This document shows positions 1 through 64,000 of a stretch of DNA of 64,000 nucleotides, in pieces. How positions within the stretch are numbered: position 1 is the stretch's first letter; every line of letters begins with the position of its first letter. The stretch spans positions 372,001 to 436,000 of the forward strand of contig NZ_VAUV01000001.1 in the NCBI RefSeq assembly GCF_005780165.1, in the 5' to 3' direction. Made by a program: the position numbers and the translations under genes. The notes under the pieces were generated by a model that was not told where the DNA came from, ran no database searches, and was given only the letters and a program-made list of their open reading frames with translations. The DNA comes from Phragmitibacter flavus. Its GTDB lineage: Bacteria; Verrucomicrobiota; Verrucomicrobiia; Verrucomicrobiales; Verrucomicrobiaceae.

Positions 1-1
1 G

Positions 2-3000
2 GTGGCGCCATCGGCGAGACTGCATTTGCATGATGTGGCGGGGACAACAGGAGTGGCGGGTCGGGCGATCATTTTGAAGGAATTGGCATTGAAGCCAGGG
101 GTGAGGGTGGAGACGCTGGTGGCGGATCTGAAGGAGCTGGCATCGGGGCGTCTGCCTCTGGTGTTGGATATTCAGTCGGGTGAGGGAAGGTTGGCAGCTT
201 CGGGAAGTTTGACGGGATTGGGCACGAAGTTTGGACTCGATATCGCGTTGGCGCTGCGGGGAATCAGTGAGCTGGATGTGGCGGCGTGGACGCCGATGCC
301 GAAGAATCAGCACTGGCGGGTGGAGCATGGGGCGCTGGAGGTGCGCGGTTTTCCCGCAGAGCCTCAGTCTTTGGATTTCAAGCTGGCGTTGGAAGGACAA
401 GCAATGCAGTTCGGGGGGCAGAAGATCGAGCAGGTGTTGCTGAAGGCGGATTCGCAGGAGGGGGCTTTGAAGATTGAAGATCTGCTGGTGTCGATGATGG
501 GGAATCTGGCTGGGGTGGATGGATCGGCTGAGTTTCCGGCGAAATGGACGCAGATGAAACAGACCCTGGCGGATTTGAACTGGCGAATTTCTGCGCCGGA
601 TCTGGCGAGTTTCCGGCCGGGGTCGGGCATCGGTGGGAGCGCGGTGGGCGAGGGGACAGTGATATGGAAAGAAGGTCGGCTTGGGGGGGCGGATGGAGTT
701 TTGCAGGTGAGTCCGTTGATGTTGCCGGGAGTGCCGGCGTCATCGTTGCGGGCGGAGGTGAGCACCAATGGTGAGCTCCTGACGTTGAGGAGCTTGCGAC
801 TGTGGTGGGATGCGCAGCATGAGATCGTGGCACAAGGGACCATGCAACTCGCGGGTGAGCAGAAGGTGGAGTTGAGTTGGAAAGCGGCACTGCCGGAGGC
901 ACAGCGATTTTTGCCGGAAGCGACCCGGGAGAAGTTGGGCGGACCGTTGACTGCCGGGGTGAATCTGGCAGGGAAGGCGGCATTTGCGCTGCCGCAGATC
1001 AAGGCGCGTGACTGGTCGGGATTGGTGGCGGAAGCGGATTTGAAGGTGGACGACGTGCAGTGGAAAGAGGGGATGGCGCAGGGATTGGTGTTGCAGGCGA
1101 CTTGCGAGGAGGGACGCCTGAACGTGACGCAGTTGCGGCTCGATATGGACGGGAAGAATGCGCTGTCGATTCAGGGCGGGGCGGCGCTGGACATGAAGGG
1201 GCCTTTTGATGTGGTGGTGAAGGGCGAATTGCCGGAGTTGGCGTTGTTGGGTCCGTGGCTCGCGATGGGGAAAGTGCCGATGGTGAAGTCGGGTTCACTG
1301 ATGGTGGACTGGAAGGCGAGCGGGACGTTGGATCGCAAAGAGCTGGCTGGTGGGGGTCGGGTGCAGTTGAGCGGGGTGCAGATGGAGGGTCGCGAAGAAG
1401 TGCTGGCGTTGGATCTGGAGGGGAGTCATGCGGGGATGAATGCGGAGTTGACCAAGCTGGAGGCGAGCGCGGGACCGTGGCGGGCGAGCGGATCGGCGAA
1501 GCTTTCGCCGGAGATGCTGAGCATTCCGGGGCTGAGTTTGTTTTCGGGGGAGTTGCGGTTGTTGCAGGTGACGGCGGAGGTGCCGCTGGTGCTCAATGCG
1601 CAGCCGCGTCCGGCATTGCCACTGGATTTTACGAAGGAAATTCAGGCGGAGGTGGAAATGGACAAGCTGAATGTAGGGGAGTTGATGGATGTGATTGGAA
1701 TGGAAGCGCCGGTGCGGGGTCAGGTAGATGGGAATTTGAAAGTGACAGGCACGGCGGCGAAACCGGTGGCGAAGCTGGACATCGCGTTGACCGGGGTGGA
1801 GGCGGCGGCGTTGGGAGGCAAGCTTGAGCCGGCAGCGTTGACGTTGCAGGCGGCACTGGAGGAGGGCCGCCTGGCGGTGGTGACGGAGGTGGGTCAGCAG
1901 CCCTTGAAGAAGCTGCGGGTGGAGGCGAGGTTGCCGCTGGATGTAGAGACGGTGGCCAAAAATCCGACGTCGCTGATGGAGGCACCTCTGGAGGGAAGCG
2001 TGGTGTTGCCGAGCTCGGATCTGGCGATCGTGCGCAAGTTTGCCCCCATTTTGACGACCTTCGATGGGACGGTGATGGCCGATGTGAAGCTTGGGGGAGT
2101 GGTGCGTCAGCCGAAGTGGGCGGGGCAATTGCGAGTGGATGTGTCGGCGGCGGCAGTGGATGGACTGGCGATGAACATGAAGGACATCAAGGTTCATCTG
2201 GGGTTTGATCAGATGCTGGTGAAGTTGGAAGATGTGTCAGCGGCGGTTGCGGGAGGCGAGATGCGCATGAGCGGTCAGGTGGATCTGACCAAGCCGACGG
2301 ACCCGGCGATGGATTTGCGGCTGGAGGCGAAGGAGGCGTTGTTGATGCGCGATCAGACGATGAGTTTACGCACCGATGGCAACCTGACGTGCATAGGAAG
2401 TTTGAGCAAAGCGACGCTGGCGGGCCGGCTGGAGTTGGTGCGCGGACGGGTGTTCAAGGAGATCGAATTTTTGCCACTGTCGTTGCCGAATCAGCTGCCG
2501 CCGCCGCCACCCGTGGTGACGAGAAGCACGAGGAAATTGGAATTGCCGCCAATGTTGAAGGACTGGATTTTTGATGTGGAGGTGCGCACGCGTGATCCGA
2601 TCCGTCTTTTAGGAAACGTGCTGAATGGAGGCGTGGTGGTGCAAGTGACGGCGAAGGGAACGGGCGCGGCACCGGAGTTGGATGGCCGGGTTTCGCTGCA
2701 GGGGGCGCGGTTGCAGCTGCCGTTCAGCCGCCTGACCATCACCCGCGGCGAGGTGGTGTTCAACAAGGACAATCCGTTTGATCCGCAATTGGATTTGCAA
2801 GGCGATTCGTTCGTGAACAATTACCAGGTGACGTTGTTTGCGTATGGTTCGGCGCTGGCTCCGAAGGTGCGGTTCACGTCGAGTCCACCATTGTCCGAGG
2901 GGGCGATTGCCACGTTGCTGGCGACGGGGGCGACGGAAGGGGATCTGCGGTCTTCGGAAGGTGTGGCGGCCAATCGCGCGGCGTTCTTGCTGATCAGCCA

Positions 3001-3214
3001 GACGTATCGCAAGCTGTTTCGCAAAGGGGCACCGCGTCGTTATGACGAGGAACCGCCAAAACTGAGTTTCAATTTTTCACCGCTGAGCACGGGTGGTTCG
3101 CAGCGCAATGTGTCGGCGACTTATGAGTTGTCGCCAATGTTTCAGGCGGTCGGAACCATTTCCGAGAGCGGGAGTTTCCGCGGGCTGTTGTATTACTTGG
3201 TGCGTTTCCGATGA
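2..3214 (+). CDS. tamB: TamB-like translocation/assembly module protein, 5' partial
   Basis: The reading frame is open from the first bases, so the true start and the N-terminal membrane anchor lie upstream of the window; the GTG at position 2 is only the first possible start visible. About 1070 residues remain. Most of the protein is a repetitive, Gly/Leu/Val-rich beta-strand sequence typical of the AsmA/TamB bridge-like proteins. The last 350 residues look like the TamB (DUF490) C-terminal domain, with phrases such as GRVSLQGARLQLPFSRLTI and a C-terminus rich in beta-strand. Family members span the periplasm and support outer-membrane protein insertion or lipid transport. The stop overlaps the next gene (Omp85 family) by 4 nt, the usual tamB-tamA pairing, so translational coupling is likely. 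Family assignment is secure from domain and context; exact role is inferred. Confidence 0.85.
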   Translation: MAPSARLHLHDVAGTTGVAGRAIILKELALKPGVRVETLVADLKELASGRLPLVLDIQSGEGRLAASGSLTGLGTKFGLDIALALRGISELDVAAWTPMPKNQHWRVEHGALEVRGFPAEPQSLDFKLALEGQAMQFGGQKIEQVLLKADSQEGALKIEDLLVSMMGNLAGVDGSAEFPAKWTQMKQTLADLNWRISAPDLASFRPGSGIGGSAVGEGTVIWKEGRLGGADGVLQVSPLMLPGVPASSLRAEVSTNGELLTLRSLRLWWDAQHEIVAQGTMQLAGEQKVELSWKAALPEAQRFLPEATREKLGGPLTAGVNLAGKAAFALPQIKARDWSGLVAEADLKVDDVQWKEGMAQGLVLQATCEEGRLNVTQLRLDMDGKNALSIQGGAALDMKGPFDVVVKGELPELALLGPWLAMGKVPMVKSGSLMVDWKASGTLDRKELAGGGRVQLSGVQMEGREEVLALDLEGSHAGMNAELTKLEASAGPWRASGSAKLSPEMLSIPGLSLFSGELRLLQVTAEVPLVLNAQPRPALPLDFTKEIQAEVEMDKLNVGELMDVIGMEAPVRGQVDGNLKVTGTAAKPVAKLDIALTGVEAAALGGKLEPAALTLQAALEEGRLAVVTEVGQQPLKKLRVEARLPLDVETVAKNPTSLMEAPLEGSVVLPSSDLAIVRKFAPILTTFDGTVMADVKLGGVVRQPKWAGQLRVDVSAAAVDGLAMNMKDIKVHLGFDQMLVKLEDVSAAVAGGEMRMSGQVDLTKPTDPAMDLRLEAKEALLMRDQTMSLRTDGNLTCIGSLSKATLAGRLELVRGRVFKEIEFLPLSLPNQLPPPPPVVTRSTRKLELPPMLKDWIFDVEVRTRDPIRLLGNVLNGGVVVQVTAKGTGAAPELDGRVSLQGARLQLPFSRLTITRGEVVFNKDNPFDPQLDLQGDSFVNNYQVTLFAYGSALAPKVRFTSSPPLSEGAIATLLATGATEGDLRSSEGVAANRAAFLLISQTYRKLFRKGAPRRYDEEPPKLSFNFSPLSTGGSQRNVSATYELSPMFQAVGTISESGSFRGLLYYLVRFR

Positions 3215-5262
3215 AGATAAGAGGACTGTTGTTGTTGGGTTTCTTGACGGGCTGGGCGCTGATGACAGGCGGTCGGGCAGAGGAGGCCTTGCGCATTGAT
3301 CATCGGGGTCTGGTGGTGCAGCTTGATGGGGTGAGCAAGGCGCAGGTGGATGATGTGAAGGCGGTGGTGACGGAACAGATTGCGTTGACGGAGGACCGGG
3401 TCGTGACGCCACCACTGGCGGATGACATGGCGTTTTTTGTGTTGCAACGTTATTTGGAGTTGGGATTTCCTGAGGCGCAGGTGGATTGGTCCATTGAAGG
3501 TGCTGAGATGCGGCTGGCGGTGAGTGAGGGGAAAACTTTCGTGGTGGGCGAGGTCACTTATGACGGGGAATTGACAGTGCCCACGGAGGAGTTGACGCCC
3601 TATTTGTTGCGTCCGACGCATGAGAAGTTGGGCAGAAAAGATGATCATCCTCCCTTTGTTCAGGCGGATGTGGAGTCGGGGGTGGGCTTGGTAAAACGCT
3701 ACTTGCAGGCTCAGGGATATCTGGAGGCGGTGATCGCGGAACCCAAGTTCAACACCGACAAGGAAACCGGCGAAGTGGCGGTGCATCTGACGGTGACTCA
3801 GGGACAGCGGTTCGTGGTGGGAGCGACGCGGATTCAAGGAGGCTTGCCGAAGCATGCCGAGCGGGAGCGGGAGATCATTGAGGGCCTGGCCGGGCAGCCG
3901 TTCAGCGAGGTGAAGGTGGAGTCGGCCCGGGCGTCCATCTCTGACGTGTATTCGCAGATCGGGCATTTTGGGGTGGTCGTCACGGCGGAGGCAGAGGTGG
4001 CGAAGGCATCGAAGGGGACGGTGCCGGTGAGTTTTCTGGTGGTTCCTGGACCCGTTTTCAGAGTGGCGGAAGTGCAGGTTTCCCCCGATTTTTCCAAAGG
4101 GGCGCAGCGCCTGATCAATGCGAGTTATCGTCGCGCTTTGGGCAGGGTGTATGCGCCGACGGACATGGAGTTGCTGCATCGGCGGCTGTTGGACACAGAA
4201 GTTTTTGGGCGTTTGGAGGTGACCCCGGAGCAGTTGGGACACGATTCGGTGCGGCTCGTTCTGACGGGAGATGAAGCGAAGCGGATCACTTTGTCTGCTT
4301 ATGCGGGTTATGAGACGTTTTTGGGTCCGGTGGCGGGGGTGGAAGCGAGACACGTGAACATTTTTGACTGGGGTGACACCTTGCGGATCAAGGCGGAGGG
4401 AACGGGGCGTGGCTTTAACGGGGGTCTGCTCTGGCTGGACCCGGCAATTCTCAATTCGGCCAACACATTGGAAGCGGAACTGGAGGCGCAGACGTTCACG
4501 ATTTTTGATTATGACCGGCGCACCTTGAGCTTGAGGACGGCGTTGGGACGGCAGTGGAACAAACAGTTGAGCTCAAGTCTTTTCGCGGAGTATTCGGTGA
4601 ACAATGTGGAGTCAGATATCCCTGAAGATTTGCCGCTGCTGGGCGAACTGGACTACCGGGTGTTCAACGTGGGGACGACCTTGGTGGCGGATTTTCGCGA
4701 CAGCGCGGTGCTGCCGACACGGGGCTGGATGAGCAGTTTTACGGTGGAGGCCGGACTGGATACCTTCGGTGGCGAAGTGAGCTATTTGCGCAGCGATCTG
4801 CTGTTTTCGGTTTACCAGCCGATCAGCAAAAAAATTCGCATGGCGGCTCATGCCCGAACAACGGCCATGCAGAGTGACAACGGGTTGGACGAACTGCCGA
4901 TCGATCTGCGTTTGTTCAATGGGGGCGCGAACAGCGTGCGTAGTTTTCCGGAGAGGGAGATGGGTGCGAAGTCGGCGGCGGGCACGCCATTGGGGGGAAC
5001 CTTGAGTCAGGTGTTCAACGTGGAGTTGTCTTATGCGGTGGCGGCCAACCTTGAGCTGGCGGTGTTTGCGGATGCCGGAAGTTTAAGCCGCGTGGAGGAC
5101 AACATCTTCACCAGCGGCGGAGAGTTTAGTTATGCAGTGGGTGCGGGAGTTCGCTATAAACTGCCGATCGGTCCGCTGCGGGTGGACTATGGGTTCAATC
5201 CGGATCGCAAGGAGGGAGATCCGATGGGGGCCTTGCACATCACTTTCGGATTCCCTTTTTAG
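3211..5262 (+). CDS. tamA: TamA/BamA-family outer membrane protein (Omp85)
   Basis: 683 residues. A signal peptide (hydrophobic stretch 5-18, likely cleavage near residue 24 after GGRA) is followed by POTRA-like repeats over roughly residues 25-340 and a 16-strand-type barrel to the C-terminus. The barrel region has the Omp85 features PTRGW (around residue 502, before the last strands) and a final aromatic residue in ITFGFPF. Family members insert or translocate proteins at the outer membrane, with POTRA domains in the periplasm. The ATG overlaps the tamB stop (ATGA), which fits a TamA role better than the essential BamA, which normally sits near skp, lpxD or fabZ; none of those are here. Whether this is TamA proper or another Omp85 paralogue cannot be settled from one window. 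Confidence 0.85.
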   Translation: MKIRGLLLLGFLTGWALMTGGRAEEALRIDHRGLVVQLDGVSKAQVDDVKAVVTEQIALTEDRVVTPPLADDMAFFVLQRYLELGFPEAQVDWSIEGAEMRLAVSEGKTFVVGEVTYDGELTVPTEELTPYLLRPTHEKLGRKDDHPPFVQADVESGVGLVKRYLQAQGYLEAVIAEPKFNTDKETGEVAVHLTVTQGQRFVVGATRIQGGLPKHAEREREIIEGLAGQPFSEVKVESARASISDVYSQIGHFGVVVTAEAEVAKASKGTVPVSFLVVPGPVFRVAEVQVSPDFSKGAQRLINASYRRALGRVYAPTDMELLHRRLLDTEVFGRLEVTPEQLGHDSVRLVLTGDEAKRITLSAYAGYETFLGPVAGVEARHVNIFDWGDTLRIKAEGTGRGFNGGLLWLDPAILNSANTLEAELEAQTFTIFDYDRRTLSLRTALGRQWNKQLSSSLFAEYSVNNVESDIPEDLPLLGELDYRVFNVGTTLVADFRDSAVLPTRGWMSSFTVEAGLDTFGGEVSYLRSDLLFSVYQPISKKIRMAAHARTTAMQSDNGLDELPIDLRLFNGGANSVRSFPEREMGAKSAAGTPLGGTLSQVFNVELSYAVAANLELAVFADAGSLSRVEDNIFTSGGEFSYAVGAGVRYKLPIGPLRVDYGFNPDRKEGDPMGALHITFGFPF

Positions 5263-5852
5263 ATGGGCTGGGACGGGTTGATGTGTTGGACGGCGCGGTG
5301 TCGGGGACAGGAGACGAGGTGATCATTGACCATGCCCACTGCTTGCATGAACGCGTAGCAAATGGTGGTGCCGACGAATTTGAAACCGCGTTTTTTGAGG
5401 TCGGCACTCATCGCATCGCTTTCCGCCGTGGAGGTGGGAACTTGGCTGAGTTCGGTCCATGCATTTTGAACGGTTTGGCCACCGACAAAGTGCCAGAGAT
5501 AAGTGCTGAAGCTGCCAAGTTCACTTTGCAGATTTAGATAAGCCTGGGCATTGGTGACCGCAGCAGCAATTTTGAGCCGGTTGCGGACGATGCCGGGATC
5601 AGCGAGAAGGGCTTGTATTTTTTGGGGACCGTATCGGGCCATCTTGGAGGGGTCGAATTCATCAAAAGCCCTGCGATAACCTTCCCGCTTGTTGAGGATG
5701 GTCAGCCAGCTCAGCCCGGCCTGGGCACCATCAAGGATCAGTTTTTCGAACAGGTCGCGATCGTCATAGACAGGAACGCCCCATTCCTCGTCATGGTAGC
5801 GATGGTAGATCTCGGTGGATTGGGCCCACGGACAGCGGATCAGTTCTGGCAT
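5259..5852 (-). CDS. tag: DNA-3-methyladenine glycosylase I
   Basis: About 197 residues from the ATG at 5852; an upstream in-frame ATG at 5864 would add four residues (MQGR), but the family normally begins MxxxRCxW, so 5852 is preferred. The enzyme excises 3-methyladenine from alkylated DNA in base-excision repair. The zinc-binding set of E. coli Tag (Cys4, His17, His175, Cys179) is matched: a Cys in RCPW, a His 13 residues later in RYHDEEWG, and H-x3-C near the C-terminus in NDHLVSC. The motifs AGLSWLTIL and NRLKI are typical. The stop overlaps the tamA stop by 4 nt in convergent orientation, so no terminator hairpin separates them. Confidence 0.93.
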   Translation of the reverse strand: MPELIRCPWAQSTEIYHRYHDEEWGVPVYDDRDLFEKLILDGAQAGLSWLTILNKREGYRRAFDEFDPSKMARYGPQKIQALLADPGIVRNRLKIAAAVTNAQAYLNLQSELGSFSTYLWHFVGGQTVQNAWTELSQVPTSTAESDAMSADLKKRGFKFVGTTICYAFMQAVGMVNDHLVSCPRHRAVQHINPSQPI

Positions 5853-5864
5853 ACGACCCTGCAT

Positions 5865-6462
5865 CCTATCCGCAAACAGACACGCACGCCAGCGGATCTG
5901 GCGTGCGTGATCGGGTGTTGGGGATTTGGCGGGGATTTCGGGGGTTGGGTGGCTGCTTGGGTTATGGGTTATGGTTTTCGGGGGTCCTGAGGGGGAAATT
6001 GGATGATTCGCGAGTGGCAGTCAGCACGATCAAGTTCCTTGCACAAATCACAGGAACGACACGCTGGGCGGGGGTTCGTCCGCCGCTGGATGCAAGGAGA
6101 GAATGCCGATCTGGGGGAAATTCATAATCCCCATCTATTGCAAGACCCATGCCTATTAGCGAAAACTGCATAACCGATTGATACTGAACAACTGCGCTAA
6201 TCGGAGTCGTGACTCCGCAGCATTGAATTCGTGCAGTTTGCAATGATTGGGCGCTATCGCATTGCACTTTGCACGAATGGCCATCTTGACGCACGCAATT
6301 TGCACGATTTTTGCGATTTGGCAGATCGAAAGCACTTATCGCTGTGGCCTTGGTGCAATTCTCCAGTTTGGACAAGGCGATTGGAGGGCCCATTCAAGAT
6401 AATAAAAATAATGGTTGCTACTGTACCAGCCTTACTGTTACGGTAAACACACCAAGCGAACT
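5865..6462. other. Intergenic region with hairpins and TTTGCACGA repeats
   Basis: Roughly 600 bases without a convincing gene; short ORFs here lack any recognisable protein character. It contains a perfect 7-bp hairpin at 6202-6217 (CGGAGTC, loop GT, GACTCCG), a long imperfect inverted repeat (left arm 6228-6245, right arm 6260-6277, 15 of 18 positions pairing), and further copies of TTTGCACGA at 6268-6276 and 6299-6307. The 3' end carries the putative operator of the following gntR gene. It could hold a promoter array or a small RNA, but I cannot show either from sequence alone. Confidence 0.4.
6419..6446 (+). promoter_or_regulatory. Putative GntR (YtrA-type) operator
   Basis: TACTGTAC at 6419-6426 is followed by TTACTGTTACGGTAA at 6432-6446, an imperfect palindrome (12 of 15 positions symmetric). 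It lies 16 nt before the gntR ATG, where a bound repressor would block transcription or ribosome access. YtrA-type regulators generally autorepress their ABC operon, so this is the natural candidate site. Confidence 0.5.
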
Positions 6463-6870
6463 ATGCTGCCTTTCACCCTCCAGCTTCAAGAAGGAATTCC
6501 GGTCTCCGACCAGATCCTTCAAGCCGTGCGCAAGGCGATGCTCACCGGCCAACTCTGTGCCGGTGACGAGTTTCCCTCCGTCCGCGCCCTCAGTCAGGAA
6601 CTGCGCATCAGCCCCACCACTGCCCACAAGGTCGTGCTCGCTCTGAAAGACAGCGGCCTGCTCGCCTCCCGACCTGGCATCGGCATGGTCGTCACCGCCC
6701 CGGTCGAACCATCGCTCTCCGACAAACTCGCGCAGCTTGCTCCGACCTGTGAGCGCCTTCTCTCTGAAGCGGCCGAGCTCGGCCTCAGCTTCGACGACGT
6801 CCTCGCCGCCCTGCGCGACACCCGCACCCCCGCCCGTGAACTTCTCGACGCCAAAAAATCTCAACCTTGA
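6463..6870 (+). CDS. GntR-family (YtrA subfamily) transcriptional regulator
   Basis: 135 residues, starting MLPFTLQL; an in-frame ATG at 6415 exists but would run through the palindromic operator. Residues about 10-75 are a GntR winged helix-turn-helix, with the typical VSDQILQAVRKAML, FPSVRALSQELRISPTTAHKV and a wing ending SRPGIGMVV. The C-terminal part is only about 50 residues and helical, as in YtrA proteins, which lack the large effector domain of other GntR classes. Family members repress adjacent ABC transporter operons. The next gene is an ABC ATPase starting 10 nt after this stop, followed by two membrane proteins, so autoregulation of a four-gene operon is likely. Confidence 0.9.
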   Translation: MLPFTLQLQEGIPVSDQILQAVRKAMLTGQLCAGDEFPSVRALSQELRISPTTAHKVVLALKDSGLLASRPGIGMVVTAPVEPSLSDKLAQLAPTCERLLSEAAELGLSFDDVLAALRDTRTPARELLDAKKSQP

Positions 6871-6880
6871 AATCTTCACC

Positions 6881-7795
6881 ATGAGCTTCCTCATCGAACT
6901 CGCCGACCTCCACAAACGCTTCCGCAAAACCGAAGCCGTTTCCGGCCTCAGCCTGCAAGTCCCCGAAGGCCAGGTCACCGCCCTGCTCGGACCCAACGGT
7001 GCCGGCAAGACCACCACCTTGAAGTGCCTGCTCAATCTGCACCGACCCGACTCCGGTTCAGCCACCGTGCTCGGTTGCGACTCGAAAAAGCTCGGCCCCG
7101 CCCAGTTCACCCAACTCGGATACGTCTCCGAAAGCATGGAACTCCCTCTGTGGATGACCGTCGACCAATTCCTCGCCTACTGCCGCCCTCTCTACCCTCA
7201 ATGGGACCGTGAGTTCGAAGCCAAACTCCTCACCCAGTTCGACCTTCCTCTAAGGACCAAACTTCGCGACCTGTCCCGCGGCATGCGCATGAAAGCCGCC
7301 CTGCTCAGCAGCCTTGCCTACCGACCCAAACTCGTCATCCTCGACGAACCCTTTAGCGGGCTTGATCCACTGGTCCGGGACGAATTTATCCGCGGCCTCC
7401 TCGAACTTACCGAGCAGGAAGGCTGGACCGTTCTCATCTCCTCCCACGACATCGAAGAAGTCCAGCGCCTCGCCGACCGCATCGCCATCATCAACCGCGG
7501 AAAACTCGCCCTCGATGAAACCAACGACAGCCTCCAATCGCGCTTTCGTGCCGTCGAAATCCACCTCACAGACACCACCAAACCTCCTGCACAACTTCCG
7601 ACCACCTGGCTTCATCCCGAACAAGCCGCCCGCACCCTGCGCTTCGTCGAAAGCCAGTTCATCGACGAACCCACCCTCGCCCGTCAAATCCAATCCCACC
7701 TATCCACCGCCCTCACTCACCAAACTACCCCCATGACCCTGCGCGAAATTTTCATCGCTCTGGCGAGAGCTTATCGGCTTCAAGATACAAGATAA
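6881..7795 (+). CDS. ABC transporter ATP-binding protein
   Basis: 304 residues from the ATG at 6881. Walker A is GPNGAGKTT (residues 37-45), the signature is LSRGM (131-135, deviating from LSGGQ but common in this subfamily), Walker B is LVILDE (151-156) and the H-loop His is residue 189 in SSHD. It resembles the single-domain ATPases of the CcmA/YtrB type that energise ABC-2 exporters. It follows the GntR gene by 10 nt and precedes two large membrane proteins, its probable partners. The C-terminal residues RLQDTR and the TAA stop lie in an intergenic repeat (AAGATACAAGA type), so the original C-terminus may have been replaced. Substrate unknown. Confidence 0.92.
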   Translation: MSFLIELADLHKRFRKTEAVSGLSLQVPEGQVTALLGPNGAGKTTTLKCLLNLHRPDSGSATVLGCDSKKLGPAQFTQLGYVSESMELPLWMTVDQFLAYCRPLYPQWDREFEAKLLTQFDLPLRTKLRDLSRGMRMKAALLSSLAYRPKLVILDEPFSGLDPLVRDEFIRGLLELTEQEGWTVLISSHDIEEVQRLADRIAIINRGKLALDETNDSLQSRFRAVEIHLTDTTKPPAQLPTTWLHPEQAARTLRFVESQFIDEPTLARQIQSHLSTALTHQTTPMTLREIFIALARAYRLQDTR

Positions 7796-7887
7796 GAAGA
7801 TTCAAGATACACGACACAAGATCAGACCCCTGACATCTTCTACCCTCTGACGCTGATCAACCATCAACTTTCAACCATCAACCTTTG
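7775..7887. repeat. Intergenic AAGATACAAGA-type repeat
   Basis: A purine-rich stretch with repeated words AAGATACAAGA, ATTCAAGATAC and ACACAAGATCAG, followed by TCAACTTTCAACCATCAACC words. The same vocabulary occurs in inverted orientation at 63261-63360. It supplies the stop codon of the ABC ATPase gene and runs to the next start codon, leaving no Shine-Dalgarno sequence there. Confidence 0.6.
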
Positions 7888-10482
7888 ATGTCCCTCACCC
7901 TCAACCACTTCCGCAAAGAAGCCCGCTATCATCTTCCTTTGTGGCTGTCATGGCTTGCACTTGTTTTACTCGATCTCATGCTCAATTTGGAATGGTTCGC
8001 CCCACTCCAAGAAAACACCAGAGAGGCCTGGTGGACCACTTCGCTACCAATTTTGACATGGGGCTTGGTCTTCTGGCTCGGAGCCGCCCATGCACCCGAA
8101 GACAGTCCAGCCAACCCCAATCGATTCTTGGCCACACGCCCTATACATCCTTATTGTTACTGGTTTGCCCGCTTCCTCGTCCTGCTCCTCTACATACTGC
8201 CCCTCACCATCGTTGAAGCTCTATATCTCGTTGGTTCAAATCGCCCTTCGCAAGAGACTCTCGGAAGCACAGTCGAACAAGCATTGGTTGCGCTGGCGCT
8301 TTTCACGTGGCTGCTGCCTTTCAGTGCGCTTTGGAAACAGCGAGAAGGCGTCTTGGCCCTCGGCGTCATCGCTTTCGTCTGTTGGGTGGGATTGATGATC
8401 GCAGATTCCGTCGTGCTCAGCACTTCAAGAGTGGTCAATGCCCGCTTACTCCTTCACAATGCCGGCATCCTTTCTACCATTGCGATATTTTGCGTGCTGT
8501 CCATCATGCTCAGCCAATGGAAAAAATGGCCATCTCTCCGACTCCCGTTCCGGTTGGGCCTTACGAGTCTGCTAACCCTGGGCCTGCTTGCGCTGGCCGT
8601 CGCATGGCCGCTGTCACCACGCGGCAGCCAACCCGTTGCGAATGATCTCCTACCCGTTTTGGCCGCATCAATCCAGCCGACCATCCCTGAGGAAAACGTT
8701 GTCTTCAAATTTGGACGACAAGAGGGACAAAGTGTCTTGTGGCCCAGACTGACGCCTGACTTCCAAAAGCTGCCTTCCAACGTTCAAATTTCCAGCGCCA
8801 ACCTATCATTAAATGCGCAGCAATCTGGAAAACCTCTCGCCATCAATCTTCCCAGCTATCTGCGCGCCTCCTGGATCGATACCCTTATCCTGTTCCCTGA
8901 AAATGGGAAATCGGACCGTGCCTTGGCCTCCCTTTTCCCGCCCGGAACACTGCTTACCGAATCACAGAAACGCTTTGGCAATGATACCGGTGCGCTGATT
9001 GCTGGACAATTGAGCGAGCCCCTGCCCGATCTCAACCACCCACTGACCATCGTTGGCAAGTGGCAACTCGATTGGTATGAATGGCAGAAAATCCTCGATA
9101 TCCCACTTGCTAACTCATCCGATGGCGGGACAAACGACCATCACTGGAAAATCCTCCGTGTTCACCTCAATCATGACGCACAGGGCAAACCCGAGACAGG
9201 ATCAGTAAGCATTACCCTGCACCACGCATGGAACCCAGCAAATGTTCCTGCCCTCCCTGGTTTTGAAGGCCTTTCCCCACCGCAAAAAATCGTGCTCTAT
9301 TCCCCTGATCGGCGCATTGCATGGACACAGCCGAGCGAAAGCGTTCCTCAGCCCACACGTGCTGCTCTCACTCATTGGCAGAAAAAAATCGTCACCTTTT
9401 CCTGGAAAAACATTCTCAACTACAAAGACGGATCGCCTGCCAGCGCCGACCCAGAGCGGCTTCGCCTTCAGGTTGTCCGCCGTGACTTCCTTGGCTCCAC
9501 CTTGTGGCAATGGGAATCGCCGGAACTCATTCCGAAACAGCATATGGATTCGAACCAGAGACTCAGTAAGCAGGAGTTCGTTTTCCCATCTTCCAGGCTT
9601 TATGCAGATCGGGAGCTCGAATCCTTCAAACAGCAAACCGCCGCACTTAGGATACCCTCCGCGCACTCATCTAGAGAAGAAGTCAGCACCTATCTGGCGG
9701 AACTGCTCATTCGCGCTTCGACAGTCAACGCGATCAGCCGAAAGAACAGCAGACCAGCTTACCTTCAAGCACTTGGACCCATCGCACAAAACCATCTTGA
9801 AGTGCTCCTTGATCTCCCAAAAAGCGCGCTGGAAAAGGCTCGTATCTCCGGCCTCATTGGCAAGCATCTCGACCAAAAGCGTGCGGAATGGCTGATCAAC
9901 AGAATCCCAGACCAGCCCGAGTGGATTGAAACGATCAAATCCACCCCTTGGCTGGACAACACAAGTCGACTCGCTCCAGAACTGGTAAAGACCAAACGCC
10001 GACTCGACCCAAGCCTAACCGACCTCATGCTCTCTTGGAATGACCCGGCGGTGGATCGACGGCTTGTTGAAGAAATTCGACAGCACCCCAACATCAAACT
10101 ATTCGATGGACTTGCGCAAAGATCTACCCTCCTGCCCCAACTTAACACCGTGGCCAACGAATTGTTCGCCACCAGTAAACCGGTTTTACAAGACTACAGC
10201 ACCCCCACACGACTTTCCATTGCCGCCCGACAAGGCAACGCAGACGCACTCGACCTCGCCCTACTTTTTGCCTCCATGAGTGCGGAGATCGGTTCCTATA
10301 TAGAGTCCTACCAAGTCGATCAATTCCTTCCCGAACTAGCCAGTCTCATCAACCTTCCCTTCGATAAGTCCATGCGCTCATACGAAAGCCTTGTGCCCCA
10401 GTTCCGGAACTTGCGGGCCTCCGAATTCCAATATCTCCCCTCAGAACGCCGATGGGAACGGCTCAACCAAGCTAAGCCATGA
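7888..10482 (+). CDS. ABC-2-like membrane protein with large soluble domain
   Basis: 864 residues from the ATG at 7888 (a TTG three bases earlier is less likely). Residues about 15-245 hold roughly seven hydrophobic segments; the remaining 600 residues are soluble with no family I recognise. The final third is helical with many short repeats of charged and Leu residues. The phrase FLATRPIHPYCYWFARFL in the membrane part parallels RTRPIGPGVVFLAKIL in the next gene, so the two membrane regions are probably paralogous. With the upstream ATPase this is most likely an ABC-2 type permease half. No Shine-Dalgarno is visible because the upstream bases are repeat sequence. Function as permease is inferred from context. 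Confidence 0.75.
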   Translation: MSLTLNHFRKEARYHLPLWLSWLALVLLDLMLNLEWFAPLQENTREAWWTTSLPILTWGLVFWLGAAHAPEDSPANPNRFLATRPIHPYCYWFARFLVLLLYILPLTIVEALYLVGSNRPSQETLGSTVEQALVALALFTWLLPFSALWKQREGVLALGVIAFVCWVGLMIADSVVLSTSRVVNARLLLHNAGILSTIAIFCVLSIMLSQWKKWPSLRLPFRLGLTSLLTLGLLALAVAWPLSPRGSQPVANDLLPVLAASIQPTIPEENVVFKFGRQEGQSVLWPRLTPDFQKLPSNVQISSANLSLNAQQSGKPLAINLPSYLRASWIDTLILFPENGKSDRALASLFPPGTLLTESQKRFGNDTGALIAGQLSEPLPDLNHPLTIVGKWQLDWYEWQKILDIPLANSSDGGTNDHHWKILRVHLNHDAQGKPETGSVSITLHHAWNPANVPALPGFEGLSPPQKIVLYSPDRRIAWTQPSESVPQPTRAALTHWQKKIVTFSWKNILNYKDGSPASADPERLRLQVVRRDFLGSTLWQWESPELIPKQHMDSNQRLSKQEFVFPSSRLYADRELESFKQQTAALRIPSAHSSREEVSTYLAELLIRASTVNAISRKNSRPAYLQALGPIAQNHLEVLLDLPKSALEKARISGLIGKHLDQKRAEWLINRIPDQPEWIETIKSTPWLDNTSRLAPELVKTKRRLDPSLTDLMLSWNDPAVDRRLVEEIRQHPNIKLFDGLAQRSTLLPQLNTVANELFATSKPVLQDYSTPTRLSIAARQGNADALDLALLFASMSAEIGSYIESYQVDQFLPELASLINLPFDKSMRSYESLVPQFRNLRASEFQYLPSERRWERLNQAKP

Positions 10483-12203
10483 AGACCTCTTCCCTATCAC
10501 TCCCTTCATCTTTGCCAGATGCATCCCATAAAGGCCTGCCTTCAGGACATGGCATGCCCCGCCAAAGCAAGTTCATCCACCTACTCTTTCACCAGTGTCG
10601 CAAAGATTTCCTCCATCTGCGATTTCCTGCCACCATTTTCCTGTTTGTGCTGCTACTCCGGTTGCTCACCCACCTTGAACCACACCAGCAACATCTCACA
10701 CTGTTCAGCTTCTTCAACGCTAATTGGGTGATGGAATTGCTTACCCATGGAATCGCCGCCACCACGGTATGCATGAGCATTTTCTCCGACTGTGCCTCGA
10801 ACTCCCATGCTACGGTTCGCACACGCCCAATCGGCCCCGGTGTCGTCTTTCTGGCTAAGATACTTTTACTGGCAGTGATCGTCCTGTTCCCTTGGTTGCT
10901 GGTTGACTTTTACGCCGCTAAAAATTTCGGCTACACCCCATCTCTATGGACCGGGCGAATTGCCGCCATCGTGTTAAGCGTCTCCCTGGTTATCAGCTTC
11001 ACGGCTGCAATAACCAGCCTCGCATCCAATCCCCGACAACTGCTAATCTTCATGACTCTTGCCATCTTAGGCTCACTGGTGTGGATCGAGGGGACACAAT
11101 ATATCCAACGCTCCGCCAACCTGCCTCCCATGCGCCTCTGGTGCGGCGGTATCGTCAGCGCGATTGTTGGTCTCGTCGCGCTGCTCATGTCCTGGGCAAT
11201 CTCATCCATCACCCACCGCCGAACCCCTGCATTTTGGCTCTTCATCTTTGCCATCGGCCAACAACCCTTCACCAAAACCTTCTGGCCCCATGACTGGTTC
11301 TCACCGCCATCATTGAATTACCCATCCACCAATCTCTCGACACTTCCTCAACCTTCGTCAACCGTCGCCACCCAAAACTTGTTTCAAACTTTGTCCCTGT
11401 CAGGATTAAGACAAAACGAAGTCGCTTCTATTGTCGCGTTCGCTCCAATGATTCCCGGGGATCATTGGCCGCCGGACTCTCACTATCGCGATTATGAACC
11501 CGATCGTCATCGCCAGGAAAATTGGAGCACGATTCAATGGCTTCACCTGGATCACCTTCGTGCCATTGCACGTCAATCTGACCCGGACCTCTTGTGGTCA
11601 GAATTCAACCCAAACCATCGTGTTCGACGTGATCTTGTGGAGAAAACACCCCATCTGGAAACGGCTCTTCAATATCCTTGGAAACTTAGACTGGCCATTC
11701 ACAACCTGCGCCAGGTCGCTGACCTGTCCCTGGAAACTTTTCAGCACCACCGTCAAATCGTGCCCCTTCTTCCGGGATCAAGGTTGGAGTTGAATGTGGT
11801 TAGTCGACCACACTTCGAATATGAGGTTTCTGCACGCATCCATTCCCGGTTCGATGCCCTCACCTCCCATCAAAGCTTTGCCCCGCTTGAAGTGATGGAC
11901 TACCGCATTCCTACCAGTTTTATGGTGGTAGTTCACGATCCTGTCACCCGTGAAAACTCCGCGACACCTGTGGTCGCAACCTCTGACCAGTCCTTCATCT
12001 TCAATTGGATCTGGCAGGTCACCGAACGTTGTGATGTATTCTTGCCCGTCCCCCAGGCTCGCTTTGCTCTAACTCCCCTGAACTTTGAAAGCTGGATGAA
12101 ACGTGCTCGCCTCCAAATCTGGCTCCCCGAATACCGCGGCACTGTCGATCTCGAAATCACCGCTGATCAAATGCGTCAGCTGGTCGAAACCTCAGCGAAG
12201 TAG
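10479..12203 (+). CDS. ABC-2-like membrane protein, second permease-type subunit
   Basis: 574 residues; the ATG overlaps the preceding stop by 4 nt (ATGA), which indicates coupled expression. After a polar N-terminus of about 45 residues there are some six hydrophobic segments up to about residue 265, then about 300 residues of beta-rich soluble sequence (VVVHDPVTRENS, DVFLPVPQARFAL). The RTRPIGP motif is shared with the preceding protein. Together with the ATPase the pair would make a heteromeric ABC-2 exporter or an envelope-stress system; the cargo is unknown. The last 47 bases overlap a small ORF on the other strand. Confidence 0.72.
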   Translation: MKTSSLSLPSSLPDASHKGLPSGHGMPRQSKFIHLLFHQCRKDFLHLRFPATIFLFVLLLRLLTHLEPHQQHLTLFSFFNANWVMELLTHGIAATTVCMSIFSDCASNSHATVRTRPIGPGVVFLAKILLLAVIVLFPWLLVDFYAAKNFGYTPSLWTGRIAAIVLSVSLVISFTAAITSLASNPRQLLIFMTLAILGSLVWIEGTQYIQRSANLPPMRLWCGGIVSAIVGLVALLMSWAISSITHRRTPAFWLFIFAIGQQPFTKTFWPHDWFSPPSLNYPSTNLSTLPQPSSTVATQNLFQTLSLSGLRQNEVASIVAFAPMIPGDHWPPDSHYRDYEPDRHRQENWSTIQWLHLDHLRAIARQSDPDLLWSEFNPNHRVRRDLVEKTPHLETALQYPWKLRLAIHNLRQVADLSLETFQHHRQIVPLLPGSRLELNVVSRPHFEYEVSARIHSRFDALTSHQSFAPLEVMDYRIPTSFMVVVHDPVTRENSATPVVATSDQSFIFNWIWQVTERCDVFLPVPQARFALTPLNFESWMKRARLQIWLPEYRGTVDLEITADQMRQLVETSAK

Positions 12204-12432
12204 CAGCCGACATGAGGAGGCTCCATTCATTTACATTCCCCTCGCTGCGTTCCCTCAACAAATCCGGTCCCCGCTCGCCATCAAACGCCTCCCTCAGCCG
12301 TTTGTCCGAACTGCTCTCCTGCCGTCGGGCGCCCAACGGGGCGACCTTGCGGCTAATCGCGCGACGCCTCTCGCGTCCCGCCAGCCAATCCTCCCATTTG
12401 ATGACCCGCTCCGGCTCGATCTCGATGTTCAT
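12157..12432 (-). CDS. Small hypothetical protein paired with nucleotidyltransferase gene
   Basis: 91 residues, charged and Arg-rich (WLAGRERRRAISRKVAPLGA), no family recognised. Its ATG overlaps the stop of the upstream nucleotidyltransferase gene by 4 nt, the strongest support that it is translated. Its last 47 bases lie antisense to the 3' end of the ABC membrane gene on the plus strand. It could be the second member of a two-gene nucleotidyltransferase module, but it does not show HEPN or AbiEi features, so I do not assign a toxin-antitoxin role. Confidence 0.45.
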   Translation of the reverse strand: MNIEIEPERVIKWEDWLAGRERRRAISRKVAPLGARRQESSSDKRLREAFDGERGPDLLRERSEGNVNEWSLLMSAATSLRFRPADAFDQR

Positions 12433-13046
12433 GGCTGCTTCTCCAATTCTCTCATCACGTCATCCATCATCTCCCTCACCTGCTCAAGACAGTCGTAGTC
12501 CGACAACATTGCCAAATTTTCCACCAACTTCCAATCGCCCTGCAATTCTCCAGACAGCAAGGCCGCCATCAATGTTCGGGGACACCTTTCATCTGTTTCA
12601 TTTGGTGGGGTCCACATGCGGGCCGAAAACACCCGTTCAACCAGCAACTCTTCCACGGGGGGCAACAGGATTGATCCCTGCGGCGTCTCGAGCATTGTCA
12701 TTTTCTCTTCCGCCTGGGATTCCAATTCTCCCAGCAAATCCACGAACATTTTCCCCACCTTCCAGCTCCGGCTTCCTCCCGTGGCACCCAGCTGTCGTGA
12801 CATCACATCCGCCCGTTCCACCGGAGTCGGCTTCTTCCCGCCAGCCCAGCAAATATCGATATCCCCCGACATGTAGGCACCGTCCGTGTAGAACTCAATC
12901 GCCGAGCCGCCGACCACCACCGGTTCATATCCCTTCAACCTGAATCTTTCCGAAACCAAAGCCGCCAGCAATAAAGCCCGGGCCAATGGATCTCCCTTCT
13001 CCAACAGTGGCGGTTGGGGCAGGTCTCGGGGAGACGAATCGTCCAT
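12429..13046 (-). CDS. Nucleotidyltransferase-fold protein (DUF6036-like)
   Basis: 205 residues. The motif VVVGGSAIEFYTDGAYMSGD followed by IDICW is the core of a DNA polymerase beta-type nucleotidyltransferase fold: GGSA-type helix cap, then a D-x-D metal site (GDIDI). The middle (KVGKMFVDLLG) and C-terminal helical part (LLPPVEELLVERVFSARMW) match the layout of AbiEii/DUF6036-type proteins, which often are the enzymatic half of small two-gene modules. A short ORF follows with a 4-nt overlap. It starts about 105 nt from the divergent PEP-CTERM gene. Substrate and partner are unknown; defence or RNA-modifying activity would be conjecture. Confidence 0.65.
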   Translation of the reverse strand: MDDSSPRDLPQPPLLEKGDPLARALLLAALVSERFRLKGYEPVVVGGSAIEFYTDGAYMSGDIDICWAGGKKPTPVERADVMSRQLGATGGSRSWKVGKMFVDLLGELESQAEEKMTMLETPQGSILLPPVEELLVERVFSARMWTPPNETDERCPRTLMAALLSGELQGDWKLVENLAMLSDYDCLEQVREMMDDVMRELEKQP

Positions 13047-13133
13047 GCCGAACCATAGTAGGAAATCGACCCGCTGCCAAGCAGATCACTTTGCCCCCGC
13101 CCCCGCGCCCGCTCCCAACCTCAAATAGGTTTG

Positions 13134-13162
13134 CCAAGTGAACGGCTTTCATGTTCACTTGG
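13134..13162 (+). promoter_or_regulatory. Perfect 10-bp inverted repeat at the PEP-CTERM gene start
   Basis: CCAAGTGAAC (13134-13143) and GTTCACTTGG (13153-13162) are exact reverse complements with a 9-nt spacer. The element covers the ATG at 13151 and ends 3 nt before the ATG at 13166. It could be an operator or an mRNA hairpin masking the ribosome binding region. Confidence 0.5.
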
Positions 13163-13165
13163 TTC

Positions 13166-13954
13166 ATGAAGTCTCCTCTGGCTCATTCTGCGGTGATGTT
13201 GGTCACCTTGCTTCTTTCGTTGAGCGCAGGTCTGCTGCCGCGCGAAGTTGATGCTGCCTATGTGTTGAACCAAGTCGGCAGCGGCACCGCCACCCTCACC
13301 ATTGCCCCACCGCCAGCCAGCCAAACTCAGGCGAGCGGCACCGTCAACTTTGCCGCCATCACCGTCAACCGTTCCGCTCCCGGTTTCGGCGACACCACCA
13401 TGAACAATCCCAATGTGATCGAAGGAGCTTACTATACCTATACTTTCACCGCCCCCGGCACCGCCAACTTCGATGTGCAAAACCAAATGGGCGGTCTGTG
13501 GAGCGGATGGGGCAGCCCCAACAACGGCATCTTTCAAAACGGACCTACCACCTCCAGTTGGGCGCGAGGCCTCCGTTATCAGCATCGCTACCCGGACGAC
13601 ACCACCAGCAGCTTCCCTGTTGGCTCAACGGTTCCCAACAATACCACGCTTGCCGTCCCCACAGCCGGCGACATCCTCAGCGTTGGCATTTACCTCAATG
13701 CCATCAGCAACGAGATCGATTACGTTTATTCCAATCTCACTACCGGCGAGAGCTTCTCCTACACTTTCACCAACGCTGGTGTGCCTGCTGATAACATTCT
13801 TAGCTTCAACAACATCGCTTTTCGGTCTGACTCCGGCATCACAACGTTCGCCTACACCTACGGCACCCTTGCCGTGGTTCCCGAACCGGGACGCATCTCT
13901 CTGCTCGCCCTCGCTTTGGGGATCTGCGTCCTGCGCCGTTCGCGCCGGCGTTAA
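13166..13954 (+). CDS. PEP-CTERM sorted exported protein
   Basis: 262 residues from the ATG at 13166 (MKSPLAHS); an in-frame ATG at 13151 would add MFTWF. A signal peptide spans about residues 1-31 (hydrophobic LVTLLLSLSAGLL). The C-terminus reads VPEPGRISLLALALGICVL followed by RRSRRR: a PEP motif, a single membrane helix and an Arg cluster, the signature of PEP-CTERM proteins processed by an exosortase. The mature part is Ser/Thr/Gly/Asn-rich and beta-rich without catalytic motifs. Such proteins usually accompany exopolysaccharide producers; an export module lies at 25098-30373, although no exosortase gene is in this window. Exact function unknown. Confidence 0.85.
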   Translation: MKSPLAHSAVMLVTLLLSLSAGLLPREVDAAYVLNQVGSGTATLTIAPPPASQTQASGTVNFAAITVNRSAPGFGDTTMNNPNVIEGAYYTYTFTAPGTANFDVQNQMGGLWSGWGSPNNGIFQNGPTTSSWARGLRYQHRYPDDTTSSFPVGSTVPNNTTLAVPTAGDILSVGIYLNAISNEIDYVYSNLTTGESFSYTFTNAGVPADNILSFNNIAFRSDSGITTFAYTYGTLAVVPEPGRISLLALALGICVLRRSRRR

Positions 13955-14003
13955 TGGCTTTCATACCAACCGGGGAGGCGGGCGCACTCCTGATTGGCTG
14001 ACA

Positions 14004-14039
14004 TAAAAATCCCCGAATCAGGATGGCCCTGATCCGGGG
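14004..14039 (-). terminator. Rho-independent terminator of the TonB receptor gene
   Basis: On the minus strand a 12-bp stem (plus-strand arms 14011-14022 and 14028-14039, one mismatch, 5-nt loop) is followed by ATTTTTA. It begins about 48 nt after the receptor stop codon. Confidence 0.8.
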
Positions 14040-14086
14040 AAACTTTCAGCGCCATGTGGTGGCGCCGTTGTTAATGACTCCTTGAA

Positions 14087-16456
14087 TTAGAAGCGGAACT
14101 CAACGCCGCCATACCACATGCGCGGAGCGCCGGCACGTGGACCATACGGAATGCGGCTGACGATGTATTCTTCGCCAAACACGTTCGATACGCCGCCGAA
14201 CAGGCGAACGTTTTCGGTCACCTGATACTTGACGTTGATGTCCACCAGGAAGGCTTCGTCGATTTCGCCAAAGCGTGCATCGGCATTGCCATCAGTGTTC
14301 AACGGGCGGCTGGTGTTGCTCGCAGTGGCAAACGTTTCAGGCGTGTAAGTGCCGTTCACATAAAAACCAAAGTTGCGGTATTCCACACCCACACCCACGG
14401 CAATGTTGTATTCAGGAATGTAGGGAACTTTGTTGCCGTCACGTCCGCCGCTGAAGATGCTTTCCGCATCAGCCGATGGAGTGTCGGAGGTCAGTTCGGC
14501 ATTGGTCAAGGTGACCGCTGCTCGCAGTGGCAAACGCCAGTCGGTGCCGGAGTTGGCAAGCGGATCATAGCGCAGCGCCGCTTCCAGACCCAAGGCTTCC
14601 ACATCGCCCGCATTGACGGAATCCGAAGAACCGGAAGCACCGATGAAATCAGGCACTACCAAGTCCTTGTGTTTGGTGTAGAAACCGATCAATTCCGCCT
14701 GAAGTTCCGGGGTGTAGTAGCGGAGACCCACTTCATAACCATCGGAGATTTCCACGTCCTGACCATCGTTGATCAAGCCGCCAGCGCCCGGGGTGGAGAA
14801 CCCGCGATAATACCCGGCAAATGCCGAAACGCTTTCGGTGAAGTCATAGACCAGACCAATGCCAGGGGCGACCACGTCGAGTTCACCGCTGCCGGAGGTG
14901 CCGGCATTGTAGTTTTCCGCGTTCATCCACAAGTGTTCCCAGCGGATGCCAGGTTTGATCGTCAATGCTCCGACTTTCATTTCGTCTTCGAGGTAAAGCG
15001 CCAGGGCAAGCACGTCATCCTGACGGTTGTCAGAAGCGCCTTGTTTGCCGCGGCTGATGCCGGTGATGTTGCCGCTGGCGTTCAGGGCCACGCGGTCATC
15101 GCGATGGAATCGACGTTCTTCGTCATAATGGAGGCGTGCCCCAAAGGTGAGGGTGTGCTCAATCGGACCCGTCACGAAATCCCAGTCCAGCCGGCTTTGG
15201 ATGCCGAAGGCCTGGTATTCGCGATTGTTGTCGCGAATGCGCCATGAACCTGCGCCACGTCCGGTGATCAGATCATAAGCCGCACCGCTGCCGGAACCGA
15301 CCGCGACCGAGGGGTTGATGTTGCCATCGCCGAGGCTCACGTCCTGCAGCTTATACCAGGAACGGGCGAAGTAATTGTAATACACCGACGTTTCCCAACG
15401 CAGCGCATCGGTAGGTTCGATGATGTAACTCAGCGAACTGCGGAACTGGTCGGATTCGATCTTGTCGAACACCGTGGCGGCGTAGCGGCGGAACGGATTG
15501 CGGTTAAAGTCACGATTGCTCAAACCCAGGTAGGTTTCGTCGGCTTCGAAATTGGTGTAGCCCAAACGCAATTCAAAACGCTGGGGCGTCGCCGAATCCG
15601 GCTCGAAGAACAATTTCACGATGGGCTCAAACACCTGGTAACCGGTATCACCGCCGTATTGGTCGATGTCGCGGAATCCTTCGGATTGTTCGTGATTGAA
15701 CTCCAAAAGATAACCCCAGGTGCCGATGCTGGTTTCAAAGGTATGTCCCCACCAGGCGTGGTTTTTCCAGGTTTCGTAAGAGCCGAAGCTGGACTTCAAA
15801 TAGCCCTCGGAAGCCGAGCGCGGTTCGTTGGAAACCGTTGCCACGGGGGCCTTCGGATTCTTCACGCCCTTGCCGCTGGCCACCGGCTCAATCATCTCAC
15901 GGGGAGGAAGAGCGATGAATGGGGTGGAGATGTAGTTGATGACGCCGCCCGTGTTGTGGGGGCCGTAACGCACCTGGCTGGAACCTTTGAGAATTTCCAC
16001 ACCGCTCATGCGGCCCACCCGAGGGGAGTAGTAGGCGGCGGGAGCCGAGTAGGGAGCCGGTGCCATCATAATCCCGTCTTCCATCAACGTGAGTTTCGTG
16101 CTGCGACCTGGATCAGAACCGCGCAGGCTGATGTTGGGGAAGTTGCCGAAGCCATCTTCCTCACGAACATAAACCCCGGGCACCTGTTGGAGAACGCGGG
16201 CAGGGTTGCTGTAATCTTGAGTTTGAATCGCATCCGCATCCAATCGTGCTGCCGAACCGGCGATGCGTGGAATGTCTTCCACTTGGCCGACCACCGTGAT
16301 CGGGGCAAGCACTTCGGGTTCGGAGGAGGTTGGTGCTTCTTGTGCCATCGTGGCTCCAACAAGCATCAGGCTTGCGGAACCCGTCATCAGGCACACCAAT
16401 GAACGGGCGGTTTTGACCTTCGTTCGTCGTGTTTTGGGTTGAGTTGAGGTTGTCAT
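14087..16456 (-). CDS. TonB-dependent outer membrane receptor, FecA-like
   Basis: 789 residues. Signal peptide of about 38 residues ending ATMAQ, then a short segment containing a TonB-box-like ITVVGQVED, a plug domain (about residues 60-170) and a 22-strand-type barrel ending in VEFRF. The plug sequence LRGSDPGRSTKLTLMEDGI, the AP-rich segment after it and RYGPHNTGGVINYIS closely parallel the FecA/ferric-citrate receptor subgroup. It lacks the long N-terminal signalling domain of true FecA, so it is not coupled to a FecIR sigma system, and no such genes are adjacent. A Fur-like palindrome lies 15 nt upstream of the ATG, so iron repression is likely. Ligand could be ferric citrate or another siderophore. 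Confidence 0.9.
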   Translation of the reverse strand: MTTSTQPKTRRTKVKTARSLVCLMTGSASLMLVGATMAQEAPTSSEPEVLAPITVVGQVEDIPRIAGSAARLDADAIQTQDYSNPARVLQQVPGVYVREEDGFGNFPNISLRGSDPGRSTKLTLMEDGIMMAPAPYSAPAAYYSPRVGRMSGVEILKGSSQVRYGPHNTGGVINYISTPFIALPPREMIEPVASGKGVKNPKAPVATVSNEPRSASEGYLKSSFGSYETWKNHAWWGHTFETSIGTWGYLLEFNHEQSEGFRDIDQYGGDTGYQVFEPIVKLFFEPDSATPQRFELRLGYTNFEADETYLGLSNRDFNRNPFRRYAATVFDKIESDQFRSSLSYIIEPTDALRWETSVYYNYFARSWYKLQDVSLGDGNINPSVAVGSGSGAAYDLITGRGAGSWRIRDNNREYQAFGIQSRLDWDFVTGPIEHTLTFGARLHYDEERRFHRDDRVALNASGNITGISRGKQGASDNRQDDVLALALYLEDEMKVGALTIKPGIRWEHLWMNAENYNAGTSGSGELDVVAPGIGLVYDFTESVSAFAGYYRGFSTPGAGGLINDGQDVEISDGYEVGLRYYTPELQAELIGFYTKHKDLVVPDFIGASGSSDSVNAGDVEALGLEAALRYDPLANSGTDWRLPLRAAVTLTNAELTSDTPSADAESIFSGGRDGNKVPYIPEYNIAVGVGVEYRNFGFYVNGTYTPETFATASNTSRPLNTDGNADARFGEIDEAFLVDINVKYQVTENVRLFGGVSNVFGEEYIVSRIPYGPRAGAPRMWYGGVEFRF

Positions 16457-16470
16457 GCGTTCGCAGACTA

Positions 16471-16485
16471 TGCGAATGAGTCGCA
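16471..16485 (-). promoter_or_regulatory. Fur-like 7-1-7 operator
   Basis: The minus strand reads TGCGACTCATTCGCA, a near-perfect 7-1-7 palindrome (12 of 15 symmetric) immediately upstream of the TonB receptor start. Near-identical words occur at 51039-51053 and 52611-52625 upstream of other probable iron genes, which is why I assign it to a Fur-type regulator. Confidence 0.6.
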
Positions 16486-16655
16486 GTAGTAAAATCTTTT
16501 TTTCCTTCTGTGTATAGGGCTCACAGCCTTCGCCAGCCTACCCGCACTACTCATCAAGCCCCTGCACTGGGTGCCGGGTTTGGAGCCGCAGGAGTGAGCG
16601 TTCAGTTGGGATGAGTCATGCGGATTGAGGTCGCCTGAAAATGCACGCGCATGAG

Positions 16656-16739
16656 GCGTCCCATCAGGACGCATTTGCTGACCGGGAATGCCACCCGGGA
16701 CCTTGTCCCGGGCTGCTATGAGTTGTCCCGCCGGGACAA
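16656..16739. repeat. Cluster of hairpin repeats (GGCGTCC/GGACGC family)
   Basis: Three consecutive hairpins: GCGTCC/GGACGC (16656-16672), CCCGGGAC/GTCCCGGG with loop CTT (16694-16712), and TTGTCCCG/CGGGACAA with a 1-nt centre (16723-16739). The first, with its flank GCATGAGGCGTCC, recurs in inverted orientation at 32603-32626. They sit just after the stop of the small lipoprotein gene (minus strand) and may act as its terminator, although there is no T tract. Confidence 0.55.
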
Positions 16740-16756
16740 AGTTTCGGCGCGACAAT

Positions 16757-16945
16757 TCAGTATCGCGTTGGATCAAACCTTGGCTGGTTTCCGACCGTTA
16801 CGGATGCCCCCATGGTTCCAGTCACCACCGGTTCTGGTCGATCCGTTGTATAGGAAGCCCGTCCATCGACATTCTCCGAAGCTGGCTGGCTCGTTCCACA
16901 AGCCGCCAAAAACAGTATCGATGTGAATGCCAGGATCGCTTTCAT
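16757..16945 (-). CDS. Small lipoprotein
   Basis: 62 residues. The first 15 residues are a short signal peptide (MKAILAFTSILFLAA) leading directly to a lipobox, LAAC, with Cys16 as the lipid-modified residue. The mature 46 residues are polar and probably disordered (TSQPASENVDGRAS, VGNQPRFDPTRY). No family is recognised. It stands alone between the FecA-like receptor and the divergent dehydrogenase. The lipobox and a tight ORF make it a credible gene despite its size; function unknown. Being an entericidin-like or other tiny envelope lipoprotein is only a size analogy. Confidence 0.7.
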   Translation of the reverse strand: MKAILAFTSILFLAACGTSQPASENVDGRASYTTDRPEPVVTGTMGASVTVGNQPRFDPTRY

Positions 16946-17098
16946 GAATCATCTGATGCCCAATATTTTGAGCTTCTCAATCTCTTTTGTAGTTGGCAGC
17001 TATCCTGTCATTGCCAAACCAGGTTAGCCCACAATCCACGAAGCATCCGACACAATTGACCGTTGGAAGTCTATCGGTCCATCGCCTATGGTCCCACC

Positions 17099-18085
17099 AT
17101 GAAAATCCTCGTGTTCAGCAGCAAGAGCTATGATGAGCAGTTCCTCAATGCCTCCAACCAGAACTCCCAACATCAGCTCACTTTCGTTCCAGCGCAGCTT
17201 GACGAAACCACGGCCGCCCTTGCCAAGGATCACGATGCGGTGTGCATTTTTGTGAATGACCGCATGAACCGTGAGGTCATCGACATCCTGGTCGCCAACG
17301 GGGTAAAATATGTGGCGCTCCGTTGCGCGGGGTTCAATCAGGTGGACGTCGCTTATGCAAAAGAATGCAGACTGCAACTGGCCCGTGTTCCCGCTTATTC
17401 GCCCCACGCAGTGGCCGAACATGCGGTGGGCTTGCTGCTCGCGCTCAACCGCCATCTGCACAAGGCTTACAATCGCGTCCGTGAAGGCAACTTTGAACTC
17501 AGCGGCTTGATGGGGTTCGATCTGGTGGGAAAAACCGTGACCATCGTCGGCACGGGTCGGATTGGAGCGGTGTTTGCAAAAATCATGCACGGCTTTGGCT
17601 GCAGGCTGCTTGCGGTGGATGACTACCAGCATCCGGATGTGCGCGCGCTCGGTGCCACTTATGTGTCGCTCAACGACGCGCTTCCGCAGAGTGATGTAAT
17701 CAGCCTGCATTGCCCGCTGACGGATGCGACGCGACATTTAATCAACTCAGAAACGCTCGCCGTTTTGAAGAAAGGCGTGCTCATCGTCAACACTGGTCGC
17801 GGTGCCCTTGTTGATACCCGTGCCTTGATCGAAGGACTCAAAAGCAGCGTGATCGGTGGACTCGCGCTGGATGTGTATGAGGAGGAGGAAAAGCTGTTCT
17901 TCAGTGATCACTCGCATGAGATCATCGGTGACGATGTGTTCATGCGTTTGACGACGTTCCCCAATGTGCTGATCACAGGCCATCAGGCATTTTTCACAAA
18001 TGAAGCGCTCACCCAAATCGCCGAAGTAACCATGGGCAATCTCGCTTCGATGGAAAGCGATGGCGAGTGTGCGAATGCGCTCTGA
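17099..18085 (+). CDS. ldhA: D-2-hydroxyacid dehydrogenase (D-lactate dehydrogenase type)
   Basis: 328 residues from the ATG at 17099 (MKILVFSS). The family interconverts 2-oxo and D-2-hydroxyacids with NAD(H); this member is closest to fermentative D-lactate dehydrogenases. The Rossmann motif VGTGRIG lies at about residues 150-157; the catalytic Arg is in NTGRGALVDT (about 233), Glu in the LDVYEEE region (about 262) and the catalytic His in TGHQAFFT (about 295). LRCAGFNQVD and SPHAVAEHAVGL are typical of LdhA. It is a single gene with its own intergenic space on both sides, so no operon context supports the substrate assignment. Confidence 0.88.
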   Translation: MKILVFSSKSYDEQFLNASNQNSQHQLTFVPAQLDETTAALAKDHDAVCIFVNDRMNREVIDILVANGVKYVALRCAGFNQVDVAYAKECRLQLARVPAYSPHAVAEHAVGLLLALNRHLHKAYNRVREGNFELSGLMGFDLVGKTVTIVGTGRIGAVFAKIMHGFGCRLLAVDDYQHPDVRALGATYVSLNDALPQSDVISLHCPLTDATRHLINSETLAVLKKGVLIVNTGRGALVDTRALIEGLKSSVIGGLALDVYEEEEKLFFSDHSHEIIGDDVFMRLTTFPNVLITGHQAFFTNEALTQIAEVTMGNLASMESDGECANAL

Positions 18086-18100
18086 GCAAGGATTTGGAAG

Positions 18101-18226
18101 GGGAGCATACGGATCGCTTCGCGGCTTCGCATCTTGCGAAAAACTCTGGGTGATCGGCTGAGGCGCTTCGCGTCCGGGTTCTCGGCAAGATGCCGAGAAC
18201 GCCATCCACAAGATGCGTGTGCTCCC
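18101..18226. repeat. Fold-back intergenic element with nested arms
   Basis: Outer arms GGGAGCATACG (18101-18111) and CGTGTGCTCCC (18216-18226), inner arms GCATCTTG (18129-18136) and CAAGATGC (18209-18216), and a perfect central hairpin GTTCTCGGCA/TGCCGAGAAC (18178-18187 and 18191-18200, loop AGA). It sits between two convergent genes and may terminate both; no T tract follows. Confidence 0.6.
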
Positions 18227-18244
18227 AAATTTCGATGCGCAGAT

Positions 18245-18937
18245 TCAACAAAACTCCGCTGCTTCCAAAGCTGCGCGCAGCTTCGATTTGCCATCGGTCT
18301 CGATTACATCGCCGTGACCCATGATGATGCGGTCAAAGTCCCACAACAAAATCGTCTCTAGGGAATTCTTGAACGCAGCCTCGTCTTTGACCCCATGCTT
18401 CACTGGACGCGGCACGCCTGGAGCATGCTCGCCACCGACTGCCACCTTGAGCAGCAGCTCGGTCCAAAGCGGTTCGTCATCATGGAAATTAAAAATCAGT
18501 TCGGTCAAAATCAGCGTTCTGCTTGGCACGTGCAGCAATGCGGTGTCCCGGGCATCGGGTGCGCCTGCGATCTCCAAAGCAACCAGCTCCTCATTCCATT
18601 CCATTGGAGCCGGAATGATCGGGAGAGTGGGAAAGCCCACCACCTCCGAAAAACCCTCGGGGGCCAGATATGGAATATCGGGGAACGCCGTGCGCCCCTC
18701 TTCAGCAAAAGTGTCGTGCCGAAGGATGCCATCCAGCAACCAGCCCGGTTCTCCAAGTTCTTTGATGGCGGCCGTGACATCGGCGGAAAATGGAGCGGTG
18801 GAATGGATCAGCAACTTGCCCGAACTCAACCGGACGATGGTCACGTTGCGACGCAGATCAGCACCCAGCATTTTCAGCGGATAGGCGATCAGCCACAGAT
18901 TTTCGGCAATGGGTTGAATCGATGGTTCTTCGGTCAT
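18245..18937 (-). CDS. DUF4336-type metallo-beta-lactamase-like protein
   Basis: 230 residues from the ATG at 18937 (MTEEPSIQ); an upstream ATG at 18958 would add seven residues and neither has a clear Shine-Dalgarno. The sequence IAENLWLIAYPLKMLGADLR, NVTIVRLSSGKLLIHSTAP and IIMGHGDVIETDGK resembles DUF4336 proteins, which have a metallo-beta-lactamase-like fold. The classic HxHxDH metal motif is not present in the expected place (HDTFAEEG replaces it), so hydrolase activity should not be assumed. It is the last gene of a minus-strand run after frr and the acyltransferase, but 83 nt separate it from them, so co-transcription is uncertain. Confidence 0.65.
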   Translation of the reverse strand: MTEEPSIQPIAENLWLIAYPLKMLGADLRRNVTIVRLSSGKLLIHSTAPFSADVTAAIKELGEPGWLLDGILRHDTFAEEGRTAFPDIPYLAPEGFSEVVGFPTLPIIPAPMEWNEELVALEIAGAPDARDTALLHVPSRTLILTELIFNFHDDEPLWTELLLKVAVGGEHAPGVPRPVKHGVKDEAAFKNSLETILLWDFDRIIMGHGDVIETDGKSKLRAALEAAEFC

Positions 18938-19020
18938 GGTAGATTCAAATCGTCCCATGAGCCCAGTTTGCGCGTGACGCTACCCCAAGGTCAGGCAGCA
19001 CCCTGATCTGATTGATTGTC

Positions 19021-19698
19021 TCAAGCCGAGCGCCGTGGCACAATCACGTGCTCCTGACGCAACTTCAAGATGCTGCTGGCTGGCAAGACGCCACTGAAGC
19101 TGACACAAGGATAGACGATGCAGTGGGGGCCGATCAACGAACCGGGGCTGATGACGCTGTTGCAGCCGATCTCGGCATGATCACCGATCACCGCGCTGAA
19201 TTTTTTTAACCCCGTGCCGACGCGTTCACCATCGATTTGCAGCACGACTTCTCCGCGATCGAGTCGCACGTTGGAGAGGATCACCCCCGCCCCGAGATGG
19301 GCTTTGTAGCCAAGGATTGCGTCGCCGACATAGTTAAAATGCGGCACTTCGGCGTTATCGAACAACACACAATTTTTGAACTCACAGGAGTTGCCCAGCG
19401 TGCAGCCATCGCCGGTGATGACGTTTTCGCGGACGTAAGCACCGCTCCGAACAACACAGTTTTTGCCGATCCATGCAGGACCCTTGATCACTGCACCGGG
19501 CTCAACGACGGTGCCTTCACCAATAAAGACGTCAGGGCCAACCGTCGCCTTCTCTGAGACCTCGCCGAGGATGGCAGGTTGCAGATTTTCCTTCAAGTAG
19601 TCGCCAATTTTGGCAAGCACGCTCCAAACCGGCTCTCCCTCAACAAACAACGCCGCGTGCCGCGTGTGGCTGAAGTCGAGGTAGTCTGAAGGTTTCAC
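19021..19698 (-). CDS. Left-handed beta-helix acyltransferase/nucleotidyltransferase-like protein (GlmU C-terminal type)
   Basis: 225 residues. Hexapeptide repeats run from about residue 45 to 205 (ILGEVSEKATVGPDVFIG, GAVIKGPAWIGKNCVVR, IGDHAEIGCNSVISPGSLI), giving a left-handed parallel beta-helix as in the acetyltransferase part of GlmU. The N-terminal uridyltransferase domain of GlmU is absent; a 40-residue helical segment precedes the helix. The phrase NSCEFKNCVLFDNAEVPHFNYVGDAILG is the conserved GlmU-type segment with the catalytic-region His and Asn. Acyl-CoA-dependent transfer to a nucleotide sugar is the likely activity, but substrate is unknown. It follows frr by 21 nt and probably shares its transcript. 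Confidence 0.75.
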   Translation of the reverse strand: MKPSDYLDFSHTRHAALFVEGEPVWSVLAKIGDYLKENLQPAILGEVSEKATVGPDVFIGEGTVVEPGAVIKGPAWIGKNCVVRSGAYVRENVITGDGCTLGNSCEFKNCVLFDNAEVPHFNYVGDAILGYKAHLGAGVILSNVRLDRGEVVLQIDGERVGTGLKKFSAVIGDHAEIGCNSVISPGSLIGPHCIVYPCVSFSGVLPASSILKLRQEHVIVPRRSA

Positions 19699-19719
19699 GT
19701 CAGGGTTCCGTCACCTAAA

Positions 19720-20286
19720 TCAAACCGTCGTGATTTCCTTTTCCTTGGAAGCCACGTGCTGGTCAATCTCAGCAATCTTTTTGTCGGTCATCGTCTGCAC
19801 TTCTTTTTCAGAGCGATGCAAATCGTCTTCCGTGATGGTGCCGGCTTTTTGCAATTTTTTCAGTTCTTCAATCGTGTCGCGTCGCACGGATCGGACACGC
19901 ACCCGAGCTTCTTCGGCCATGCCCTTGATGGTTTTCACCATTTGCTGACGACGCTCAGTGGAGAGCTCCGGCACCGGAAGTCGGATGACTTTTCCTTCCA
20001 CCGAAGGATTCAATCCGATGTTGGACGAATTGATGCCCCGTTCGATGTCCTTCAAGGTGGCTCCGTCAAAGGGTTCAATGCGAATCAGGCGCGGTTCCGG
20101 CGTGGAGATCATAGCCAGTTGCTTGAGTTTCATGGTGCTGCCGTAGCTGTGCACGTGGATGTCGACGTTCTCCACCAGTGCCGGCGAGGCTTTGCCGGTG
20201 CGCACGGCGGAAAATTCGTGAATGGCGTATTCGACGGCCTTGGTCATGGCGTCGTCAGCAGTAAGAAGAGCGGTTTCGAGAGGCAT
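19720..20286 (-). CDS. frr: Ribosome recycling factor
   Basis: 188 residues, the normal RRF length. RRF with EF-G splits the post-termination ribosome. Domain I helices carry the hallmarks FSAVRTGKASPALVENV near residue 28 and, in the C-terminal half, RRQQMVKTIKGMAEEARVRV and RSVRRDTIEELKKL; domain II has the strand MKLKQLAMISTPEPRLI. It lies 48 nt downstream of pyrH on the same strand, the almost universal bacterial pyrH-frr order, which supports both calls. Confidence 0.97.
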   Translation of the reverse strand: MPLETALLTADDAMTKAVEYAIHEFSAVRTGKASPALVENVDIHVHSYGSTMKLKQLAMISTPEPRLIRIEPFDGATLKDIERGINSSNIGLNPSVEGKVIRLPVPELSTERRQQMVKTIKGMAEEARVRVRSVRRDTIEELKKLQKAGTITEDDLHRSEKEVQTMTDKKIAEIDQHVASKEKEITTV

Positions 20287-20334
20287 GGGAAATAGGAGTG
20301 GATGGTCGGATAGGACGTGCGTCAGCAGAGGGGA

Positions 20335-21072
20335 TCAATTGGTGACAATCGTGCCGATGGGTTCGCCCGTGAGCGCACGGTAAATGTTGCCAGGCTCGTT
20401 CATGGAGAACACCACGATGGGGGTATTGTTTTCCTGACAGAGGCTGAACGCCGTGGAGTCCATCACCTGAAGCCGACGGGTAATCGCCTCCATGTAAGTG
20501 ATCTTGTCGTAGCGCACCGCGTCGGGATTTTTGTTGGGATCGCTGTCGTAGATGCCATCGACCTTGGTGGCCTTCAGCACGACGTCTGCACTCACTTCGC
20601 TGGCGCGCAGCGCGGCGGTCGTATCGGTGGAGAAAAATGGGTTGCCGGTTCCTGCGGCGAAAATGACCACACGACCAAGTTCGAGATGTCGGGTGGCTTT
20701 GCGGCGGATGAACGGCTCGGCGACGTTGTCCATTTTGATGGCGCTTTGCACGCGCGTCGGCACGTCCATCGCCTCCAGCATCGATTGCACTGCCAAAGAA
20801 TTCATCACCGTGGCGAGCATGCCCATATAATCGGCCGTGGCACGTTCCATGCCGCGATTGCTGGCACTTACTCCACGCCAAAAGTTGCCGCCTCCGACCA
20901 CCAAAGCGATTTCCAAACCTTCTTGATGCGCCGCTTTGATCTGCTCTGCGATGCTCTCCACAATGGGTGGGCTGATGTTGTCGTGGCTGCCCGGCTCACG
21001 CAGCGCCTCGCCGCTGAGCTTCAATAGAACACGCTTGAATTGTCGTTTCCCGTCGTTTTCGTCGTCTGGCAT
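20335..21072 (-). CDS. pyrH: Uridylate kinase
   Basis: 245 residues from the ATG at 21072 (MPDDEND); an ATG at 21099 would add nine residues of unlikely sequence. The enzyme phosphorylates UMP to UDP in pyrimidine synthesis and is hexameric and GTP-regulated in bacteria. The amino acid kinase fold signatures are clear: LLKLSGEAL near residue 20, [17 protein letters not shown] for UMP and acceptor handling, and [16 protein letters not shown] near residue 140. It is followed by frr. Confidence 0.97.
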
Positions 21073-21132
21073 TGTGGCTGTAGTTAGCCCATCAAACATG
21101 AGTGTGCAAAACTTGCAAAGATAAATCCTCGT

Positions 21133-21840
21133 TCAGCGCAGGCTGCGGCGGCTTTTCACAAATGGAAGATCGAGCAGCAAAAAGATCACCATCGACAGCA
21201 GCGAGGCCACCACCACATACCAGGGCCACGGTCCGAGTGCATCGAAAAGGCTCGCGGTAGGCGGTTTACGACACAGGAATCCGTAGTTCGATCCCACCAG
21301 CGCATTAAATCCGCCGACGACCACCGCATAGATGTTGATGCCCAGCCACGCTTTCCACTTCGCCGATGCTCTCGGCACCTGCCTCAATCCCAGCACCACA
21401 TACAAGGCCGCAATCACCACGCCCAGATGGATGATGAAAAACATAAAGTAGCGCGGACTGGGAAAATCCAGCGTCAACGCCGGGGTGATCACCCCCTGCA
21501 AGGTGCCTGCCAGACCCCAAAAATACAGAAACTCGCCGATGCCTCGGTGATGGGTGAACAGAGCCAGTGCGCCCAGCAAGGCGGCAATGTCGCAAAGATG
21601 CAGCGGATAAAGATTGTCTACATTTCCTGTCCCTGTCGAAAGATAAAACCACTGATGCAGCGGCCACATGGAGAGCAACAGCACCCCCAGCGTCAACTCC
21701 ATCGCCCGTGCCAGCTGGGCCGGTCCACGCCTCGCCACTCCGATCATCAGCACCGCCACCACCAACCCCACCGCCAGGGCGGCGAGATGGGACGTGCCCA
21801 TAAAAAGGAAGGGATCTACACTGGAGGTCACCGCTGGCAT
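21133..21840 (-). CDS. TIGR02206-family (YwaF-like) integral membrane protein
   Basis: 235 residues with about seven hydrophobic segments. The family marks are visible: FMGTSHLAAL near the start (GxxH), MWPLHQWFY, NLYPLHLCDIAAL and YFMFFIIHLGVV with conserved His residues in membrane segments, then YGFLCRKPPTASLFDALGPWPWY. These proteins have no established function. The gene ends 61 nt from the pyrH start on the same strand and starts 94 nt from the divergent aldo/keto reductase gene, but context does not suggest a function. Confidence 0.82.
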   Translation of the reverse strand: MPAVTSSVDPFLFMGTSHLAALAVGLVVAVLMIGVARRGPAQLARAMELTLGVLLLSMWPLHQWFYLSTGTGNVDNLYPLHLCDIAALLGALALFTHHRGIGEFLYFWGLAGTLQGVITPALTLDFPSPRYFMFFIIHLGVVIAALYVVLGLRQVPRASAKWKAWLGINIYAVVVGGFNALVGSNYGFLCRKPPTASLFDALGPWPWYVVVASLLSMVIFLLLDLPFVKSRRSLR

Positions 21841-21934
21841 CGGCGCATTCAGGCATCAGCCGCACAAAATACAAGCGGCCTTTGTCAAACCTTGCGCTTT
21901 GACCACGCGCCCTTCCTCCGTATTTTATCCCAAC

Positions 21935-23062
21935 ATGAACCTCACACGCACCGCTTTTGGCACCTGGAACGGGGGCCGCTTTATGCACTTCGGCGAACAA
22001 CTCGACGAAACGCAATTCCTCGACCTCATCCGCCACTCCTACGAACAAGGCATCCGCACCTTCGTCAGCTCCGACGTCTACGGCGCTGGCCGTGCCGACT
22101 CCATGCTCGGCGAAGCCCTCAAAGATGCACCGCGAGACAGCTATTGCCTGGTTGGCCTGCTTGGTCACGATTTCTACGGCGGTGTTCGCGCCGGAGCCAA
22201 AGGGTATCCTCGTTTCACCGAACCCGGCCTGCGCGAACCCTCTGACTACTCTTCCTATCTGAAAATGGCCTGCGAGAAATCCCTCGAACGCTGCCAGGCC
22301 AGCCATTTTGATCTGGTCATGCTACACAATCCTGACGTCACCGGCTACACCAGCGAAACCGTCTGGGATGGTCTTCGCGAACTCAAACAACTCGGTCTCA
22401 CCCAGCGACTCGGCCTCGCGCCGGGCCCCGCCAACGGCTTCACCCTCGACATCATCGACTGTTTTGAAAAATTCGGAGCCGATATCGACTGGGCGATGCT
22501 CATCCTCAACCCTTTCGAACCCTGGCCCGGCACCCTCGCCCTGCCCGCCGCAAAAAAACACGACATCGACGTCATCGCCCGCGTGGTCGACTACGGAGGC
22601 ATCTTCCATGACGACGTCAAACCCGGTCACCACTTCCGTGACGGCGATCACCGCACCTACCGGGGTCCCGACTGGATCGAACACGGCTGCGAAAAACTAG
22701 AAAAACTTCGTCCGATTGCCGAAAAGCATGGTCTCACCATGTTGCAGCTCGCCAGTTTTTGGGATCTCGCTCAAGACAGTGTCAAAAGCGTTGTCCCCAC
22801 CCTCGTTCAGGAAGCCTACGAAGGCGCAAAACCGATCAATGACAAGGTCGCCGAACTTGCCGGGCTCCCGGAAACCAATCCGCTTACTCCCGAGGACATC
22901 GCTTTTATCAATTCCATCGGAGACAACACCGGTTGCATGAAGCTTAAAGGTGCCAGCGAGCGTCACATCGGCACTGATCCACGTCCCGACGAATGGGCGA
23001 TCCGCGACGAACTGCTGGCCGTCGCCGGTCGCTGGAATCTTGGCAATTCCTGGGCCTGGTGA
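21935..23062 (+). CDS. Aldo/keto reductase-like protein, apparently lacking the catalytic Lys
   Basis: 375 residues from the ATG at 21935; upstream in-frame starts would run back through the divergent gene. The TIM-barrel of the aldo/keto reductase superfamily is seen in FGTWNGGRFMHFGEQLDE, IRTFVSSDVYGAGRADSML with the Asp and Tyr of the tetrad, and FDLVMLHNPD with the His. The strand that should carry the catalytic Lys (usually STK) here reads DSYCLVGLLGHDFYGG, with no Lys, so the standard reductase chemistry may be absent. The rest (VVPTLVQEAYEGAKPI, LTPEDIAFINSIGDNTGCM) is typical of the family. Could be an oxidoreductase with altered mechanism or a non-enzymatic paralogue. Confidence 0.8.
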   Translation: MNLTRTAFGTWNGGRFMHFGEQLDETQFLDLIRHSYEQGIRTFVSSDVYGAGRADSMLGEALKDAPRDSYCLVGLLGHDFYGGVRAGAKGYPRFTEPGLREPSDYSSYLKMACEKSLERCQASHFDLVMLHNPDVTGYTSETVWDGLRELKQLGLTQRLGLAPGPANGFTLDIIDCFEKFGADIDWAMLILNPFEPWPGTLALPAAKKHDIDVIARVVDYGGIFHDDVKPGHHFRDGDHRTYRGPDWIEHGCEKLEKLRPIAEKHGLTMLQLASFWDLAQDSVKSVVPTLVQEAYEGAKPINDKVAELAGLPETNPLTPEDIAFINSIGDNTGCMKLKGASERHIGTDPRPDEWAIRDELLAVAGRWNLGNSWAW

Positions 23063-23072
23063 AATAAAACGG

Positions 23073-23954
23073 TCAGCTGTCCATCAGCTTCATCAGCAGG
23101 CGGCGCACCACGTGCCGCTGGGTCATATTTCCCTCGCGTTCGCACGCTTCATCCAGATTGCGCAAGACCCGCCCGATCATGGTATTGACGGTTGCCGATT
23201 CATGGATCAGCTCCTCCATCGCCGGATTGGCTGCCGGATGGTGCCTTGCCACGTCTTCCGCCAGCATGAACCGACCGCGATTGAAACAATCCACCAGCCA
23301 GGTCTGCCCCTCATGAGTGACACGGGCGAGGAAATGGCCGGGGAAATTGCAACCTTGAATCGGCACCCCGAGGCGTTTGCCCACGAGGATGTAGACCGCG
23401 CACATCGACAGCGGATTTCCTAGTCCATTCTCCAGCACCCACAACAAGTTGCTGTTGTGGGCCGCATAATATTCCTTCGTGTTGCCGCGCAACCGCGCGT
23501 CTTGACCACGCCCCGCAAACAGATATTCTGCCAGCAATCGTGGGTCGCTTCCGACTCCAGAGCGCAGTGCAGATGCCGCCAGCGAGTCCAGTTTCCGTCC
23601 CATCTCCTCAGCCTGCGTGGCCCATCCGCTCAAAAAGGTGGAAATCTGACCCAGTGCATCTTCCAATTGTGCCTCGGGAGAGGAAAGCCAGCGCCACGAC
23701 AACCAGGTCTCCTCCAACTCCTCCCAGCAACCGGGGGCCAGCAACTCACTAAGCAGGCGTTGCTGTTCGTCATCCAAAGGTTCTCCCAAGGCCAGCAATT
23801 CCTCGGGCAATTCCCTGCGCATGGAAGTCAATCGGCTGCGAACGGCGGAGCGAACCACCGGATTGTCGTCATCCAGCAATTTCAGCAAATGGCGGAGTTG
23901 AGGTGTGGTGCTTTGCACAAGTAAATAAATAGCAAACGCAACGCCCTGCGGCAA
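23073..23954 (-). CDS. Transglutaminase-like protein, SirB1/YchA type
   Basis: 293 residues. The N-terminal 60 residues are HEAT-like (LLKLLDDDNPVVRSAVRSRL). From about residue 90 the SirB1/Transglut_core2 domain begins; the key motif NPLSMCAVYILVGKRLGVPI carries the Cys of the transglutaminase-like triad and PGHFLAR the His. Unlike most family members, no TPR tail follows. Members are widespread, often near prmC/prfA, and their biochemical role is not established. The gene is convergent with the aldo/keto reductase gene, 10 nt apart. Confidence 0.8.
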   Translation of the reverse strand: MPQGVAFAIYLLVQSTTPQLRHLLKLLDDDNPVVRSAVRSRLTSMRRELPEELLALGEPLDDEQQRLLSELLAPGCWEELEETWLSWRWLSSPEAQLEDALGQISTFLSGWATQAEEMGRKLDSLAASALRSGVGSDPRLLAEYLFAGRGQDARLRGNTKEYYAAHNSNLLWVLENGLGNPLSMCAVYILVGKRLGVPIQGCNFPGHFLARVTHEGQTWLVDCFNRGRFMLAEDVARHHPAANPAMEELIHESATVNTMIGRVLRNLDEACEREGNMTQRHVVRRLLMKLMDS

Positions 23955-24267
23955 GTCACTTCACCATGTAGAAATATTTGCTCCATGGGTCAGGCGAACC
24001 CGCTTTTTTCAGGAAGCGGTCTTCGCATGAGACAAATTTTCAAAAAAACTGCATTCAGTTCATTCAAAGTGATGACATTCCGCGATTCGTCGCTTGCATG
24101 TCATGGCCTTAATGCTAGCTTTTCCCCCAGCGGAGGCCTCAGAGTTTCTTGGGAATTCGCTAAACTGACACTCAGCGATGGCCAATGAGATTGACTAGTT
24201 GATCAAAATTTGTTCGTTGATGATTGCCGGAGAATATTTTTTTAGTGTTTATTGTAAATCGAAAAGC
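23955..24267. other. Intergenic region upstream of tRNA-Gly
   Basis: About 313 bases with no credible gene; a 67-residue ORF at 23985-24188 has no signal peptide or family character. The last 60 bases are AT-rich and presumably hold the tRNA promoter, but I cannot place clear -35 and -10 boxes. Confidence 0.4.
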
Positions 24268-24341
24268 GCGGGCATAGCATAGTGGTAATGCTCCAGCCTT
24301 CCAAGCTGATTAGACGGGTTCGATTCCCGTTGCCCGCTCCA
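24268..24341 (+). tRNA. tRNA-Gly (TCC anticodon)
   Basis: 74 bases including an encoded CCA end. The acceptor arms GCGGGCA and TGCCCGC pair fully, followed by discriminator T and CCA. The D arm is short (TAGCATAGTGGTAATGCTC), the anticodon loop is CTTCCAA with TCC at 24300-24302, and the T arm carries GGTTCGATTCC. All cloverleaf parts are present. Confidence 0.97.
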
Positions 24342-24367
24342 TCGATTCAAAATAACCCCCCCCGGCT

Positions 24368-25057
24368 ATGAATTTTTCACCCTCATGCATATTGGGTTTG
24401 CTTTCCGTTGCGATGGCCATCGCGACGCCGTTGGAGGCGGATCAGAGTCAACCCACTGGGGCTGAGATCAAATCCACCGTCACCAAGTGTGATCCAATCT
24501 TCAAAGAGGTGCAAACCGCAGTGACTGCGGAACCGGACAAGGTGCTCCTCATCGTCGAAGAAAATATTCTCGCCAGTCAGGACTGCGTTTGTGAAATCAT
24601 CAAGGCGGCAATCCTTGCCACACAGGCCGATGCGGATCTGACGCGTCAGATCATGCTTACCGCCCTGGATGCGGCACCTGGCAAAGCGAAAATGATTGAA
24701 ATATGCATCGCCGCCATCGCCGCTGAGCGCGCAGGTGATGTCAAAGTGAGTGGCAAAGACGTTCAGGAGGTCGTGCGAAGTGGCAAAGACGGCAAGGATG
24801 TTACGCCAATTTTCAGTGAAAAAGGGGTGATGGAAGCCGCCCCTCTCTTGGCCACTGGCGACGACTACCGTTTCATTCCTCCCGACATTCGCGGTGTTTA
24901 TCTCATTCAACCCGGTTCCGGCGGCGTCTATTTCGGCGATCCCGAAGTGATCGAGACCATCATCGTCAAAGAGGAACCACCCCGTGTCATTATCCGGGAA
25001 CATCCCCCGAAGGACAGTGATCCGCAATCCCCCTCCTGCGTCTGCATCCGCCCTTAA
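24368..25057 (+). CDS. Exported hypothetical protein
   Basis: 229 residues. A probable signal peptide (residues 1-24, hydrophobic ILGLLSVAMAIATP, cleavage near EA or AD) is followed by a helical segment (residues 30-130) with Val/Ala-rich repeats ending in Cys residues (ASQDCVCEIIKAAI, KMIEICIAAIAAER). The C-terminal third is Pro-rich (IREHPPKDSDPQSPSC). No family recognised. It lies 41 nt upstream of an outer-membrane barrel gene and may be co-transcribed with the exopolysaccharide export module; similar helical exported proteins often precede such barrels, but I have no direct evidence of function. Confidence 0.7.
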   Translation: MNFSPSCILGLLSVAMAIATPLEADQSQPTGAEIKSTVTKCDPIFKEVQTAVTAEPDKVLLIVEENILASQDCVCEIIKAAILATQADADLTRQIMLTALDAAPGKAKMIEICIAAIAAERAGDVKVSGKDVQEVVRSGKDGKDVTPIFSEKGVMEAAPLLATGDDYRFIPPDIRGVYLIQPGSGGVYFGDPEVIETIIVKEEPPRVIIREHPPKDSDPQSPSCVCIRP

Positions 25058-25097
25058 CCCACCGAAGATCGCCCTTTAACCGCCCCCTCGATCTTTC

Positions 25098-26321
25098 ATG
25101 CAAAAATCTTTCCCCCGCGCGCTCCTGGCCATGACCGTCTTGACGGTCTCGGGCACCGCATTTGCTCAGGGGTTGCTCGGCCTGACCCAAAGCGTGGATT
25201 ACGAGGCCAATATCCCTTTCTCCGTCAGCACGTCGGTGCGCGCTGGTTACGACAATATCAAATACTCCAGCGCCGGTCAGGAAGACGTGGAAAGCTATTT
25301 CCTCCAATCCGGCATCGGCCTTCGTTATGGCAACAATCATCGGGTGACCCCATGGAACGTTGGCGTTGACCTCGGCGTCACGCATTACCTTGATTCCGTC
25401 GAGCGCGGTGAGGACACTTTCTACAACACGCGCGTTTCTTTCAACATCAGCCATCAAATCTCGCGCCGCCTGACGGTCGGCAACAACTTTTACGCCACCT
25501 ACGAGATTGAGCCTGATTACGGTGCCGGCGTCACCACCGGTCGTCGGGCCGGCCAATACATCTACGGTTACAACAACACCACGCTCGCCTACGCCTGGAC
25601 CCGCCGCGTCTCCACCACCACGGGTTACACCGTCGATGGCATCAAGTATGTCGATGATAACGACGTGGCCGGTTTGGAGGACCGGTTCAGCCACACCTTT
25701 AGCCAGCAAGTCAGTTACGCCTTGTCGCGCCGCACTTCCCTGACGGCGGAATATCGTTTCCGCCTCACCGATTACGACAGCTCGCCACGAGGCATCGCCG
25801 GGGAAAATTACGTGAATCCCGACTCCACCAGCCATTTTGTCCTCATCGGTGTGGACCAGGCATGGAGTGACCGGCTTACCGCCAGCGTCCGCGCCGGTGC
25901 AGAACTTTACCAAAGCGATCGCACCAGCGAAACTGCCCCTTATGTGGAAGGCTCCCTCAACTACGCCATCTCCCGCAAGACCAGCCTCCGCTGGCACGTT
26001 CAGGCTGGTTACGATGGTTCCGAGCTTGGCCTGTTTAATTCCCGCTACTCCTACCGCACCGGGGTGGTGGTTTCCCACCAGTTCACGCGTCGCCTCAGCG
26101 GCAACAGTGGCATTCATTACGTGCACAGTGACTTCGAAGGGAGCGAGGATGTTCCTTCAGCCAGCGAAGATGAACTCAACGCCTCCATTGGTCTGACCTA
26201 CAATTTCTGGCAAAATCTCAGCCTCGATGCCAACTACAGCTTCACCACACTTGCAGCCGATCAAGAATTCCGCGATTATGATCGTCACCGCCTGAGTGTT
26301 GGCCTCAACGCCACGTTCTAG
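25098..26321 (+). CDS. Outer-membrane beta-barrel protein of an exopolysaccharide module
   Basis: 407 residues. Signal peptide residues 1-23 ending TAFAQ. The mature protein is a series of amphipathic strands with alternating aromatic residues (SVRAGYDNIKYSS, RLTVGNNFYATYEIE, SLDANYSFTTLAADQ) and the C-terminus LSVGLNATF ends in Phe, as for barrels inserted by the BAM machinery. Barrels of this kind are frequently found beside Wzc/Wza-type genes in exopolysaccharide loci, where they may form the outer-membrane exit in place of or together with a Wza octamer. Here it directly precedes the autokinase gene (75 nt gap). Function assigned by context. Confidence 0.75.
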   Translation: MQKSFPRALLAMTVLTVSGTAFAQGLLGLTQSVDYEANIPFSVSTSVRAGYDNIKYSSAGQEDVESYFLQSGIGLRYGNNHRVTPWNVGVDLGVTHYLDSVERGEDTFYNTRVSFNISHQISRRLTVGNNFYATYEIEPDYGAGVTTGRRAGQYIYGYNNTTLAYAWTRRVSTTTGYTVDGIKYVDDNDVAGLEDRFSHTFSQQVSYALSRRTSLTAEYRFRLTDYDSSPRGIAGENYVNPDSTSHFVLIGVDQAWSDRLTASVRAGAELYQSDRTSETAPYVEGSLNYAISRKTSLRWHVQAGYDGSELGLFNSRYSYRTGVVVSHQFTRRLSGNSGIHYVHSDFEGSEDVPSASEDELNASIGLTYNFWQNLSLDANYSFTTLAADQEFRDYDRHRLSVGLNATF

Positions 26322-26396
26322 CGGGAAAAGCCTAAAAGCCAAGCAAGTTTCATCGCCACAACTGAAAACCTCCCCCCCGGCGTTGCAGCGCCAGCC

Positions 26397-28589
26397 ATGA
26401 ACCCATCTCCTCCCCAAGAACATCGGCAGCACGCTCTCGATTACTGGCAAATCATCCGGAATCGACTGGGCCTCATCTTTTTATGCTTCCTGCTGGTGTT
26501 TGCCGCCGCCGCCGTCATCACGCATGTCATGCCGAGAAAATACCGGGCGGTGGTGGAAATCGAACTCAAGAGGCAACTCAAAGACACCAACGTCTTTGGC
26601 CAGCTCAACCAGAACAACAATCTCGCCGGCGACGGCTTCTTAAAGACCCAGCTCGAAATCATTCAAAAGCCCAAAACCCTCGAACGGGTGGTCGAAAAAC
26701 TCAAGCTGCTTGAACTGTGGAGCCTCCCTGCCAATGGCCGCCAGTTCGCCATCGGTCGGCTTCAGGGTCACCTTGAGGTCAACAGCAGTGCCAGAAGCGA
26801 GATCATCAACATCACTTATTACGACGAAGATCCACAGCTTGCGGCGGACATCGCCAACGCCGTCGCTGAAAGCTACCGCGAGACCCGCATCCAGGTCGAC
26901 CGCGACCTTGCCGATAACTCTATCAAGGAATTCAACATCCAGGTTGCTGCCAAAGAGCAGCTCGCGCAGCAGGCCCGGAACAAGATGTTTGCCGTCAAAA
27001 AGGACCTTGGTATCATCGAGCTGCCGGGAGACAACCGGGCTACTGGTCAGGATGTCATCGACACTGTTGAAAGCGCCACGCTGATCGACCGGGAACGCGA
27101 CATTTACAAACTGACCAATGAAATCCAGTCCCTCCGCGCCCAGATCAGCCAGTTACAAACCCTCGACGGTGACGCCCTCATCCGCCAAGCTGGTGAACTT
27201 CGCGTCGAGAACGAAACCATCCGCACCATCGGACCCGCTTACCAGGGATTGCTGATGAGACAGGAAAGCGTCGCTGGCTCTGGACTCGGACCCAAACACC
27301 CTACCATGATCAGCCTCGGGAAGGAGATTGAAACCGCCCGAACGCTCCTCCTTGATGCCGCCAACGACTACCGCAACAACCTCGCCTTTCGCATCACCAC
27401 GGGGGAGAGACAACTCGCTGAAGCTCAAAAAACCTATCAGGAACAGCGCTCCAAATCTCTTGAGGCCGACACCAACAACCAGGAATACCTTCATGCCAAG
27501 GAAGAGTGGGAAGGTCTCAACCGGGATCTCTGGAAGCTCCGCGACACCCTTGCCCAGCAGCAGATCGAACGCGACATTCCGGCCACCCCGTTCACCATCC
27601 ACAAATCCGCCGACGAACCGGAAACTGCTCCCGCCAAACCCAACGTCAAAGTCAATCTTGCCCTCGGTGCCGTGGTTGGACTCATGTTCGGCTTTGGCTT
27701 GGCTTTCTTCCTGGAATACCTCGATACCACCGTCAAAAGCATCGACGAAGTCGAACGCCTTCTCGGGGTTCCCGTGCTCGCCGTGATTCCAAAAAATGTC
27801 GGTGCCCTTCATCGCACCACCGGTCTCAATCCCGATGCCGAAGCCTACCGCATCTTACGAACGAACATCGAATTCAACCGCAAAAGACCCGATGCCAATG
27901 TCATCAGCGTGGTCAGCGGTGGCTCCAGCGAAGGGAAAAGCACCACCATGGTCAACCTCGCCACGGTTTGTGCCCAGGGCGGATACAACACGCTGATCAT
28001 CGACGGTGACCTTCGCCGCCCGCGCATGCACACGTTTTTTGATGTGACCAATGATGTTGGCCTCACCACCTACCTCAGCAGTCCGATGGAGCTGGAAGAG
28101 GTGGTGCTCGAAACCCCCATCGAAAATCTCTTCCTCATGCCCAGCGGCCTCATGCCGGCCGACAGCTCAGGGATGCTCAACTCCCCACGCTTCCGCCAGT
28201 TGCTCGATGACGTCAAAAGCCGTTTCGACATCGTGCTTATCGACTCCCCGCCGATTCTTGGCGTCAGCGACGCCAGTGTGCTTGCCGCAGAGGCCGACCT
28301 CACCCTCCTCGTCGTCCAGCATCGCAAACTGCCGCGGCACATGCTGCAGCGGGTCAAACATTCCGTCGATGCTGTTGGCGGAGACGTCGTCGGGGTCGTG
28401 CTGAACAACGTCGACATTCACAGCGACAACACCTACGGCTACTACACCAGCTACTACACCTACTACAACTCGGACCAGCGAGGGAAAAAAGACCGTCAGC
28501 CAGTGGCGAATGCTCCCCAAAAAACTCTGGCCAGCTTGCAATCTCCCAAGTCCGAGAAAAACCGCACTTCCTACCAGGACGCCTTTTGA
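26397..28589 (+). CDS. Exopolysaccharide co-polymerase/tyrosine autokinase (Wzc-like)
   Basis: 730 residues. An N-terminal Wzz domain begins with a membrane segment (about residues 28-48); a coiled-coil region (about 170-390) leads to a second membrane segment (about 418-438). The C-terminal BY-kinase has Walker A SGGSSEGKSTT (about 505-515), Walker A' IIDGDLRRPR (about 534-543) and Walker B VLIDSPP (about 612). The tail carries a dense Tyr cluster (TYGYYTSYYTYYNSD, about 679-693), the autophosphorylation region that controls chain length in Wzc proteins. Upstream is an outer-membrane barrel and downstream a Wza-like export gene, so this is an exopolysaccharide export operon; no glycosyltransferase is in the window. 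Confidence 0.93.
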   Translation: MNPSPPQEHRQHALDYWQIIRNRLGLIFLCFLLVFAAAAVITHVMPRKYRAVVEIELKRQLKDTNVFGQLNQNNNLAGDGFLKTQLEIIQKPKTLERVVEKLKLLELWSLPANGRQFAIGRLQGHLEVNSSARSEIINITYYDEDPQLAADIANAVAESYRETRIQVDRDLADNSIKEFNIQVAAKEQLAQQARNKMFAVKKDLGIIELPGDNRATGQDVIDTVESATLIDRERDIYKLTNEIQSLRAQISQLQTLDGDALIRQAGELRVENETIRTIGPAYQGLLMRQESVAGSGLGPKHPTMISLGKEIETARTLLLDAANDYRNNLAFRITTGERQLAEAQKTYQEQRSKSLEADTNNQEYLHAKEEWEGLNRDLWKLRDTLAQQQIERDIPATPFTIHKSADEPETAPAKPNVKVNLALGAVVGLMFGFGLAFFLEYLDTTVKSIDEVERLLGVPVLAVIPKNVGALHRTTGLNPDAEAYRILRTNIEFNRKRPDANVISVVSGGSSEGKSTTMVNLATVCAQGGYNTLIIDGDLRRPRMHTFFDVTNDVGLTTYLSSPMELEEVVLETPIENLFLMPSGLMPADSSGMLNSPRFRQLLDDVKSRFDIVLIDSPPILGVSDASVLAAEADLTLLVVQHRKLPRHMLQRVKHSVDAVGGDVVGVVLNNVDIHSDNTYGYYTSYYTYYNSDQRGKKDRQPVANAPQKTLASLQSPKSEKNRTSYQDAF

Positions 28590-28613
28590 TCGAACTCAAT
28601 CTTCTCGCCTGTC

Positions 28614-29210
28614 ATGATGAACCCACGTTTCAAAAATCTCTTCGGAATGGCCCAACGGATCTTCCTTCTCGCCCTCCTCGGCTTGAGCCTCCAGAATTTC
28701 GCCTCTGCCCAAGGCACTGAGCCTACCTTGCGCTCAGGCGACAGCATCGTTCTCAAGCTCTCTGGTGTGCCGTCGGAAGAATCCGCGTTGATCTCCTATA
28801 CCTACGACATTTCCGATCAGGGCACCATCAACCTTACCCATTTGGGTGAAGTCCGTGCCGCTGGCATGCGTCCATCCGCCTTGCAGAAGAGCATCGAGAA
28901 CGCTTACAAATCAGCCGAAATTTACACCAACCCGACCATCCTCATCAGCACCAGTCGTGATGGCGGTTCAGGCACCCAGGTCGTTTACGTCAGCGGCGAA
29001 GTCAAAACGCCAGGTGCCATCCCCATGCGCGCCGGCATGAGCGTTCACGACGCCATCACCTCCGCGTCAGGGCCCACTGACTTCGCCAAAATGAAAGCCG
29101 TCAAACTCTCCCGCGGCAACAACACCCGTGAACTGGATCTGCGTCGGGCCGACAATCCAGACGCTTCGCTTCCCGTGCAGTCTGGCGACAAGATCCATGT
29201 GTCGCAGTAG
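28614..29210 (+). CDS. Polysaccharide export protein (Wza-like, short)
   Basis: 198 residues. A signal peptide (residues 1-34, ending NFASAQ) has no lipobox Cys, unlike the lipoprotein Wza. The Poly_export domain (about 38-120) has LRSGDSIVLKLSGVPSE, ISDQGTINLTHLGEVRAAGM and NPTILIS; one SLBB domain (about 122-195) follows with VYVSGEVKTPGAIPM and LPVQSGDKIHVSQ at the very end. Classic Wza has two SLBB domains and a C-terminal membrane helix, so this short form probably relies on the barrel encoded two genes upstream for the outer-membrane step. It follows the autokinase by 24 nt. Confidence 0.88.
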   Translation: MMNPRFKNLFGMAQRIFLLALLGLSLQNFASAQGTEPTLRSGDSIVLKLSGVPSEESALISYTYDISDQGTINLTHLGEVRAAGMRPSALQKSIENAYKSAEIYTNPTILISTSRDGGSGTQVVYVSGEVKTPGAIPMRAGMSVHDAITSASGPTDFAKMKAVKLSRGNNTRELDLRRADNPDASLPVQSGDKIHVSQ

Positions 29211-29332
29211 CACCTGGCACCTCCCCGCCACTACACGCACGCAATCAGAAGGGGGCCACTCCAAGTGGAAAGCAGATGGACATTGGCCATTGGCAGTGCA
29301 AAAGGCTGACGCTTTGTCTTCCGCATCCCCTC

Positions 29333-30373
29333 ATGTCCGCTCCAGCGCTCCCGTCTCCACCCGTCACCAAAAGGGAAATTTGGATCGACTTGCTGCGTGG
29401 CTTTGCCGTCTTGATCATGCTCGAGACGCATTGTGTGAATGTGTTCTTGGATCCCTCAACCGTCGCAAACCCGGCATGGATGGGCTGGCTCAATTTCTTC
29501 AACGGCCTGGCCGCTCCCACCTTCCTGTGGATCGCCGGTTACCTACAAGGCCTGGGTATCCGTCGGGCCATCGCCACCAACCGGCCGTTGCTCACTCGCC
29601 AGCGCTTGCTACGTCTGCTCTTGATCTGCCTGTTGGGCATCGCCCTTCAAATCCCCTGGAGTCCATGGCTGGCTGGGGACTATGGCATTGCCAGCTGGAC
29701 CAGTCTGACTGCCGTCAACATCCTTCAGTGCCTCGCCATGAGCCTGTTTGTCCTGCTTCTGCTCGGCGCGTGGATGCGAACCCGTTATGACCTCGCTACG
29801 GCATTGCTGGCCATCGCCGTCATCCTCGCCGCCACTGCCGCCAACGGCTGGAGCACCGGGTTGATGCCCCTCGATTCATGGTTAAACCGCAACAACGGAT
29901 CCATCTTTCCTTTCTTCCCCTGGTTTGCCTTCTGTGCCGTCGGGAGTCTGATGGGGCGATGGGAGCTCTCCTGGAAAACCTGGATGCCACTCGCGCTACT
30001 GATGATTTTCGGCGGAACCGGAATTCAGCATGGCCCATTCGATCAAACACACCCCGGATTTTTCTTCGAACGCCTCGGTTATGTGTTGGTGTTCGCCATT
30101 TTCATCCATGCGACCAGCAAAATTTGCCGGATCTCCTGGCTGCAGCTCATTGGCCGCCAATCCCTTTTCATTTACGTTCTGCATCTGCAGATTCTGCATT
30201 CCCTGCCCCTGCCCGGAGGTTCACCAGACAAGTTGTGGGCCAATCAGCTCAGCCTGAAGCACACCTCCCTGGCGTTGGTAATGCTGCTGCTCATTTGCCT
30301 GGCCTTTGCCTGGCTCAATGAGCAGCGCCAAAATCGGTGTCGTCCCGCCAATCCAATGCCTGCCTCAACCTAG
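29333..30373 (+). CDS. DUF1624/HGSNAT-type membrane acyltransferase-like protein
   Basis: 346 residues from the ATG at 29333 (MSAPALPS). About ten hydrophobic segments. The start EIWIDLLRGFAVLIMLETH has the R-G and His of the heparan-alpha-glucosaminide N-acetyltransferase (DUF1624) and acyltransferase-3 group; later FFNGLAAPTFLWIAGYLQG and LQLIGRQSLFIYVLHLQIL are typical. Such proteins transfer acyl groups across the membrane onto sugars. Position after the export module suggests modification of the exopolysaccharide, although a 122-nt gap separates them. Convergent with actP, only 10 nt apart. Confidence 0.78.
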   Translation: MSAPALPSPPVTKREIWIDLLRGFAVLIMLETHCVNVFLDPSTVANPAWMGWLNFFNGLAAPTFLWIAGYLQGLGIRRAIATNRPLLTRQRLLRLLLICLLGIALQIPWSPWLAGDYGIASWTSLTAVNILQCLAMSLFVLLLLGAWMRTRYDLATALLAIAVILAATAANGWSTGLMPLDSWLNRNNGSIFPFFPWFAFCAVGSLMGRWELSWKTWMPLALLMIFGGTGIQHGPFDQTHPGFFFERLGYVLVFAIFIHATSKICRISWLQLIGRQSLFIYVLHLQILHSLPLPGGSPDKLWANQLSLKHTSLALVMLLLICLAFAWLNEQRQNRCRPANPMPAST

Positions 30374-30383
30374 TTCGCTGCCA

Positions 30384-32081
30384 TCAGTGGGAAGAGGCCT
30401 TTTCGGCACCCAATCCGGTCTCAGCACGCACGCTCAGTTCAGCGAATTTCGACTCCGCCACCAAGTCGCGTTTGCTCAGCAAGGTTCCCAGAATCGCTCC
30501 CAGGAAACCGAGCGGGATACTTACGATTCCCGGATTTTTCAGCGGGAAGATCGGGTCGCCTGTGATCAGTGCCTTGCCCGCCACCGGGTCCATCACACTC
30601 GGGCTGATTACAATCAAGATGATCGAACTCGCCAGACCAACCACCAAGCCCATCACGGCACCGGTGGTGTTAAACCGCTTCCAGAACACGCTGAACAAAA
30701 TCACCGGCAGGTTCGCCGAAGCCGCCACGGCAAACGCCAGGCCCACCAAAAACGCCACGTTCAAGGATCTCAGTTTGATCGCCAAAAAGATCGAAACCGC
30801 TCCCACCACAAAGGCGGTAATGCGTGCGACGCGAACCTCTTCACCCTGCGTTTTCTCTTTGCCGGAATGAATCACGTTGGTGTAAAAATCATGCGCGAAG
30901 GAGGTCGATGCACTCATCGTCAGCCCTGCAACGACGGCCAGAATGGTCGCAAATGCCACTGCGCTGATGAACGCAAAAAACATTTCGCCACCCAATACCT
31001 CCGCAAGAATCGGAGCCACCATGTTACCGTCCGGCTTGCCTGAAGCGGCCAGTGGCAGTTGATCCAGACTGAGGATCGTCGCCGCTCCAAAGCCAAAGAA
31101 AGTGGTGAGAATATAAAACACCCCAATGATCGCGGTCGCCCAAACCACTGAAACCCGTGCCGTTTTCGCATCCGGCACCGTGTAGAAGCGCACCAAGATG
31201 TGCGGCAAACCTGCCGTGCCCAGAACGAGGCCGAGCGCCAGGGAGATGAAGTCCCAGTTGCCCCACTGATTCGCCGCCGTGACGCCGTATTGCAGGCCGG
31301 GGGTCAGAAGGTTGATCGCTTCCCGGCTGCCCGCATAATCCGCCTGCGACACGCTGGTGAAGAACTGAGTCAAGCTGTAGTCGCTCCGCGCCAGCACCAT
31401 CCAGCTCAAGGCAAAAGCACCGGCCATCAACAGGATCGCCTTGATGATCTGCACCCAGGTCGTCGCCAGCATGCCGCCAAACACCACATAAACCAGCATC
31501 AACACCCCCACCCCAATCACCGCCGGAACGAACTCAATGCCGATCAACACCTTGATAATGCCACCTGCGCCAATCATCTGGGCGATCATGTAAAAGGTCG
31601 ACACCGTCAGCGTGGAAAGAGACGCCATCGCGCGCACCGGACGCTGGTTCAGCCGGTAGGCCAGCAAATCTGCCATCGTGTATTTGCCAGCGTTGCGCAG
31701 AGGTTCCGCCACCAGCAGAAGCACCGTCAAGTAGGCAACCAGGAAACCCACCGAATACATGAAACCGTCGTAACCAAACATGCAGATCGCTCCCGAAATG
31801 CCCAGGAAACTCGCCGCACTCATGTAGTCACCCGCAACCGCCAAGCCGTTTTGCCAGCCTTTGATGCTGCGTCCGGCGGCGAAGTAGGCCGTTGATCCCG
31901 TGGCTTTCTTGGCACTGAAATAAGTGATGACCAACGTCACTGCCACAAAGGCCAGGAACATCATCAGCGCCGTGTTGCTGCCGCCCGTCACCTGCGGGGA
32001 TGGGCCCGGAACCGCAGCAGCGGCCGCCGCGAGAAGGCTGCCGGAAGGAGAGAGGAAGTCGAAAGAAAAGAGTGAGGACAT
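30384..32081 (-). CDS. actP: Sodium:solute symporter, acetate permease type
   Basis: 565 residues with about 13 membrane segments. It belongs to the SSS family; ActP takes up acetate, glycolate and similar short acids with sodium. Distinctive stretches: AAGRSIKGWQNGLAVAGDYM, SAASFLGISGAICMFGYDG, LAYRLNQRPVRAMASLSTLTV and GLTMSASTSFAHDFYTNVI. It is preceded (minus strand) 9 nt upstream by a DUF485 protein gene, the standard yjcH-actP pair, which is the best evidence for the acetate-type assignment. Typical acs (acetyl-CoA synthetase) is not adjacent. Confidence 0.92.
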   Translation of the reverse strand: MSSLFSFDFLSPSGSLLAAAAAAVPGPSPQVTGGSNTALMMFLAFVAVTLVITYFSAKKATGSTAYFAAGRSIKGWQNGLAVAGDYMSAASFLGISGAICMFGYDGFMYSVGFLVAYLTVLLLVAEPLRNAGKYTMADLLAYRLNQRPVRAMASLSTLTVSTFYMIAQMIGAGGIIKVLIGIEFVPAVIGVGVLMLVYVVFGGMLATTWVQIIKAILLMAGAFALSWMVLARSDYSLTQFFTSVSQADYAGSREAINLLTPGLQYGVTAANQWGNWDFISLALGLVLGTAGLPHILVRFYTVPDAKTARVSVVWATAIIGVFYILTTFFGFGAATILSLDQLPLAASGKPDGNMVAPILAEVLGGEMFFAFISAVAFATILAVVAGLTMSASTSFAHDFYTNVIHSGKEKTQGEEVRVARITAFVVGAVSIFLAIKLRSLNVAFLVGLAFAVAASANLPVILFSVFWKRFNTTGAVMGLVVGLASSIILIVISPSVMDPVAGKALITGDPIFPLKNPGIVSIPLGFLGAILGTLLSKRDLVAESKFAELSVRAETGLGAEKASSH

Positions 32082-32090
32082 AGGAGAGAT

Positions 32091-32414
32091 TTAGCGGAAA
32101 AATTTGGCAAGCAGGGCTTCGTTCATGATGTCCCAACGTTTGGCGGCCTTCACATACATGGCGCAGATGATCCAGGTCATCAGGAACTGCGAGAGCGCGA
32201 ACAGGTAAGCAATATTGACCTTGCCCAGCACCTCCGTTTTCATCAGTTCAGGCCAGAATCCGACCAGAACAGGGAGCGCCATGTAATAGACCAAAAAGAA
32301 AATCGTCGCCGGAATAATGAAACGGCGTTTGGCACTCTTGAGAGCGGCGAAATCGGGGTCCGCAGCAATGCGATCCCAGTCCGGTGCAGTTTCAGTGTTG
32401 TTTTTCTCGGGCAT
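32091..32414 (-). CDS. yjcH: DUF485 membrane protein, actP partner
   Basis: 107 residues with two membrane segments (about 34-53 and 65-90). The family phrase RIAADPDFAALKSAKRRFIIP, then FFLVYYMALPVLVGFWPELM and AYLFALSQFLMTWIICAMYV are characteristic of DUF485 proteins, which are encoded next to ActP-type symporters and are thought to be small accessory subunits. Nine nucleotides separate its stop from the symporter start. Confidence 0.93.
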   Translation of the reverse strand: MPEKNNTETAPDWDRIAADPDFAALKSAKRRFIIPATIFFLVYYMALPVLVGFWPELMKTEVLGKVNIAYLFALSQFLMTWIICAMYVKAAKRWDIMNEALLAKFFR

Positions 32415-32538
32415 GGTGGAGTGAGGCTAGGAGGAGTCGCCCAAACTGGCAAGCAGGGAGTTCAATCATCCAAAAAAAACTGGCAAGGATGCGCTTCGAT
32501 GGCCCCTGCGGGTGGCCAGCCACGACATCCACTCGACC

Positions 32539-32626
32539 GCGTCCTGAATGGACGCCTCATCACAGCCCGGCACAAGGTGCCGGGTTTTAATCGTTCAGCA
32601 GAGCGTCCTGTCAGGACGCCTCATGC
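32539..32626. repeat. Cluster of hairpin repeats (GGCGTCC family)
   Basis: Three hairpins: GCGTCC/GGACGC (32539-32555), CCCGGCAC/GTGCCGGG with loop AAG followed by TTTT (32566-32588), and GCGTCCTG/CAGGACGC around a single T (32603-32619), flanked by CCTCATGC. The last unit is the inverted counterpart of the element at 16651-16672. The region 32415-32647 holds no gene; it separates argG from the yjcH-actP operon. Confidence 0.6.
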
Positions 32627-32647
32627 ACGGTGGGCACCCCAACCCCC

Positions 32648-33895
32648 CTACTCACCCAAATTCGCCGCGCCGTTCACCTGAGAATTCACGCGCAAACGCA
32701 AACCATTGAGGCGGATGAACCCGGTCGCATCGTCCTGGTTGTAGGCCTTCGTTGGGTCGGCTTCCATGGTGGCAATGTGCGGATTGTAGAGGCTGTGTGG
32801 CGACTTGCGGCCCGCCGCGTGGATGCCACCTTTGTAAAGTTTCACCCGCACGCTGCCGGTCACGTTCTTCTGGCTCTCCGTCACCAAAGCCTGGATGGCC
32901 AGACGCTCCGGCGCATACCAGAAACCGTTGTAAACGAGTTCCGCATACTTCGGGATCAACCCGTCGCGGATGTGCATCACTTCGCGGTCCATCGTGAGAC
33001 TTTCCAGCTGCCGGTGCGCAAACTGCAAAATGGCTCCACCGGGGGTTTCATACACGCCGCGGCTTTTCATGCCGACAAAACGGTTTTCCACCATGTCGAC
33101 CCGACCCACGCCATGCTTGCCGCCAAGTTTGTTCAACTGACGCATGACCGCCAAAGGCGACAACGCCTTGCCATTCACGCCCACGCAATTGCCCTTTTCA
33201 AAATCCAGCGTCACCATCTGCGGTTTGTCCGGCGCATCTTCCGGGAATACGGAAAGCACGTTGAAATAGTCGCGATACTTCAGATCACCGGCATCGAACC
33301 AAGGATCTTCAAGAATGCCGGCTTCATAACTGATGTGCAAAAGGTTGCGGTCCATGCTGAACGGTTTTTTCGCACTCGCCTGCACTGGGATCTTCTTCTC
33401 CTCGCAATACGCAATCATTTCCGCGCGACCAGGGAACTGGGTGCGGAAACGTTCGTCACGCCAAGGAGCAATGATCTCCAACTCCGGAGCCAAAGCCGCC
33501 GTGGTCAGCTCAAAACGGACCTGGTCATTGCCTTTGCCGGTCGCACCGTGGGCGATGGCATAAGCGCCTTCCTTGCGGGCGATCTCCACCATGCGTTTGG
33601 CGATCAAGGGACGCGCAATGCTGGTGCCAAGGAAATATTCGCCCTCGTAAATCGCGCCCGCTTGGAGCATCGGATAAATGAAATCCTTGGCGAACTCGTC
33701 CTGCAAATCATCAATATACAATCCCGCCGCACCTGTTGACTTGGCCTTTTTGTCCAGGCCCTTCAGCTCGTCGTCCTGACCGATGTTCGCGCAAAAAGCG
33801 ATCACATCCGCGTCATAGGTTTCCTTGATCCAGGACAGCAACACGGATGTGTCGAGACCGCCGGAGTATGCGAGAACAATTTTTTTCTTGGCCAT
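32648..33895 (-). CDS. argG: Argininosuccinate synthase
   Basis: 415 residues from the ATG at 33895 ([15 protein letters not shown]); a longer frame upstream lacks any family similarity. The enzyme joins citrulline and aspartate with ATP in arginine biosynthesis. The N-terminal ATP pyrophosphatase loop [12 protein letters not shown] (about 9-20) and motifs [24 protein letters not shown] and [18 protein letters not shown] are diagnostic. argH is not adjacent. A Shine-Dalgarno-like GGG-AA tract lies just upstream on the minus strand but is not strong. Confidence 0.97.
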
Positions 33896-33932
33896 GATGA
33901 TGGGAAAACAGAAAGGGTGAACCGCGAAGGAA

Positions 33933-34556
33933 TCACAGTTTGCCCGAACGTCCAGAAATATGCTGAAACGATTCCACCAGAATGATCTCACAAGCCCCCT
34001 CACCGCGATCATCGCGCACCAGTGAACTGCGCCAAGGTTTGTCAGCGGTTGGATGCGTTGCCTCGACCAGCGCCCCTTCCAGTTCGACCCAATCTCCCAC
34101 CTTCACCTGCTCCAATTGCTTGGCGATTTTTTCATTGGCCGGGATGATATGGGCGTTGGTTGAATGTCGGATCAACTCTTCCTCCGGCAACGGCGCAGCC
34201 CCCCACCATTTCCAGTGATAAAACCGATCACTCTGCGTGATTTCGAGCCGTCCCAACACAGCATCATCCGCCATCACCCCCCAGCCCAGCGCCAGATCAA
34301 GCGGAGCCAGCAGTGCGGTTTCAGAATTGGCATAGCTCTTCGTCCCCAAGACCCGCGCCTGGATTTTGAACCGCGCTAGCCGTTCCAGCTTCCAGCCACG
34401 AAGTTCGACACGGGGAAAAGCGTTCGCTAACTTCGTTTGGATCGGGTCCATCGGTGACCGTTCCTGCATGGAAGACCAAATCCACCAACCAATCCCCACC
34501 GCTAATGCCAGCCCTCCCGATTTCAAAACCCAAGATCTGTGTTTATCTGTGTCCAT
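33933..34556 (-). CDS. Membrane-anchored hypothetical protein with repeat-derived start
   Basis: 207 residues from the ATG at 34556. A single membrane segment (about 14-29, [13 protein letters not shown]) anchors a periplasmic domain with a conserved-looking core: [46 protein letters not shown] and [15 protein letters not shown] know this as a recurring hypothetical protein without known function; the [11 protein letters not shown] and [19 protein letters not shown] parts suggest an OB-like beta fold. The first residues MDTDKHRS are encoded by the ATCTGTG dispersed repeat, so the original start may have been a TTG or GTG just inside (VLKSGG). Confidence 0.65.
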
Positions 34557-34674
34557 CTGTGGTTGAAGAAATAGAAACCACGAATGGACACCAATTCACA
34601 CGAATTCCTGATCTCTTAAATCGCCGATAAGTCCCACCTCAGAACATTCGTGTTTGTTCGTGTCCATTCGTGGT
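34535..34674. repeat. Dispersed repeat: ATCTGTG / CCACGAATGG type
   Basis: Tandem words ATCTGTG-TTTATCTGTG-TCCATCTGTGG, then CCACGAATGGACACCAATTC and, inverted, CATTCGTG-TTTGTTCGTG-TCCATTCGTGG. The same vocabulary makes up 59946-60194, including the shared CAGAACATTCGTGT. It supplies the start codon of the hypothetical membrane protein at its left edge. Confidence 0.75.
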
Positions 34675-34685
34675 TTACCCCCAAA

Positions 34686-37013
34686 TCACTCCACCAGCTC
34701 CAAACTGATCTCCACCGCTTTCGACGTCGGAGTCAGGCTTTCGTCAGCGATGCTGTCAATCGGCACCAGCACATTTGCCTCGGGAAAATAAGCCGCCGCC
34801 GTCCCCCGCGGAGTGTCATACGGAATCGCCAGGAACCCATTTGCCCGGCGCTCCTCGCCTTTCCAATGCCCCACGATGTTCACCGGTTTCACCGGACCAA
34901 TGCCACGCTCACGCATGTCTTCAGGATTCAGGAAAACGACGCGCCGTTCATTGCCGATACCGCGATACCGGTCGTTCAATCCGTAAATCGTCGTGTTGAA
35001 CTGGTCATGACTGCGCAACGTCTGCAGCAGCAAGCGCCCCGGTGCTGATTGATGCACCGTCAACGGATTGGCAAAAAACTCCGCCTTGCCCGATGGCGTG
35101 TCAAACCAACCTTCACGCGCGCAGTTCGGCAAATAAAACCCGCCTGACACGCGCACCCGCTGGTTAAAATCTTCAAACCCTGGAATCACCGCCTCAATTT
35201 TGTCGCGCACCAGATCATAATTCGCCGCCCATTCGAGCCACGGCACCGCACTCCTGCCCGCCAGAGTCGCCGCCGCCATTCCACACACAATCGCTGTCTC
35301 ACTGCGCAACTGATTGCCCGCCGGCTTCAACGCCCCCTGACTCTTGTGCACCACGCCCATTGAATCCTCCACGGTCACAAACTGTTCCGTGCCACGCTGC
35401 ACATCGACCTCAGTCCGACCCAGACACGGCAAAATCAATGCGCGCCGACCATGAATCAGGTGACTCCGGTTCAGCTTCGTCGCGATGTGCACCGTCAACC
35501 GGCACTGCCGCAAAGCCGTCGCCGTGAACTCCGTGTCCGGCGTGGCCGAAAGAAAGTTGCCGCCCAGCGCAATGAACACCTTGCCCGCTTCGGCATGCAT
35601 CGCCTTGATCGCCGCCACCACATCATAACCATGTTTGCGCGGCGATTTGAATTGGAAAACCTCATCCAGCTTGTCGTGGAAGGAATCCGCCATCTTCTCG
35701 AAAATCCCCATCGTGCGATCCCCTTGCACGTTGCTGTGACCACGCACCGGACACAATCCCGCTCCAGGCCGACCCACCGCGCCCAACAGCAAATGCACAT
35801 GCGCGATTTCCTGGATCGATGCCACCGCATTCTTATGCTGTGTCAGCCCCATTGCCCAACAAGTGATCAGCTTTTTTTCCCGTGAAGCCGACTGCTCCGC
35901 GAGCTTGATGATCTCCGCGCGCTCGATCCCCGAATACTCCTCAATCTGCTCCCAGGTCGTGGCCCTCACCGCTTCCAAATAGGCCGCACTACCCGCCGTC
36001 TTCTCCTCCAAAAACTTGCGATCCAGCACCGTTTCCGACCGTTCGTCCTCGAGCTCCAGCAAGGCCTTGGCGATCCCGCGAAACAGCGCCATGTCCCCAT
36101 TCAGCTTCACCTGCAGATACTGACTGCTCAACGGCGTGCTGATGCCCAGCATCCCCGACACCTCCTGCGGATGTTTGAACCCCAGCAAGCCCGGCTCCTT
36201 CAACGGATTCACCGCAATCACCTTCGCCCCATGCCGCACCGCCATCTGCAAACTGCTCAACATGCGAGGATGATTCGTCCCCGGATTCTGCCCCGCCACA
36301 ATGATCGTCTCCGCCGTCTCAATGTCCCGCAACGTCACGCTCCCCTTGCCAATCCCCACATTCGCCTTCAGCGCAGCACCACTCGATTCGTGACACATGT
36401 TCGAACAATCCGGCAGGTTGTTCGTCCCGAACTGACGCACAAAAAGCTGATACACAAACGCCGCCTCATTGCTCGCCCGACCGCTCGTATAAAAAATCGC
36501 ATCATCTACCTTCGGCAACGCGTTCAACTCCTCCGCCACAATCTGGAACGCCTCATCCCAGTCAATCGCCCGATACCGATCCGCCCCCGCTTCCAACAAC
36601 ATCGGTTCCACCAAACGCCCCTGCTGCTCCAGCCAGTAATCCGACTCCGCAGCCAGTTCCGCGACCGTGTGCTGCTTGAAAAATGCCGGCGTCGCCCGCC
36701 GCGTGGTCGCCTCAGCCGCGATCGCTTTCGCTCCGTTTTCACAAAACTCCGTCTTCGCTCGATGATCATCCGGATCCGGCCAGGCGCAGGAAGGGCAGTC
36801 AAACCCGTCCTTCTGGTTGATCGTCAACATCGCCTGGGTGCCCCGCAACAACCCCGCCTGACCCATCACGTGATTCATCGAAGACAGCACCGCCGGCAGA
36901 CCAGCCGCTGCATGCGATGGATGCCCCAGGTGAATTCCGGTCAATTCCTCCGGCGGCTGGGCGGCAGGAAGTGACTTCTTACTATCTTCAGGAGTTTGGA
37001 CTTTGGAAGGCAT
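34686..37013 (-). CDS. Molybdopterin oxidoreductase, FdhF/YdeP type
   Basis: 775 residues from the ATG at 37013 (MPSKVQTP). The YdeP group is related to formate dehydrogenase H but lacks the N-terminal ferredoxin-like Cys motif for the 4Fe-4S cluster; here only CPSCAWPDPDDH is seen near residue 88. The molybdenum-cofactor domains are clear: IFYTSGRASNEAAFVYQLF, LPDCSNMCHESSGAALK (Cys probably the Mo ligand region), VAGQNPGTNHPRML and a C-terminal dinucleotide-binding domain around LLQTLRSHDQFNTTIYGLNDR. YdeP is linked to acid resistance in E. coli; the reaction is not established. It is divergent from the YncE-like gene across a large hairpin. Confidence 0.88.
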   Translation of the reverse strand: MPSKVQTPEDSKKSLPAAQPPEELTGIHLGHPSHAAAGLPAVLSSMNHVMGQAGLLRGTQAMLTINQKDGFDCPSCAWPDPDDHRAKTEFCENGAKAIAAEATTRRATPAFFKQHTVAELAAESDYWLEQQGRLVEPMLLEAGADRYRAIDWDEAFQIVAEELNALPKVDDAIFYTSGRASNEAAFVYQLFVRQFGTNNLPDCSNMCHESSGAALKANVGIGKGSVTLRDIETAETIIVAGQNPGTNHPRMLSSLQMAVRHGAKVIAVNPLKEPGLLGFKHPQEVSGMLGISTPLSSQYLQVKLNGDMALFRGIAKALLELEDERSETVLDRKFLEEKTAGSAAYLEAVRATTWEQIEEYSGIERAEIIKLAEQSASREKKLITCWAMGLTQHKNAVASIQEIAHVHLLLGAVGRPGAGLCPVRGHSNVQGDRTMGIFEKMADSFHDKLDEVFQFKSPRKHGYDVVAAIKAMHAEAGKVFIALGGNFLSATPDTEFTATALRQCRLTVHIATKLNRSHLIHGRRALILPCLGRTEVDVQRGTEQFVTVEDSMGVVHKSQGALKPAGNQLRSETAIVCGMAAATLAGRSAVPWLEWAANYDLVRDKIEAVIPGFEDFNQRVRVSGGFYLPNCAREGWFDTPSGKAEFFANPLTVHQSAPGRLLLQTLRSHDQFNTTIYGLNDRYRGIGNERRVVFLNPEDMRERGIGPVKPVNIVGHWKGEERRANGFLAIPYDTPRGTAAAYFPEANVLVPIDSIADESLTPTSKAVEISLELVE

Positions 37014-37076
37014 GGCGAGCCCATATTCTCGCAGATTTCCCCTGATCAGGCAATGTTCATCAACTCTAATCCAACA

Positions 37077-37136
37077 GTAGAAGGTCCGTCCCGGGCCTTT
37101 CGAATGATGGAGCAAGGCCCGGGACGGACCTTCTAC
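37077..37136. repeat. Large perfect hairpin element (23-bp arms)
   Basis: Arms 37077-37099 and 37114-37136 are exact reverse complements of 23 bases (GTAGAAGGTCCGTCCCGGGC at the left end), with a 14-nt loop. CAAC before and GTTG after extend the symmetry. It lies in the divergent intergenic region between the YdeP-like and YncE-like genes. Confidence 0.8.
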
Positions 37137-37187
37137 TTTGTTGAAAGCGTCGCCGCCCAGCCCCCGTTCTCTTGCTCCCATACTTCC

Positions 37188-38213
37188 ATGCAATCATCCT
37201 CCCTCCTTCGTCGGGCCGCCACTCTCGCGGTCATCGCCAGTTTTAGCTTGAGCTTCAGTCTCTCCCAAGCCGCTGATCTCAGCAAAGGGCTCATCCTTTG
37301 CACCAACAAAGGCGATCAAACCCTCTCGCTTATTGACTCCGAGACCAACAAGGAAATCGTCGCCATTCCCGAAGAAGGTATCACCGGCCACGAAGTCATC
37401 GCCAGCAAAGACGGCAAACTCGCCTTTGTCCCCATCTTCGGCGACTCCGGCGTCGGCAAACCCGGCACCGACGGACAGCACATCCAGGTCATCGACCTCG
37501 CCCAGAAGAAAATCGTCCACACCATCGACCTTGGTCGAGGCCTTCGTCCCCACTGCCCCATCATCCACCCCATCACCGGCGACCTCTATGTCACCACCGA
37601 AAACGAAAACTCCATCACCATCGTTGATGGCAAAACCTTCAAGGTGAAAGGCAGCATCACCACCGGTCAAGATCAGTCCCACATGCTCATCATCAGCAAC
37701 GACGGCAAACGCGGTTACACCTCCAATGTCGGACCCGGCACCGTCTCCGTGCTTGACCTCGAGAAAAACGAACTCATCAAAATCATCCCGATCTCCAAAA
37801 TCTGTCAGCGCATCGCCGTCAGCAACGACGACAAGTTCATCTTCACCTCCGACCAAACCATGCCCCAACTGGTCGTCATCGACGCCACAACGCTGGAAAT
37901 CGTCAAACGCATCGACCTCGGCGATTTCGGCTACGGCGCCGCCCCCACTCCCGACGGCAAATCCCTCGTCCTTTCCCTCATCAGCGGCGATCGCGTCGGC
38001 CTCATCGACCTTGAAAAGATGGAGCTCACCAAAACCGTCTCCGTCCCCCGTTCCCCGCAAGCCGTCATCGTCCGTCCCGACGGCAAAAAGGCGTATGTCT
38101 CCTGTGATCGCAGCGCCCAAGTCGCCGTCATCGACCTCGAAACGTTTAAAGTCGACACGCTCATCCAAGCCGGCAAAACCGCCGACGGCCTCGCCTGGGC
38201 CCCCGCGCAATAA
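37188..38213 (+). CDS. YncE-family beta-propeller protein, exported
   Basis: 341 residues from the ATG at 37188. Signal peptide residues 1-29 (LAVIASFSLSFSLSQAA). The rest is a seven-bladed propeller built of about 40-residue YVTN-type repeats, e.g. GLILCTNKGDQTLSLIDSET, GDLYVTTENENSITIVDGKT, KRGYTSNVGPGTVSVLDLEK and KKAYVSCDRSAQVAVIDLET. YncE of E. coli binds DNA and is periplasmic, but most family members have no assigned ligand. It is the only plus-strand gene between the molybdoenzyme and the giant protein operon and has its own terminator. Confidence 0.85.
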   Translation: MQSSSLLRRAATLAVIASFSLSFSLSQAADLSKGLILCTNKGDQTLSLIDSETNKEIVAIPEEGITGHEVIASKDGKLAFVPIFGDSGVGKPGTDGQHIQVIDLAQKKIVHTIDLGRGLRPHCPIIHPITGDLYVTTENENSITIVDGKTFKVKGSITTGQDQSHMLIISNDGKRGYTSNVGPGTVSVLDLEKNELIKIIPISKICQRIAVSNDDKFIFTSDQTMPQLVVIDATTLEIVKRIDLGDFGYGAAPTPDGKSLVLSLISGDRVGLIDLEKMELTKTVSVPRSPQAVIVRPDGKKAYVSCDRSAQVAVIDLETFKVDTLIQAGKTADGLAWAPAQ

Positions 38214-38231
38214 GCTGTTCATTGAAAGTCA

Positions 38232-38258
38232 GTTTTGCCGAAGTCACATCGGCAAAAC
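38232..38258 (+). terminator. Hairpin terminator between convergent genes
   Basis: GTTTTGCCGA (38232-38241) and TCGGCAAAAC (38249-38258) form a perfect 10-bp stem with a 7-nt loop, followed by CTCACTTTTC. It lies 18 nt after the YncE-like stop and immediately before the stop of the convergent giant gene, so it may serve both. Confidence 0.65.
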
Positions 38259-38259
38259 C

Positions 38260-41200
38260 TCACTTTTCAACAGTTCCACGTCTCCTTCTCCATTCCATTC
38301 CCCCGAGCACACTCACTCCAAGCAAGGTTCCCCACAGCCCGAACCAGCGCCATTCTTCCCACGGCTCCACCACATCCAGCTCCAGTAGGGCGTGATCCTT
38401 CAGCTTGCTGAAGTGATAAACTTTACCCTCCAGCGGAACCTCAATCCGCAGCGAAACCCGACCCACCGGCTTTAATTGCGAACTCGGTGGCAATGCCATC
38501 ACCATCTCCCCCACGGCCGGTTTATCATCCATCGCATCTGCCACCATCTGGGGATCCATTGGCGCTGGTGCTGGTGCTGCGGGTGCTGCCGGAGCACTGA
38601 ATGGATCCATCGGTGTCGCAGCCACGACCCCGCCACCCGATAGCTGCTCCTCCCAAGCTTTGTTCACATCATTCAACATGGCAGCTCGCTGATTGCTCCT
38701 CGCTGTATCAAAGAACCCTGCTCGTTTCGATTCAATCTGCTCAAGTCCCCGACGTGCCGCGCCATTCAACGGATCCACTTTCAACGCCTCTGTAAACGCC
38801 TTTTCCGCATTGTCAAAATCGCCAAGATTCGCATAAGAATACCCCAATTTTAGCGACTTGGTCAGCTCTGCGATTTTGCCCTGATGTGCTGAGTCCAATT
38901 CCGTCACCGGCTTTGCCGTTGCACGTGCGTTGTTTGATGCCTGCACCTGCATCTGCTGCTGCGCAGGTGCTGGCTTCTGCCCCTTCGACTTCTTGTTCGG
39001 CTCCACGGGCTCCGGCTTCGCCAAAAAATCCTCTTTCAACCGCGTGGTGTCATTCACCGCAACTCCCATCTCTGGCTCCATGGGCTTCGCTGCTGCAGAC
39101 GCCCCCCGATTGTCCTTCCACTCCGAATCCTTGCCCTCCCGCGTCGCACTTTTCACCTGATCCATTCTGAAATTCAGATTTTCCACCGAGATCCTGTTCT
39201 CCGTCAAAATCGCCTGCTGCTCCCCCAACTGCTGCTGCACTGCACCACGAAGTTGCTCCACCTTCGACTCAACCCCCTTCCTCTCCCTCGGCTTGCTTTC
39301 ATAAGCACCCCTCGACGACACCACCTCTCCATACTCCATCAACTTCGCAATCGCCTTCTGCGCATTGCTCAGCGCCATCTTCTTGTCCATTTCCCCCATC
39401 TCATCGGACTTCATCACCCGGTTAAAGCGCGAGACCTCAGAAAGCAAACTTTGCTGTTTCTCCAGCGCCTGACCTTCCTCGCCGATCTCATCCATGTTTC
39501 CATCAAATCGTTTTGGCTCAAACCCCGGCGGCACCCACACATTCCACAGGGTGCGCTCCGCTGACAATCCCACCAACTGAGGATCATCCAACCTCAAACC
39601 TTTTCCGGGCCGATCCCCTCCTTTCCCTGGCAAACGGTAAACCAGCCGCACCTGCTGACTCGATTCGCCCGCCCGCATTTGAATCAATGGCACCAGATAC
39701 ACCCCGGCATCCTTCGATGAACGGTCTGCCCGCACCGCCTGCTCACCCACACTCACCTCCACCAGCTCTGCCCCCTCTGCCAGCTTCACCGGCAGGAATT
39801 GCAACGAGCGATTTGACAACGAATACACCACGGTATCCCAGCGATCCCCATTTGACCGCAAGGCACTGGTTATCTCCGCCAGTGTGATGATCGCCGCATT
39901 CCCCGCCGTGCTTTCCAACTGAGTAAAACTCACTCTCGGCCCATTCCCTGCGGCCAGACGAAAATCCTGCGGTCTCGACAAATCCCCTGGCGCAAACGGC
40001 AACGAACCAGCCGCCGTCGACACCGCCCCGCCTTCATCCAAGCGCATCTCCCGCGTCCCCGCATTGTCCACGACCAGAAAGCGCCGCACCTGCCGCGCCC
40101 CCTCCACCTGCACCACTGGCACCGCCACCTCGCCATTTAGTGGCAGCTCCATCTCCATTTCAAAATCCACACGCTGCAGAAACTCCCTCTGCAACCTCAC
40201 CTCATAAACCCGCATTCCCGCCTCAATTCGCGTCTGCACATCCCGCACCCCCGTTCCCGCCACACGCGCCTCCGGCAACTGCTCCGGCAAACGCACCACC
40301 ACCTCCGCCAGTGCTCCCTGCTCCACCTCCACTCCAATCCGCTGCCTCAATTCCAAACCCTGCTCACCCGCCCTGGCCAGCAACACCGCATCCGCCACAA
40401 ACTTCGCCGCCTGCCGAGTCAACATCACCGAGCCCGACCAATCTGACCGCTCGCTCACCAATGCATGTTTCACCACCAGTGGCTCCACCACCTCCAGCGC
40501 CGACTTCACCGATGTGACATCCACCTCACGAAGCTCTGCCGACTTTTCAAAACTCAGCTTCACCTCGTCGGCCACATGGGCCGCAATCAATGCCGTCGTT
40601 TCCACCTTGGCAAAACCCACCGGCACCAGCGCCTCAAGTTTCCACTCCGCAGCCGCTTCCGATACCGACTTCGCCACATGAACCAAAAGCCGTGCCTCTG
40701 ACTCCACCGCATCATCCAACAACACTTCAAGCCCACCCTCGGACCGATGCCACGAAATGATCCTCGCGCCCGATACTGCCTGCACCTCATACCCGGGCGG
40801 CACCCGCACCTTCACCGCACTCAACTTCGCCCCACCCGGCGACAACGTCATCGCTGCCATCATCTCCGCCTTCTGTGCACTCAGCTGATAAACCACCTCC
40901 ATCTGCGCCTTGCTCCGATCCACCGGCAGCAACACCTCATACTGCGGCAGCTGTTCATCCCTCCAGCGGAATGTTCCCGCGTCATCACGGCCCCCCTTCG
41001 CCGACTCCACCCGCTCCATTCCCAAATTGGCTCCTGGTTTCACCATTCTCTTCTCCGACCCCACCATGCTCCATTCGCCCGTCTGCCGTGCCGCCACCCC
41101 GGTCGCCTTCGGGACGGTTCTCATCCCCAGATCCGCCACTTCACGCGAGGCGCTTACCAATACCTTCGCCCAATTTGTCACCGCCTGAGGAAAATCCACC

Positions 41201-42162
41201 TCGACCCACTGCCGCTCCCCTTCCTTGCGCAACGTCGTCACCCCCGGTGGCACCGACTCCACAAGCTCCACCTGCAAATCCCCGGCCAGTTCCACCGCCA
41301 CCTGACGCCGTTCCGTCCCCTCAAAATCAAATTCCACGCTCGAAGTCACCCGCTCCATCCCAGGAAACACCCACACCATGTTCTCAGCCTTCGCTTGCGC
41401 AGGTGCCACCTCCGACCCCACCACCTGTGCCAACGGCTGCCGGATCACTCTCACCCTGTTCGCCGACCCCATCGCTGCCGACACGCTCGACCCCGTCTCG
41501 TCTCTCACCACTGTTCCCCTGGAACCAATGACCGGAACATCCAGTCGCGGCACCCCTTCGCCTGATCCAGACTTCACCCGGATCATCGTCGCTGGAACTT
41601 CCGGCAACAACAACCTCACCTCCTCCCAACCCTCCAAAAGCGGCACCGTAAAACGCCACTCCACCACGTGCTCACCCGCCTTCTCAATCAACACCGCAGC
41701 CCCATCCTCCGTCATCACCGCGGGCACGCCATCCACCATGAAAACCGCCGCCGCCGCCGCCACATCCACCTCATCCTGCTTGATCGTTGCCGCGGCCCTA
41801 AGGTTGCCCAATTCCAGCTTCGCCCACGGAGCCCCGCGCGTCAGCACCTCCATTCGCGCCACCATCTCAAGCCCTTGCGCTGTGATCTGTGCGTCATACA
41901 AAATCCCCTTCACCACCGCCTCAGGTGCTGCTTTCGACTCCGCTTCATCTTCCTTCACCGATGCCGGACGCCGGCTCTCCTTCGCCAGCTCCCACAACCT
42001 TTGGAAATCCGCATAATCCACATAAAACCGCTGTGCCTTCGACTCATCAAACTTTTCCCCCACCTCATAAGGCACCACCACCGTATGCGCCGCCGGATCT
42101 CGAACATCCGCCGCCATTGACCCCAAGGGAGCCATCACCAACAGCCAGGCAAAACTCTTCAT
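38260..42162 (-). CDS. Giant exported protein C of a three-gene paralogous operon (TPR, C-terminal anchor)
   Basis: 1300 residues. A short signal peptide (residues 1-18, FAWLLVMAPLGSMA) is followed by the N-terminal motif TVVVPYEVGEKFDESKAQRF and FQRLW that also opens the two upstream proteins. Most of the chain is beta-rich and of unknown family (GWEEVRLLLPEVPATMI). Residues about 735-900 contain the shared segment with VYSLSNRSLQFLPVKLAEGAE and VRLVYRLPG. Toward the C-terminus are a coiled-coil (QLRGAVQQQLGEQQAILTEN), TPR-type helices at about 1090-1160 (YSYANLGDFDNAEKAFTEAL) and one membrane helix near residue 1277 with an Arg-rich end. Only 5 nt separate its start from the preceding stop. 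Function unknown. Confidence 0.72.
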   Translation of the reverse strand: MKSFAWLLVMAPLGSMAADVRDPAAHTVVVPYEVGEKFDESKAQRFYVDYADFQRLWELAKESRRPASVKEDEAESKAAPEAVVKGILYDAQITAQGLEMVARMEVLTRGAPWAKLELGNLRAAATIKQDEVDVAAAAAVFMVDGVPAVMTEDGAAVLIEKAGEHVVEWRFTVPLLEGWEEVRLLLPEVPATMIRVKSGSGEGVPRLDVPVIGSRGTVVRDETGSSVSAAMGSANRVRVIRQPLAQVVGSEVAPAQAKAENMVWVFPGMERVTSSVEFDFEGTERRQVAVELAGDLQVELVESVPPGVTTLRKEGERQWVEVDFPQAVTNWAKVLVSASREVADLGMRTVPKATGVAARQTGEWSMVGSEKRMVKPGANLGMERVESAKGGRDDAGTFRWRDEQLPQYEVLLPVDRSKAQMEVVYQLSAQKAEMMAAMTLSPGGAKLSAVKVRVPPGYEVQAVSGARIISWHRSEGGLEVLLDDAVESEARLLVHVAKSVSEAAAEWKLEALVPVGFAKVETTALIAAHVADEVKLSFEKSAELREVDVTSVKSALEVVEPLVVKHALVSERSDWSGSVMLTRQAAKFVADAVLLARAGEQGLELRQRIGVEVEQGALAEVVVRLPEQLPEARVAGTGVRDVQTRIEAGMRVYEVRLQREFLQRVDFEMEMELPLNGEVAVPVVQVEGARQVRRFLVVDNAGTREMRLDEGGAVSTAAGSLPFAPGDLSRPQDFRLAAGNGPRVSFTQLESTAGNAAIITLAEITSALRSNGDRWDTVVYSLSNRSLQFLPVKLAEGAELVEVSVGEQAVRADRSSKDAGVYLVPLIQMRAGESSQQVRLVYRLPGKGGDRPGKGLRLDDPQLVGLSAERTLWNVWVPPGFEPKRFDGNMDEIGEEGQALEKQQSLLSEVSRFNRVMKSDEMGEMDKKMALSNAQKAIAKLMEYGEVVSSRGAYESKPRERKGVESKVEQLRGAVQQQLGEQQAILTENRISVENLNFRMDQVKSATREGKDSEWKDNRGASAAAKPMEPEMGVAVNDTTRLKEDFLAKPEPVEPNKKSKGQKPAPAQQQMQVQASNNARATAKPVTELDSAHQGKIAELTKSLKLGYSYANLGDFDNAEKAFTEALKVDPLNGAARRGLEQIESKRAGFFDTARSNQRAAMLNDVNKAWEEQLSGGGVVAATPMDPFSAPAAPAAPAPAPMDPQMVADAMDDKPAVGEMVMALPPSSQLKPVGRVSLRIEVPLEGKVYHFSKLKDHALLELDVVEPWEEWRWFGLWGTLLGVSVLGGMEWRRRRGTVEK

Positions 42163-42167
42163 ACACG

Positions 42168-45100
42168 TTACTCCTTCACAGCAGCAGGCTCATTCAAATT
42201 CATCAGCACCAGCCCCTCGACCCACCACGCCAGCCCCCACAAAAACCGCACCAATCCCGCCACCAGCCAACCTGCCAGCACCGCATTCAACACCGCCCAC
42301 CACGACACCGACAACAGCAGCGGCACGCAAGTCAACAATATCACCGCCGCCAAAGTCATCGCCCAAGGCGACCTGCGACCCAGCGCCCAAAACGCTCCGG
42401 CTCCCACCACCATCCACAAACAAGCCCCGACCATCTGTCTCCTCCACGACACATAAGAAAACTCCAGCACCTCAGGTTTCATCGCCCCCTCAAACTCAAA
42501 CCTCCGACCCGCCACCGGCAGATCCAGCTCCACCGGCAGCAAACCTGCTTTTTCCACTGGAGCGACCATCGTCACCATTCGCAGCGCCCCCACATAAGCA
42601 TCCACTGCATCCACATTCGGCTGGGTATTTCTTACCATCAATTGCGATGTCGACGGCGAAAAAACTGCCGACGCGCCTTCGGGAAAAGTAATGCCCCCAC
42701 GCTTCAGCACATCCTCGGCATTGGCATCGGCACCTAGGAAATCCGGTGCCACCGTAAACACTTTTGAATACATCTCTTCGCCCACTTCCGACAACGGCAC
42801 CACCACCACCGCAAACTTTTCCACTCGATATTTCATATTCGCCAACTCCGTCACATACCGCAACGCCTCATCCAAAGGCACATCCTTCAATTCCAGACTT
42901 ATCGTCGCCGTCGATGGCACCCCATTCAGTCGCAGCACAAAATTCACGCCCTTCCGCGCCGGATCACGCTCCTCCGAGTCATGCTCACGACTCTTTACCC
43001 TCAGCACCTCAATCGCCTTATCCATCGGCACCCCGCTCAACTTCAACTCCGGCAAAATGATGTTCTTCATCTTGCTCGAATAATAGGAGGAATCATCAAT
43101 CGTGCTCCCGTAGGCAATCCCCGCATCCTCCTCTTTGAATTTGGCCTCCTCCTGCACCCGCAGCGCTGAATCCCATTGATACAGCCATTGCTGCACACCA
43201 TCCAACTCCGCCTTCCGGTTCGTCATCGTCAACCGCCCCGACCTGGGTTCATATTCCGCCGTCGCCCCTTCGTTAAAAGCAAAGCCCAAACCCTTCAATA
43301 CATCGATTGCTTGCGCCCCTTGGATCCCGGCAAACACCCCCGTCGACGGCACCCCATGCCACTCTGCTGTTCTCAACCTGCCCTCAATCTCCTCCAACGT
43401 CTTCACCACCACCATGCCCCCCTCGATCTCAAATCCTACACCAGCCAACTCGGTCACATACCTCAATGCTTCATCCATCGGAACCTCCCTCAAATCCAAG
43501 GTGATTTTGCCGCCCTTCCCCTTGACCGAATCGGACTCAATCACCCGCAATCCTTTTTTCGCGGGATCTCGCTCCTCGGCATCAAAATCCCGGCTCTTGA
43601 TCCGCAAAAACTCCAGTGCCTCCTCCAGGCTGGCATCCTTGAACTGCACCGACGGAAACAGCAACTGCCGTAATTTCGACTCCGCCCCACGATCAATTTC
43701 GTTTTCCACCCGATGCACCGGCATTCTGTCGGTAAGCTCCAGCACCCTGAGCGACTCCATATCCGTTTGCTTGACCGCACCTCCCCCCGCGACAAAATCC
43801 ACCGACTTGCTCGCCCAACCATTCCACAAACTCCGCGCTTCCTCCCCGCCCCTCACCAAGGACAAACTCGTCCGAGGCTCCCGATAACTAAAACCCTCTG
43901 GCGCATGCACCTGCCATGATGTCTTCAACACCGGCACAACCGCATCAAACACCGGCGGCCTGAATGCCTGCTTTCCTCGACTCGCCCACACGCCGCTCTG
44001 CGTCTGGTAGATCACCTTGATCACAACTCCGGATCCATCCCCTCTACCCGACAACGGCAACCGCACCTCGCCTTCACCCGCCGAGATCGGCTTCACCGGC
44101 TGCAAATCCACCATCGCACTCAACAAAGCCGCCCGATCAGGCAGACGCATGGCGAAGAATTGATCCCCGCTGTGTTTCACCCGCATCACCGCCTGATGCC
44201 GCGCCCCCCCATCAAGTCCCACGACGCTTTGCAGCTCCAACCGTGTCACCACCGCACTCGTCAACCGCGTGCTCTCATGCCTCGTCGCCGTCAACTTCAG
44301 CTCATGCTCTGACGCTCCAAATCCATAAACTGCCAGCACCCGGTGTCGCGCCGAATACCCCTCAACCGTCGGTGCCCGCAACGCATCCATCGGCTGCAAA
44401 CCCTTCGTCTCAAACGCCAGCTCCGTATCCGTGTTTGCCTCAATCACCCAACTCCCCGCAAACCGCCGGGCCTTCGGCATCGCCATCCTTGGCAGCGCCG
44501 CCTTTAAAACCTTCGCCTCCCCATCCCCCGACTCCACCGCCGGCAAGCTCACATGGAACCGCAAATTCTCCGCCCCCAGCAATTCCTTTCTTAGTGTCAG
44601 CGTCCAAACCCCGCTCTTCGCATCCAACCGCCGCTCACCAATCAATGGAGAATCCCACCTCACCAAACCCGACACCGCCTCGGGAAACTTCACCTCCACC
44701 ACACGCAATGGCGCACGCGAAACCGCCACCCTTACCTGACCCTCAATCTCCACCACCCGCGCCCTCGGCAATGCATAAGCCGTCACCATCGCATCCAACA
44801 ACGGCTCATGCCGGGCCATTGAAAGCTCCAGGCCAAACTCCCGCAAAGTGAACCACGCCATCTTCCCCCGCACCGGTGTCGTCCGCCCATCGCGTTCCTC
44901 CAATCCCGTCGTCTTCAGCGGCGACACGCGCCACCCTTCATCAAAATCCACCGCCACATACCCCGCCACTCGCGACGCCTCCTTCACCTCCACATTCCCC
45001 AATTCCAACACTGCCGAACCGCCCGCCAAATTTGGTAATTCCGGCCGCGTCCGCAAAGTGTAAACCGTCTTTGCACCCCGCGTCAGAGCCTTCGGCCACA

Positions 45101-46568
45101 TGATCTCAATGCCCACTTGCCCCACCCGTTTCCACTGCGGCTTCAGTTCACACGCCGTCTCCATTCCAATGAACTTTTCCCCTATCGGCAACGTCAGCAA
45201 CGTTCTTCCCACCCCGCCTTCCTCGCCATGAAACGTCAATGTTCTTGTCAACGCCACCTCATGCTGACCCAGCTTCGCCAGCAAATCCGCATCCACCGAA
45301 AACCGGTCCCCCAACCTCCGCACCTTCGCCATCACTTTCTCCGGCATCACTGCAAATCTTATCCCCATCACCGTCGGCTCCGCCATCACCGCCGGCTTCG
45401 CTGCAGCCATCGCTCGATCATGCTCAGTCGGCACAAACAATTCTCCATCTTCTTCATCCCAACCCGAACTCTCCACCCCCTCTTGCAGCACCAGCATCAA
45501 CCTGAACCAACTCTGACCCGCCCCTCGCAATCTCGGCACATCCATCGCAAAATCTGCACGCCCACCCACTCCAACCGGCAGCGATTTACTCAATACGAAA
45601 TCTAAACCATAAAGCTTCGATCCGCCCACTTTCCGCACTTCCACGACACCGCCCTTCTGCACCCACACAATCTCCGAGCTTCCCGAGGCACGAACCTGCA
45701 ACACCTGAGCCTCCGGATCAGGCAGATCAAACACCAGCATGTCAGCCGGCGACCACGCATTCATGAGGAAAACTGTCTGCACCTTGGTCACCACCTCCGT
45801 CGTGCTCACCTCCGCCACCGCCAAGCTTCTTGTCACCACCTTCTCTTCATCTGCCTCGGTCAATTTGCCCTCCCGCCACTTCAACAGGATTGTCGAATTC
45901 TCGCCGCGTCCCTGTTCACCCGGCACCACCCGCTTCGTGCCATCCAACTCCGTCACAATCTCGTTCCACAAATCCACCCCTTCTCCCGGCGCTACCAGCA
46001 ATGAACCAGGATTGCCAAAAAACGGCACCTCCACCACCGGAAATCCAAGTTTCCTCTCCACCGGCAACACCATCACCATCTGCACCACATGCCTGCCCCT
46101 CCCCCGCACCGCGACCACCCGCTCCCCCCCGTCCTTTGCCGCCATCGTTGCGCCCACCCCACCAAACGACTGCAACAAAACCGAATCCGGCCAACCCGGC
46201 AAAACCACACTCGACCAGCCCTCCTTCAAAGCACTCACCGTCAACTCCACCTCAAGCGCCAAACTCTCCGCCCCTGCCGTCGGAGCCGCTTTCATCTTCA
46301 CTGACTCCAGCACCGCATCCACCGGTGGTTTTTCTTCCTCCTCCTCACTCACCACTCCCGCATCACGAACCAGCCGTTCATAAGACTCCCGATCCAGCAG
46401 CACCGCATTCGGATGCGCCTTCAAAACGGTTTCCAAATCCTCCGACGGCACCCACACCTCACGCCGCTCCGGCTTCTTCGCGACCGCCCCCTCCTCCGCC
46501 CACAGCCCTCCCGCCAGCGCCAGCCAACCCGCCCCAGCCAACAAACTGATTCTCGTCAAAGTCTTCAT
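42168..46568 (-). CDS. Giant exported protein B with two secretin-N/STN-like repeats and C-terminal membrane segments
   Basis: 1466 residues. Signal peptide about 1-24 (LLAGAGWLALAGGLWA). The N-terminal motif VWVPSEDLETVLKAHPNAVL matches the neighbouring giants. A long beta-rich part follows, including GWSSVVLPGWPDSVLL and the shared segment with RVKHSGDQFFAMRLPDRAAL. Two similar units of STN/secretin N-domain type lie near 1020-1055 (ITLDLREVPMDEALRYVTEL) and 1215-1250 (ISLELKDVPLDEALRYVTEL), each preceded by a conserved SRD/EHDxEERDPA stretch. No secretin barrel follows; instead four or five hydrophobic helices (about 1375-1460) anchor the C-terminus. Located 29 nt after protein A and 5 nt before protein C. 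Function unknown. Confidence 0.72.
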   Translation of the reverse strand: MKTLTRISLLAGAGWLALAGGLWAEEGAVAKKPERREVWVPSEDLETVLKAHPNAVLLDRESYERLVRDAGVVSEEEEEKPPVDAVLESVKMKAAPTAGAESLALEVELTVSALKEGWSSVVLPGWPDSVLLQSFGGVGATMAAKDGGERVVAVRGRGRHVVQMVMVLPVERKLGFPVVEVPFFGNPGSLLVAPGEGVDLWNEIVTELDGTKRVVPGEQGRGENSTILLKWREGKLTEADEEKVVTRSLAVAEVSTTEVVTKVQTVFLMNAWSPADMLVFDLPDPEAQVLQVRASGSSEIVWVQKGGVVEVRKVGGSKLYGLDFVLSKSLPVGVGGRADFAMDVPRLRGAGQSWFRLMLVLQEGVESSGWDEEDGELFVPTEHDRAMAAAKPAVMAEPTVMGIRFAVMPEKVMAKVRRLGDRFSVDADLLAKLGQHEVALTRTLTFHGEEGGVGRTLLTLPIGEKFIGMETACELKPQWKRVGQVGIEIMWPKALTRGAKTVYTLRTRPELPNLAGGSAVLELGNVEVKEASRVAGYVAVDFDEGWRVSPLKTTGLEERDGRTTPVRGKMAWFTLREFGLELSMARHEPLLDAMVTAYALPRARVVEIEGQVRVAVSRAPLRVVEVKFPEAVSGLVRWDSPLIGERRLDAKSGVWTLTLRKELLGAENLRFHVSLPAVESGDGEAKVLKAALPRMAMPKARRFAGSWVIEANTDTELAFETKGLQPMDALRAPTVEGYSARHRVLAVYGFGASEHELKLTATRHESTRLTSAVVTRLELQSVVGLDGGARHQAVMRVKHSGDQFFAMRLPDRAALLSAMVDLQPVKPISAGEGEVRLPLSGRGDGSGVVIKVIYQTQSGVWASRGKQAFRPPVFDAVVPVLKTSWQVHAPEGFSYREPRTSLSLVRGGEEARSLWNGWASKSVDFVAGGGAVKQTDMESLRVLELTDRMPVHRVENEIDRGAESKLRQLLFPSVQFKDASLEEALEFLRIKSRDFDAEERDPAKKGLRVIESDSVKGKGGKITLDLREVPMDEALRYVTELAGVGFEIEGGMVVVKTLEEIEGRLRTAEWHGVPSTGVFAGIQGAQAIDVLKGLGFAFNEGATAEYEPRSGRLTMTNRKAELDGVQQWLYQWDSALRVQEEAKFKEEDAGIAYGSTIDDSSYYSSKMKNIILPELKLSGVPMDKAIEVLRVKSREHDSEERDPARKGVNFVLRLNGVPSTATISLELKDVPLDEALRYVTELANMKYRVEKFAVVVVPLSEVGEEMYSKVFTVAPDFLGADANAEDVLKRGGITFPEGASAVFSPSTSQLMVRNTQPNVDAVDAYVGALRMVTMVAPVEKAGLLPVELDLPVAGRRFEFEGAMKPEVLEFSYVSWRRQMVGACLWMVVGAGAFWALGRRSPWAMTLAAVILLTCVPLLLSVSWWAVLNAVLAGWLVAGLVRFLWGLAWWVEGLVLMNLNEPAAVKE

Positions 46569-46597
46569 AACAAAACCCCGCTAAAAACCCCGTCACG

Positions 46598-49500
46598 TCA
46601 CTTCACTTCCTTGGACGCTTCCTCCTTCGACTCCACCATGGGTGCCGAAGCCACCACCACCCCAGCAGCTTGCGTTCGACTTGATCGCGACCACCGAACG
46701 AGTAGCCACAGAAATGCCAGTCCCCCCATCAGCAGCGTCAACACCCCAACGATCCCCACCAAACTCGGCTCCCTTGATGCAAGAGCAATCATCCACGCCA
46801 GGCCCAAAAACAAAAACCCACCCGTAACCACCACCGCAGCCATTCCACTTCCCGCCAGCGCCCTGAACATCACCGGCACCCCCAGCGCCAGCCATAACCC
46901 TGTCACCGCCAGCAGCCCCAACAAACCCGCCTGCACCACCGCGCCATTCGCCGCCCCCACCATTCCCGTCAGCAAGACCGCCACCACTCCCCCCACGCAA
47001 ACGAACACGACCTTGCGCTGCAACGGCGACTTGATCAAGGCCACCCCACTTAGCAACACCACCAGGAACATCACGCCCTCATAAAAATACGACAGCTTCC
47101 TTGAGCGAAATCCCACCTCAATGGCATCCGGTGCTCCCAACCGATGCAATTTGAAATCCTGCCCCTGCGTCGGAACCCTGAAATCAAATGCCGCTTTCTG
47201 TTGCTCAGAAATCGCCGGAGCCGGTTGCCAGGCATCCGATGGCTGAATCAGCTGCGGACCAAAACTCGGAATCAATGAATCCAGCACCCGCCGCACCCGG
47301 CCCCATCCACGATCCCGCAAACTCTGCGTCATGGCACTTTCAAACCCCGTGTAATCCTGACGCTCCGGCAAAAACAACTGCGCATGCGACTCCATCACCA
47401 CCCCCACATTCGCCAGCTTAGGAGGCAGAATCGTGAACGTCCCCGACATCCCCATTTTCTCCCCCGGCTTCACACTGGGCATCTCATAGACCAGCCGCAC
47501 CGGCAAACTGCGGCTCGTTGACCCCGCACCCGCCGGCAGCCTCACGAGCAGATCATCCGACCCCTCACGCTTCATCGGCTGCTGCGTCGTTCCATCGACA
47601 AATACATCACTCACCAATCGCGCCCCTTTCGGCAGTTCCACCGCAAGAAACTGCTGCGCATTGTTCCGCACCCAATAAATCATCTCCGTCGTCTGCGCCC
47701 CATCCGTCGCCACCGCACTCGTCAGAATCGCGTGCGTCACCACCGCCTGCGGCACCGCAATGTAAGCATTGCGCGTCACCTCCAGCGCCAGCTTCACCGC
47801 CTGTGATCTGGACTTGAACGCCAGCAAAACCCCCGGCCTGCTGATCTGCCGATGCAACTCCGCTGGATCAATCTCCTCCAAATTTTCCACTTTATAATCG
47901 CGAATCTCCAACGCATCCTCCTTCACCACCGCCACCTGCGCCGTCTCCTGAAACGACCCCGGCACATGCACCGCGAGGAACTCCAGCGCCTTGCCCGATT
48001 CAGCCGGCAGGGGTTTCTCAACGCTCAACGACAACGAAAATTGATTCATGCGTTCGCTCCTCAAGATCACCTCCCAAAACGCAAACCCCTCCGCGCCTGG
48101 CAACTCCTTCTTCATGGCTTCAGACGCCTGATAATTCTTATCAATCTCCTTCACGCCCGGATCCACAAAACGAATGTCCCCCTCCACCGACTTGGGCACC
48201 GCCAGCACAAACCGGTCTGTGCCCGCATAAGCCACATCAAATGCCAGTGTCCACGAATGTCTCAGCGACTGCTCCCGCGCCTCCACCAACGTGAGCACCT
48301 CCACATTCACCTGCGGTTCCCGCGCCTTGAAACCCAATGTCCCTGCCGTCTTTATTTCATCCCGATATCGAAACGCCAGCGTCAATTCCGTCCCCGTGGA
48401 TACCGACAAACCCGAAGCTTCGACTTTTTGTGGTGATGGGATGAGCCCAGGTGGTCCCCCGAATGGATCTCCGTTCATTGACCGCGGCGCGGCGATGTCC
48501 AGAGACGACACATCATCCTGCCGCAAATCTCCCAACAACTTCGTGCTCACCTCCAAACTCGTCTGCACTGCCACGCCCACCTTTGCATCGTGTCGTGTCA
48601 CCTCCAGCGGCACCAATACCGGCACCGCCACCTCCTCTGTCGCTCCTCCTCTCACCGCCTGCGCCCGCAATGTAAACGCCACTTCTCCCAGCATCTGCTT
48701 GTCGAATTTTACCACCAAGGTCGATCCCTCCACCGCCCAGCGATCCGCCTTCATCCCCATCACCTCCCAGCCTGACCAGCCCGAAGGCAAATTCATCCGT
48801 GACTCGAAAATCCCCACCCGACGGATTGCATACTGAAACCTCGACTCCAACTTCATTGACTCCCTGTTCACCGTCAGCAGTGTCACACTGTCCACATCCA
48901 CCTGAGCCTTCGCCTCCGCCACGCTCAATGTCAGCTTCGCCGGAAGTTTCAAAAACCGGTAACCTCCCACCGCTGTCAAAGCGGATTCCTCCCCGCCGGT
49001 TTGTGTCTGCTGCACCATCCCCTCAGCCGCCTTTGGCGTTACATCCAGATGCCCTTCCGCCAGCACGCCGATCTCACCCCGCTGCTGCGCCGCCCCCTCC
49101 ACCCCGATCTCCGGCACCACCAGTTCCCCAGGCAGATTGGGCAGTGCTGCTTCCAAGACCAAATTGATTTTCCACGCATCCTTCACCGGCTCATTCGGCG
49201 TCAACGTCAGACGCTGACCTTCGCCCGCGGTCTCCAAATTCCAATCCTTCAATCCGGCCCCGGCCACACTCATTACCTGTTGCCCGGCAGGAACCGTTAA
49301 CACCACGTTCGGAACCGCCGCCCGCAGAATTCGCAGGTCCAGCTCCGATTTTGTCACCAAGGAACCCGCCTGCACCTCCGCCTTGATCTGATTCGACACC
49401 AGAATCAACGGTGCCAATGCCGTTTCCGCATCCCGCTTTTGCCAATGGATGTCAAACTTGCCCCCACTTCCGACAAAAAACGCCAGCTGGGTATCCGCTC

Positions 49501-50197
49501 CCTCTTCACGGGCGGTATAAGCCGCCGCCGGATTCACCTCAAACGCCCATCCATTGCCCGGCACCAGCATGTCAAAACGGCTCACCGTTGCCTTTGGCAA
49601 CACCAGGGTCACCCCCTGCTTCCCTGCCACGCGTTTGACCGCAGCATACATTTTCAGCTTTAACTCATAGCGACCTTTGTCTGGCAACAGCACGTCATAA
49701 CCTTCGGCTCCCGCCTTCAGAATCGCCTCGCCCGTATCCGCCTCTGCCAACCCCATCGGCGTGTTTCCACGGGTCAGCGGTAAACTCAGCCACCCCTTTT
49801 TGAAGGACTCTACCGTCACGACCGCATCAATCACCAAGGTCTCGCCATCCCTCCTGGCCCGGTATTCCGCTCGCGATACCACCCCATCCTGCGGCGGCTT
49901 CACCTCTTCCGTCACACGTTTCAAATTCAGCTCTCCCCACAACTCAAGAAACTCCTTGTAGGGCAGAAACACCCCTTTGCCGCCATCATTGAACACCTTC
50001 TCCAAGTCTTCATAAGGCACGTAAATCGTTCGTTCTCTTTCCCGCACCGGCCCCGGTAAAGCTTCAATCGCCGGAGCCGGAACAAGAACAGGAACCGGAG
50101 CCGGGACAGGAATCGGAGGGCCAGCCAAATCCTGGGCCACCATTCCGGCTGTAAAAACTGCAATACCAACTATTGGTGCAAAGATCGTGCGCATCAT
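46598..50197 (-). CDS. Giant exported protein A of a three-gene paralogous operon (multi-pass C-terminus)
   Basis: About 1199 residues from the ATG at 50197 (MMRTIFAPIVGIAVFTAG); an upstream frame to 50308 would disrupt the signal peptide. After cleavage near AQDLA there is a Pro-rich linker (IPVPAPVPVLVPAPA), then the common motif TIYVPYEDLEKVFNDGGKG and FLPYKEFLELWGEL. The chain continues as beta-rich sequence of unknown family with the shared block EMIYWVRNNAQQFLAVELPK and VRLVYEMPSVKPG. The last 150 residues hold about five membrane segments and a polar tail. Being first in the operon, it is probably expressed from the 243-nt region before it. No enzyme motif is seen; an envelope structural or sensory role is inference. 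Confidence 0.72.
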   Translation of the reverse strand: MMRTIFAPIVGIAVFTAGMVAQDLAGPPIPVPAPVPVLVPAPAIEALPGPVRERERTIYVPYEDLEKVFNDGGKGVFLPYKEFLELWGELNLKRVTEEVKPPQDGVVSRAEYRARRDGETLVIDAVVTVESFKKGWLSLPLTRGNTPMGLAEADTGEAILKAGAEGYDVLLPDKGRYELKLKMYAAVKRVAGKQGVTLVLPKATVSRFDMLVPGNGWAFEVNPAAAYTAREEGADTQLAFFVGSGGKFDIHWQKRDAETALAPLILVSNQIKAEVQAGSLVTKSELDLRILRAAVPNVVLTVPAGQQVMSVAGAGLKDWNLETAGEGQRLTLTPNEPVKDAWKINLVLEAALPNLPGELVVPEIGVEGAAQQRGEIGVLAEGHLDVTPKAAEGMVQQTQTGGEESALTAVGGYRFLKLPAKLTLSVAEAKAQVDVDSVTLLTVNRESMKLESRFQYAIRRVGIFESRMNLPSGWSGWEVMGMKADRWAVEGSTLVVKFDKQMLGEVAFTLRAQAVRGGATEEVAVPVLVPLEVTRHDAKVGVAVQTSLEVSTKLLGDLRQDDVSSLDIAAPRSMNGDPFGGPPGLIPSPQKVEASGLSVSTGTELTLAFRYRDEIKTAGTLGFKAREPQVNVEVLTLVEAREQSLRHSWTLAFDVAYAGTDRFVLAVPKSVEGDIRFVDPGVKEIDKNYQASEAMKKELPGAEGFAFWEVILRSERMNQFSLSLSVEKPLPAESGKALEFLAVHVPGSFQETAQVAVVKEDALEIRDYKVENLEEIDPAELHRQISRPGVLLAFKSRSQAVKLALEVTRNAYIAVPQAVVTHAILTSAVATDGAQTTEMIYWVRNNAQQFLAVELPKGARLVSDVFVDGTTQQPMKREGSDDLLVRLPAGAGSTSRSLPVRLVYEMPSVKPGEKMGMSGTFTILPPKLANVGVVMESHAQLFLPERQDYTGFESAMTQSLRDRGWGRVRRVLDSLIPSFGPQLIQPSDAWQPAPAISEQQKAAFDFRVPTQGQDFKLHRLGAPDAIEVGFRSRKLSYFYEGVMFLVVLLSGVALIKSPLQRKVVFVCVGGVVAVLLTGMVGAANGAVVQAGLLGLLAVTGLWLALGVPVMFRALAGSGMAAVVVTGGFLFLGLAWMIALASREPSLVGIVGVLTLLMGGLAFLWLLVRWSRSSRTQAAGVVVASAPMVESKEEASKEVK

Positions 50198-50440
50198 AAA
50201 CGTGGGGAAGATACCGTTGCCAAGCGACTGGCTCATAAAACCAGCAACGGTTGGCGAGCACCACGCAAGAATCGTAAGAATCTTGTAAAATCCCGCACCC
50301 AATATCAAGCCTCCAATTTTCCCAATCCAGGCTCAAGGCACCTAAGTGGTTCAAAGTGAGACCAATCCGAGCTTGATCAATCTATGTTGCCAAGTCGGGA
50401 AACAAACGTCCGACCGTATCAGCCAAACCACGATCTCGCC

Positions 50441-50950
50441 TTAATTCGAGACCATCGCACCCGTTCTCGCTGGAACGGGAAGTTTCCAGGAAAAGCGCAC
50501 TTCGAGGTCTTGAACGGGGACGCTGCCGTCACTCCATTCCCAGGCTTCGCGGCGGTAATTTTGCACCAAACGACGATAGTTGGTGAAGGTCAGTTCCAGA
50601 GACTGCCAGCCACCGTGGTTGACGCGGATTTCTGCCTGATCTTCCAGCCAGCGACGCAGACGAAAGAGAGCCAAATAACAAACCGGTTGGCAGGTTTCGC
50701 GAACGGTGCAGAAAGCCTGAACGGCTTGCCGCGCAGGACCGCCCTGCAACAAGACTGAAATCATGTCGAGCACGGCGTCCGTGCGCACGGAGGAAGCGGC
50801 CACTTCTTCATGCGTCAAAAGGGAGCGCAGATGCGCCAGCCCAAGGAAATGCGGATGATTTACGCCCACCGTCGCGTTGGCAGCAGTCGTGGCGCGGGTG
50901 TTTTCGCTGGCAGAAATGGAAGGGGCCGTTTGCATTTGCAGGTCAGTCAC
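50441..50950 (-). CDS. Hypothetical protein under a Fur-like operator
   Basis: 169 residues, no signal peptide or membrane segment. N-terminal 30 residues are Thr/Ala/Ser-rich and probably disordered; the rest looks globular (FLGLAHLRSLLTHEEVAASS, ICYLALFRLRRWLEDQAEIR-like helices, then the strand ELTFTNYRRLVQNYRREAW). No family recognised. Upstream, a Fur-like sequence at 51038-51053 overlaps the stop codon of the HemS-like gene about 90 nt before this start, so it may form a separate iron-repressed unit. Placement beside HemS-like and flavodoxin genes suggests heme or iron handling, but this is inference only. Confidence 0.6.
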   Translation of the reverse strand: MTDLQMQTAPSISASENTRATTAANATVGVNHPHFLGLAHLRSLLTHEEVAASSVRTDAVLDMISVLLQGGPARQAVQAFCTVRETCQPVCYLALFRLRRWLEDQAEIRVNHGGWQSLELTFTNYRRLVQNYRREAWEWSDGSVPVQDLEVRFSWKLPVPARTGAMVSN

Positions 50951-51037
50951 TTATTCAATCATTTGTGAGACGATGTCTCAGTATCACTACAACTCCTTTC
51001 AAAATACGCCCGTCGCAAGCGGTTTTATCAAATTATC

Positions 51038-51053
51038 TTGCGACTCATTCTAA
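51038..51053 (-). promoter_or_regulatory. Fur-like operator upstream of the 169-aa gene
   Basis: TTGCGACTCATTCTAA on the plus strand, followed by GCAAG that pairs with CTTGC at the left edge. Core TGCGACTCATTC is identical to the minus-strand core of the site upstream of the TonB receptor. It overlaps the stop of the HemS-like gene. Confidence 0.5.
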
Positions 51054-52057
51054 GCAAGTCGGCCTTCCAACAGCTGCGACCTCCAAAAAGTCTCTTCTGC
51101 GTCGCTTGCGGTGTCGCTCAAGCCGATGCTGATGCACAATTCGCCACGCTCGTCGTAGGCTTCAATATTCCATCGTTCGCCTTCCGGTGTGGGCAGGCAA
51201 ACCACCCAGGTTGACCAAGCGCCGCCGTCGCCACAGCGCATGGTCAGTTGGGTTTGCGGACTAAAAAATGTCAGGCCGCACCCGCAAAAGCTTGCCCGGC
51301 TGAGGGTGCAGTTGGCGGGCATGAACACGGCACGATTGCGCACGGCGAATTCCATCCAGCCACGCCGCGCCGTCATTTGCTCCAGCAACAGGCGATCCAC
51401 CTGGGGTTGCAACTGCCAGGCAAACGAGCCTGCTGCCGCTTTCAAGCCGGACAATCGGGGCACCATTGCCAGGCCAGGGAAATATCGGCCTGGGCGGGTG
51501 CGTGCCAATCCTTCCCACAGCGGTTTAACCTGCTTCCAGTCGGGCAGGGGAGCCTCCGTGGGGTCGGACGATTCGACAGGGGTCGGCGTTCCCCAAGCGG
51601 TCGCCACTGCATGCGTTCGCACCAGTTGTTCGAAGGCGTCCAGATCGCTGTCCTCGGTGATCATGATTTTTAGACAGCCGGTTCCATCGCGGGTGGAAAA
51701 TTGCAGACTGGCCATTTGCTGGCCATCGATCTCATCCACCACGGCCATGGCCGAACCCAGCATGCCGCTGCGGAGTTCCGTTCCGGAATGCAGCTCCACG
51801 AGTTCGTAAGTGCCAGGAATGCGCTGGAAATCCACCCGTGGCCAGACGGTGGCGAGGTTCAACGGGCCCGATCGGACACTTGCCAACACCGCGCCAAGCT
51901 CACGCAGTCCTCCAAGCATCAATTCCCAGCGCGTGTCCAGACGCACCATGGTGGATTGGGAGGATTCGCCCATCAGCCAGAGGCCCGGACACGACTTGCG
52001 TAGGTCGAACGTGCCCGCGTCGAAACTATAGGCCACCCGCGGTGGACTGGAATCCAT
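51050..52057 (-). CDS. HemS-like hemin-degrading/heme-binding protein
   Basis: 335 residues from the ATG at 52057 (MDSSPPRV). Cytoplasmic, no signal peptide. The arrangement RWELMLGGLRELGAVLASVR followed by a 'YELVELH' strand and QMASLQFSTRDGTGCLKIMI resembles the HemS/HmuS/ChuS repeat (W..LL..L..LG.V...TR, then a beta sheet). A second, weaker copy is visible in the C-terminal half (MEFAVRNRAVF, LTFFSPQTQLTM, WSTWVVCLP). Those proteins bind heme and release iron, with an external electron donor; the flavodoxin gene immediately upstream (36 nt) would suit that. Assignment is from motif layout and context, moderately sure. Confidence 0.6.
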   Translation of the reverse strand: MDSSPPRVAYSFDAGTFDLRKSCPGLWLMGESSQSTMVRLDTRWELMLGGLRELGAVLASVRSGPLNLATVWPRVDFQRIPGTYELVELHSGTELRSGMLGSAMAVVDEIDGQQMASLQFSTRDGTGCLKIMITEDSDLDAFEQLVRTHAVATAWGTPTPVESSDPTEAPLPDWKQVKPLWEGLARTRPGRYFPGLAMVPRLSGLKAAAGSFAWQLQPQVDRLLLEQMTARRGWMEFAVRNRAVFMPANCTLSRASFCGCGLTFFSPQTQLTMRCGDGGAWSTWVVCLPTPEGERWNIEAYDERGELCISIGLSDTASDAEETFWRSQLLEGRLA

Positions 52058-52092
52058 AAGAAAGAAGATGGGAGGTGGAGCTGAGGGAGCGA

Positions 52093-52557
52093 TCAGGCAG
52101 GAACGGCCTGATCTTCCGCGAGGGCGGCGAAAACACCGGCGATCCACTCATCACATGGGGTGTCGTAGTCGGTGTCGCATTCCACCAAGGGGTAGAAACG
52201 CTTGGCCCCGGCTTTTTCCAAGGCGGCATCGTAATCGTGACCGCACTTGCAAAACTGCTCATAGGAAGTGTCGCCCAGTGCCAGCACCGAGAACTTCAAA
52301 TGGGAAAAATCTTTGCCACCTTCAACGACCACTTCTTCATAGAGCGCTTCCGCGCCGTCGGGTGGTTCGCCGTCGCCGTAGGTGCTGGTGATGATCAAGG
52401 CGATGTCATGTTCTGCAAGAACGCTCGCATCCGTCTCCGCCATGCTGACCAGGGAAGGGGTGAAACCACGTGCACGCGCCAGTTTGCCAGCTTTGTCTGC
52501 ACAGTATTCTGCATTGCCGGTGACGCTTCCGAAAAGGATGAGTAAAGATTGGCTCAT
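52093..52557 (-). CDS. Flavodoxin-like protein
   Basis: 154 residues from the ATG at 52557 (MSQSLLIL). The FMN phosphate loop is FGSVTGNAEYCADKAG (about 9-24), the second loop is TSTYGDGEPPDGAE (about 58-71) and the third FSVLALGDTSYEQFCKCG (about 87-104), all matching the flavodoxin domain of sulfite reductase/cytochrome P450 reductase type. It is stand-alone and should shuttle electrons in the cytoplasm. A Fur-like sequence lies about 50-70 nt upstream and a HemS-like gene follows by 36 nt, so induction under iron limitation and a role in heme iron release are plausible. Confidence 0.88.
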   Translation of the reverse strand: MSQSLLILFGSVTGNAEYCADKAGKLARARGFTPSLVSMAETDASVLAEHDIALIITSTYGDGEPPDGAEALYEEVVVEGGKDFSHLKFSVLALGDTSYEQFCKCGHDYDAALEKAGAKRFYPLVECDTDYDTPCDEWIAGVFAALAEDQAVPA

Positions 52558-52609
52558 AGTTTGAATTAAACGCAAAGGATCACAGAGTCCATACGAGATC
52601 GCGCAAACT

Positions 52610-52626
52610 TTGCAACTCATTCTCAA
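52610..52626 (-). promoter_or_regulatory. Fur-like operator upstream of flavodoxin/HemS-like operon
   Basis: TTGCAACTCATTCTCAA, a 7-1-7-type palindrome with one extra base on each side. It is 53 nt upstream of the flavodoxin start, where a promoter would be expected, and is near-identical to the sites at 16471 and 51038. Confidence 0.6.
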
Positions 52627-52744
52627 TAGAGCCATGGATTTTCTTCCAGACTGTCTATCAAGCAGGTTTTTTAAGCCCATGAACGCTGTAGCGCATGGGT
52701 AAATCCGGCTCCTTCGGTGGTTATGGTGGGCGGCTCCATGCGGG

Positions 52745-53968
52745 TCATGTCGTTGTGGATGAAGGCAGTCGAAGTGGAGGAAGAGGGACGCGGTCGAGGG
52801 TGTTGAATGGAATGGTGAGCATGGCAAAGTAGGGGGCCATGGCTTTGGAGAACGGGCCGTTGAGGAAGAGGCGATCGAGAAGCAAGTCGCGCAGAGCGCT
52901 GGCGGGTTTGCCCTGCCAGGTGCCGAGCCACATGCCGCGTCCGGCGCGGGCGATGGCAATGGAAGCGGCGCGGCGGCGATAGCGATTGTAGGCGTTGAAC
53001 AGCGGTTCGTGAGCAGCGTGACGGCGCAGGATGGAGTCGAGGGCGTCAGCAAGGAATTCGGCATCGGCAAAGCCGGTGTTCATGCCCTGACCGCCGATGG
53101 GGCTCATGACATGCGCGGCATCGCCAAGCAGCAGGACGCGGCCCTCATGGTAGCGCACGCAATTGAGCCGGCGTGGGGTGAAGATGTTTTGGTTTTGTTG
53201 ATCAGACGCGGGAACGATGAGTCCGGTGCGTTGCTGCACGATTTCGCTGATCAATCCAGCAGGTGCGGAATCGAGGCGCTCGGGAGTTTGCACGATCCAG
53301 CGACGCTGACTGTTGGGCAGGGGGAAGGATTCGATGGAGCCGCGCGAGGTGAAATAGAGGTGGGCTTCAGCGCCGAGATCGCTGCGGTCGATGAAGTCGC
53401 CCATGACAAAATGGCAGCGATACGATTTTCCCTCGGTGGGGATTTTTAGGATGTCGCGAACGCGGCTGCGGCTGCCGTCGCTGGCGCAGAGGTAGTCGGT
53501 GGTGACGGAGTGCGTGGTTCCGTGATGAGCGTCGAGATAGCGAATTTCGCAGTGATTGGAGTCTTGCGCTACGTGGGTGATCTCCATTCCGCTCAGTGCG
53601 GAGACGGAAGGATAAGAGGTGAGTTTTGCTTTGAGCAAACGGATCGTTTCGGATTGAGGCAGGGAGAGAATGAAACGGTAATCGTCGGGGATGTCGCGAA
53701 AACTCATGCAGCCCAACCGACGGTGTTCGCCGTGAATGATGCAGTCGACGACCTTGACGCCTTGATCGATGAACGATTTGGCAAGATCGAGTTTTTCCAG
53801 GATGTGCAGCGATGGCGGGGTGATGCCGATGGCATGAGAATGGATGATGGGTTCAGTGCGCTTTTCCAGAAGAAGAGTGCGGATGCCTCGTTGACCAAGC
53901 AAACAGGCCAGCAGCAAACCGACGGGTCCGGCACCGACAATGATGGCTTCGCAGTGGGGCGCCTTCAT
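52745..53968 (-). CDS. FAD-dependent monooxygenase (PHBH/UbiH type)
   Basis: 407 residues. The dinucleotide-binding motif VGAGPVGLLLACLLGQRG is at about residues 11-28, the DG-type motif CASDGSRSRVRDIL near 155-170 and the FAD-ribityl motif GDAAHVMSPIGGQGMNTG near 280-297. These flavoproteins hydroxylate aromatic or polyketide rings with NAD(P)H and oxygen. Its ATG overlaps the type III PKS stop by 4 nt (ATGA), which strongly suggests that the substrate is the PKS product, e.g. oxidising a resorcinol or pyrone. No signal peptide. The C-terminus RLPSSTTT is polar. Confidence 0.88.
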   Translation of the reverse strand: MKAPHCEAIIVGAGPVGLLLACLLGQRGIRTLLLEKRTEPIIHSHAIGITPPSLHILEKLDLAKSFIDQGVKVVDCIIHGEHRRLGCMSFRDIPDDYRFILSLPQSETIRLLKAKLTSYPSVSALSGMEITHVAQDSNHCEIRYLDAHHGTTHSVTTDYLCASDGSRSRVRDILKIPTEGKSYRCHFVMGDFIDRSDLGAEAHLYFTSRGSIESFPLPNSQRRWIVQTPERLDSAPAGLISEIVQQRTGLIVPASDQQNQNIFTPRRLNCVRYHEGRVLLLGDAAHVMSPIGGQGMNTGFADAEFLADALDSILRRHAAHEPLFNAYNRYRRRAASIAIARAGRGMWLGTWQGKPASALRDLLLDRLFLNGPFSKAMAPYFAMLTIPFNTLDRVPLPPLRLPSSTTT

Positions 53969-55119
53969 GCGATGACCAGTTCATCGGGGACCGTTTCGAT
54001 TGCCTCGCTGATGGTGGGTCCGCCGCAGCGTTCAAGCACGGCGGATTCGACCGTGAGGCCGGGACCAAAGGCGAGGGCGCAAACCTTTGCCTCGGGAGTT
54101 TTGGCGTTTTCCAGCATGGCTTTGAGGACGAAGAGGACAGTCGCGCTGCTCATGTTGCCGTAATCGCGCAGGATGGCACGTGGGATGTCCAGCGCGTCTT
54201 CGGGAAGGGCGAGCGAGTGGGACACCTTGTCGAGAATCGCGCGACCTCCGGGGTGCACGGCCCACTCATTGATGGCGGAGAGCTCAATGCCACACTCAAG
54301 AAGCATGGTTTGCAACACGGGTTCAAGTTGGGTCCCAAGGATGTCGGGAACATAACTGCTGAGGACGATGTTGAAGCCATGATTGCCGATTTCCCAGGCC
54401 ATGTGGGTTTCGCTGTTGGGGACAATGCAGGAACGAAAGCCATTGAGCCTGAAGGCGGGTTGGTGGGCATCGGGTTCGCGGGCACTGACGATGGCGGCGG
54501 CGGCACCGTCGGCGAAGAGGGAGTTTGCCAGAAGATTGTCAGGCTGGGCATCGAGTTGCATGTGCAAGGTGCAGAGCTCCAGGCACATGACCATCACCAC
54601 GGCATCCGGATTGGCCTCGCAAAATTGGGCGGCCATGCGCAGGGCGGGGAACGCGGCGTAGCAGCCCATGAAGCCGACAGTGTAACGCTCGACACGGTCA
54701 GATAATCCGAGTTCGCGAATGATGTGGAAGTCGGGTCCGGGATTCGCAAAGCCGGTGCACGATGCGAAGACCAAGTGGGTAATTTCTTCGGGCGCGAAGT
54801 CGCTTTCAAGGAGGATTTTGCGTGCCAGCTCGACCGACATGGAGCGGGCTTCGGTGGCAAAGACCGCATTGCGCTCGGCGGTGCCAGGCGCGAAGGGGAT
54901 GCCCTGAGAATCGTTTTGGAAGAGAGTGCCGCCGGTTTCGCTGCGGAAATCGTCAAGCACGCTGTAACGGGTGTCGATGCCGGAACGGTTGTAGACGGCG
55001 TGGATCATGCGGCGCGTCTTTTCATCGCCAGCCCATGACTTCATGCGGTCGCGAACAAAATCCTGCCGATATTTGCAAGTCGGTGTGAGGGTGGAGAGGT
55101 GGTGGATGAATGCAGGCAT
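53965..55119 (-). CDS. Type III polyketide synthase (chalcone/stilbene synthase family)
   Basis: 384 residues from the ATG at 55119 (MPAFIHHL). The catalytic triad is intact: Cys153 in GFMGCYAAFPALRMA, His289 in AVHPGGRAIL and Asn322 in YGNMSSATVLFVL. The enzyme condenses an acyl-CoA starter with malonyl-CoA units and cyclises the chain. Starter cannot be predicted from sequence, but bacterial relatives often make alkylresorcinols or pyrones. The gene overlaps the FAD monooxygenase gene by 4 nt and is 14 nt from the YceI gene upstream, so these three form an operon. Products could be membrane-associated phenolic lipids or quinones; inference. Confidence 0.92.
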   Translation of the reverse strand: MPAFIHHLSTLTPTCKYRQDFVRDRMKSWAGDEKTRRMIHAVYNRSGIDTRYSVLDDFRSETGGTLFQNDSQGIPFAPGTAERNAVFATEARSMSVELARKILLESDFAPEEITHLVFASCTGFANPGPDFHIIRELGLSDRVERYTVGFMGCYAAFPALRMAAQFCEANPDAVVMVMCLELCTLHMQLDAQPDNLLANSLFADGAAAAIVSAREPDAHQPAFRLNGFRSCIVPNSETHMAWEIGNHGFNIVLSSYVPDILGTQLEPVLQTMLLECGIELSAINEWAVHPGGRAILDKVSHSLALPEDALDIPRAILRDYGNMSSATVLFVLKAMLENAKTPEAKVCALAFGPGLTVESAVLERCGGPTISEAIETVPDELVIA

Positions 55120-55133
55120 GGGGTTGGTCGGGA

Positions 55134-55715
55134 TCAGGCACTCACGCGGTTGAGGGTGATGGTGGCACGCACCTTGATGGTGTCGCCAACGCGAATGACC
55201 AGCAGCACCGAGGGCACTTTGATGTTGCTGGTTTTCAGAGAGAGATCGAAAGTCACATCGAAAGTGACCTGCTTGTTGTTTTTGGCGGCCTTCCAATTGC
55301 TGATGGTGCCTTCCACTTTTTGAGCCTTGCCGAGCAGGGTGAGTTCGAAGGGAAGCGTCTGGGGCGGGATCTCGCCGGTGAAGGCGGTGTCGAAGCTGGC
55401 GGTGATGAGGGGGAAGGAGCCGACCTTCATTGACTCGCGCATTTTTTTGTCGCGATCAGGTTCGGCAGTGTCCATGGCAGTGGCTTTAACTTGTGCCGCG
55501 GCCTTGAGGGACTTGGGTTGCTGATGGTCGTCGATGTCGACGGTGGCAATGAATGGTTCGGTCGCCACTTTGCCAGACCACTCATGGAGTGTTGAAGTGC
55601 CGGAGAAAGTGATGTCGCCGGTGCCTCGCCACTTGGTGGTGGTATCGGCGAAGATGGGGCTGGCAAGACCAAGCCAGACGGTGGCAATCGCAATGGCAGT
55701 GAGGATGGGATTCAT
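55134..55715 (-). CDS. YceI-family lipid/isoprenoid-binding protein, exported
   Basis: 193 residues. Signal peptide about 1-23 (AIAIATVWLGLASPIFA). The mature part is the YceI lipocalin-like beta barrel: FSGTSTLHEWSGKV near the start, RDKKMRESMKVGSFPLITASF in the middle and ELTLLGKAQKVEGTIS later. YceI-type proteins bind isoprenoid chains or other amphiphiles in the periplasm. As first gene of the PKS operon it may carry the lipid-like product. It is separated by 106 nt from the stop of the regulator gene, which is upstream on the same strand. Confidence 0.88.
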   Translation of the reverse strand: MNPILTAIAIATVWLGLASPIFADTTTKWRGTGDITFSGTSTLHEWSGKVATEPFIATVDIDDHQQPKSLKAAAQVKATAMDTAEPDRDKKMRESMKVGSFPLITASFDTAFTGEIPPQTLPFELTLLGKAQKVEGTISNWKAAKNNKQVTFDVTFDLSLKTSNIKVPSVLLVIRVGDTIKVRATITLNRVSA

Positions 55716-55821
55716 ACGAAGAGGGAAAGTGGAACTGGGTCAGTGGATGGATAGAGCATTTTCAAGTCCACGACTTAGTGATGCGTAGACATGAGGCGCA
55801 CAGATTCCGCCAATGATTCAT

Positions 55822-57495
55822 TCATGAAGCGATCAAAACACCGGCTTCGCGAAAGGCTTTTTCGGCGGCGGCAAATTCGATGTGTGCCAGTTCGGCGGCA
55901 CCGTCAGCGGCGAGCAGTTCGCCAAGGCGTTGGCGCGTTTGTGCGGCGGGGATGGGGGCACCCATGTCGAGCCATAGACGCACGGTGTTGCGAAATCCAG
56001 CGATGGCGGCGGCGGTGCGGCCTTCAGCGGCGGTGAGTTCGGCGCGGGCACCTTCCACCAGGGCCTTGAGGGCGGGCGTGGAAATGGTGTCCGGGGAGGC
56101 GTCAATCTCGGCGAGGGTTTTTCGGGCGAGATCGAGATCACCCGCGCGGGCGGCGATGACGATCCAATGAGAGAGGGCCCGGCCGCGACGGGAGTTGCAC
56201 GAGTAGGAGTTTTCAGCGAAGGCGCGGGACAGTCTTTTGAGCGCTTCCTTGGGCTGGCCTTCGGCGAGTTTGAGCTGGGCGAGTTCGAGTTGCGCATCCC
56301 AGCCGAGTTCCATGGTGGTGGTGAACGCGTGCTGGGCACCGGCAAGATCGCCTTTGGCAAGCAGGGTTTCGCCAAGGCAGCGCCAGACTTCGCCTTCCAC
56401 CCACGGGGAGTGTTTGGCGAGAATTTCGATGCAGGTGCGGATTTCCTGTTCGGCTTCCTCAAGTTTGCCTTGAATGGTGAGCAACTCGGCGCGGTGCAGG
56501 CGGCACAGGCCGTTGTAGCTGATGGGGCCCAGGTGGTCGCCCCAACGGGTGAACTGATCCGTCCATTCGGAGGCACGCCGCCAGTCGGAGCGTGTCATGC
56601 AGGTGTAGATAAGCGCGCAGTAGATGATGCCGCCTGCCCAGGGACTGAGTATGCGGGCACTGACGGCGGCCCCGGCTTCCTCGAGGGCGGCCATGGCGGA
56701 GGGGATGCGGTTGAGGAAGAGATGGATTTCGCCGATGCTGACGAGGCCGAGCGTTTCGAGGTCGGCGTCGTGAAGATGTTCGCCGATGGCGCGGGTGCTT
56801 TCGGCGAGAGCGAGGGCGGTGTTAAGATCGTTTTCTGCAATGGCGAATCGGTGACCGAGGTAGTCGAGGTAACCCTGTTCGCGGCCTGGCGGTTGATCCA
56901 CCAGCAGGCGCCTGGCCTTGTGATACCAGCCTTTGGAGAGCGCGGCATCCCGCCATTCCATGCGAATGTGCGCGAGCAGGGTTGCGGTCCAGGCGGCGCG
57001 TCGTCGTTCGCCTTGATCGATTAACTGGGCAAAGGCTTCTTCGAGCGGGGCGATGAGAGTTTCATCACGTCCGCCGGTCTGCACTTTTTGGGCCCACTGT
57101 TGAAGAGAGTGGTCGTTGAGCGCGAGCAATTGGTTGGAATTGGGATCTGGCTTGGGCGGAATGACGTCGTCGGCGGCGGGGTCAAAGCAGAAGCGATAGC
57201 CATGGCGTGGAAAGGTGCGAATGACGTCGTCGGCTCCGGCTTGTTGGAAGGTGGAACGCAGAAGGCTGATGGCGCGTTGCAGGGCTCCGTCGGCGACCAT
57301 GACATCGGTCCACACGGCATCGAGCAGTTCATCTTTGGGCACGACGCGGTCGCGATGGCGCACGAGATGCACCAGCAGGTCGAAGATGCGTGGTTGCAGC
57401 GGTTGTGGTTTGCCATGCACCCGCAGTTCGCGCTTGGGCTCGTCGATTTCGATGAACTGGAAGCAATGCAACATGGTGGTTTGTTTAAGGGACAT
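55822..57495 (-). CDS. Winged-helix (OmpR/CadC type) regulator with TPR domain
   Basis: 557 residues from the ATG at 57495 (MSLKQTTM); an ATG at 57474 is also possible. Residues about 8-100 form a Trans_reg_C winged helix: KPQPLQPRIFDLLVHLVRHR, VVPKDELLDAVWTDVMVADG, ALQRAISLLRSTFQ and TFPRHGYRFCF. The rest is built of helical repeats of TPR type (SIGEIHLFLNRIPSAMAALE, LETLGLVSIGEIH, LELAQLKLAEGQPKEALKRL). There is no membrane segment, so it is not a CadC-like sensor; the repeats may bind a partner or effector. It is divergent from the methyltransferase gene (111 nt) and precedes the YceI-PKS operon. Confidence 0.85.
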   Translation of the reverse strand: MSLKQTTMLHCFQFIEIDEPKRELRVHGKPQPLQPRIFDLLVHLVRHRDRVVPKDELLDAVWTDVMVADGALQRAISLLRSTFQQAGADDVIRTFPRHGYRFCFDPAADDVIPPKPDPNSNQLLALNDHSLQQWAQKVQTGGRDETLIAPLEEAFAQLIDQGERRRAAWTATLLAHIRMEWRDAALSKGWYHKARRLLVDQPPGREQGYLDYLGHRFAIAENDLNTALALAESTRAIGEHLHDADLETLGLVSIGEIHLFLNRIPSAMAALEEAGAAVSARILSPWAGGIIYCALIYTCMTRSDWRRASEWTDQFTRWGDHLGPISYNGLCRLHRAELLTIQGKLEEAEQEIRTCIEILAKHSPWVEGEVWRCLGETLLAKGDLAGAQHAFTTTMELGWDAQLELAQLKLAEGQPKEALKRLSRAFAENSYSCNSRRGRALSHWIVIAARAGDLDLARKTLAEIDASPDTISTPALKALVEGARAELTAAEGRTAAAIAGFRNTVRLWLDMGAPIPAAQTRQRLGELLAADGAAELAHIEFAAAEKAFREAGVLIAS

Positions 57496-57606
57496 GCGGC
57501 CGTGCGACACGGCATGAATGAAATAAGGAAATGATAAGGTGGGGCGAAGGATTTGTGTTTCTCGATGAGGTAGCATCATCGCCCAAACCAAAACTAATTC
57601 CATCTT

Positions 57607-58692
57607 ATGTGCATTGCTTGTGAAACCCAATTGAATCCTGAAGACCTCAATGCGTTCGGTGAACGCTTCCTCAACATCATGAACTCGGCCAATCTGGCGA
57701 TGATGATGTCCATCGGATACCGCACCGGATTGTTCGAAGTCCTACGTGAAATCGGACCTTCCACCAGCGCGGAGCTGGCGAAGAAGGCAAACCTTAACGA
57801 ACGTTATGTGCGCGAGTGGCTCGGCGCGGTCACCACCGGTGGCATTGTGGAGTGCGACGACACCGGCTCGGTGTTTACGCTGCCTGCCGCTCATGCCGCC
57901 ATGCTGACGGATGCCGATGGACAAAACGTGGCGTATCTGACCCAGTTCATTGCGGTGCTCGGTGCCGTGGAGGATCGCGTGGTGGAGTGTTTCCGCAAAG
58001 GAGGCGGGGTGCCGTATTCGGCGTATCCACGTTTTCATGAAGTGATGGCAACGGACAGCCATCGCAATGTGGTGGAAGCTTTGGAAGATCGCATTTTGCC
58101 GTTGATGCCGGAGATGACGGAACGACTCGAACGAGGCATTGAGGTGCTGGATGTCGGCTGCGGGCAGGGTCGTGCGCTTTTGGAACTGGCCCGATTGTTT
58201 CCGAACAGCCAGTTCACCGGCTTTGATCTTTGTCCAGAACCCGTGGCCTGGGCGCGGGCCGAGGCGGTCAAACGTGGGCTCAGCAACGTGACTTTTGAGA
58301 TCCGCGATTTAACCACTTTTCATGAAGACGCACCGCCTGCTGCGTTTGACTGGATCACCGCTTTTGATGCGATTCATGACCAGGCGCGTCCCGATCATTT
58401 GCTGGCGGGCATCCGTCGTGCCTTGAAGCCTGATGGGTTGTTTTTGATGCAGGACGTCGGAGCCTCCAGCAACATCGCGGACAATCGGAACCATCACCTT
58501 GGGCCATTGATTTACACGGTTTCTTGCATGCACTGCATGACGGTTTCGCTTTCGCAGGGCGGACTTGGAGTGGGCACCGCGTGGGGAGAGCAGATGACGC
58601 GGGAGTTCCTGTTCAATGCGGGCTTCAGTGACGTGGACCGCCATCAGTTGGAGCACGACATCATGAATTATTATTATGTGGTGAAGCCGTAA
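57607..58692 (+). CDS. SAM-dependent methyltransferase with N-terminal winged helix (Rv2258c type)
   Basis: 361 residues. The N-terminal 100 residues are a winged helix as in O-methyltransferases (IGYRTGLFEVLREIGPSTSA, ELAKKANLNERYVREWLGAV). The class I Rossmann fold follows with motif I VLDVGCGQGRALLELA (about 178-193), then FTGFDLCPEPVAWARAEA and the acidic motif FDWITAFDAIHDQARP. Such enzymes methylate small molecules including phenolics. It is divergent from the regulator and next to the type III PKS operon, so O- or C-methylation of the polyketide is the obvious hypothesis. Start fits a Cys-rich N-terminus (MCIACE) of unclear meaning. Confidence 0.87.
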   Translation: MCIACETQLNPEDLNAFGERFLNIMNSANLAMMMSIGYRTGLFEVLREIGPSTSAELAKKANLNERYVREWLGAVTTGGIVECDDTGSVFTLPAAHAAMLTDADGQNVAYLTQFIAVLGAVEDRVVECFRKGGGVPYSAYPRFHEVMATDSHRNVVEALEDRILPLMPEMTERLERGIEVLDVGCGQGRALLELARLFPNSQFTGFDLCPEPVAWARAEAVKRGLSNVTFEIRDLTTFHEDAPPAAFDWITAFDAIHDQARPDHLLAGIRRALKPDGLFLMQDVGASSNIADNRNHHLGPLIYTVSCMHCMTVSLSQGGLGVGTAWGEQMTREFLFNAGFSDVDRHQLEHDIMNYYYVVKP

Positions 58693-58746
58693 GTGATGGG
58701 TTGATTTGCAGAGGGCGGCTTTGGCTGCCTTGGTATGGTAAGGAGT

Positions 58747-58808
58747 GCGGACATTCCTGTCCGCTTGGGTATTTTGGGTTAAGACTGAGGTGGACAGGAA
58801 TGTCCACC
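58747..58808. repeat. Two inverted copies of a GGACATTCCTGTCC hairpin
   Basis: GCGGACA-TTCC-TGTCCGC (58747-58764) and GGTGGACA-GGAA-TGTCCACC (58789-58808) share the 14-mer core GGACATTCCTGTCC in opposite orientations. They lie between the convergent methyltransferase and oxidase genes and could terminate both. The second copy encodes the end of the oxidase gene. Confidence 0.7.
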
Positions 58809-59930
58809 CTCCTTGGATGAAAGGCTCAAAAATGCGGCCTCGGGGGCGATTTGATCGGTGGTGATGGCGTTACCGAGGATTTCGCCGATGGCGATGGAAA
58901 GTTTAAAACCGTGGCCGGAGCAGCAGGAGGCGAGGAGGACCTGGGGGTGTTCGGGATGGAAACCGATGAGGAAGTTCTTGTCAGCGGCGTCGGTGTAGAG
59001 ACAGGTTTTTCCGTGTTGGACAGGGCCGATTTTGTTGGGGAAGGCGCGGGCGAGAAAGGGGGTGAGGTTGGCGTCGTCGTCGGGGTGGATGTTGAAGTCG
59101 CGATCTTCGGGTTGGTCGAGGTAGGTGCCGCCGCTGTCTTCGGCGCTTTTCATGGTGGTGTTGTCGAGGGTGGGGAAGCCGTAGAAGTCGGAGCCCTGGC
59201 TTTTCCAAATCCACACAGGGGTGTTGGTGAAGGTCGCGGGGTCGTTGAGTTGGTGCCAGAAGAGGACTTTGCGGCGGACTTTGAGGGGGATGCCGAGTTT
59301 GGCGAATTCGGGGGTGACCCAGGCGCCGGTGGTGAGGATGAGTTTCTGGGCAGTAAGGACGCGTTGGTTGGTGGTGAGGCGGACGCCGGTGCCGTCGGGT
59401 TCCCAAGTGAGCAGGCGTTCGCCGGTGAAGAGGGTGGCTCCGTGTTGGGTGGCGAGTTGGGTTTGGGCGCGGATGCAGGCTTCGGGGCGGAGGTAGCCGC
59501 CTTCGGGATCGAAATAGACAAGGTGGTTGTCCGGGATGTTGAAGGCGGGATAGCGGGCGCGGGTTTCGGCGGCGGTGAGGCGTTCGTGAGGAAGTTGGTT
59601 GACGTCAAAGCAGCGTTGCAGCCCGGTCATGAAGGAACTGCCTTCTTCTCCGATACAGAGCAGGCCGGTGAGGTGGAGGAGGGATTGCTGGATTTCGGTC
59701 TCGAGTTTGCGCCAGAGGTGATAGCTGCGATGGAGAAGCGGGACGTAGTCGGGGTGGAGGAAGTAGGCTTTGCGGATGATGCGGGTGTCGCCGTGGGAGC
59801 TGCCCTGGTCGTGGCCGGGAGGGAAGGGGTCGATGCCGGCGACGCGCAGGCCTTGGGCGGACAAGTGGCGGAGGGTGGCGGAACCCATGGCACCGATGCC
59901 GGCGATGATGACGTCGAAGGAGGTGGACAT
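58779..59930 (-). CDS. Monomeric sarcosine/N-methyltryptophan oxidase-type flavoprotein
   Basis: 383 residues. The FAD motif is IAGIGAMGSATLRHL (about 9-23), next comes FPPGHDQGSSHGDTRIIRKAY, the classic MSOX/MTOX stretch with the conserved SxHGxxR. The covalent-flavin Cys region SCCSGHGFKLSIAIGE lies near 345-360. The family oxidatively demethylates secondary amines such as sarcosine and N-methyl amino acids, giving formaldehyde and hydrogen peroxide. It lies 279 nt from the GS-like gene on the same strand, next to an N-methylglutamate synthase-like locus. The C-terminal KEGGHSCPPQS is encoded by a hairpin repeat, so the natural end may have been altered. Substrate inferred from context. Confidence 0.85.
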   Translation of the reverse strand: MSTSFDVIIAGIGAMGSATLRHLSAQGLRVAGIDPFPPGHDQGSSHGDTRIIRKAYFLHPDYVPLLHRSYHLWRKLETEIQQSLLHLTGLLCIGEEGSSFMTGLQRCFDVNQLPHERLTAAETRARYPAFNIPDNHLVYFDPEGGYLRPEACIRAQTQLATQHGATLFTGERLLTWEPDGTGVRLTTNQRVLTAQKLILTTGAWVTPEFAKLGIPLKVRRKVLFWHQLNDPATFTNTPVWIWKSQGSDFYGFPTLDNTTMKSAEDSGGTYLDQPEDRDFNIHPDDDANLTPFLARAFPNKIGPVQHGKTCLYTDAADKNFLIGFHPEHPQVLLASCCSGHGFKLSIAIGEILGNAITTDQIAPEAAFLSLSSKEGGHSCPPQS

Positions 59931-59945
59931 GGGGGGGAAGTTTAA

Positions 59946-60194
59946 CCACGAATGGACACGAATTTACACGAATGGGATGAGGTGACTTTATCTGTGTCTA
60001 TCTGTGTTCATCTGTGGTATTGGAAATTTTTAGTTTCTAACTCAGAAACCACAACCGAGTGAAGCGAGATAGCTAGCCACAGGCTACCCGAAGGGTGAGC
60101 GAAGTGAAGCAAATGGACACAGATAAACACAGATGTCTGACTGGGAAATGCCTGCCATTCAGAACATTCGTGTCTATTTGTGTCCATTCGTGGT
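59946..60194. repeat. Composite dispersed repeat with nested inverted arms
   Basis: Outer arms CCACGAATGGACACGAAT (59946-59963) and the inverted form ATTTGTGTCCATTCGTGG ending near 60193; inner arms ATCTGTG-TCTATCTGTG-TTCATCTGTGG and ATGGACACAGATAAACACAG. A central segment reads GAGTGAAGCGAGATAGCTAG and is unrelated. It is the second copy of the family at 34535-34674 and fills the whole space between the oxidase and GS-like genes. Confidence 0.75.
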
Positions 60195-60208
60195 TCGTCT
60201 CTTCTGGC

Positions 60209-61573
60209 TTAGAACAAGGTTAAATACTGTTCTGTCTCCCATTTCGAAATCTGGCGGTGATACTCGTTCCATTCGCGCCATTTGACGCTGAGGAATTCGC
60301 GGGCGATGGGGCCGAGGGATTCGGCGATGACGGTGTCGGTTTCCAAGGCGGTGAGAGCTTCCTTCAAGGATTGCGGAAGGGTGTTTAGGCCGCGCTTATA
60401 AATGTCGTCGCGCGACATGGCGTAGAGGTTGCCGAGGTTGGGGTCGCCGACGTGAAGTTCATTGTTGATTCCATCCATGCCGGCGACGAGGTAGGCGGCG
60501 AAGGCGAGGTAGGGATTGACGGCGGCGGAGACGGTGCGGTCTTCGACATGACCGGGGCCGCAGATGCGCAGCATTTGGGTGCGGTTGTTGTCGCCATAAC
60601 TGATGAAGGCGGGCGTCCAGGTGAAGCCGGAGCGGGCGCTGAAGAGGCCGGGGCCGACTTGCAGGCGTTTGTAACAGTTGGCGGTGGGGCTGGTGATGGC
60701 GCAGAGGGCGGGGGCGTGTTTGAGGACGCCGGCGAGGAAGTGGTAGCCAAGCTTGGACATGCCGAGGCCGCGCGGGTCTTCTTCGTTGGTGAACATGTTT
60801 TCGCCGGTTTTGGCGTCGGCGAGATGGTAGTGGATGTGGGCGCCGCTGCCGGTGCGGTCGGCGAAGGGTTTGGCCATGTGGGTGGCGATGGCACCATACT
60901 TGGGGGCGACCTGGCTGGTCATCATTTTAAAGAAGGTGTAGCGGTCGGCGGTGGTGAGGGCTTCGCTGTAGTGGAAGTTGACTTCGTATTGGCCGTTGGC
61001 GTCTTCGTGGTCGGCCTGATAGACGCCCCAACCTAACTGGTTGCAGTAAGTGGTGATGTCTTGGAGATAACCGATGGCGGCGGAGATGCCTTTGAAGTCG
61101 TAACAGGGTTTTGCGAGGGTATCGACTTTGCCGGGGTCCCAGGGGGCGATGGTGCCGTCGGGGTTTTTGGTGATAAGAAAATGTTCGGGTTCGATGCCGA
61201 TGTTGGCGATGAGGCCGAGTTTTTCTTTAAGTTGGTTGAGAACGCGTTTGAGGTTAGTGCGGGCGCAGTAGGCATAGGGTTTGTCGTCGACGAAGATGTC
61301 GGCGGCGAAGCGGGCGGTGTTGGGTTGCCAAGGTAGGGGGGTGTAGGTGTCGAGGTCGATGCGCGCCATCATGTCGTGGGAGTGCGGACCTTGACCGAGG
61401 CCCCAGACGGCGGCTCCGGCGAATCCGGCTCCGTCATCGGCGAGGGCATCAAGGGTTTCAGCGGGACACATCTTGACTTTGGCCGAACCGTGGATGTCAA
61501 CGAATTGGGCGAGGAGGAACTGGACGCCGTCGTCGGTGAATTGGGAACGGAGAGTGTCGCGGTTTATGCTCAT
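60209..61573 (-). CDS. gmaS: Glutamine synthetase-like enzyme, GlnT/GmaS type
   Basis: 454 residues from the ATG at 61573 (MSINRDTL). The catalytic domain of class III/GlnT-like synthetases is clear: IGIEPEHFLI and DHEDANGQYEVNFHYSEAL hold the metal-binding Glu residues, then GSGAHIHYHLADAKTGENMF (His in the ATP/metal region) and RVSAA-type NPYLAFAAYLVAG. It is smaller than type III GlnN and lacks the adenylylation loop Tyr of GlnA. In the methylamine pathway GmaS forms gamma-glutamylmethylamide from glutamate and methylamine. It is divergent from the mgsABC-like genes with palindromes between; that pairing is why I prefer GmaS to an ordinary glutamine synthetase. Confidence 0.8.
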   Translation of the reverse strand: MSINRDTLRSQFTDDGVQFLLAQFVDIHGSAKVKMCPAETLDALADDGAGFAGAAVWGLGQGPHSHDMMARIDLDTYTPLPWQPNTARFAADIFVDDKPYAYCARTNLKRVLNQLKEKLGLIANIGIEPEHFLITKNPDGTIAPWDPGKVDTLAKPCYDFKGISAAIGYLQDITTYCNQLGWGVYQADHEDANGQYEVNFHYSEALTTADRYTFFKMMTSQVAPKYGAIATHMAKPFADRTGSGAHIHYHLADAKTGENMFTNEEDPRGLGMSKLGYHFLAGVLKHAPALCAITSPTANCYKRLQVGPGLFSARSGFTWTPAFISYGDNNRTQMLRICGPGHVEDRTVSAAVNPYLAFAAYLVAGMDGINNELHVGDPNLGNLYAMSRDDIYKRGLNTLPQSLKEALTALETDTVIAESLGPIAREFLSVKWREWNEYHRQISKWETEQYLTLF

Positions 61574-61598
61574 GGCGTCTTTGGTTGATGAAATTCTA

Positions 61599-61615
61599 GT
61601 TGCATTAAATGCAAC
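61599..61615. promoter_or_regulatory. Perfect 17-bp palindrome in divergent gmaS-mgsA promoter
   Basis: GTTGCATT-A-AATGCAAC, an exact 8-1-8 palindrome, 25 nt upstream of the GS-like start and 35 nt upstream of the amidotransferase start. Likely operator for a dimeric regulator controlling both directions. Confidence 0.65.
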
Positions 61616-61620
61616 ATGGG

Positions 61621-61646
61621 GCAAATGAATTTCGTAGGTCATTTGC
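61621..61646. promoter_or_regulatory. Inverted repeat before the amidotransferase start
   Basis: GCAAATGA (61621-61628) and TCATTTGC (61639-61646) are exact inverted copies with a 10-nt spacer, ending 4 nt before the ATG at 61651. May be a second operator or an RNA hairpin over the ribosome binding site. Confidence 0.5.
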
Positions 61647-61650
61647 AGCC

Positions 61651-62532
61651 ATGTGTGGAATCGTTGGATTATTTTTTAAGAACTCAGAGATGGAGCCGGA
61701 ACTGGGCCATCATTTTGCGCCGATGCTGGAGACGATGTGTTCTCGCGGTCCGGACAGTGCGGGGTTTGCGGTGTATGACCAGGAATCGCGGGAGGGATGG
61801 TTCAAGTTATCGTTGTATCATCCGGAGCTGGGGTATGAGTGGTCGAAGGTGGCGGAAGGGTTGGGAGCGGTGGGGTTTGAGAAGGTGGCGAATCATGTGT
61901 TGATGGAGGTGCCGGAGCCGGACGGGCCGGTGTTGCAGCAGATGCAACTGAGGTGGCCGGAGGTGACGGTGATGAGTGCGGGTCGGCGGATTCAGATCAT
62001 GAAGGACATGGGGACGCCGCAGGAGGTGGTGGAGCGTTTTGGAGTGCGCGGGATGCGGGGGAGTCACGCGATTGGGCACACGCGGATGGCGACGGAGAGT
62101 GCGGTGACGACGGCGGGGTCGCATCCGTTTTCAACGGGGATGGACGTGTGTCTGGTGCACAATGGTTCGTTGAGCAATCACAACCGGCTGAGGTTGAATC
62201 TGGAGCGTGAGGGGATGGTGTTTCACACGGAAAACGATACGGAGGTCGCGGCGGGGTATCTGGCGTGGCGGCTGAAGCAGGGGAAAAGTTTGCATGACGC
62301 GCTGGAGGCGTCGTTGCAGGATCTGGATGGGTTTTATACTTTTGCGGTGGGGACACACGATGGGTTTGCGGTGTTGCGTGATCCGGTGGCGTGCAAGCCG
62401 GCGGTGATGGCGGAGACGGAGGATTATGTGGCGATGGCGTCGGAATATCGTTCGCTGGCGGAGCTGCCGGGGGTGGAGAAGGCGAGGTTGTGGGAGCCGG
62501 AGCCGGGGGTGGTTTACAGTTGGTCGAGATGA
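61651..62532 (+). CDS. mgsA: Class II glutamine amidotransferase domain protein (MgsA/GlxB-like)
   Basis: 293 residues from the ATG at 61651, chosen because it yields the N-terminal nucleophile MCGIVGLF: Cys2 becomes the catalytic residue after Met removal. Ntn-hydrolase features follow: TMCSRGPDSAGFAVYD, SHAIGHTRMATESAVTTAGS and LVHNGSLSNHNRLR. It is the amidotransferase piece of a split glutamate synthase-like enzyme; the next two genes encode the GXGXG and FMN-binding pieces. In methylotrophs this set (MgsABC) makes N-methylglutamate from methylamine and glutamate, and similar glx genes occur elsewhere. Overlaps the next gene's start region. Confidence 0.85.
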   Translation: MCGIVGLFFKNSEMEPELGHHFAPMLETMCSRGPDSAGFAVYDQESREGWFKLSLYHPELGYEWSKVAEGLGAVGFEKVANHVLMEVPEPDGPVLQQMQLRWPEVTVMSAGRRIQIMKDMGTPQEVVERFGVRGMRGSHAIGHTRMATESAVTTAGSHPFSTGMDVCLVHNGSLSNHNRLRLNLEREGMVFHTENDTEVAAGYLAWRLKQGKSLHDALEASLQDLDGFYTFAVGTHDGFAVLRDPVACKPAVMAETEDYVAMASEYRSLAELPGVEKARLWEPEPGVVYSWSR

Positions 62533-63257
62533 TGAGTGAGGTTTTATTTTTACTGATGATGAGCACGATTGAGAAACGCCGATGTGCAGGGTTTGATTTG
62601 GATGTGCAGTCGGTGCGCGATCTGAATGGGGCGTTGCATGCGGCGGTGGAACCGGGGGTTTGGGAGGTGATAAATCCGAAGGGTCGGCATGCGCTGGCGG
62701 TGGGTTTAACGTTGGCGCATGAGGTGCGGATCGTGGGGCATGCGGGGTATTATTGTGCGGGGATGAATCAGCTGGCGAAGGTGGTGGTGGAGGGGAATGC
62801 GGGAACCGGGGTGGCGGAGAACATGATGTCAGGGAAGGTGCATGTGATGGGCAATGCGAGTCAGAGTGCGGGGGCGACGGCGCATGGGGGGTTGCTGGTA
62901 ATTGATGGGGATGCGTCGGCGAGGTGTGGGATTTCGATGAAGGGAATCAATGTTGTGGTGAAGGGTTCGGTGGGGCACATGAGTGCGTTCATGGGTCAGA
63001 GCGGAACGCTGGTGGTATGTGGGGATGCGGGCGATGCGTTGGGAGATTCGCTGTATGAGGCGAAGTTGTTTGTGCGCGGCAAGGTGGCGAGTTTGGGGGC
63101 GGATTGTGTGGAAAAGGAGATGCGCGCGGAGCACCTGGTGTTGTTGACCCGGCTGCTGCAAGAAGCGGGAAGTGGGGCGAAGCCGGAGGAGTTTCGGAGA
63201 TATGGGTCGGCGCGGAAGTTATACCATTTCCATAGTGATCATGTGGCGAGTTATTAG
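62529..63257 (+). CDS. mgsB: GXGXG-motif protein (GltB C-terminal domain; MgsB/GlxC-like)
   Basis: About 242 residues from the ATG at 62529, which overlaps the mgsA stop (ATGA); an ATG at 62556 or 62559 (MMSTIEKRR) is an equally reasonable start with a GAGG upstream. The right-handed beta-helix with GXGXG repeats is seen in VVEGNAGTGVAENMMSGKVH, GNASQSAGATAHGGLLVIDG, GVSGHM-type KGSVGHMSAFMGQSGTLVV and GDAGDALGDSLYEAKLFVRG. In glutamate synthase this domain is structural between the FMN and amidotransferase domains. It ends before a 103-nt repeat region. Confidence 0.85.
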   Translation: MMSEVLFLLMMSTIEKRRCAGFDLDVQSVRDLNGALHAAVEPGVWEVINPKGRHALAVGLTLAHEVRIVGHAGYYCAGMNQLAKVVVEGNAGTGVAENMMSGKVHVMGNASQSAGATAHGGLLVIDGDASARCGISMKGINVVVKGSVGHMSAFMGQSGTLVVCGDAGDALGDSLYEAKLFVRGKVASLGADCVEKEMRAEHLVLLTRLLQEAGSGAKPEEFRRYGSARKLYHFHSDHVASY

Positions 63258-63260
63258 GGA

Positions 63261-63360
63261 GACAGAAGACCGGAAGACAAAAGACAGAAGATGGCTTCCA
63301 GTTAGTGAGTAAATCAGGTCTTCTGTCTTTTAGTCTTGTGTCTTGTATCTCTTTCTTCTT
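63261..63360. repeat. AGACAGAAGAC / GTCTTCTGTCT fold-back repeat
   Basis: AGACAGAAGACCGGAAGACA at 63261-63280 and, inverted, GGTCTTCTGTCTTTTAGTCT followed by GTGTCTTGTATCTC near 63318-63352. It is related (as reverse complement) to the repeat at 7775-7835. It runs to the next start codon, so the downstream gene has no visible Shine-Dalgarno. Confidence 0.65.
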
Positions 63361-64000
63361 ATGAATCCTTCTTTGCGTGAGTCCCAGTTATTCAGTCGTG
63401 GTGTGATTCATGAGATTCAGCGGGCGGCTGAGGAGGGGATTTATGATATCCGGGGGTGGGGAACGAAGAAGGCGTTGCCGCATTTTGATGATCTGGTGTT
63501 TTTGGGAGCGAGCATGTCGAGGTATCCGTTGGAGGGGTATCGGGAGAAATGTGCGACGGATGTGGTGTTGGGGGATCGGTTTGCGAAAAAGCCGCTGCAT
63601 TTGAAGATTCCGATCACGATTGCGGGGATGAGTTTTGGGTCGTTGAGCGCGAATGCGAAGGAGGCACTGGGTCGCGGGGCAAGTGAGGTGGGGACTTCGA
63701 CGACGACGGGCGACGGGGGGATGACGGTGGAGGAACGGGGGCATTCGGACTTGCTGGTGTATCAGTATCTGCCGTCGCGGTATGGGATGAATCCGGATGA
63801 TTTGAGGAAGGCGGATGCGATTGAGATTGTGCTGGGTCAGGGGGCGAAGCCGGGGGGCGGCGGGATGTTGTTGGGTCAAAAGATCAGTGACCGGGTGGCG
63901 ATGATGCGGGATCTGCCGAAGGGGATTGATCAGAGAAGTGCGTGCCGGCATCCGGACTGGACGGGGCCGGATGATCTGGCGATCAAGATTGAGGAGTTGC
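63361..64000 (+). CDS. mgsC: GltB-like FMN-binding subunit (MgsC/GlxD-like), 3' partial
   Basis: Starts MNPSLRESQLF at 63361 and runs out of the window after about 213 residues. It is the FMN/iron-sulfur central domain of the split glutamate synthase-like enzyme: PITIAGMSFGSLSANAKEAL, TTTGDGGMTVEERGHSDLLV, YQYLPSRYGMNPDDL, GQGAKPGGGGMLLGQKISD and RSACRHPDWTGPDDLAIKI, all highly conserved in MgsC and GlxD proteins. It completes the mgsABC set with the two genes upstream. No GltD-type small subunit is visible up to the window end. Upstream bases are all repeat sequence. Confidence 0.88.
   Translation, partial: MNPSLRESQLFSRGVIHEIQRAAEEGIYDIRGWGTKKALPHFDDLVFLGASMSRYPLEGYREKCATDVVLGDRFAKKPLHLKIPITIAGMSFGSLSANAKEALGRGASEVGTSTTTGDGGMTVEERGHSDLLVYQYLPSRYGMNPDDLRKADAIEIVLGQGAKPGGGGMLLGQKISDRVAMMRDLPKGIDQRSACRHPDWTGPDDLAIKIEEL

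Follow-up and report, generated by a model that had tools for sequence, protein, structure and literature searches.

What might three giant, adjacent envelope proteins of the Verrucomicrobiaceae bacterium Phragmitibacter flavus do together, and do they belong to any described family? The window (the whole 64,000-nucleotide stretch of DNA analyzed here) encodes them in the minus-strand genes A, B and C. An earlier note, made from the sequence alone, had reported proteins of 1199, 1466 and 1300 residues with gaps of 29 nt (A/B) and 5 nt (B/C), and the open reading frame coordinates agree with it (Table 1); TTG at 50308 is an alternative upstream start for the gene A frame. The signal peptides and motif blocks claimed there are also present: a signal-peptide-like segment opens A, B and C, and the blocks VPYEDLE/VPSEDLE/VPYEV, GW...LPL and QFL.V.LP.GA.L are found. 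A promoter and terminator scan of the region returned such sites at chance level. No sigma gene was found among the neighbors of the operon, and the only YfbK_C protein of this genome is encoded on a different contig.

Table 1. Features of the A-B-C operon, in window coordinates.
Feature	Position	Strand	Remarks
Gene A, 1199 aa	46598..50197	minus	Signal peptide, one core, C-terminal membrane helices; secretin piece absent
Gene B, 1466 aa	42168..46568	minus	Signal peptide, core, two secretin N0-N1 modules, juxtamembrane element, about 4 membrane helices
Gene C, 1300 aa	38260..42162	minus	Signal peptide, core, low-complexity linker with secretin-type TPR, single weak C-terminal membrane segment
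Core of A, residues 60-942	47372..50020	minus	Predicted all-beta (AlphaFold), internal repeats of about 170 aa
Core of B, residues 36-901	43866..46463	minus	Profile-profile comparison
Core of C, residues 29-888	39499..42078	minus	Profile-profile comparison
C-terminal membrane region of A, residues 1035-1170	46688..47095	minus	Membrane-helix prediction
C-terminal membrane helices of B, residues 1379-1450	42219..42434	minus	Membrane-helix prediction
B secretin module 1, residues 958-1129	43182..43697	minus	N0-N1, diverged copy
B secretin module 2, residues 1131-1329	42582..43178	minus	N0-N1; groups with own type IV pilus secretins, support 100/99
C secretin-type TPR, residues 1089-1174	38641..38898	minus	56% identical to own secretin residues 159-244
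10-bp inverted repeat	38232..38258	.	Between convergent genes at the C 3' end; candidate shared terminator, consensus match only

It had been suggested that the three proteins are strongly diverged paralogues with a single order of blocks. Profile-profile comparison bears this out, as A, B and C share a colinear core of about 830 amino acids (E 1e-31 to 1e-41), with similarity found across about 830 columns in all three pairs: 821 columns for A60-942 against B36-901 (E 4e-39), 833 for A60-942 against C29-888 (E 1e-41) and 837 for B against C (E 6.5e-31). Together with pairwise BLASTP (A-B 9e-10, A-C 1e-8, B-C 7e-5), these scores place the similarity far above what composition would give. The further claim that no known family covers these proteins holds for the core, for which searches of Pfam, NCBIfam, PHROGs, PADLOC and PDB sequences gave no covering match. 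The PDB sequence search with the core profile (A1) returned nothing, and full-text searches of open-access papers found no description of the core family. Because PHROGs and PADLOC had zero matches, a phage or defence reading was dropped. Judged by the protein-family libraries searched, the core family is undescribed.

AlphaFold predicts the core to be all-beta (model of A: mean pLDDT 72.7, with residues from about 105 to 955 mostly at 80-92). The predicted arrangement is of about five tandem beta domains of the M1-aminopeptidase-N-terminal, Ost1 or VIT type. In structural comparisons of the predicted A (Foldseek/VIA), a single part of the core matched the M1 aminopeptidase N-terminal domain (Z 12.6, rmsd 3.4, about 160 residues) and two core domains jointly matched Ost1/ribophorin I (E 9e-9, Z 13-14); Foldseek also gave an inter-alpha-inhibitor match (E 2.5e-4). 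The Ost1/M1 N-terminal fold was thus found on the predicted model of the A repeat at Z 12-14, with good coverage for repeat residues 260-430 of A only. The likeness to VIT is one of fold, Pfam VIT being unmatched in the window proteins and 17 members of the family. Integrin and alpha-2-macroglobulin rows in the Foldseek output were discarded as spurious by TM and rmsd (integrin alpha chains: TM about 0.1, rmsd 27-30).

The earlier note had also placed C-terminal membrane helices in each protein. This stands for A, with several, and for B, with about four, while C shows one weak segment below threshold. In fused forms of related loci, a helix cluster separates the two cores. Signal peptides together with C-terminal helices indicate anchoring at the inner membrane and, as no outer-membrane part was seen, the surface structure that had been proposed is unlikely.

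The earlier note had recognized no enzyme motif and no known family in the three proteins. B and C, however, contain clear pieces of a type IV pilus secretin (NCBIfam NF042912: E 5e-77 in B, 2e-25 in C; Pfam STN in B: 8.6e-9), at whole-protein NF042912 scores of 259.8 bits (B) and 89.1 bits (C) that lie below the cut-off of 750. The pieces in B are the N0-N1 (STN) periplasmic domains of the Amuc_1098 secretin; its two modules matched the secretin HMM with E 1e-31 and 4e-47, and N0-N1 of B also matched the PilQ chain 4ar0 (E 0.003). The secretin pore domain is absent from B and C of the window, where the segments end by model position 444. In the window the pieces are 58-69% identical, with up to 69% identity over N0 to the genome's own secretin. 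In Verrucomicrobiaceae these copies (N0-N1 in B, TPR in C) sit between the core and the membrane segment. Counting the window, 17 of 21 loci carry N0-N1 in B, ending before the pore domain, and A proteins had no secretin piece across the loci scanned. Short pore-domain peptides do occur in the linker of some relatives (L105 C, L090 C and L087 B). The TPR piece was found in B only at five loci and in C only at six, never in both, a pattern suggestive of mutual exclusion but with too few independent loci to rely on. An AlphaFold model of B 880-1466 built from four sequences was poor (pLDDT 46). Further proteins of this genome also hold secretin-like segments, as secretin patchworks.

The modules cluster with the secretin of their own host, with tree support of 100/99 for the window, 99/97 for G115/116 and 99/93 for G173/172. 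A single ancient capture across the family was rejected, as the AU test does not allow one clade (p=7e-41), and a clade made up of the six second copies that share one site was likewise rejected (p=2e-13). Modules were thus recaptured or converted repeatedly from the host secretin. The donor is the secretin type of the complete Amuc_1098-1102 pilus operon present in this genome; a second secretin type (the L109 kind) was rejected as donor, with no module inside that clade. At the DNA level, the part of B module 2 that aligns is 68-72% identical to the secretins of this genome; if conversion took place, its last round is therefore not recent.

Of the 241 Verrucomicrobiota genomes sampled, 49 have the core, which is also found in Planctomycetota. 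It comes in two layouts. In layout (i), an ECF sigma gene and an anti-sigma/vWA gene precede one two-core protein of about 2200 amino acids; in layout (ii), that of the window, A is accompanied by B-C, fused or split. The description as three giant genes is therefore correct here, but elsewhere the core is one two-core protein behind the sigma/vWA pair. The A-B-C order, for its part, is conserved in Verrucomicrobiaceae (20 loci) and Planctomycetota. Secretin pieces also occur in the vWA partner at seven layout (i) loci, and none was found beyond the vWA partners elsewhere among the 575 ORFs of 28 scanned loci. The anti-sigma/vWA partner of L045 carries a pseudopilin-like stalk (E 7e-7); tblastn of a pilin-like stalk against plasmids gave no match. 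Within Verrucomicrobiaceae all 68 genomes have the secretin and 26 a match to A, hence the pilus can do without the A-B-C operon. Small-genome members of the window's order (probably Akkermansia) are without the core.

The architecture read from these sequences, of signal peptide, core, secretin pieces and membrane segments, is well supported, and the operon probably encodes an envelope machine working together with type IV pili. Our leading reading, held at somewhat less than even confidence, is that A, B and C serve as periplasmic scaffolds, anchored in the inner membrane, which dock on the pilus secretin or assemble together with it. The beta chains would span the periplasm, and the secretin-derived modules would attach to the periplasmic rings of this secretin or become part of them. 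Such docking may tether the secretin gate to the inner membrane, in the manner of PilP-PilQ or GspB-GspD, by unrelated domains. The three-core form could derive from the commoner system of ECF sigma, anti-sigma/vWA and two-core giant, in which the giant would be the partner of the vWA sensor; the three-core form has no adjacent sigma/vWA pair and, in Verrucomicrobiaceae, bears the secretin pieces on the giants themselves. Docking through these pieces would not be a universal function of the core, as they are missing from five three-core loci outside Verrucomicrobiaceae and from most vWA partners.

Other readings have to be weighed against the scaffold. The core could be primarily the periplasmic partner of the anti-sigma/vWA protein, with the three-gene variant sensing the state of the envelope, the pilus or the surface by way of a sigma factor encoded elsewhere. 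We regard this as unlikely, if still worth serious consideration. A YfbK_C/vWA protein lies directly upstream on the same strand in 31 of the 49 core-bearing genomes, and an ECF sigma gene precedes the vWA gene in 18 of 20 closely inspected loci of this kind; the partner resembles an anti-sigma factor at its N-terminus, crosses the membrane once and has a vWF_A-VWA-YfbK_C arrangement. Inter-alpha-inhibitor heavy chains carry VIT-type and vWA domains together, a pairing that agrees with the fold match of the core. However, the pair is adjacent in none of the eight three-core genomes (the window's included, where it is not directly upstream and the operon has no neighboring sigma gene), and four of the eight lack any YfbK_C protein. 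Slightly more doubtful is an undescribed envelope machine of the PVC bacteria in which giant beta chains and secretin form mixed rings through host-renewed copies of the N-domains, and in which ECF sigma factors of related lineages report the state of the gate; there, the giants would couple anti-sigma/vWA sensors bearing secretin or pilin parts to the ECF sigma.

Repeated module conversion could, from sequence similarity alone, be neutral, and such domains may be promiscuous in this genome, given the secretin-like segments of its other proteins. Accordingly, the pieces might be passengers, recombined from the secretin gene into a core-membrane linker that tolerates insertions, on cores unrelated to pili. 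The differences in linker pieces among relatives, short pore-domain peptides included, and the other patchwork proteins would fit. Nevertheless, we consider this improbable, since the pieces are mostly whole, in-frame, well-conserved domains that end at the N1/pore boundary, recur in B at most loci and occur independently in the layout (i) vWA partner. It is very unlikely that the beta repeats build an adhesin at the surface or a structural array outside the cell: adhesins do typically have long beta domains in tandem, and integrin alpha chains figured among the Foldseek rows, but those matches are poor, no outer-membrane or sorting signal was seen, and the C-terminal helices and the inter-core helix cluster of fused forms fit inner-membrane anchoring. 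Least probable of all is a role like that of Ost1/ribophorin I, as accessory to an enzyme of the membrane that acts on exported proteins (e.g., in glycosylation), or that of an M1 peptidase that has degenerated. Although the top fold matches point that way, a common fold does not imply function, the ribophorin I/Ost1 Pfam family matched 0 of 17 members, no oligosaccharyltransferase was recognized by eye beside the operon, and no peptidase domain is present. HExxH is absent from A, B and C of the window and from A or B of every relative, which rules out M1 peptidase activity; it occurs in C of five relatives, at a single place within one sublineage.

Roughly a fifth of the Verrucomicrobiota genomes sampled, from about 40 families, spend 6-12 kb on this core. 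It is uncommon for a domain to be replaced repeatedly by a copy from another gene in that genome; this offers a direct handle on function, the expected partner being the type IV pilus secretin. The outer-membrane protein of highest abundance in Akkermansia is the secretin PilQ (PMC4960237). The two layouts also set a large beta scaffold next to an uncharacterized anti-sigma/vWA sensor, a pairing that might lead to a new class of envelope signaling.

Several known systems resemble parts of the scaffold that we propose. With the Amuc_1098 type IV pilus secretin (PilQ-type; NF042912), B shares N0-N1 (STN) twice and C part of the TPR, whereas B and C lack its pore domain, consist mostly of an unrelated core and are predicted to be anchored in the inner rather than the outer membrane. 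The core repeats are alike in predicted fold to the luminal part of ribophorin I/Ost1, to M1 N-terminal domains and to the inter-alpha-inhibitor VIT domain, but form a longer array without a catalytic domain and without sequence likeness to solved structures. YfbK-type proteins provide the vWA/YfbK_C part that is the usual operon partner of the two-core giants; the N-terminus of that partner is anti-sigma-like and an ECF sigma gene lies upstream of it, whereas the window operon has no such partner. Proteins of the marine_srt_targ family (TIGR03788) combine VIT and vWA in a like manner and one vWA partner matches partially (E 6e-12, far below the cut-off in score), but here beta array and vWA lie on separate proteins. 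Inner-membrane-tethered vWA "force transducers" offer a further comparison (PMC12204202). Tethering of secretins via N0 by inner-membrane proteins is established elsewhere, and PilP of type IV pili and GspB/OutB of type II secretion, as inner-membrane-anchored secretin holders, share the role proposed here (PMC3441751, PMC9239104). Their domains are unrelated to those of A, B and C, where the part that would dock is copied from the N-domains of the secretin itself.

As the earlier note had proposed, the three neighbouring giant genes A, B and C, which lie 29 and 5 nt apart, are paralogs. This follows from pairwise BLASTP matches among the proteins (9e-10, 1e-8 and 7e-5) and from a single colinear core of about 830 residues in profiles drawn from 20 Verrucomicrobiaceae loci (A60-942, B36-901 and C29-888; profile-profile E of 4e-39, 1e-41 and 6.5e-31). 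Within the core, stretches offset by about 170 residues resemble each other (A443-778 matches A275-593, E 8e-12). The core had no match among Pfam, NCBIfam, PHROGs and PADLOC families or PDB sequences. By eye, a formate-dehydrogenase-like molybdopterin oxidoreductase is encoded downstream of the operon, and a secreted protein with YVTN-type beta-propeller-like repeats is encoded convergently to gene C.

The AlphaFold2 model of A (17 input sequences) had a mean pLDDT of 72.7 and a pTM of 0.41, so the mutual placement of its domains is uncertain, the individual domains being less so. Residues ~105-955 are modelled as all beta, with pLDDT mostly 80-92. With Foldseek and VIA-align, the top match was ribophorin I/Ost1 over two domains (Z 13-14), at an rmsd of ~14 that we take to mean a differing angle between both domains. 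M1 aminopeptidase N-terminal domains ranked next (Z 12.6; residues 262-427 of the model superpose at an rmsd of 3.4 over ~160 residues), and inter-alpha-inhibitor heavy chain was also among the matches (E 2.5e-4). Our reading is that some five domains of this beta type follow one another along the core, a predicted fold that is well tested for residues 260-430 only. A, B and C are also predicted to be anchored in the inner membrane.

In B, Pfam detects a pair of STN domains. Hits to NCBIfam NF042912 (Amuc_1098 family type IV pilus secretin) have E-values of 5e-77 for B and 2e-25 for C, and both fall far short of the cut-off. N0-N1 modules are present in B at 17 of 21 loci, the window counted, and stop at the pore domain; no secretin piece was found in A proteins. 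A few B and C proteins contain short pore-domain or N1 peptides. Three such pore-domain peptides (34-57 aa, at most 61% identity) occupy the linker region that is the site of N0-N1 or TPR modules in other relatives. The secretin of the window genome itself sits within a complete Amuc_1098-1102 operon; the genome also has a close second copy and a more distant third (L107-L109). Three other proteins of this genome (577-671 aa), in which N1-like and degenerate secretin-domain segments recur, are possible secretin relatives. A further protein, of 252 aa, begins with a TPR-like part, also has an N0/STN-like domain and resembles a miniature copy of the secretin arm.

The modules have a repeated origin. 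In a tree of 47 N0-N1 sequences, long branches excluded, nine changes between module and secretin were required, at least five of them forced by well-supported branches, and a single grouping of all modules was rejected (log-likelihood lower by 264, AU p 7e-41). Module 2 of B in the window groups with the secretins of its own genome (support 100/99). First modules form a clade in five of the six genomes having second modules; one clade of the six second modules, which share their place in B, was ruled out (p 2e-13). Gene conversion or repeated recapture of this module from the host pilus secretin is the simplest account. For the window module such an event, if any, was not recent, since its DNA identity to its own secretins is 68-72% over the aligned part. 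Renewal may be driven by selection for binding or by sequence similarity on its own.

A match to A was found in 26 of 68 Verrucomicrobiaceae genomes, spread over all 11 genera, and the core profile was positive in 49 of 241 genomes across Verrucomicrobiota. Gene order is conserved in two layouts. In layout (i), a single giant of ~2050-2500 aa has a membrane-helix cluster between its two cores and usually lies directly downstream of a vWA partner (anti-sigma-like N-terminus, one membrane span, domains vWF_A, VWA and YfbK_C), which in turn follows an ECF sigma factor. Layout (ii) comprises A together with B and C, which are either separate genes, the case in the window, or a fusion; in two Planctomycetota MAGs, A precedes a fused B-C. 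Giant and vWA partner are adjacent in 31 of 49 core-bearing genomes versus 0 of 8 three-core genomes (Fisher p 1e-4, from gene places compiled by hand in genomes that are not phylogenetically independent). Because the fused form has the order of the two-core giant (B-core, membrane cluster, C-core), A looks like an extra member.

Another 28 loci were scanned, of which 20 have layout (i), five are three-core and three are two-core without partner. Among their 575 ORFs in all frames, secretin-derived segments occurred in six vWA partners (L149, L154, L156, L164, L165 and L167) and in no other ORF; L043 is a seventh such partner (NF042912 E 8e-53). The membrane span of some partners is pseudopilin-like (L045 against GspG 6.7e-7, L161 0.0018, both below cut-off; the others by eye only). 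Given these secretin pieces and spans, parts of the pilus or type II secretion apparatus recur here by separate routes, which points the same way as the pieces in B and C. Two-core giants of family f4 have an N0-N1-like segment in or near the core, at a site differing from that in B. The giant of genome G045 shows by eye a pseudopilin-like hydrophobic segment (FAVLAMLAAMLLPSFMRARMRSQ...) between both cores, for which Pfam gave no support.

Positions of the features discussed (plain numbers are window coordinates, the window being G000:C1:372001-436000 of the 5.9 Mb genome, assigned through its relatives to family Verrucomicrobiaceae; L-numbers denote loci)
Feature	Position	Strand	Remark
A	46598-50197	minus	ORF, 1199 aa
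B	42168-46568	minus	ORF, 1466 aa
C	38260-42162	minus	ORF, 1300 aa
N0-N1 module 1	residues 958-1129 of B		secretin-derived
N0-N1 module 2	residues 1131-1329 of B		secretin-derived
TPR part of secretin	residues 1089-1174 of C		
Pore-domain peptides	L105 C 1127-1183, L090 C 1207-1241, L087 B 1005-1054		
f4 two-core giants	L039:7963-15243, L040:6649-14256, L041:7709-15160		N0-N1-like segment
vWA partners	L045:3419-7192, L046:12539-16273, L161:1476-5333		span like type II pseudopilin N-terminus (L161 weakly supported, L046 by eye only)
G045 giant	L035:6714-14510	minus	
Possible secretin relatives	L125:1918-3933, L126:2269-4200	plus	
Possible secretin relative	L127:1401-3134	minus	
252-aa protein	L128:1236-1994	minus	
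Secreted protein	36996-38213	plus	
Molybdopterin oxidoreductase	34686-37193	minus	

We tentatively suggest that A, B and C act as scaffolds in the periplasm, where they would either tether the type IV pilus secretin or assemble together with it, in both cases through its N-domain rings. Tethering by N0 has precedents in PilP-PilQ (PMC3441751) and GspB-GspD (PMC9239104), although the domains used there are unrelated to those of A, B and C. A necessary pilus role is disfavoured, as a secretin is present in every Verrucomicrobiaceae genome and A is matched in fewer than half, and five three-core loci outside the family have no secretin piece. The main rival, a sensing role, is suggested by layout (i) and is compatible with a scaffold; we consider it rather unlikely. 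Neutral capture of the secretin pieces seems more doubtful still.

With no pore domain A, B and C are not secretins, and with no HExxH they are not M1 peptidases; by sequence, the core is neither VIT nor ribophorin. Because the core fell outside each sequence family against which membership was tested, we rate the system as new in a comparison covering open-access papers, although it is assembled from building blocks whose folds are already known.
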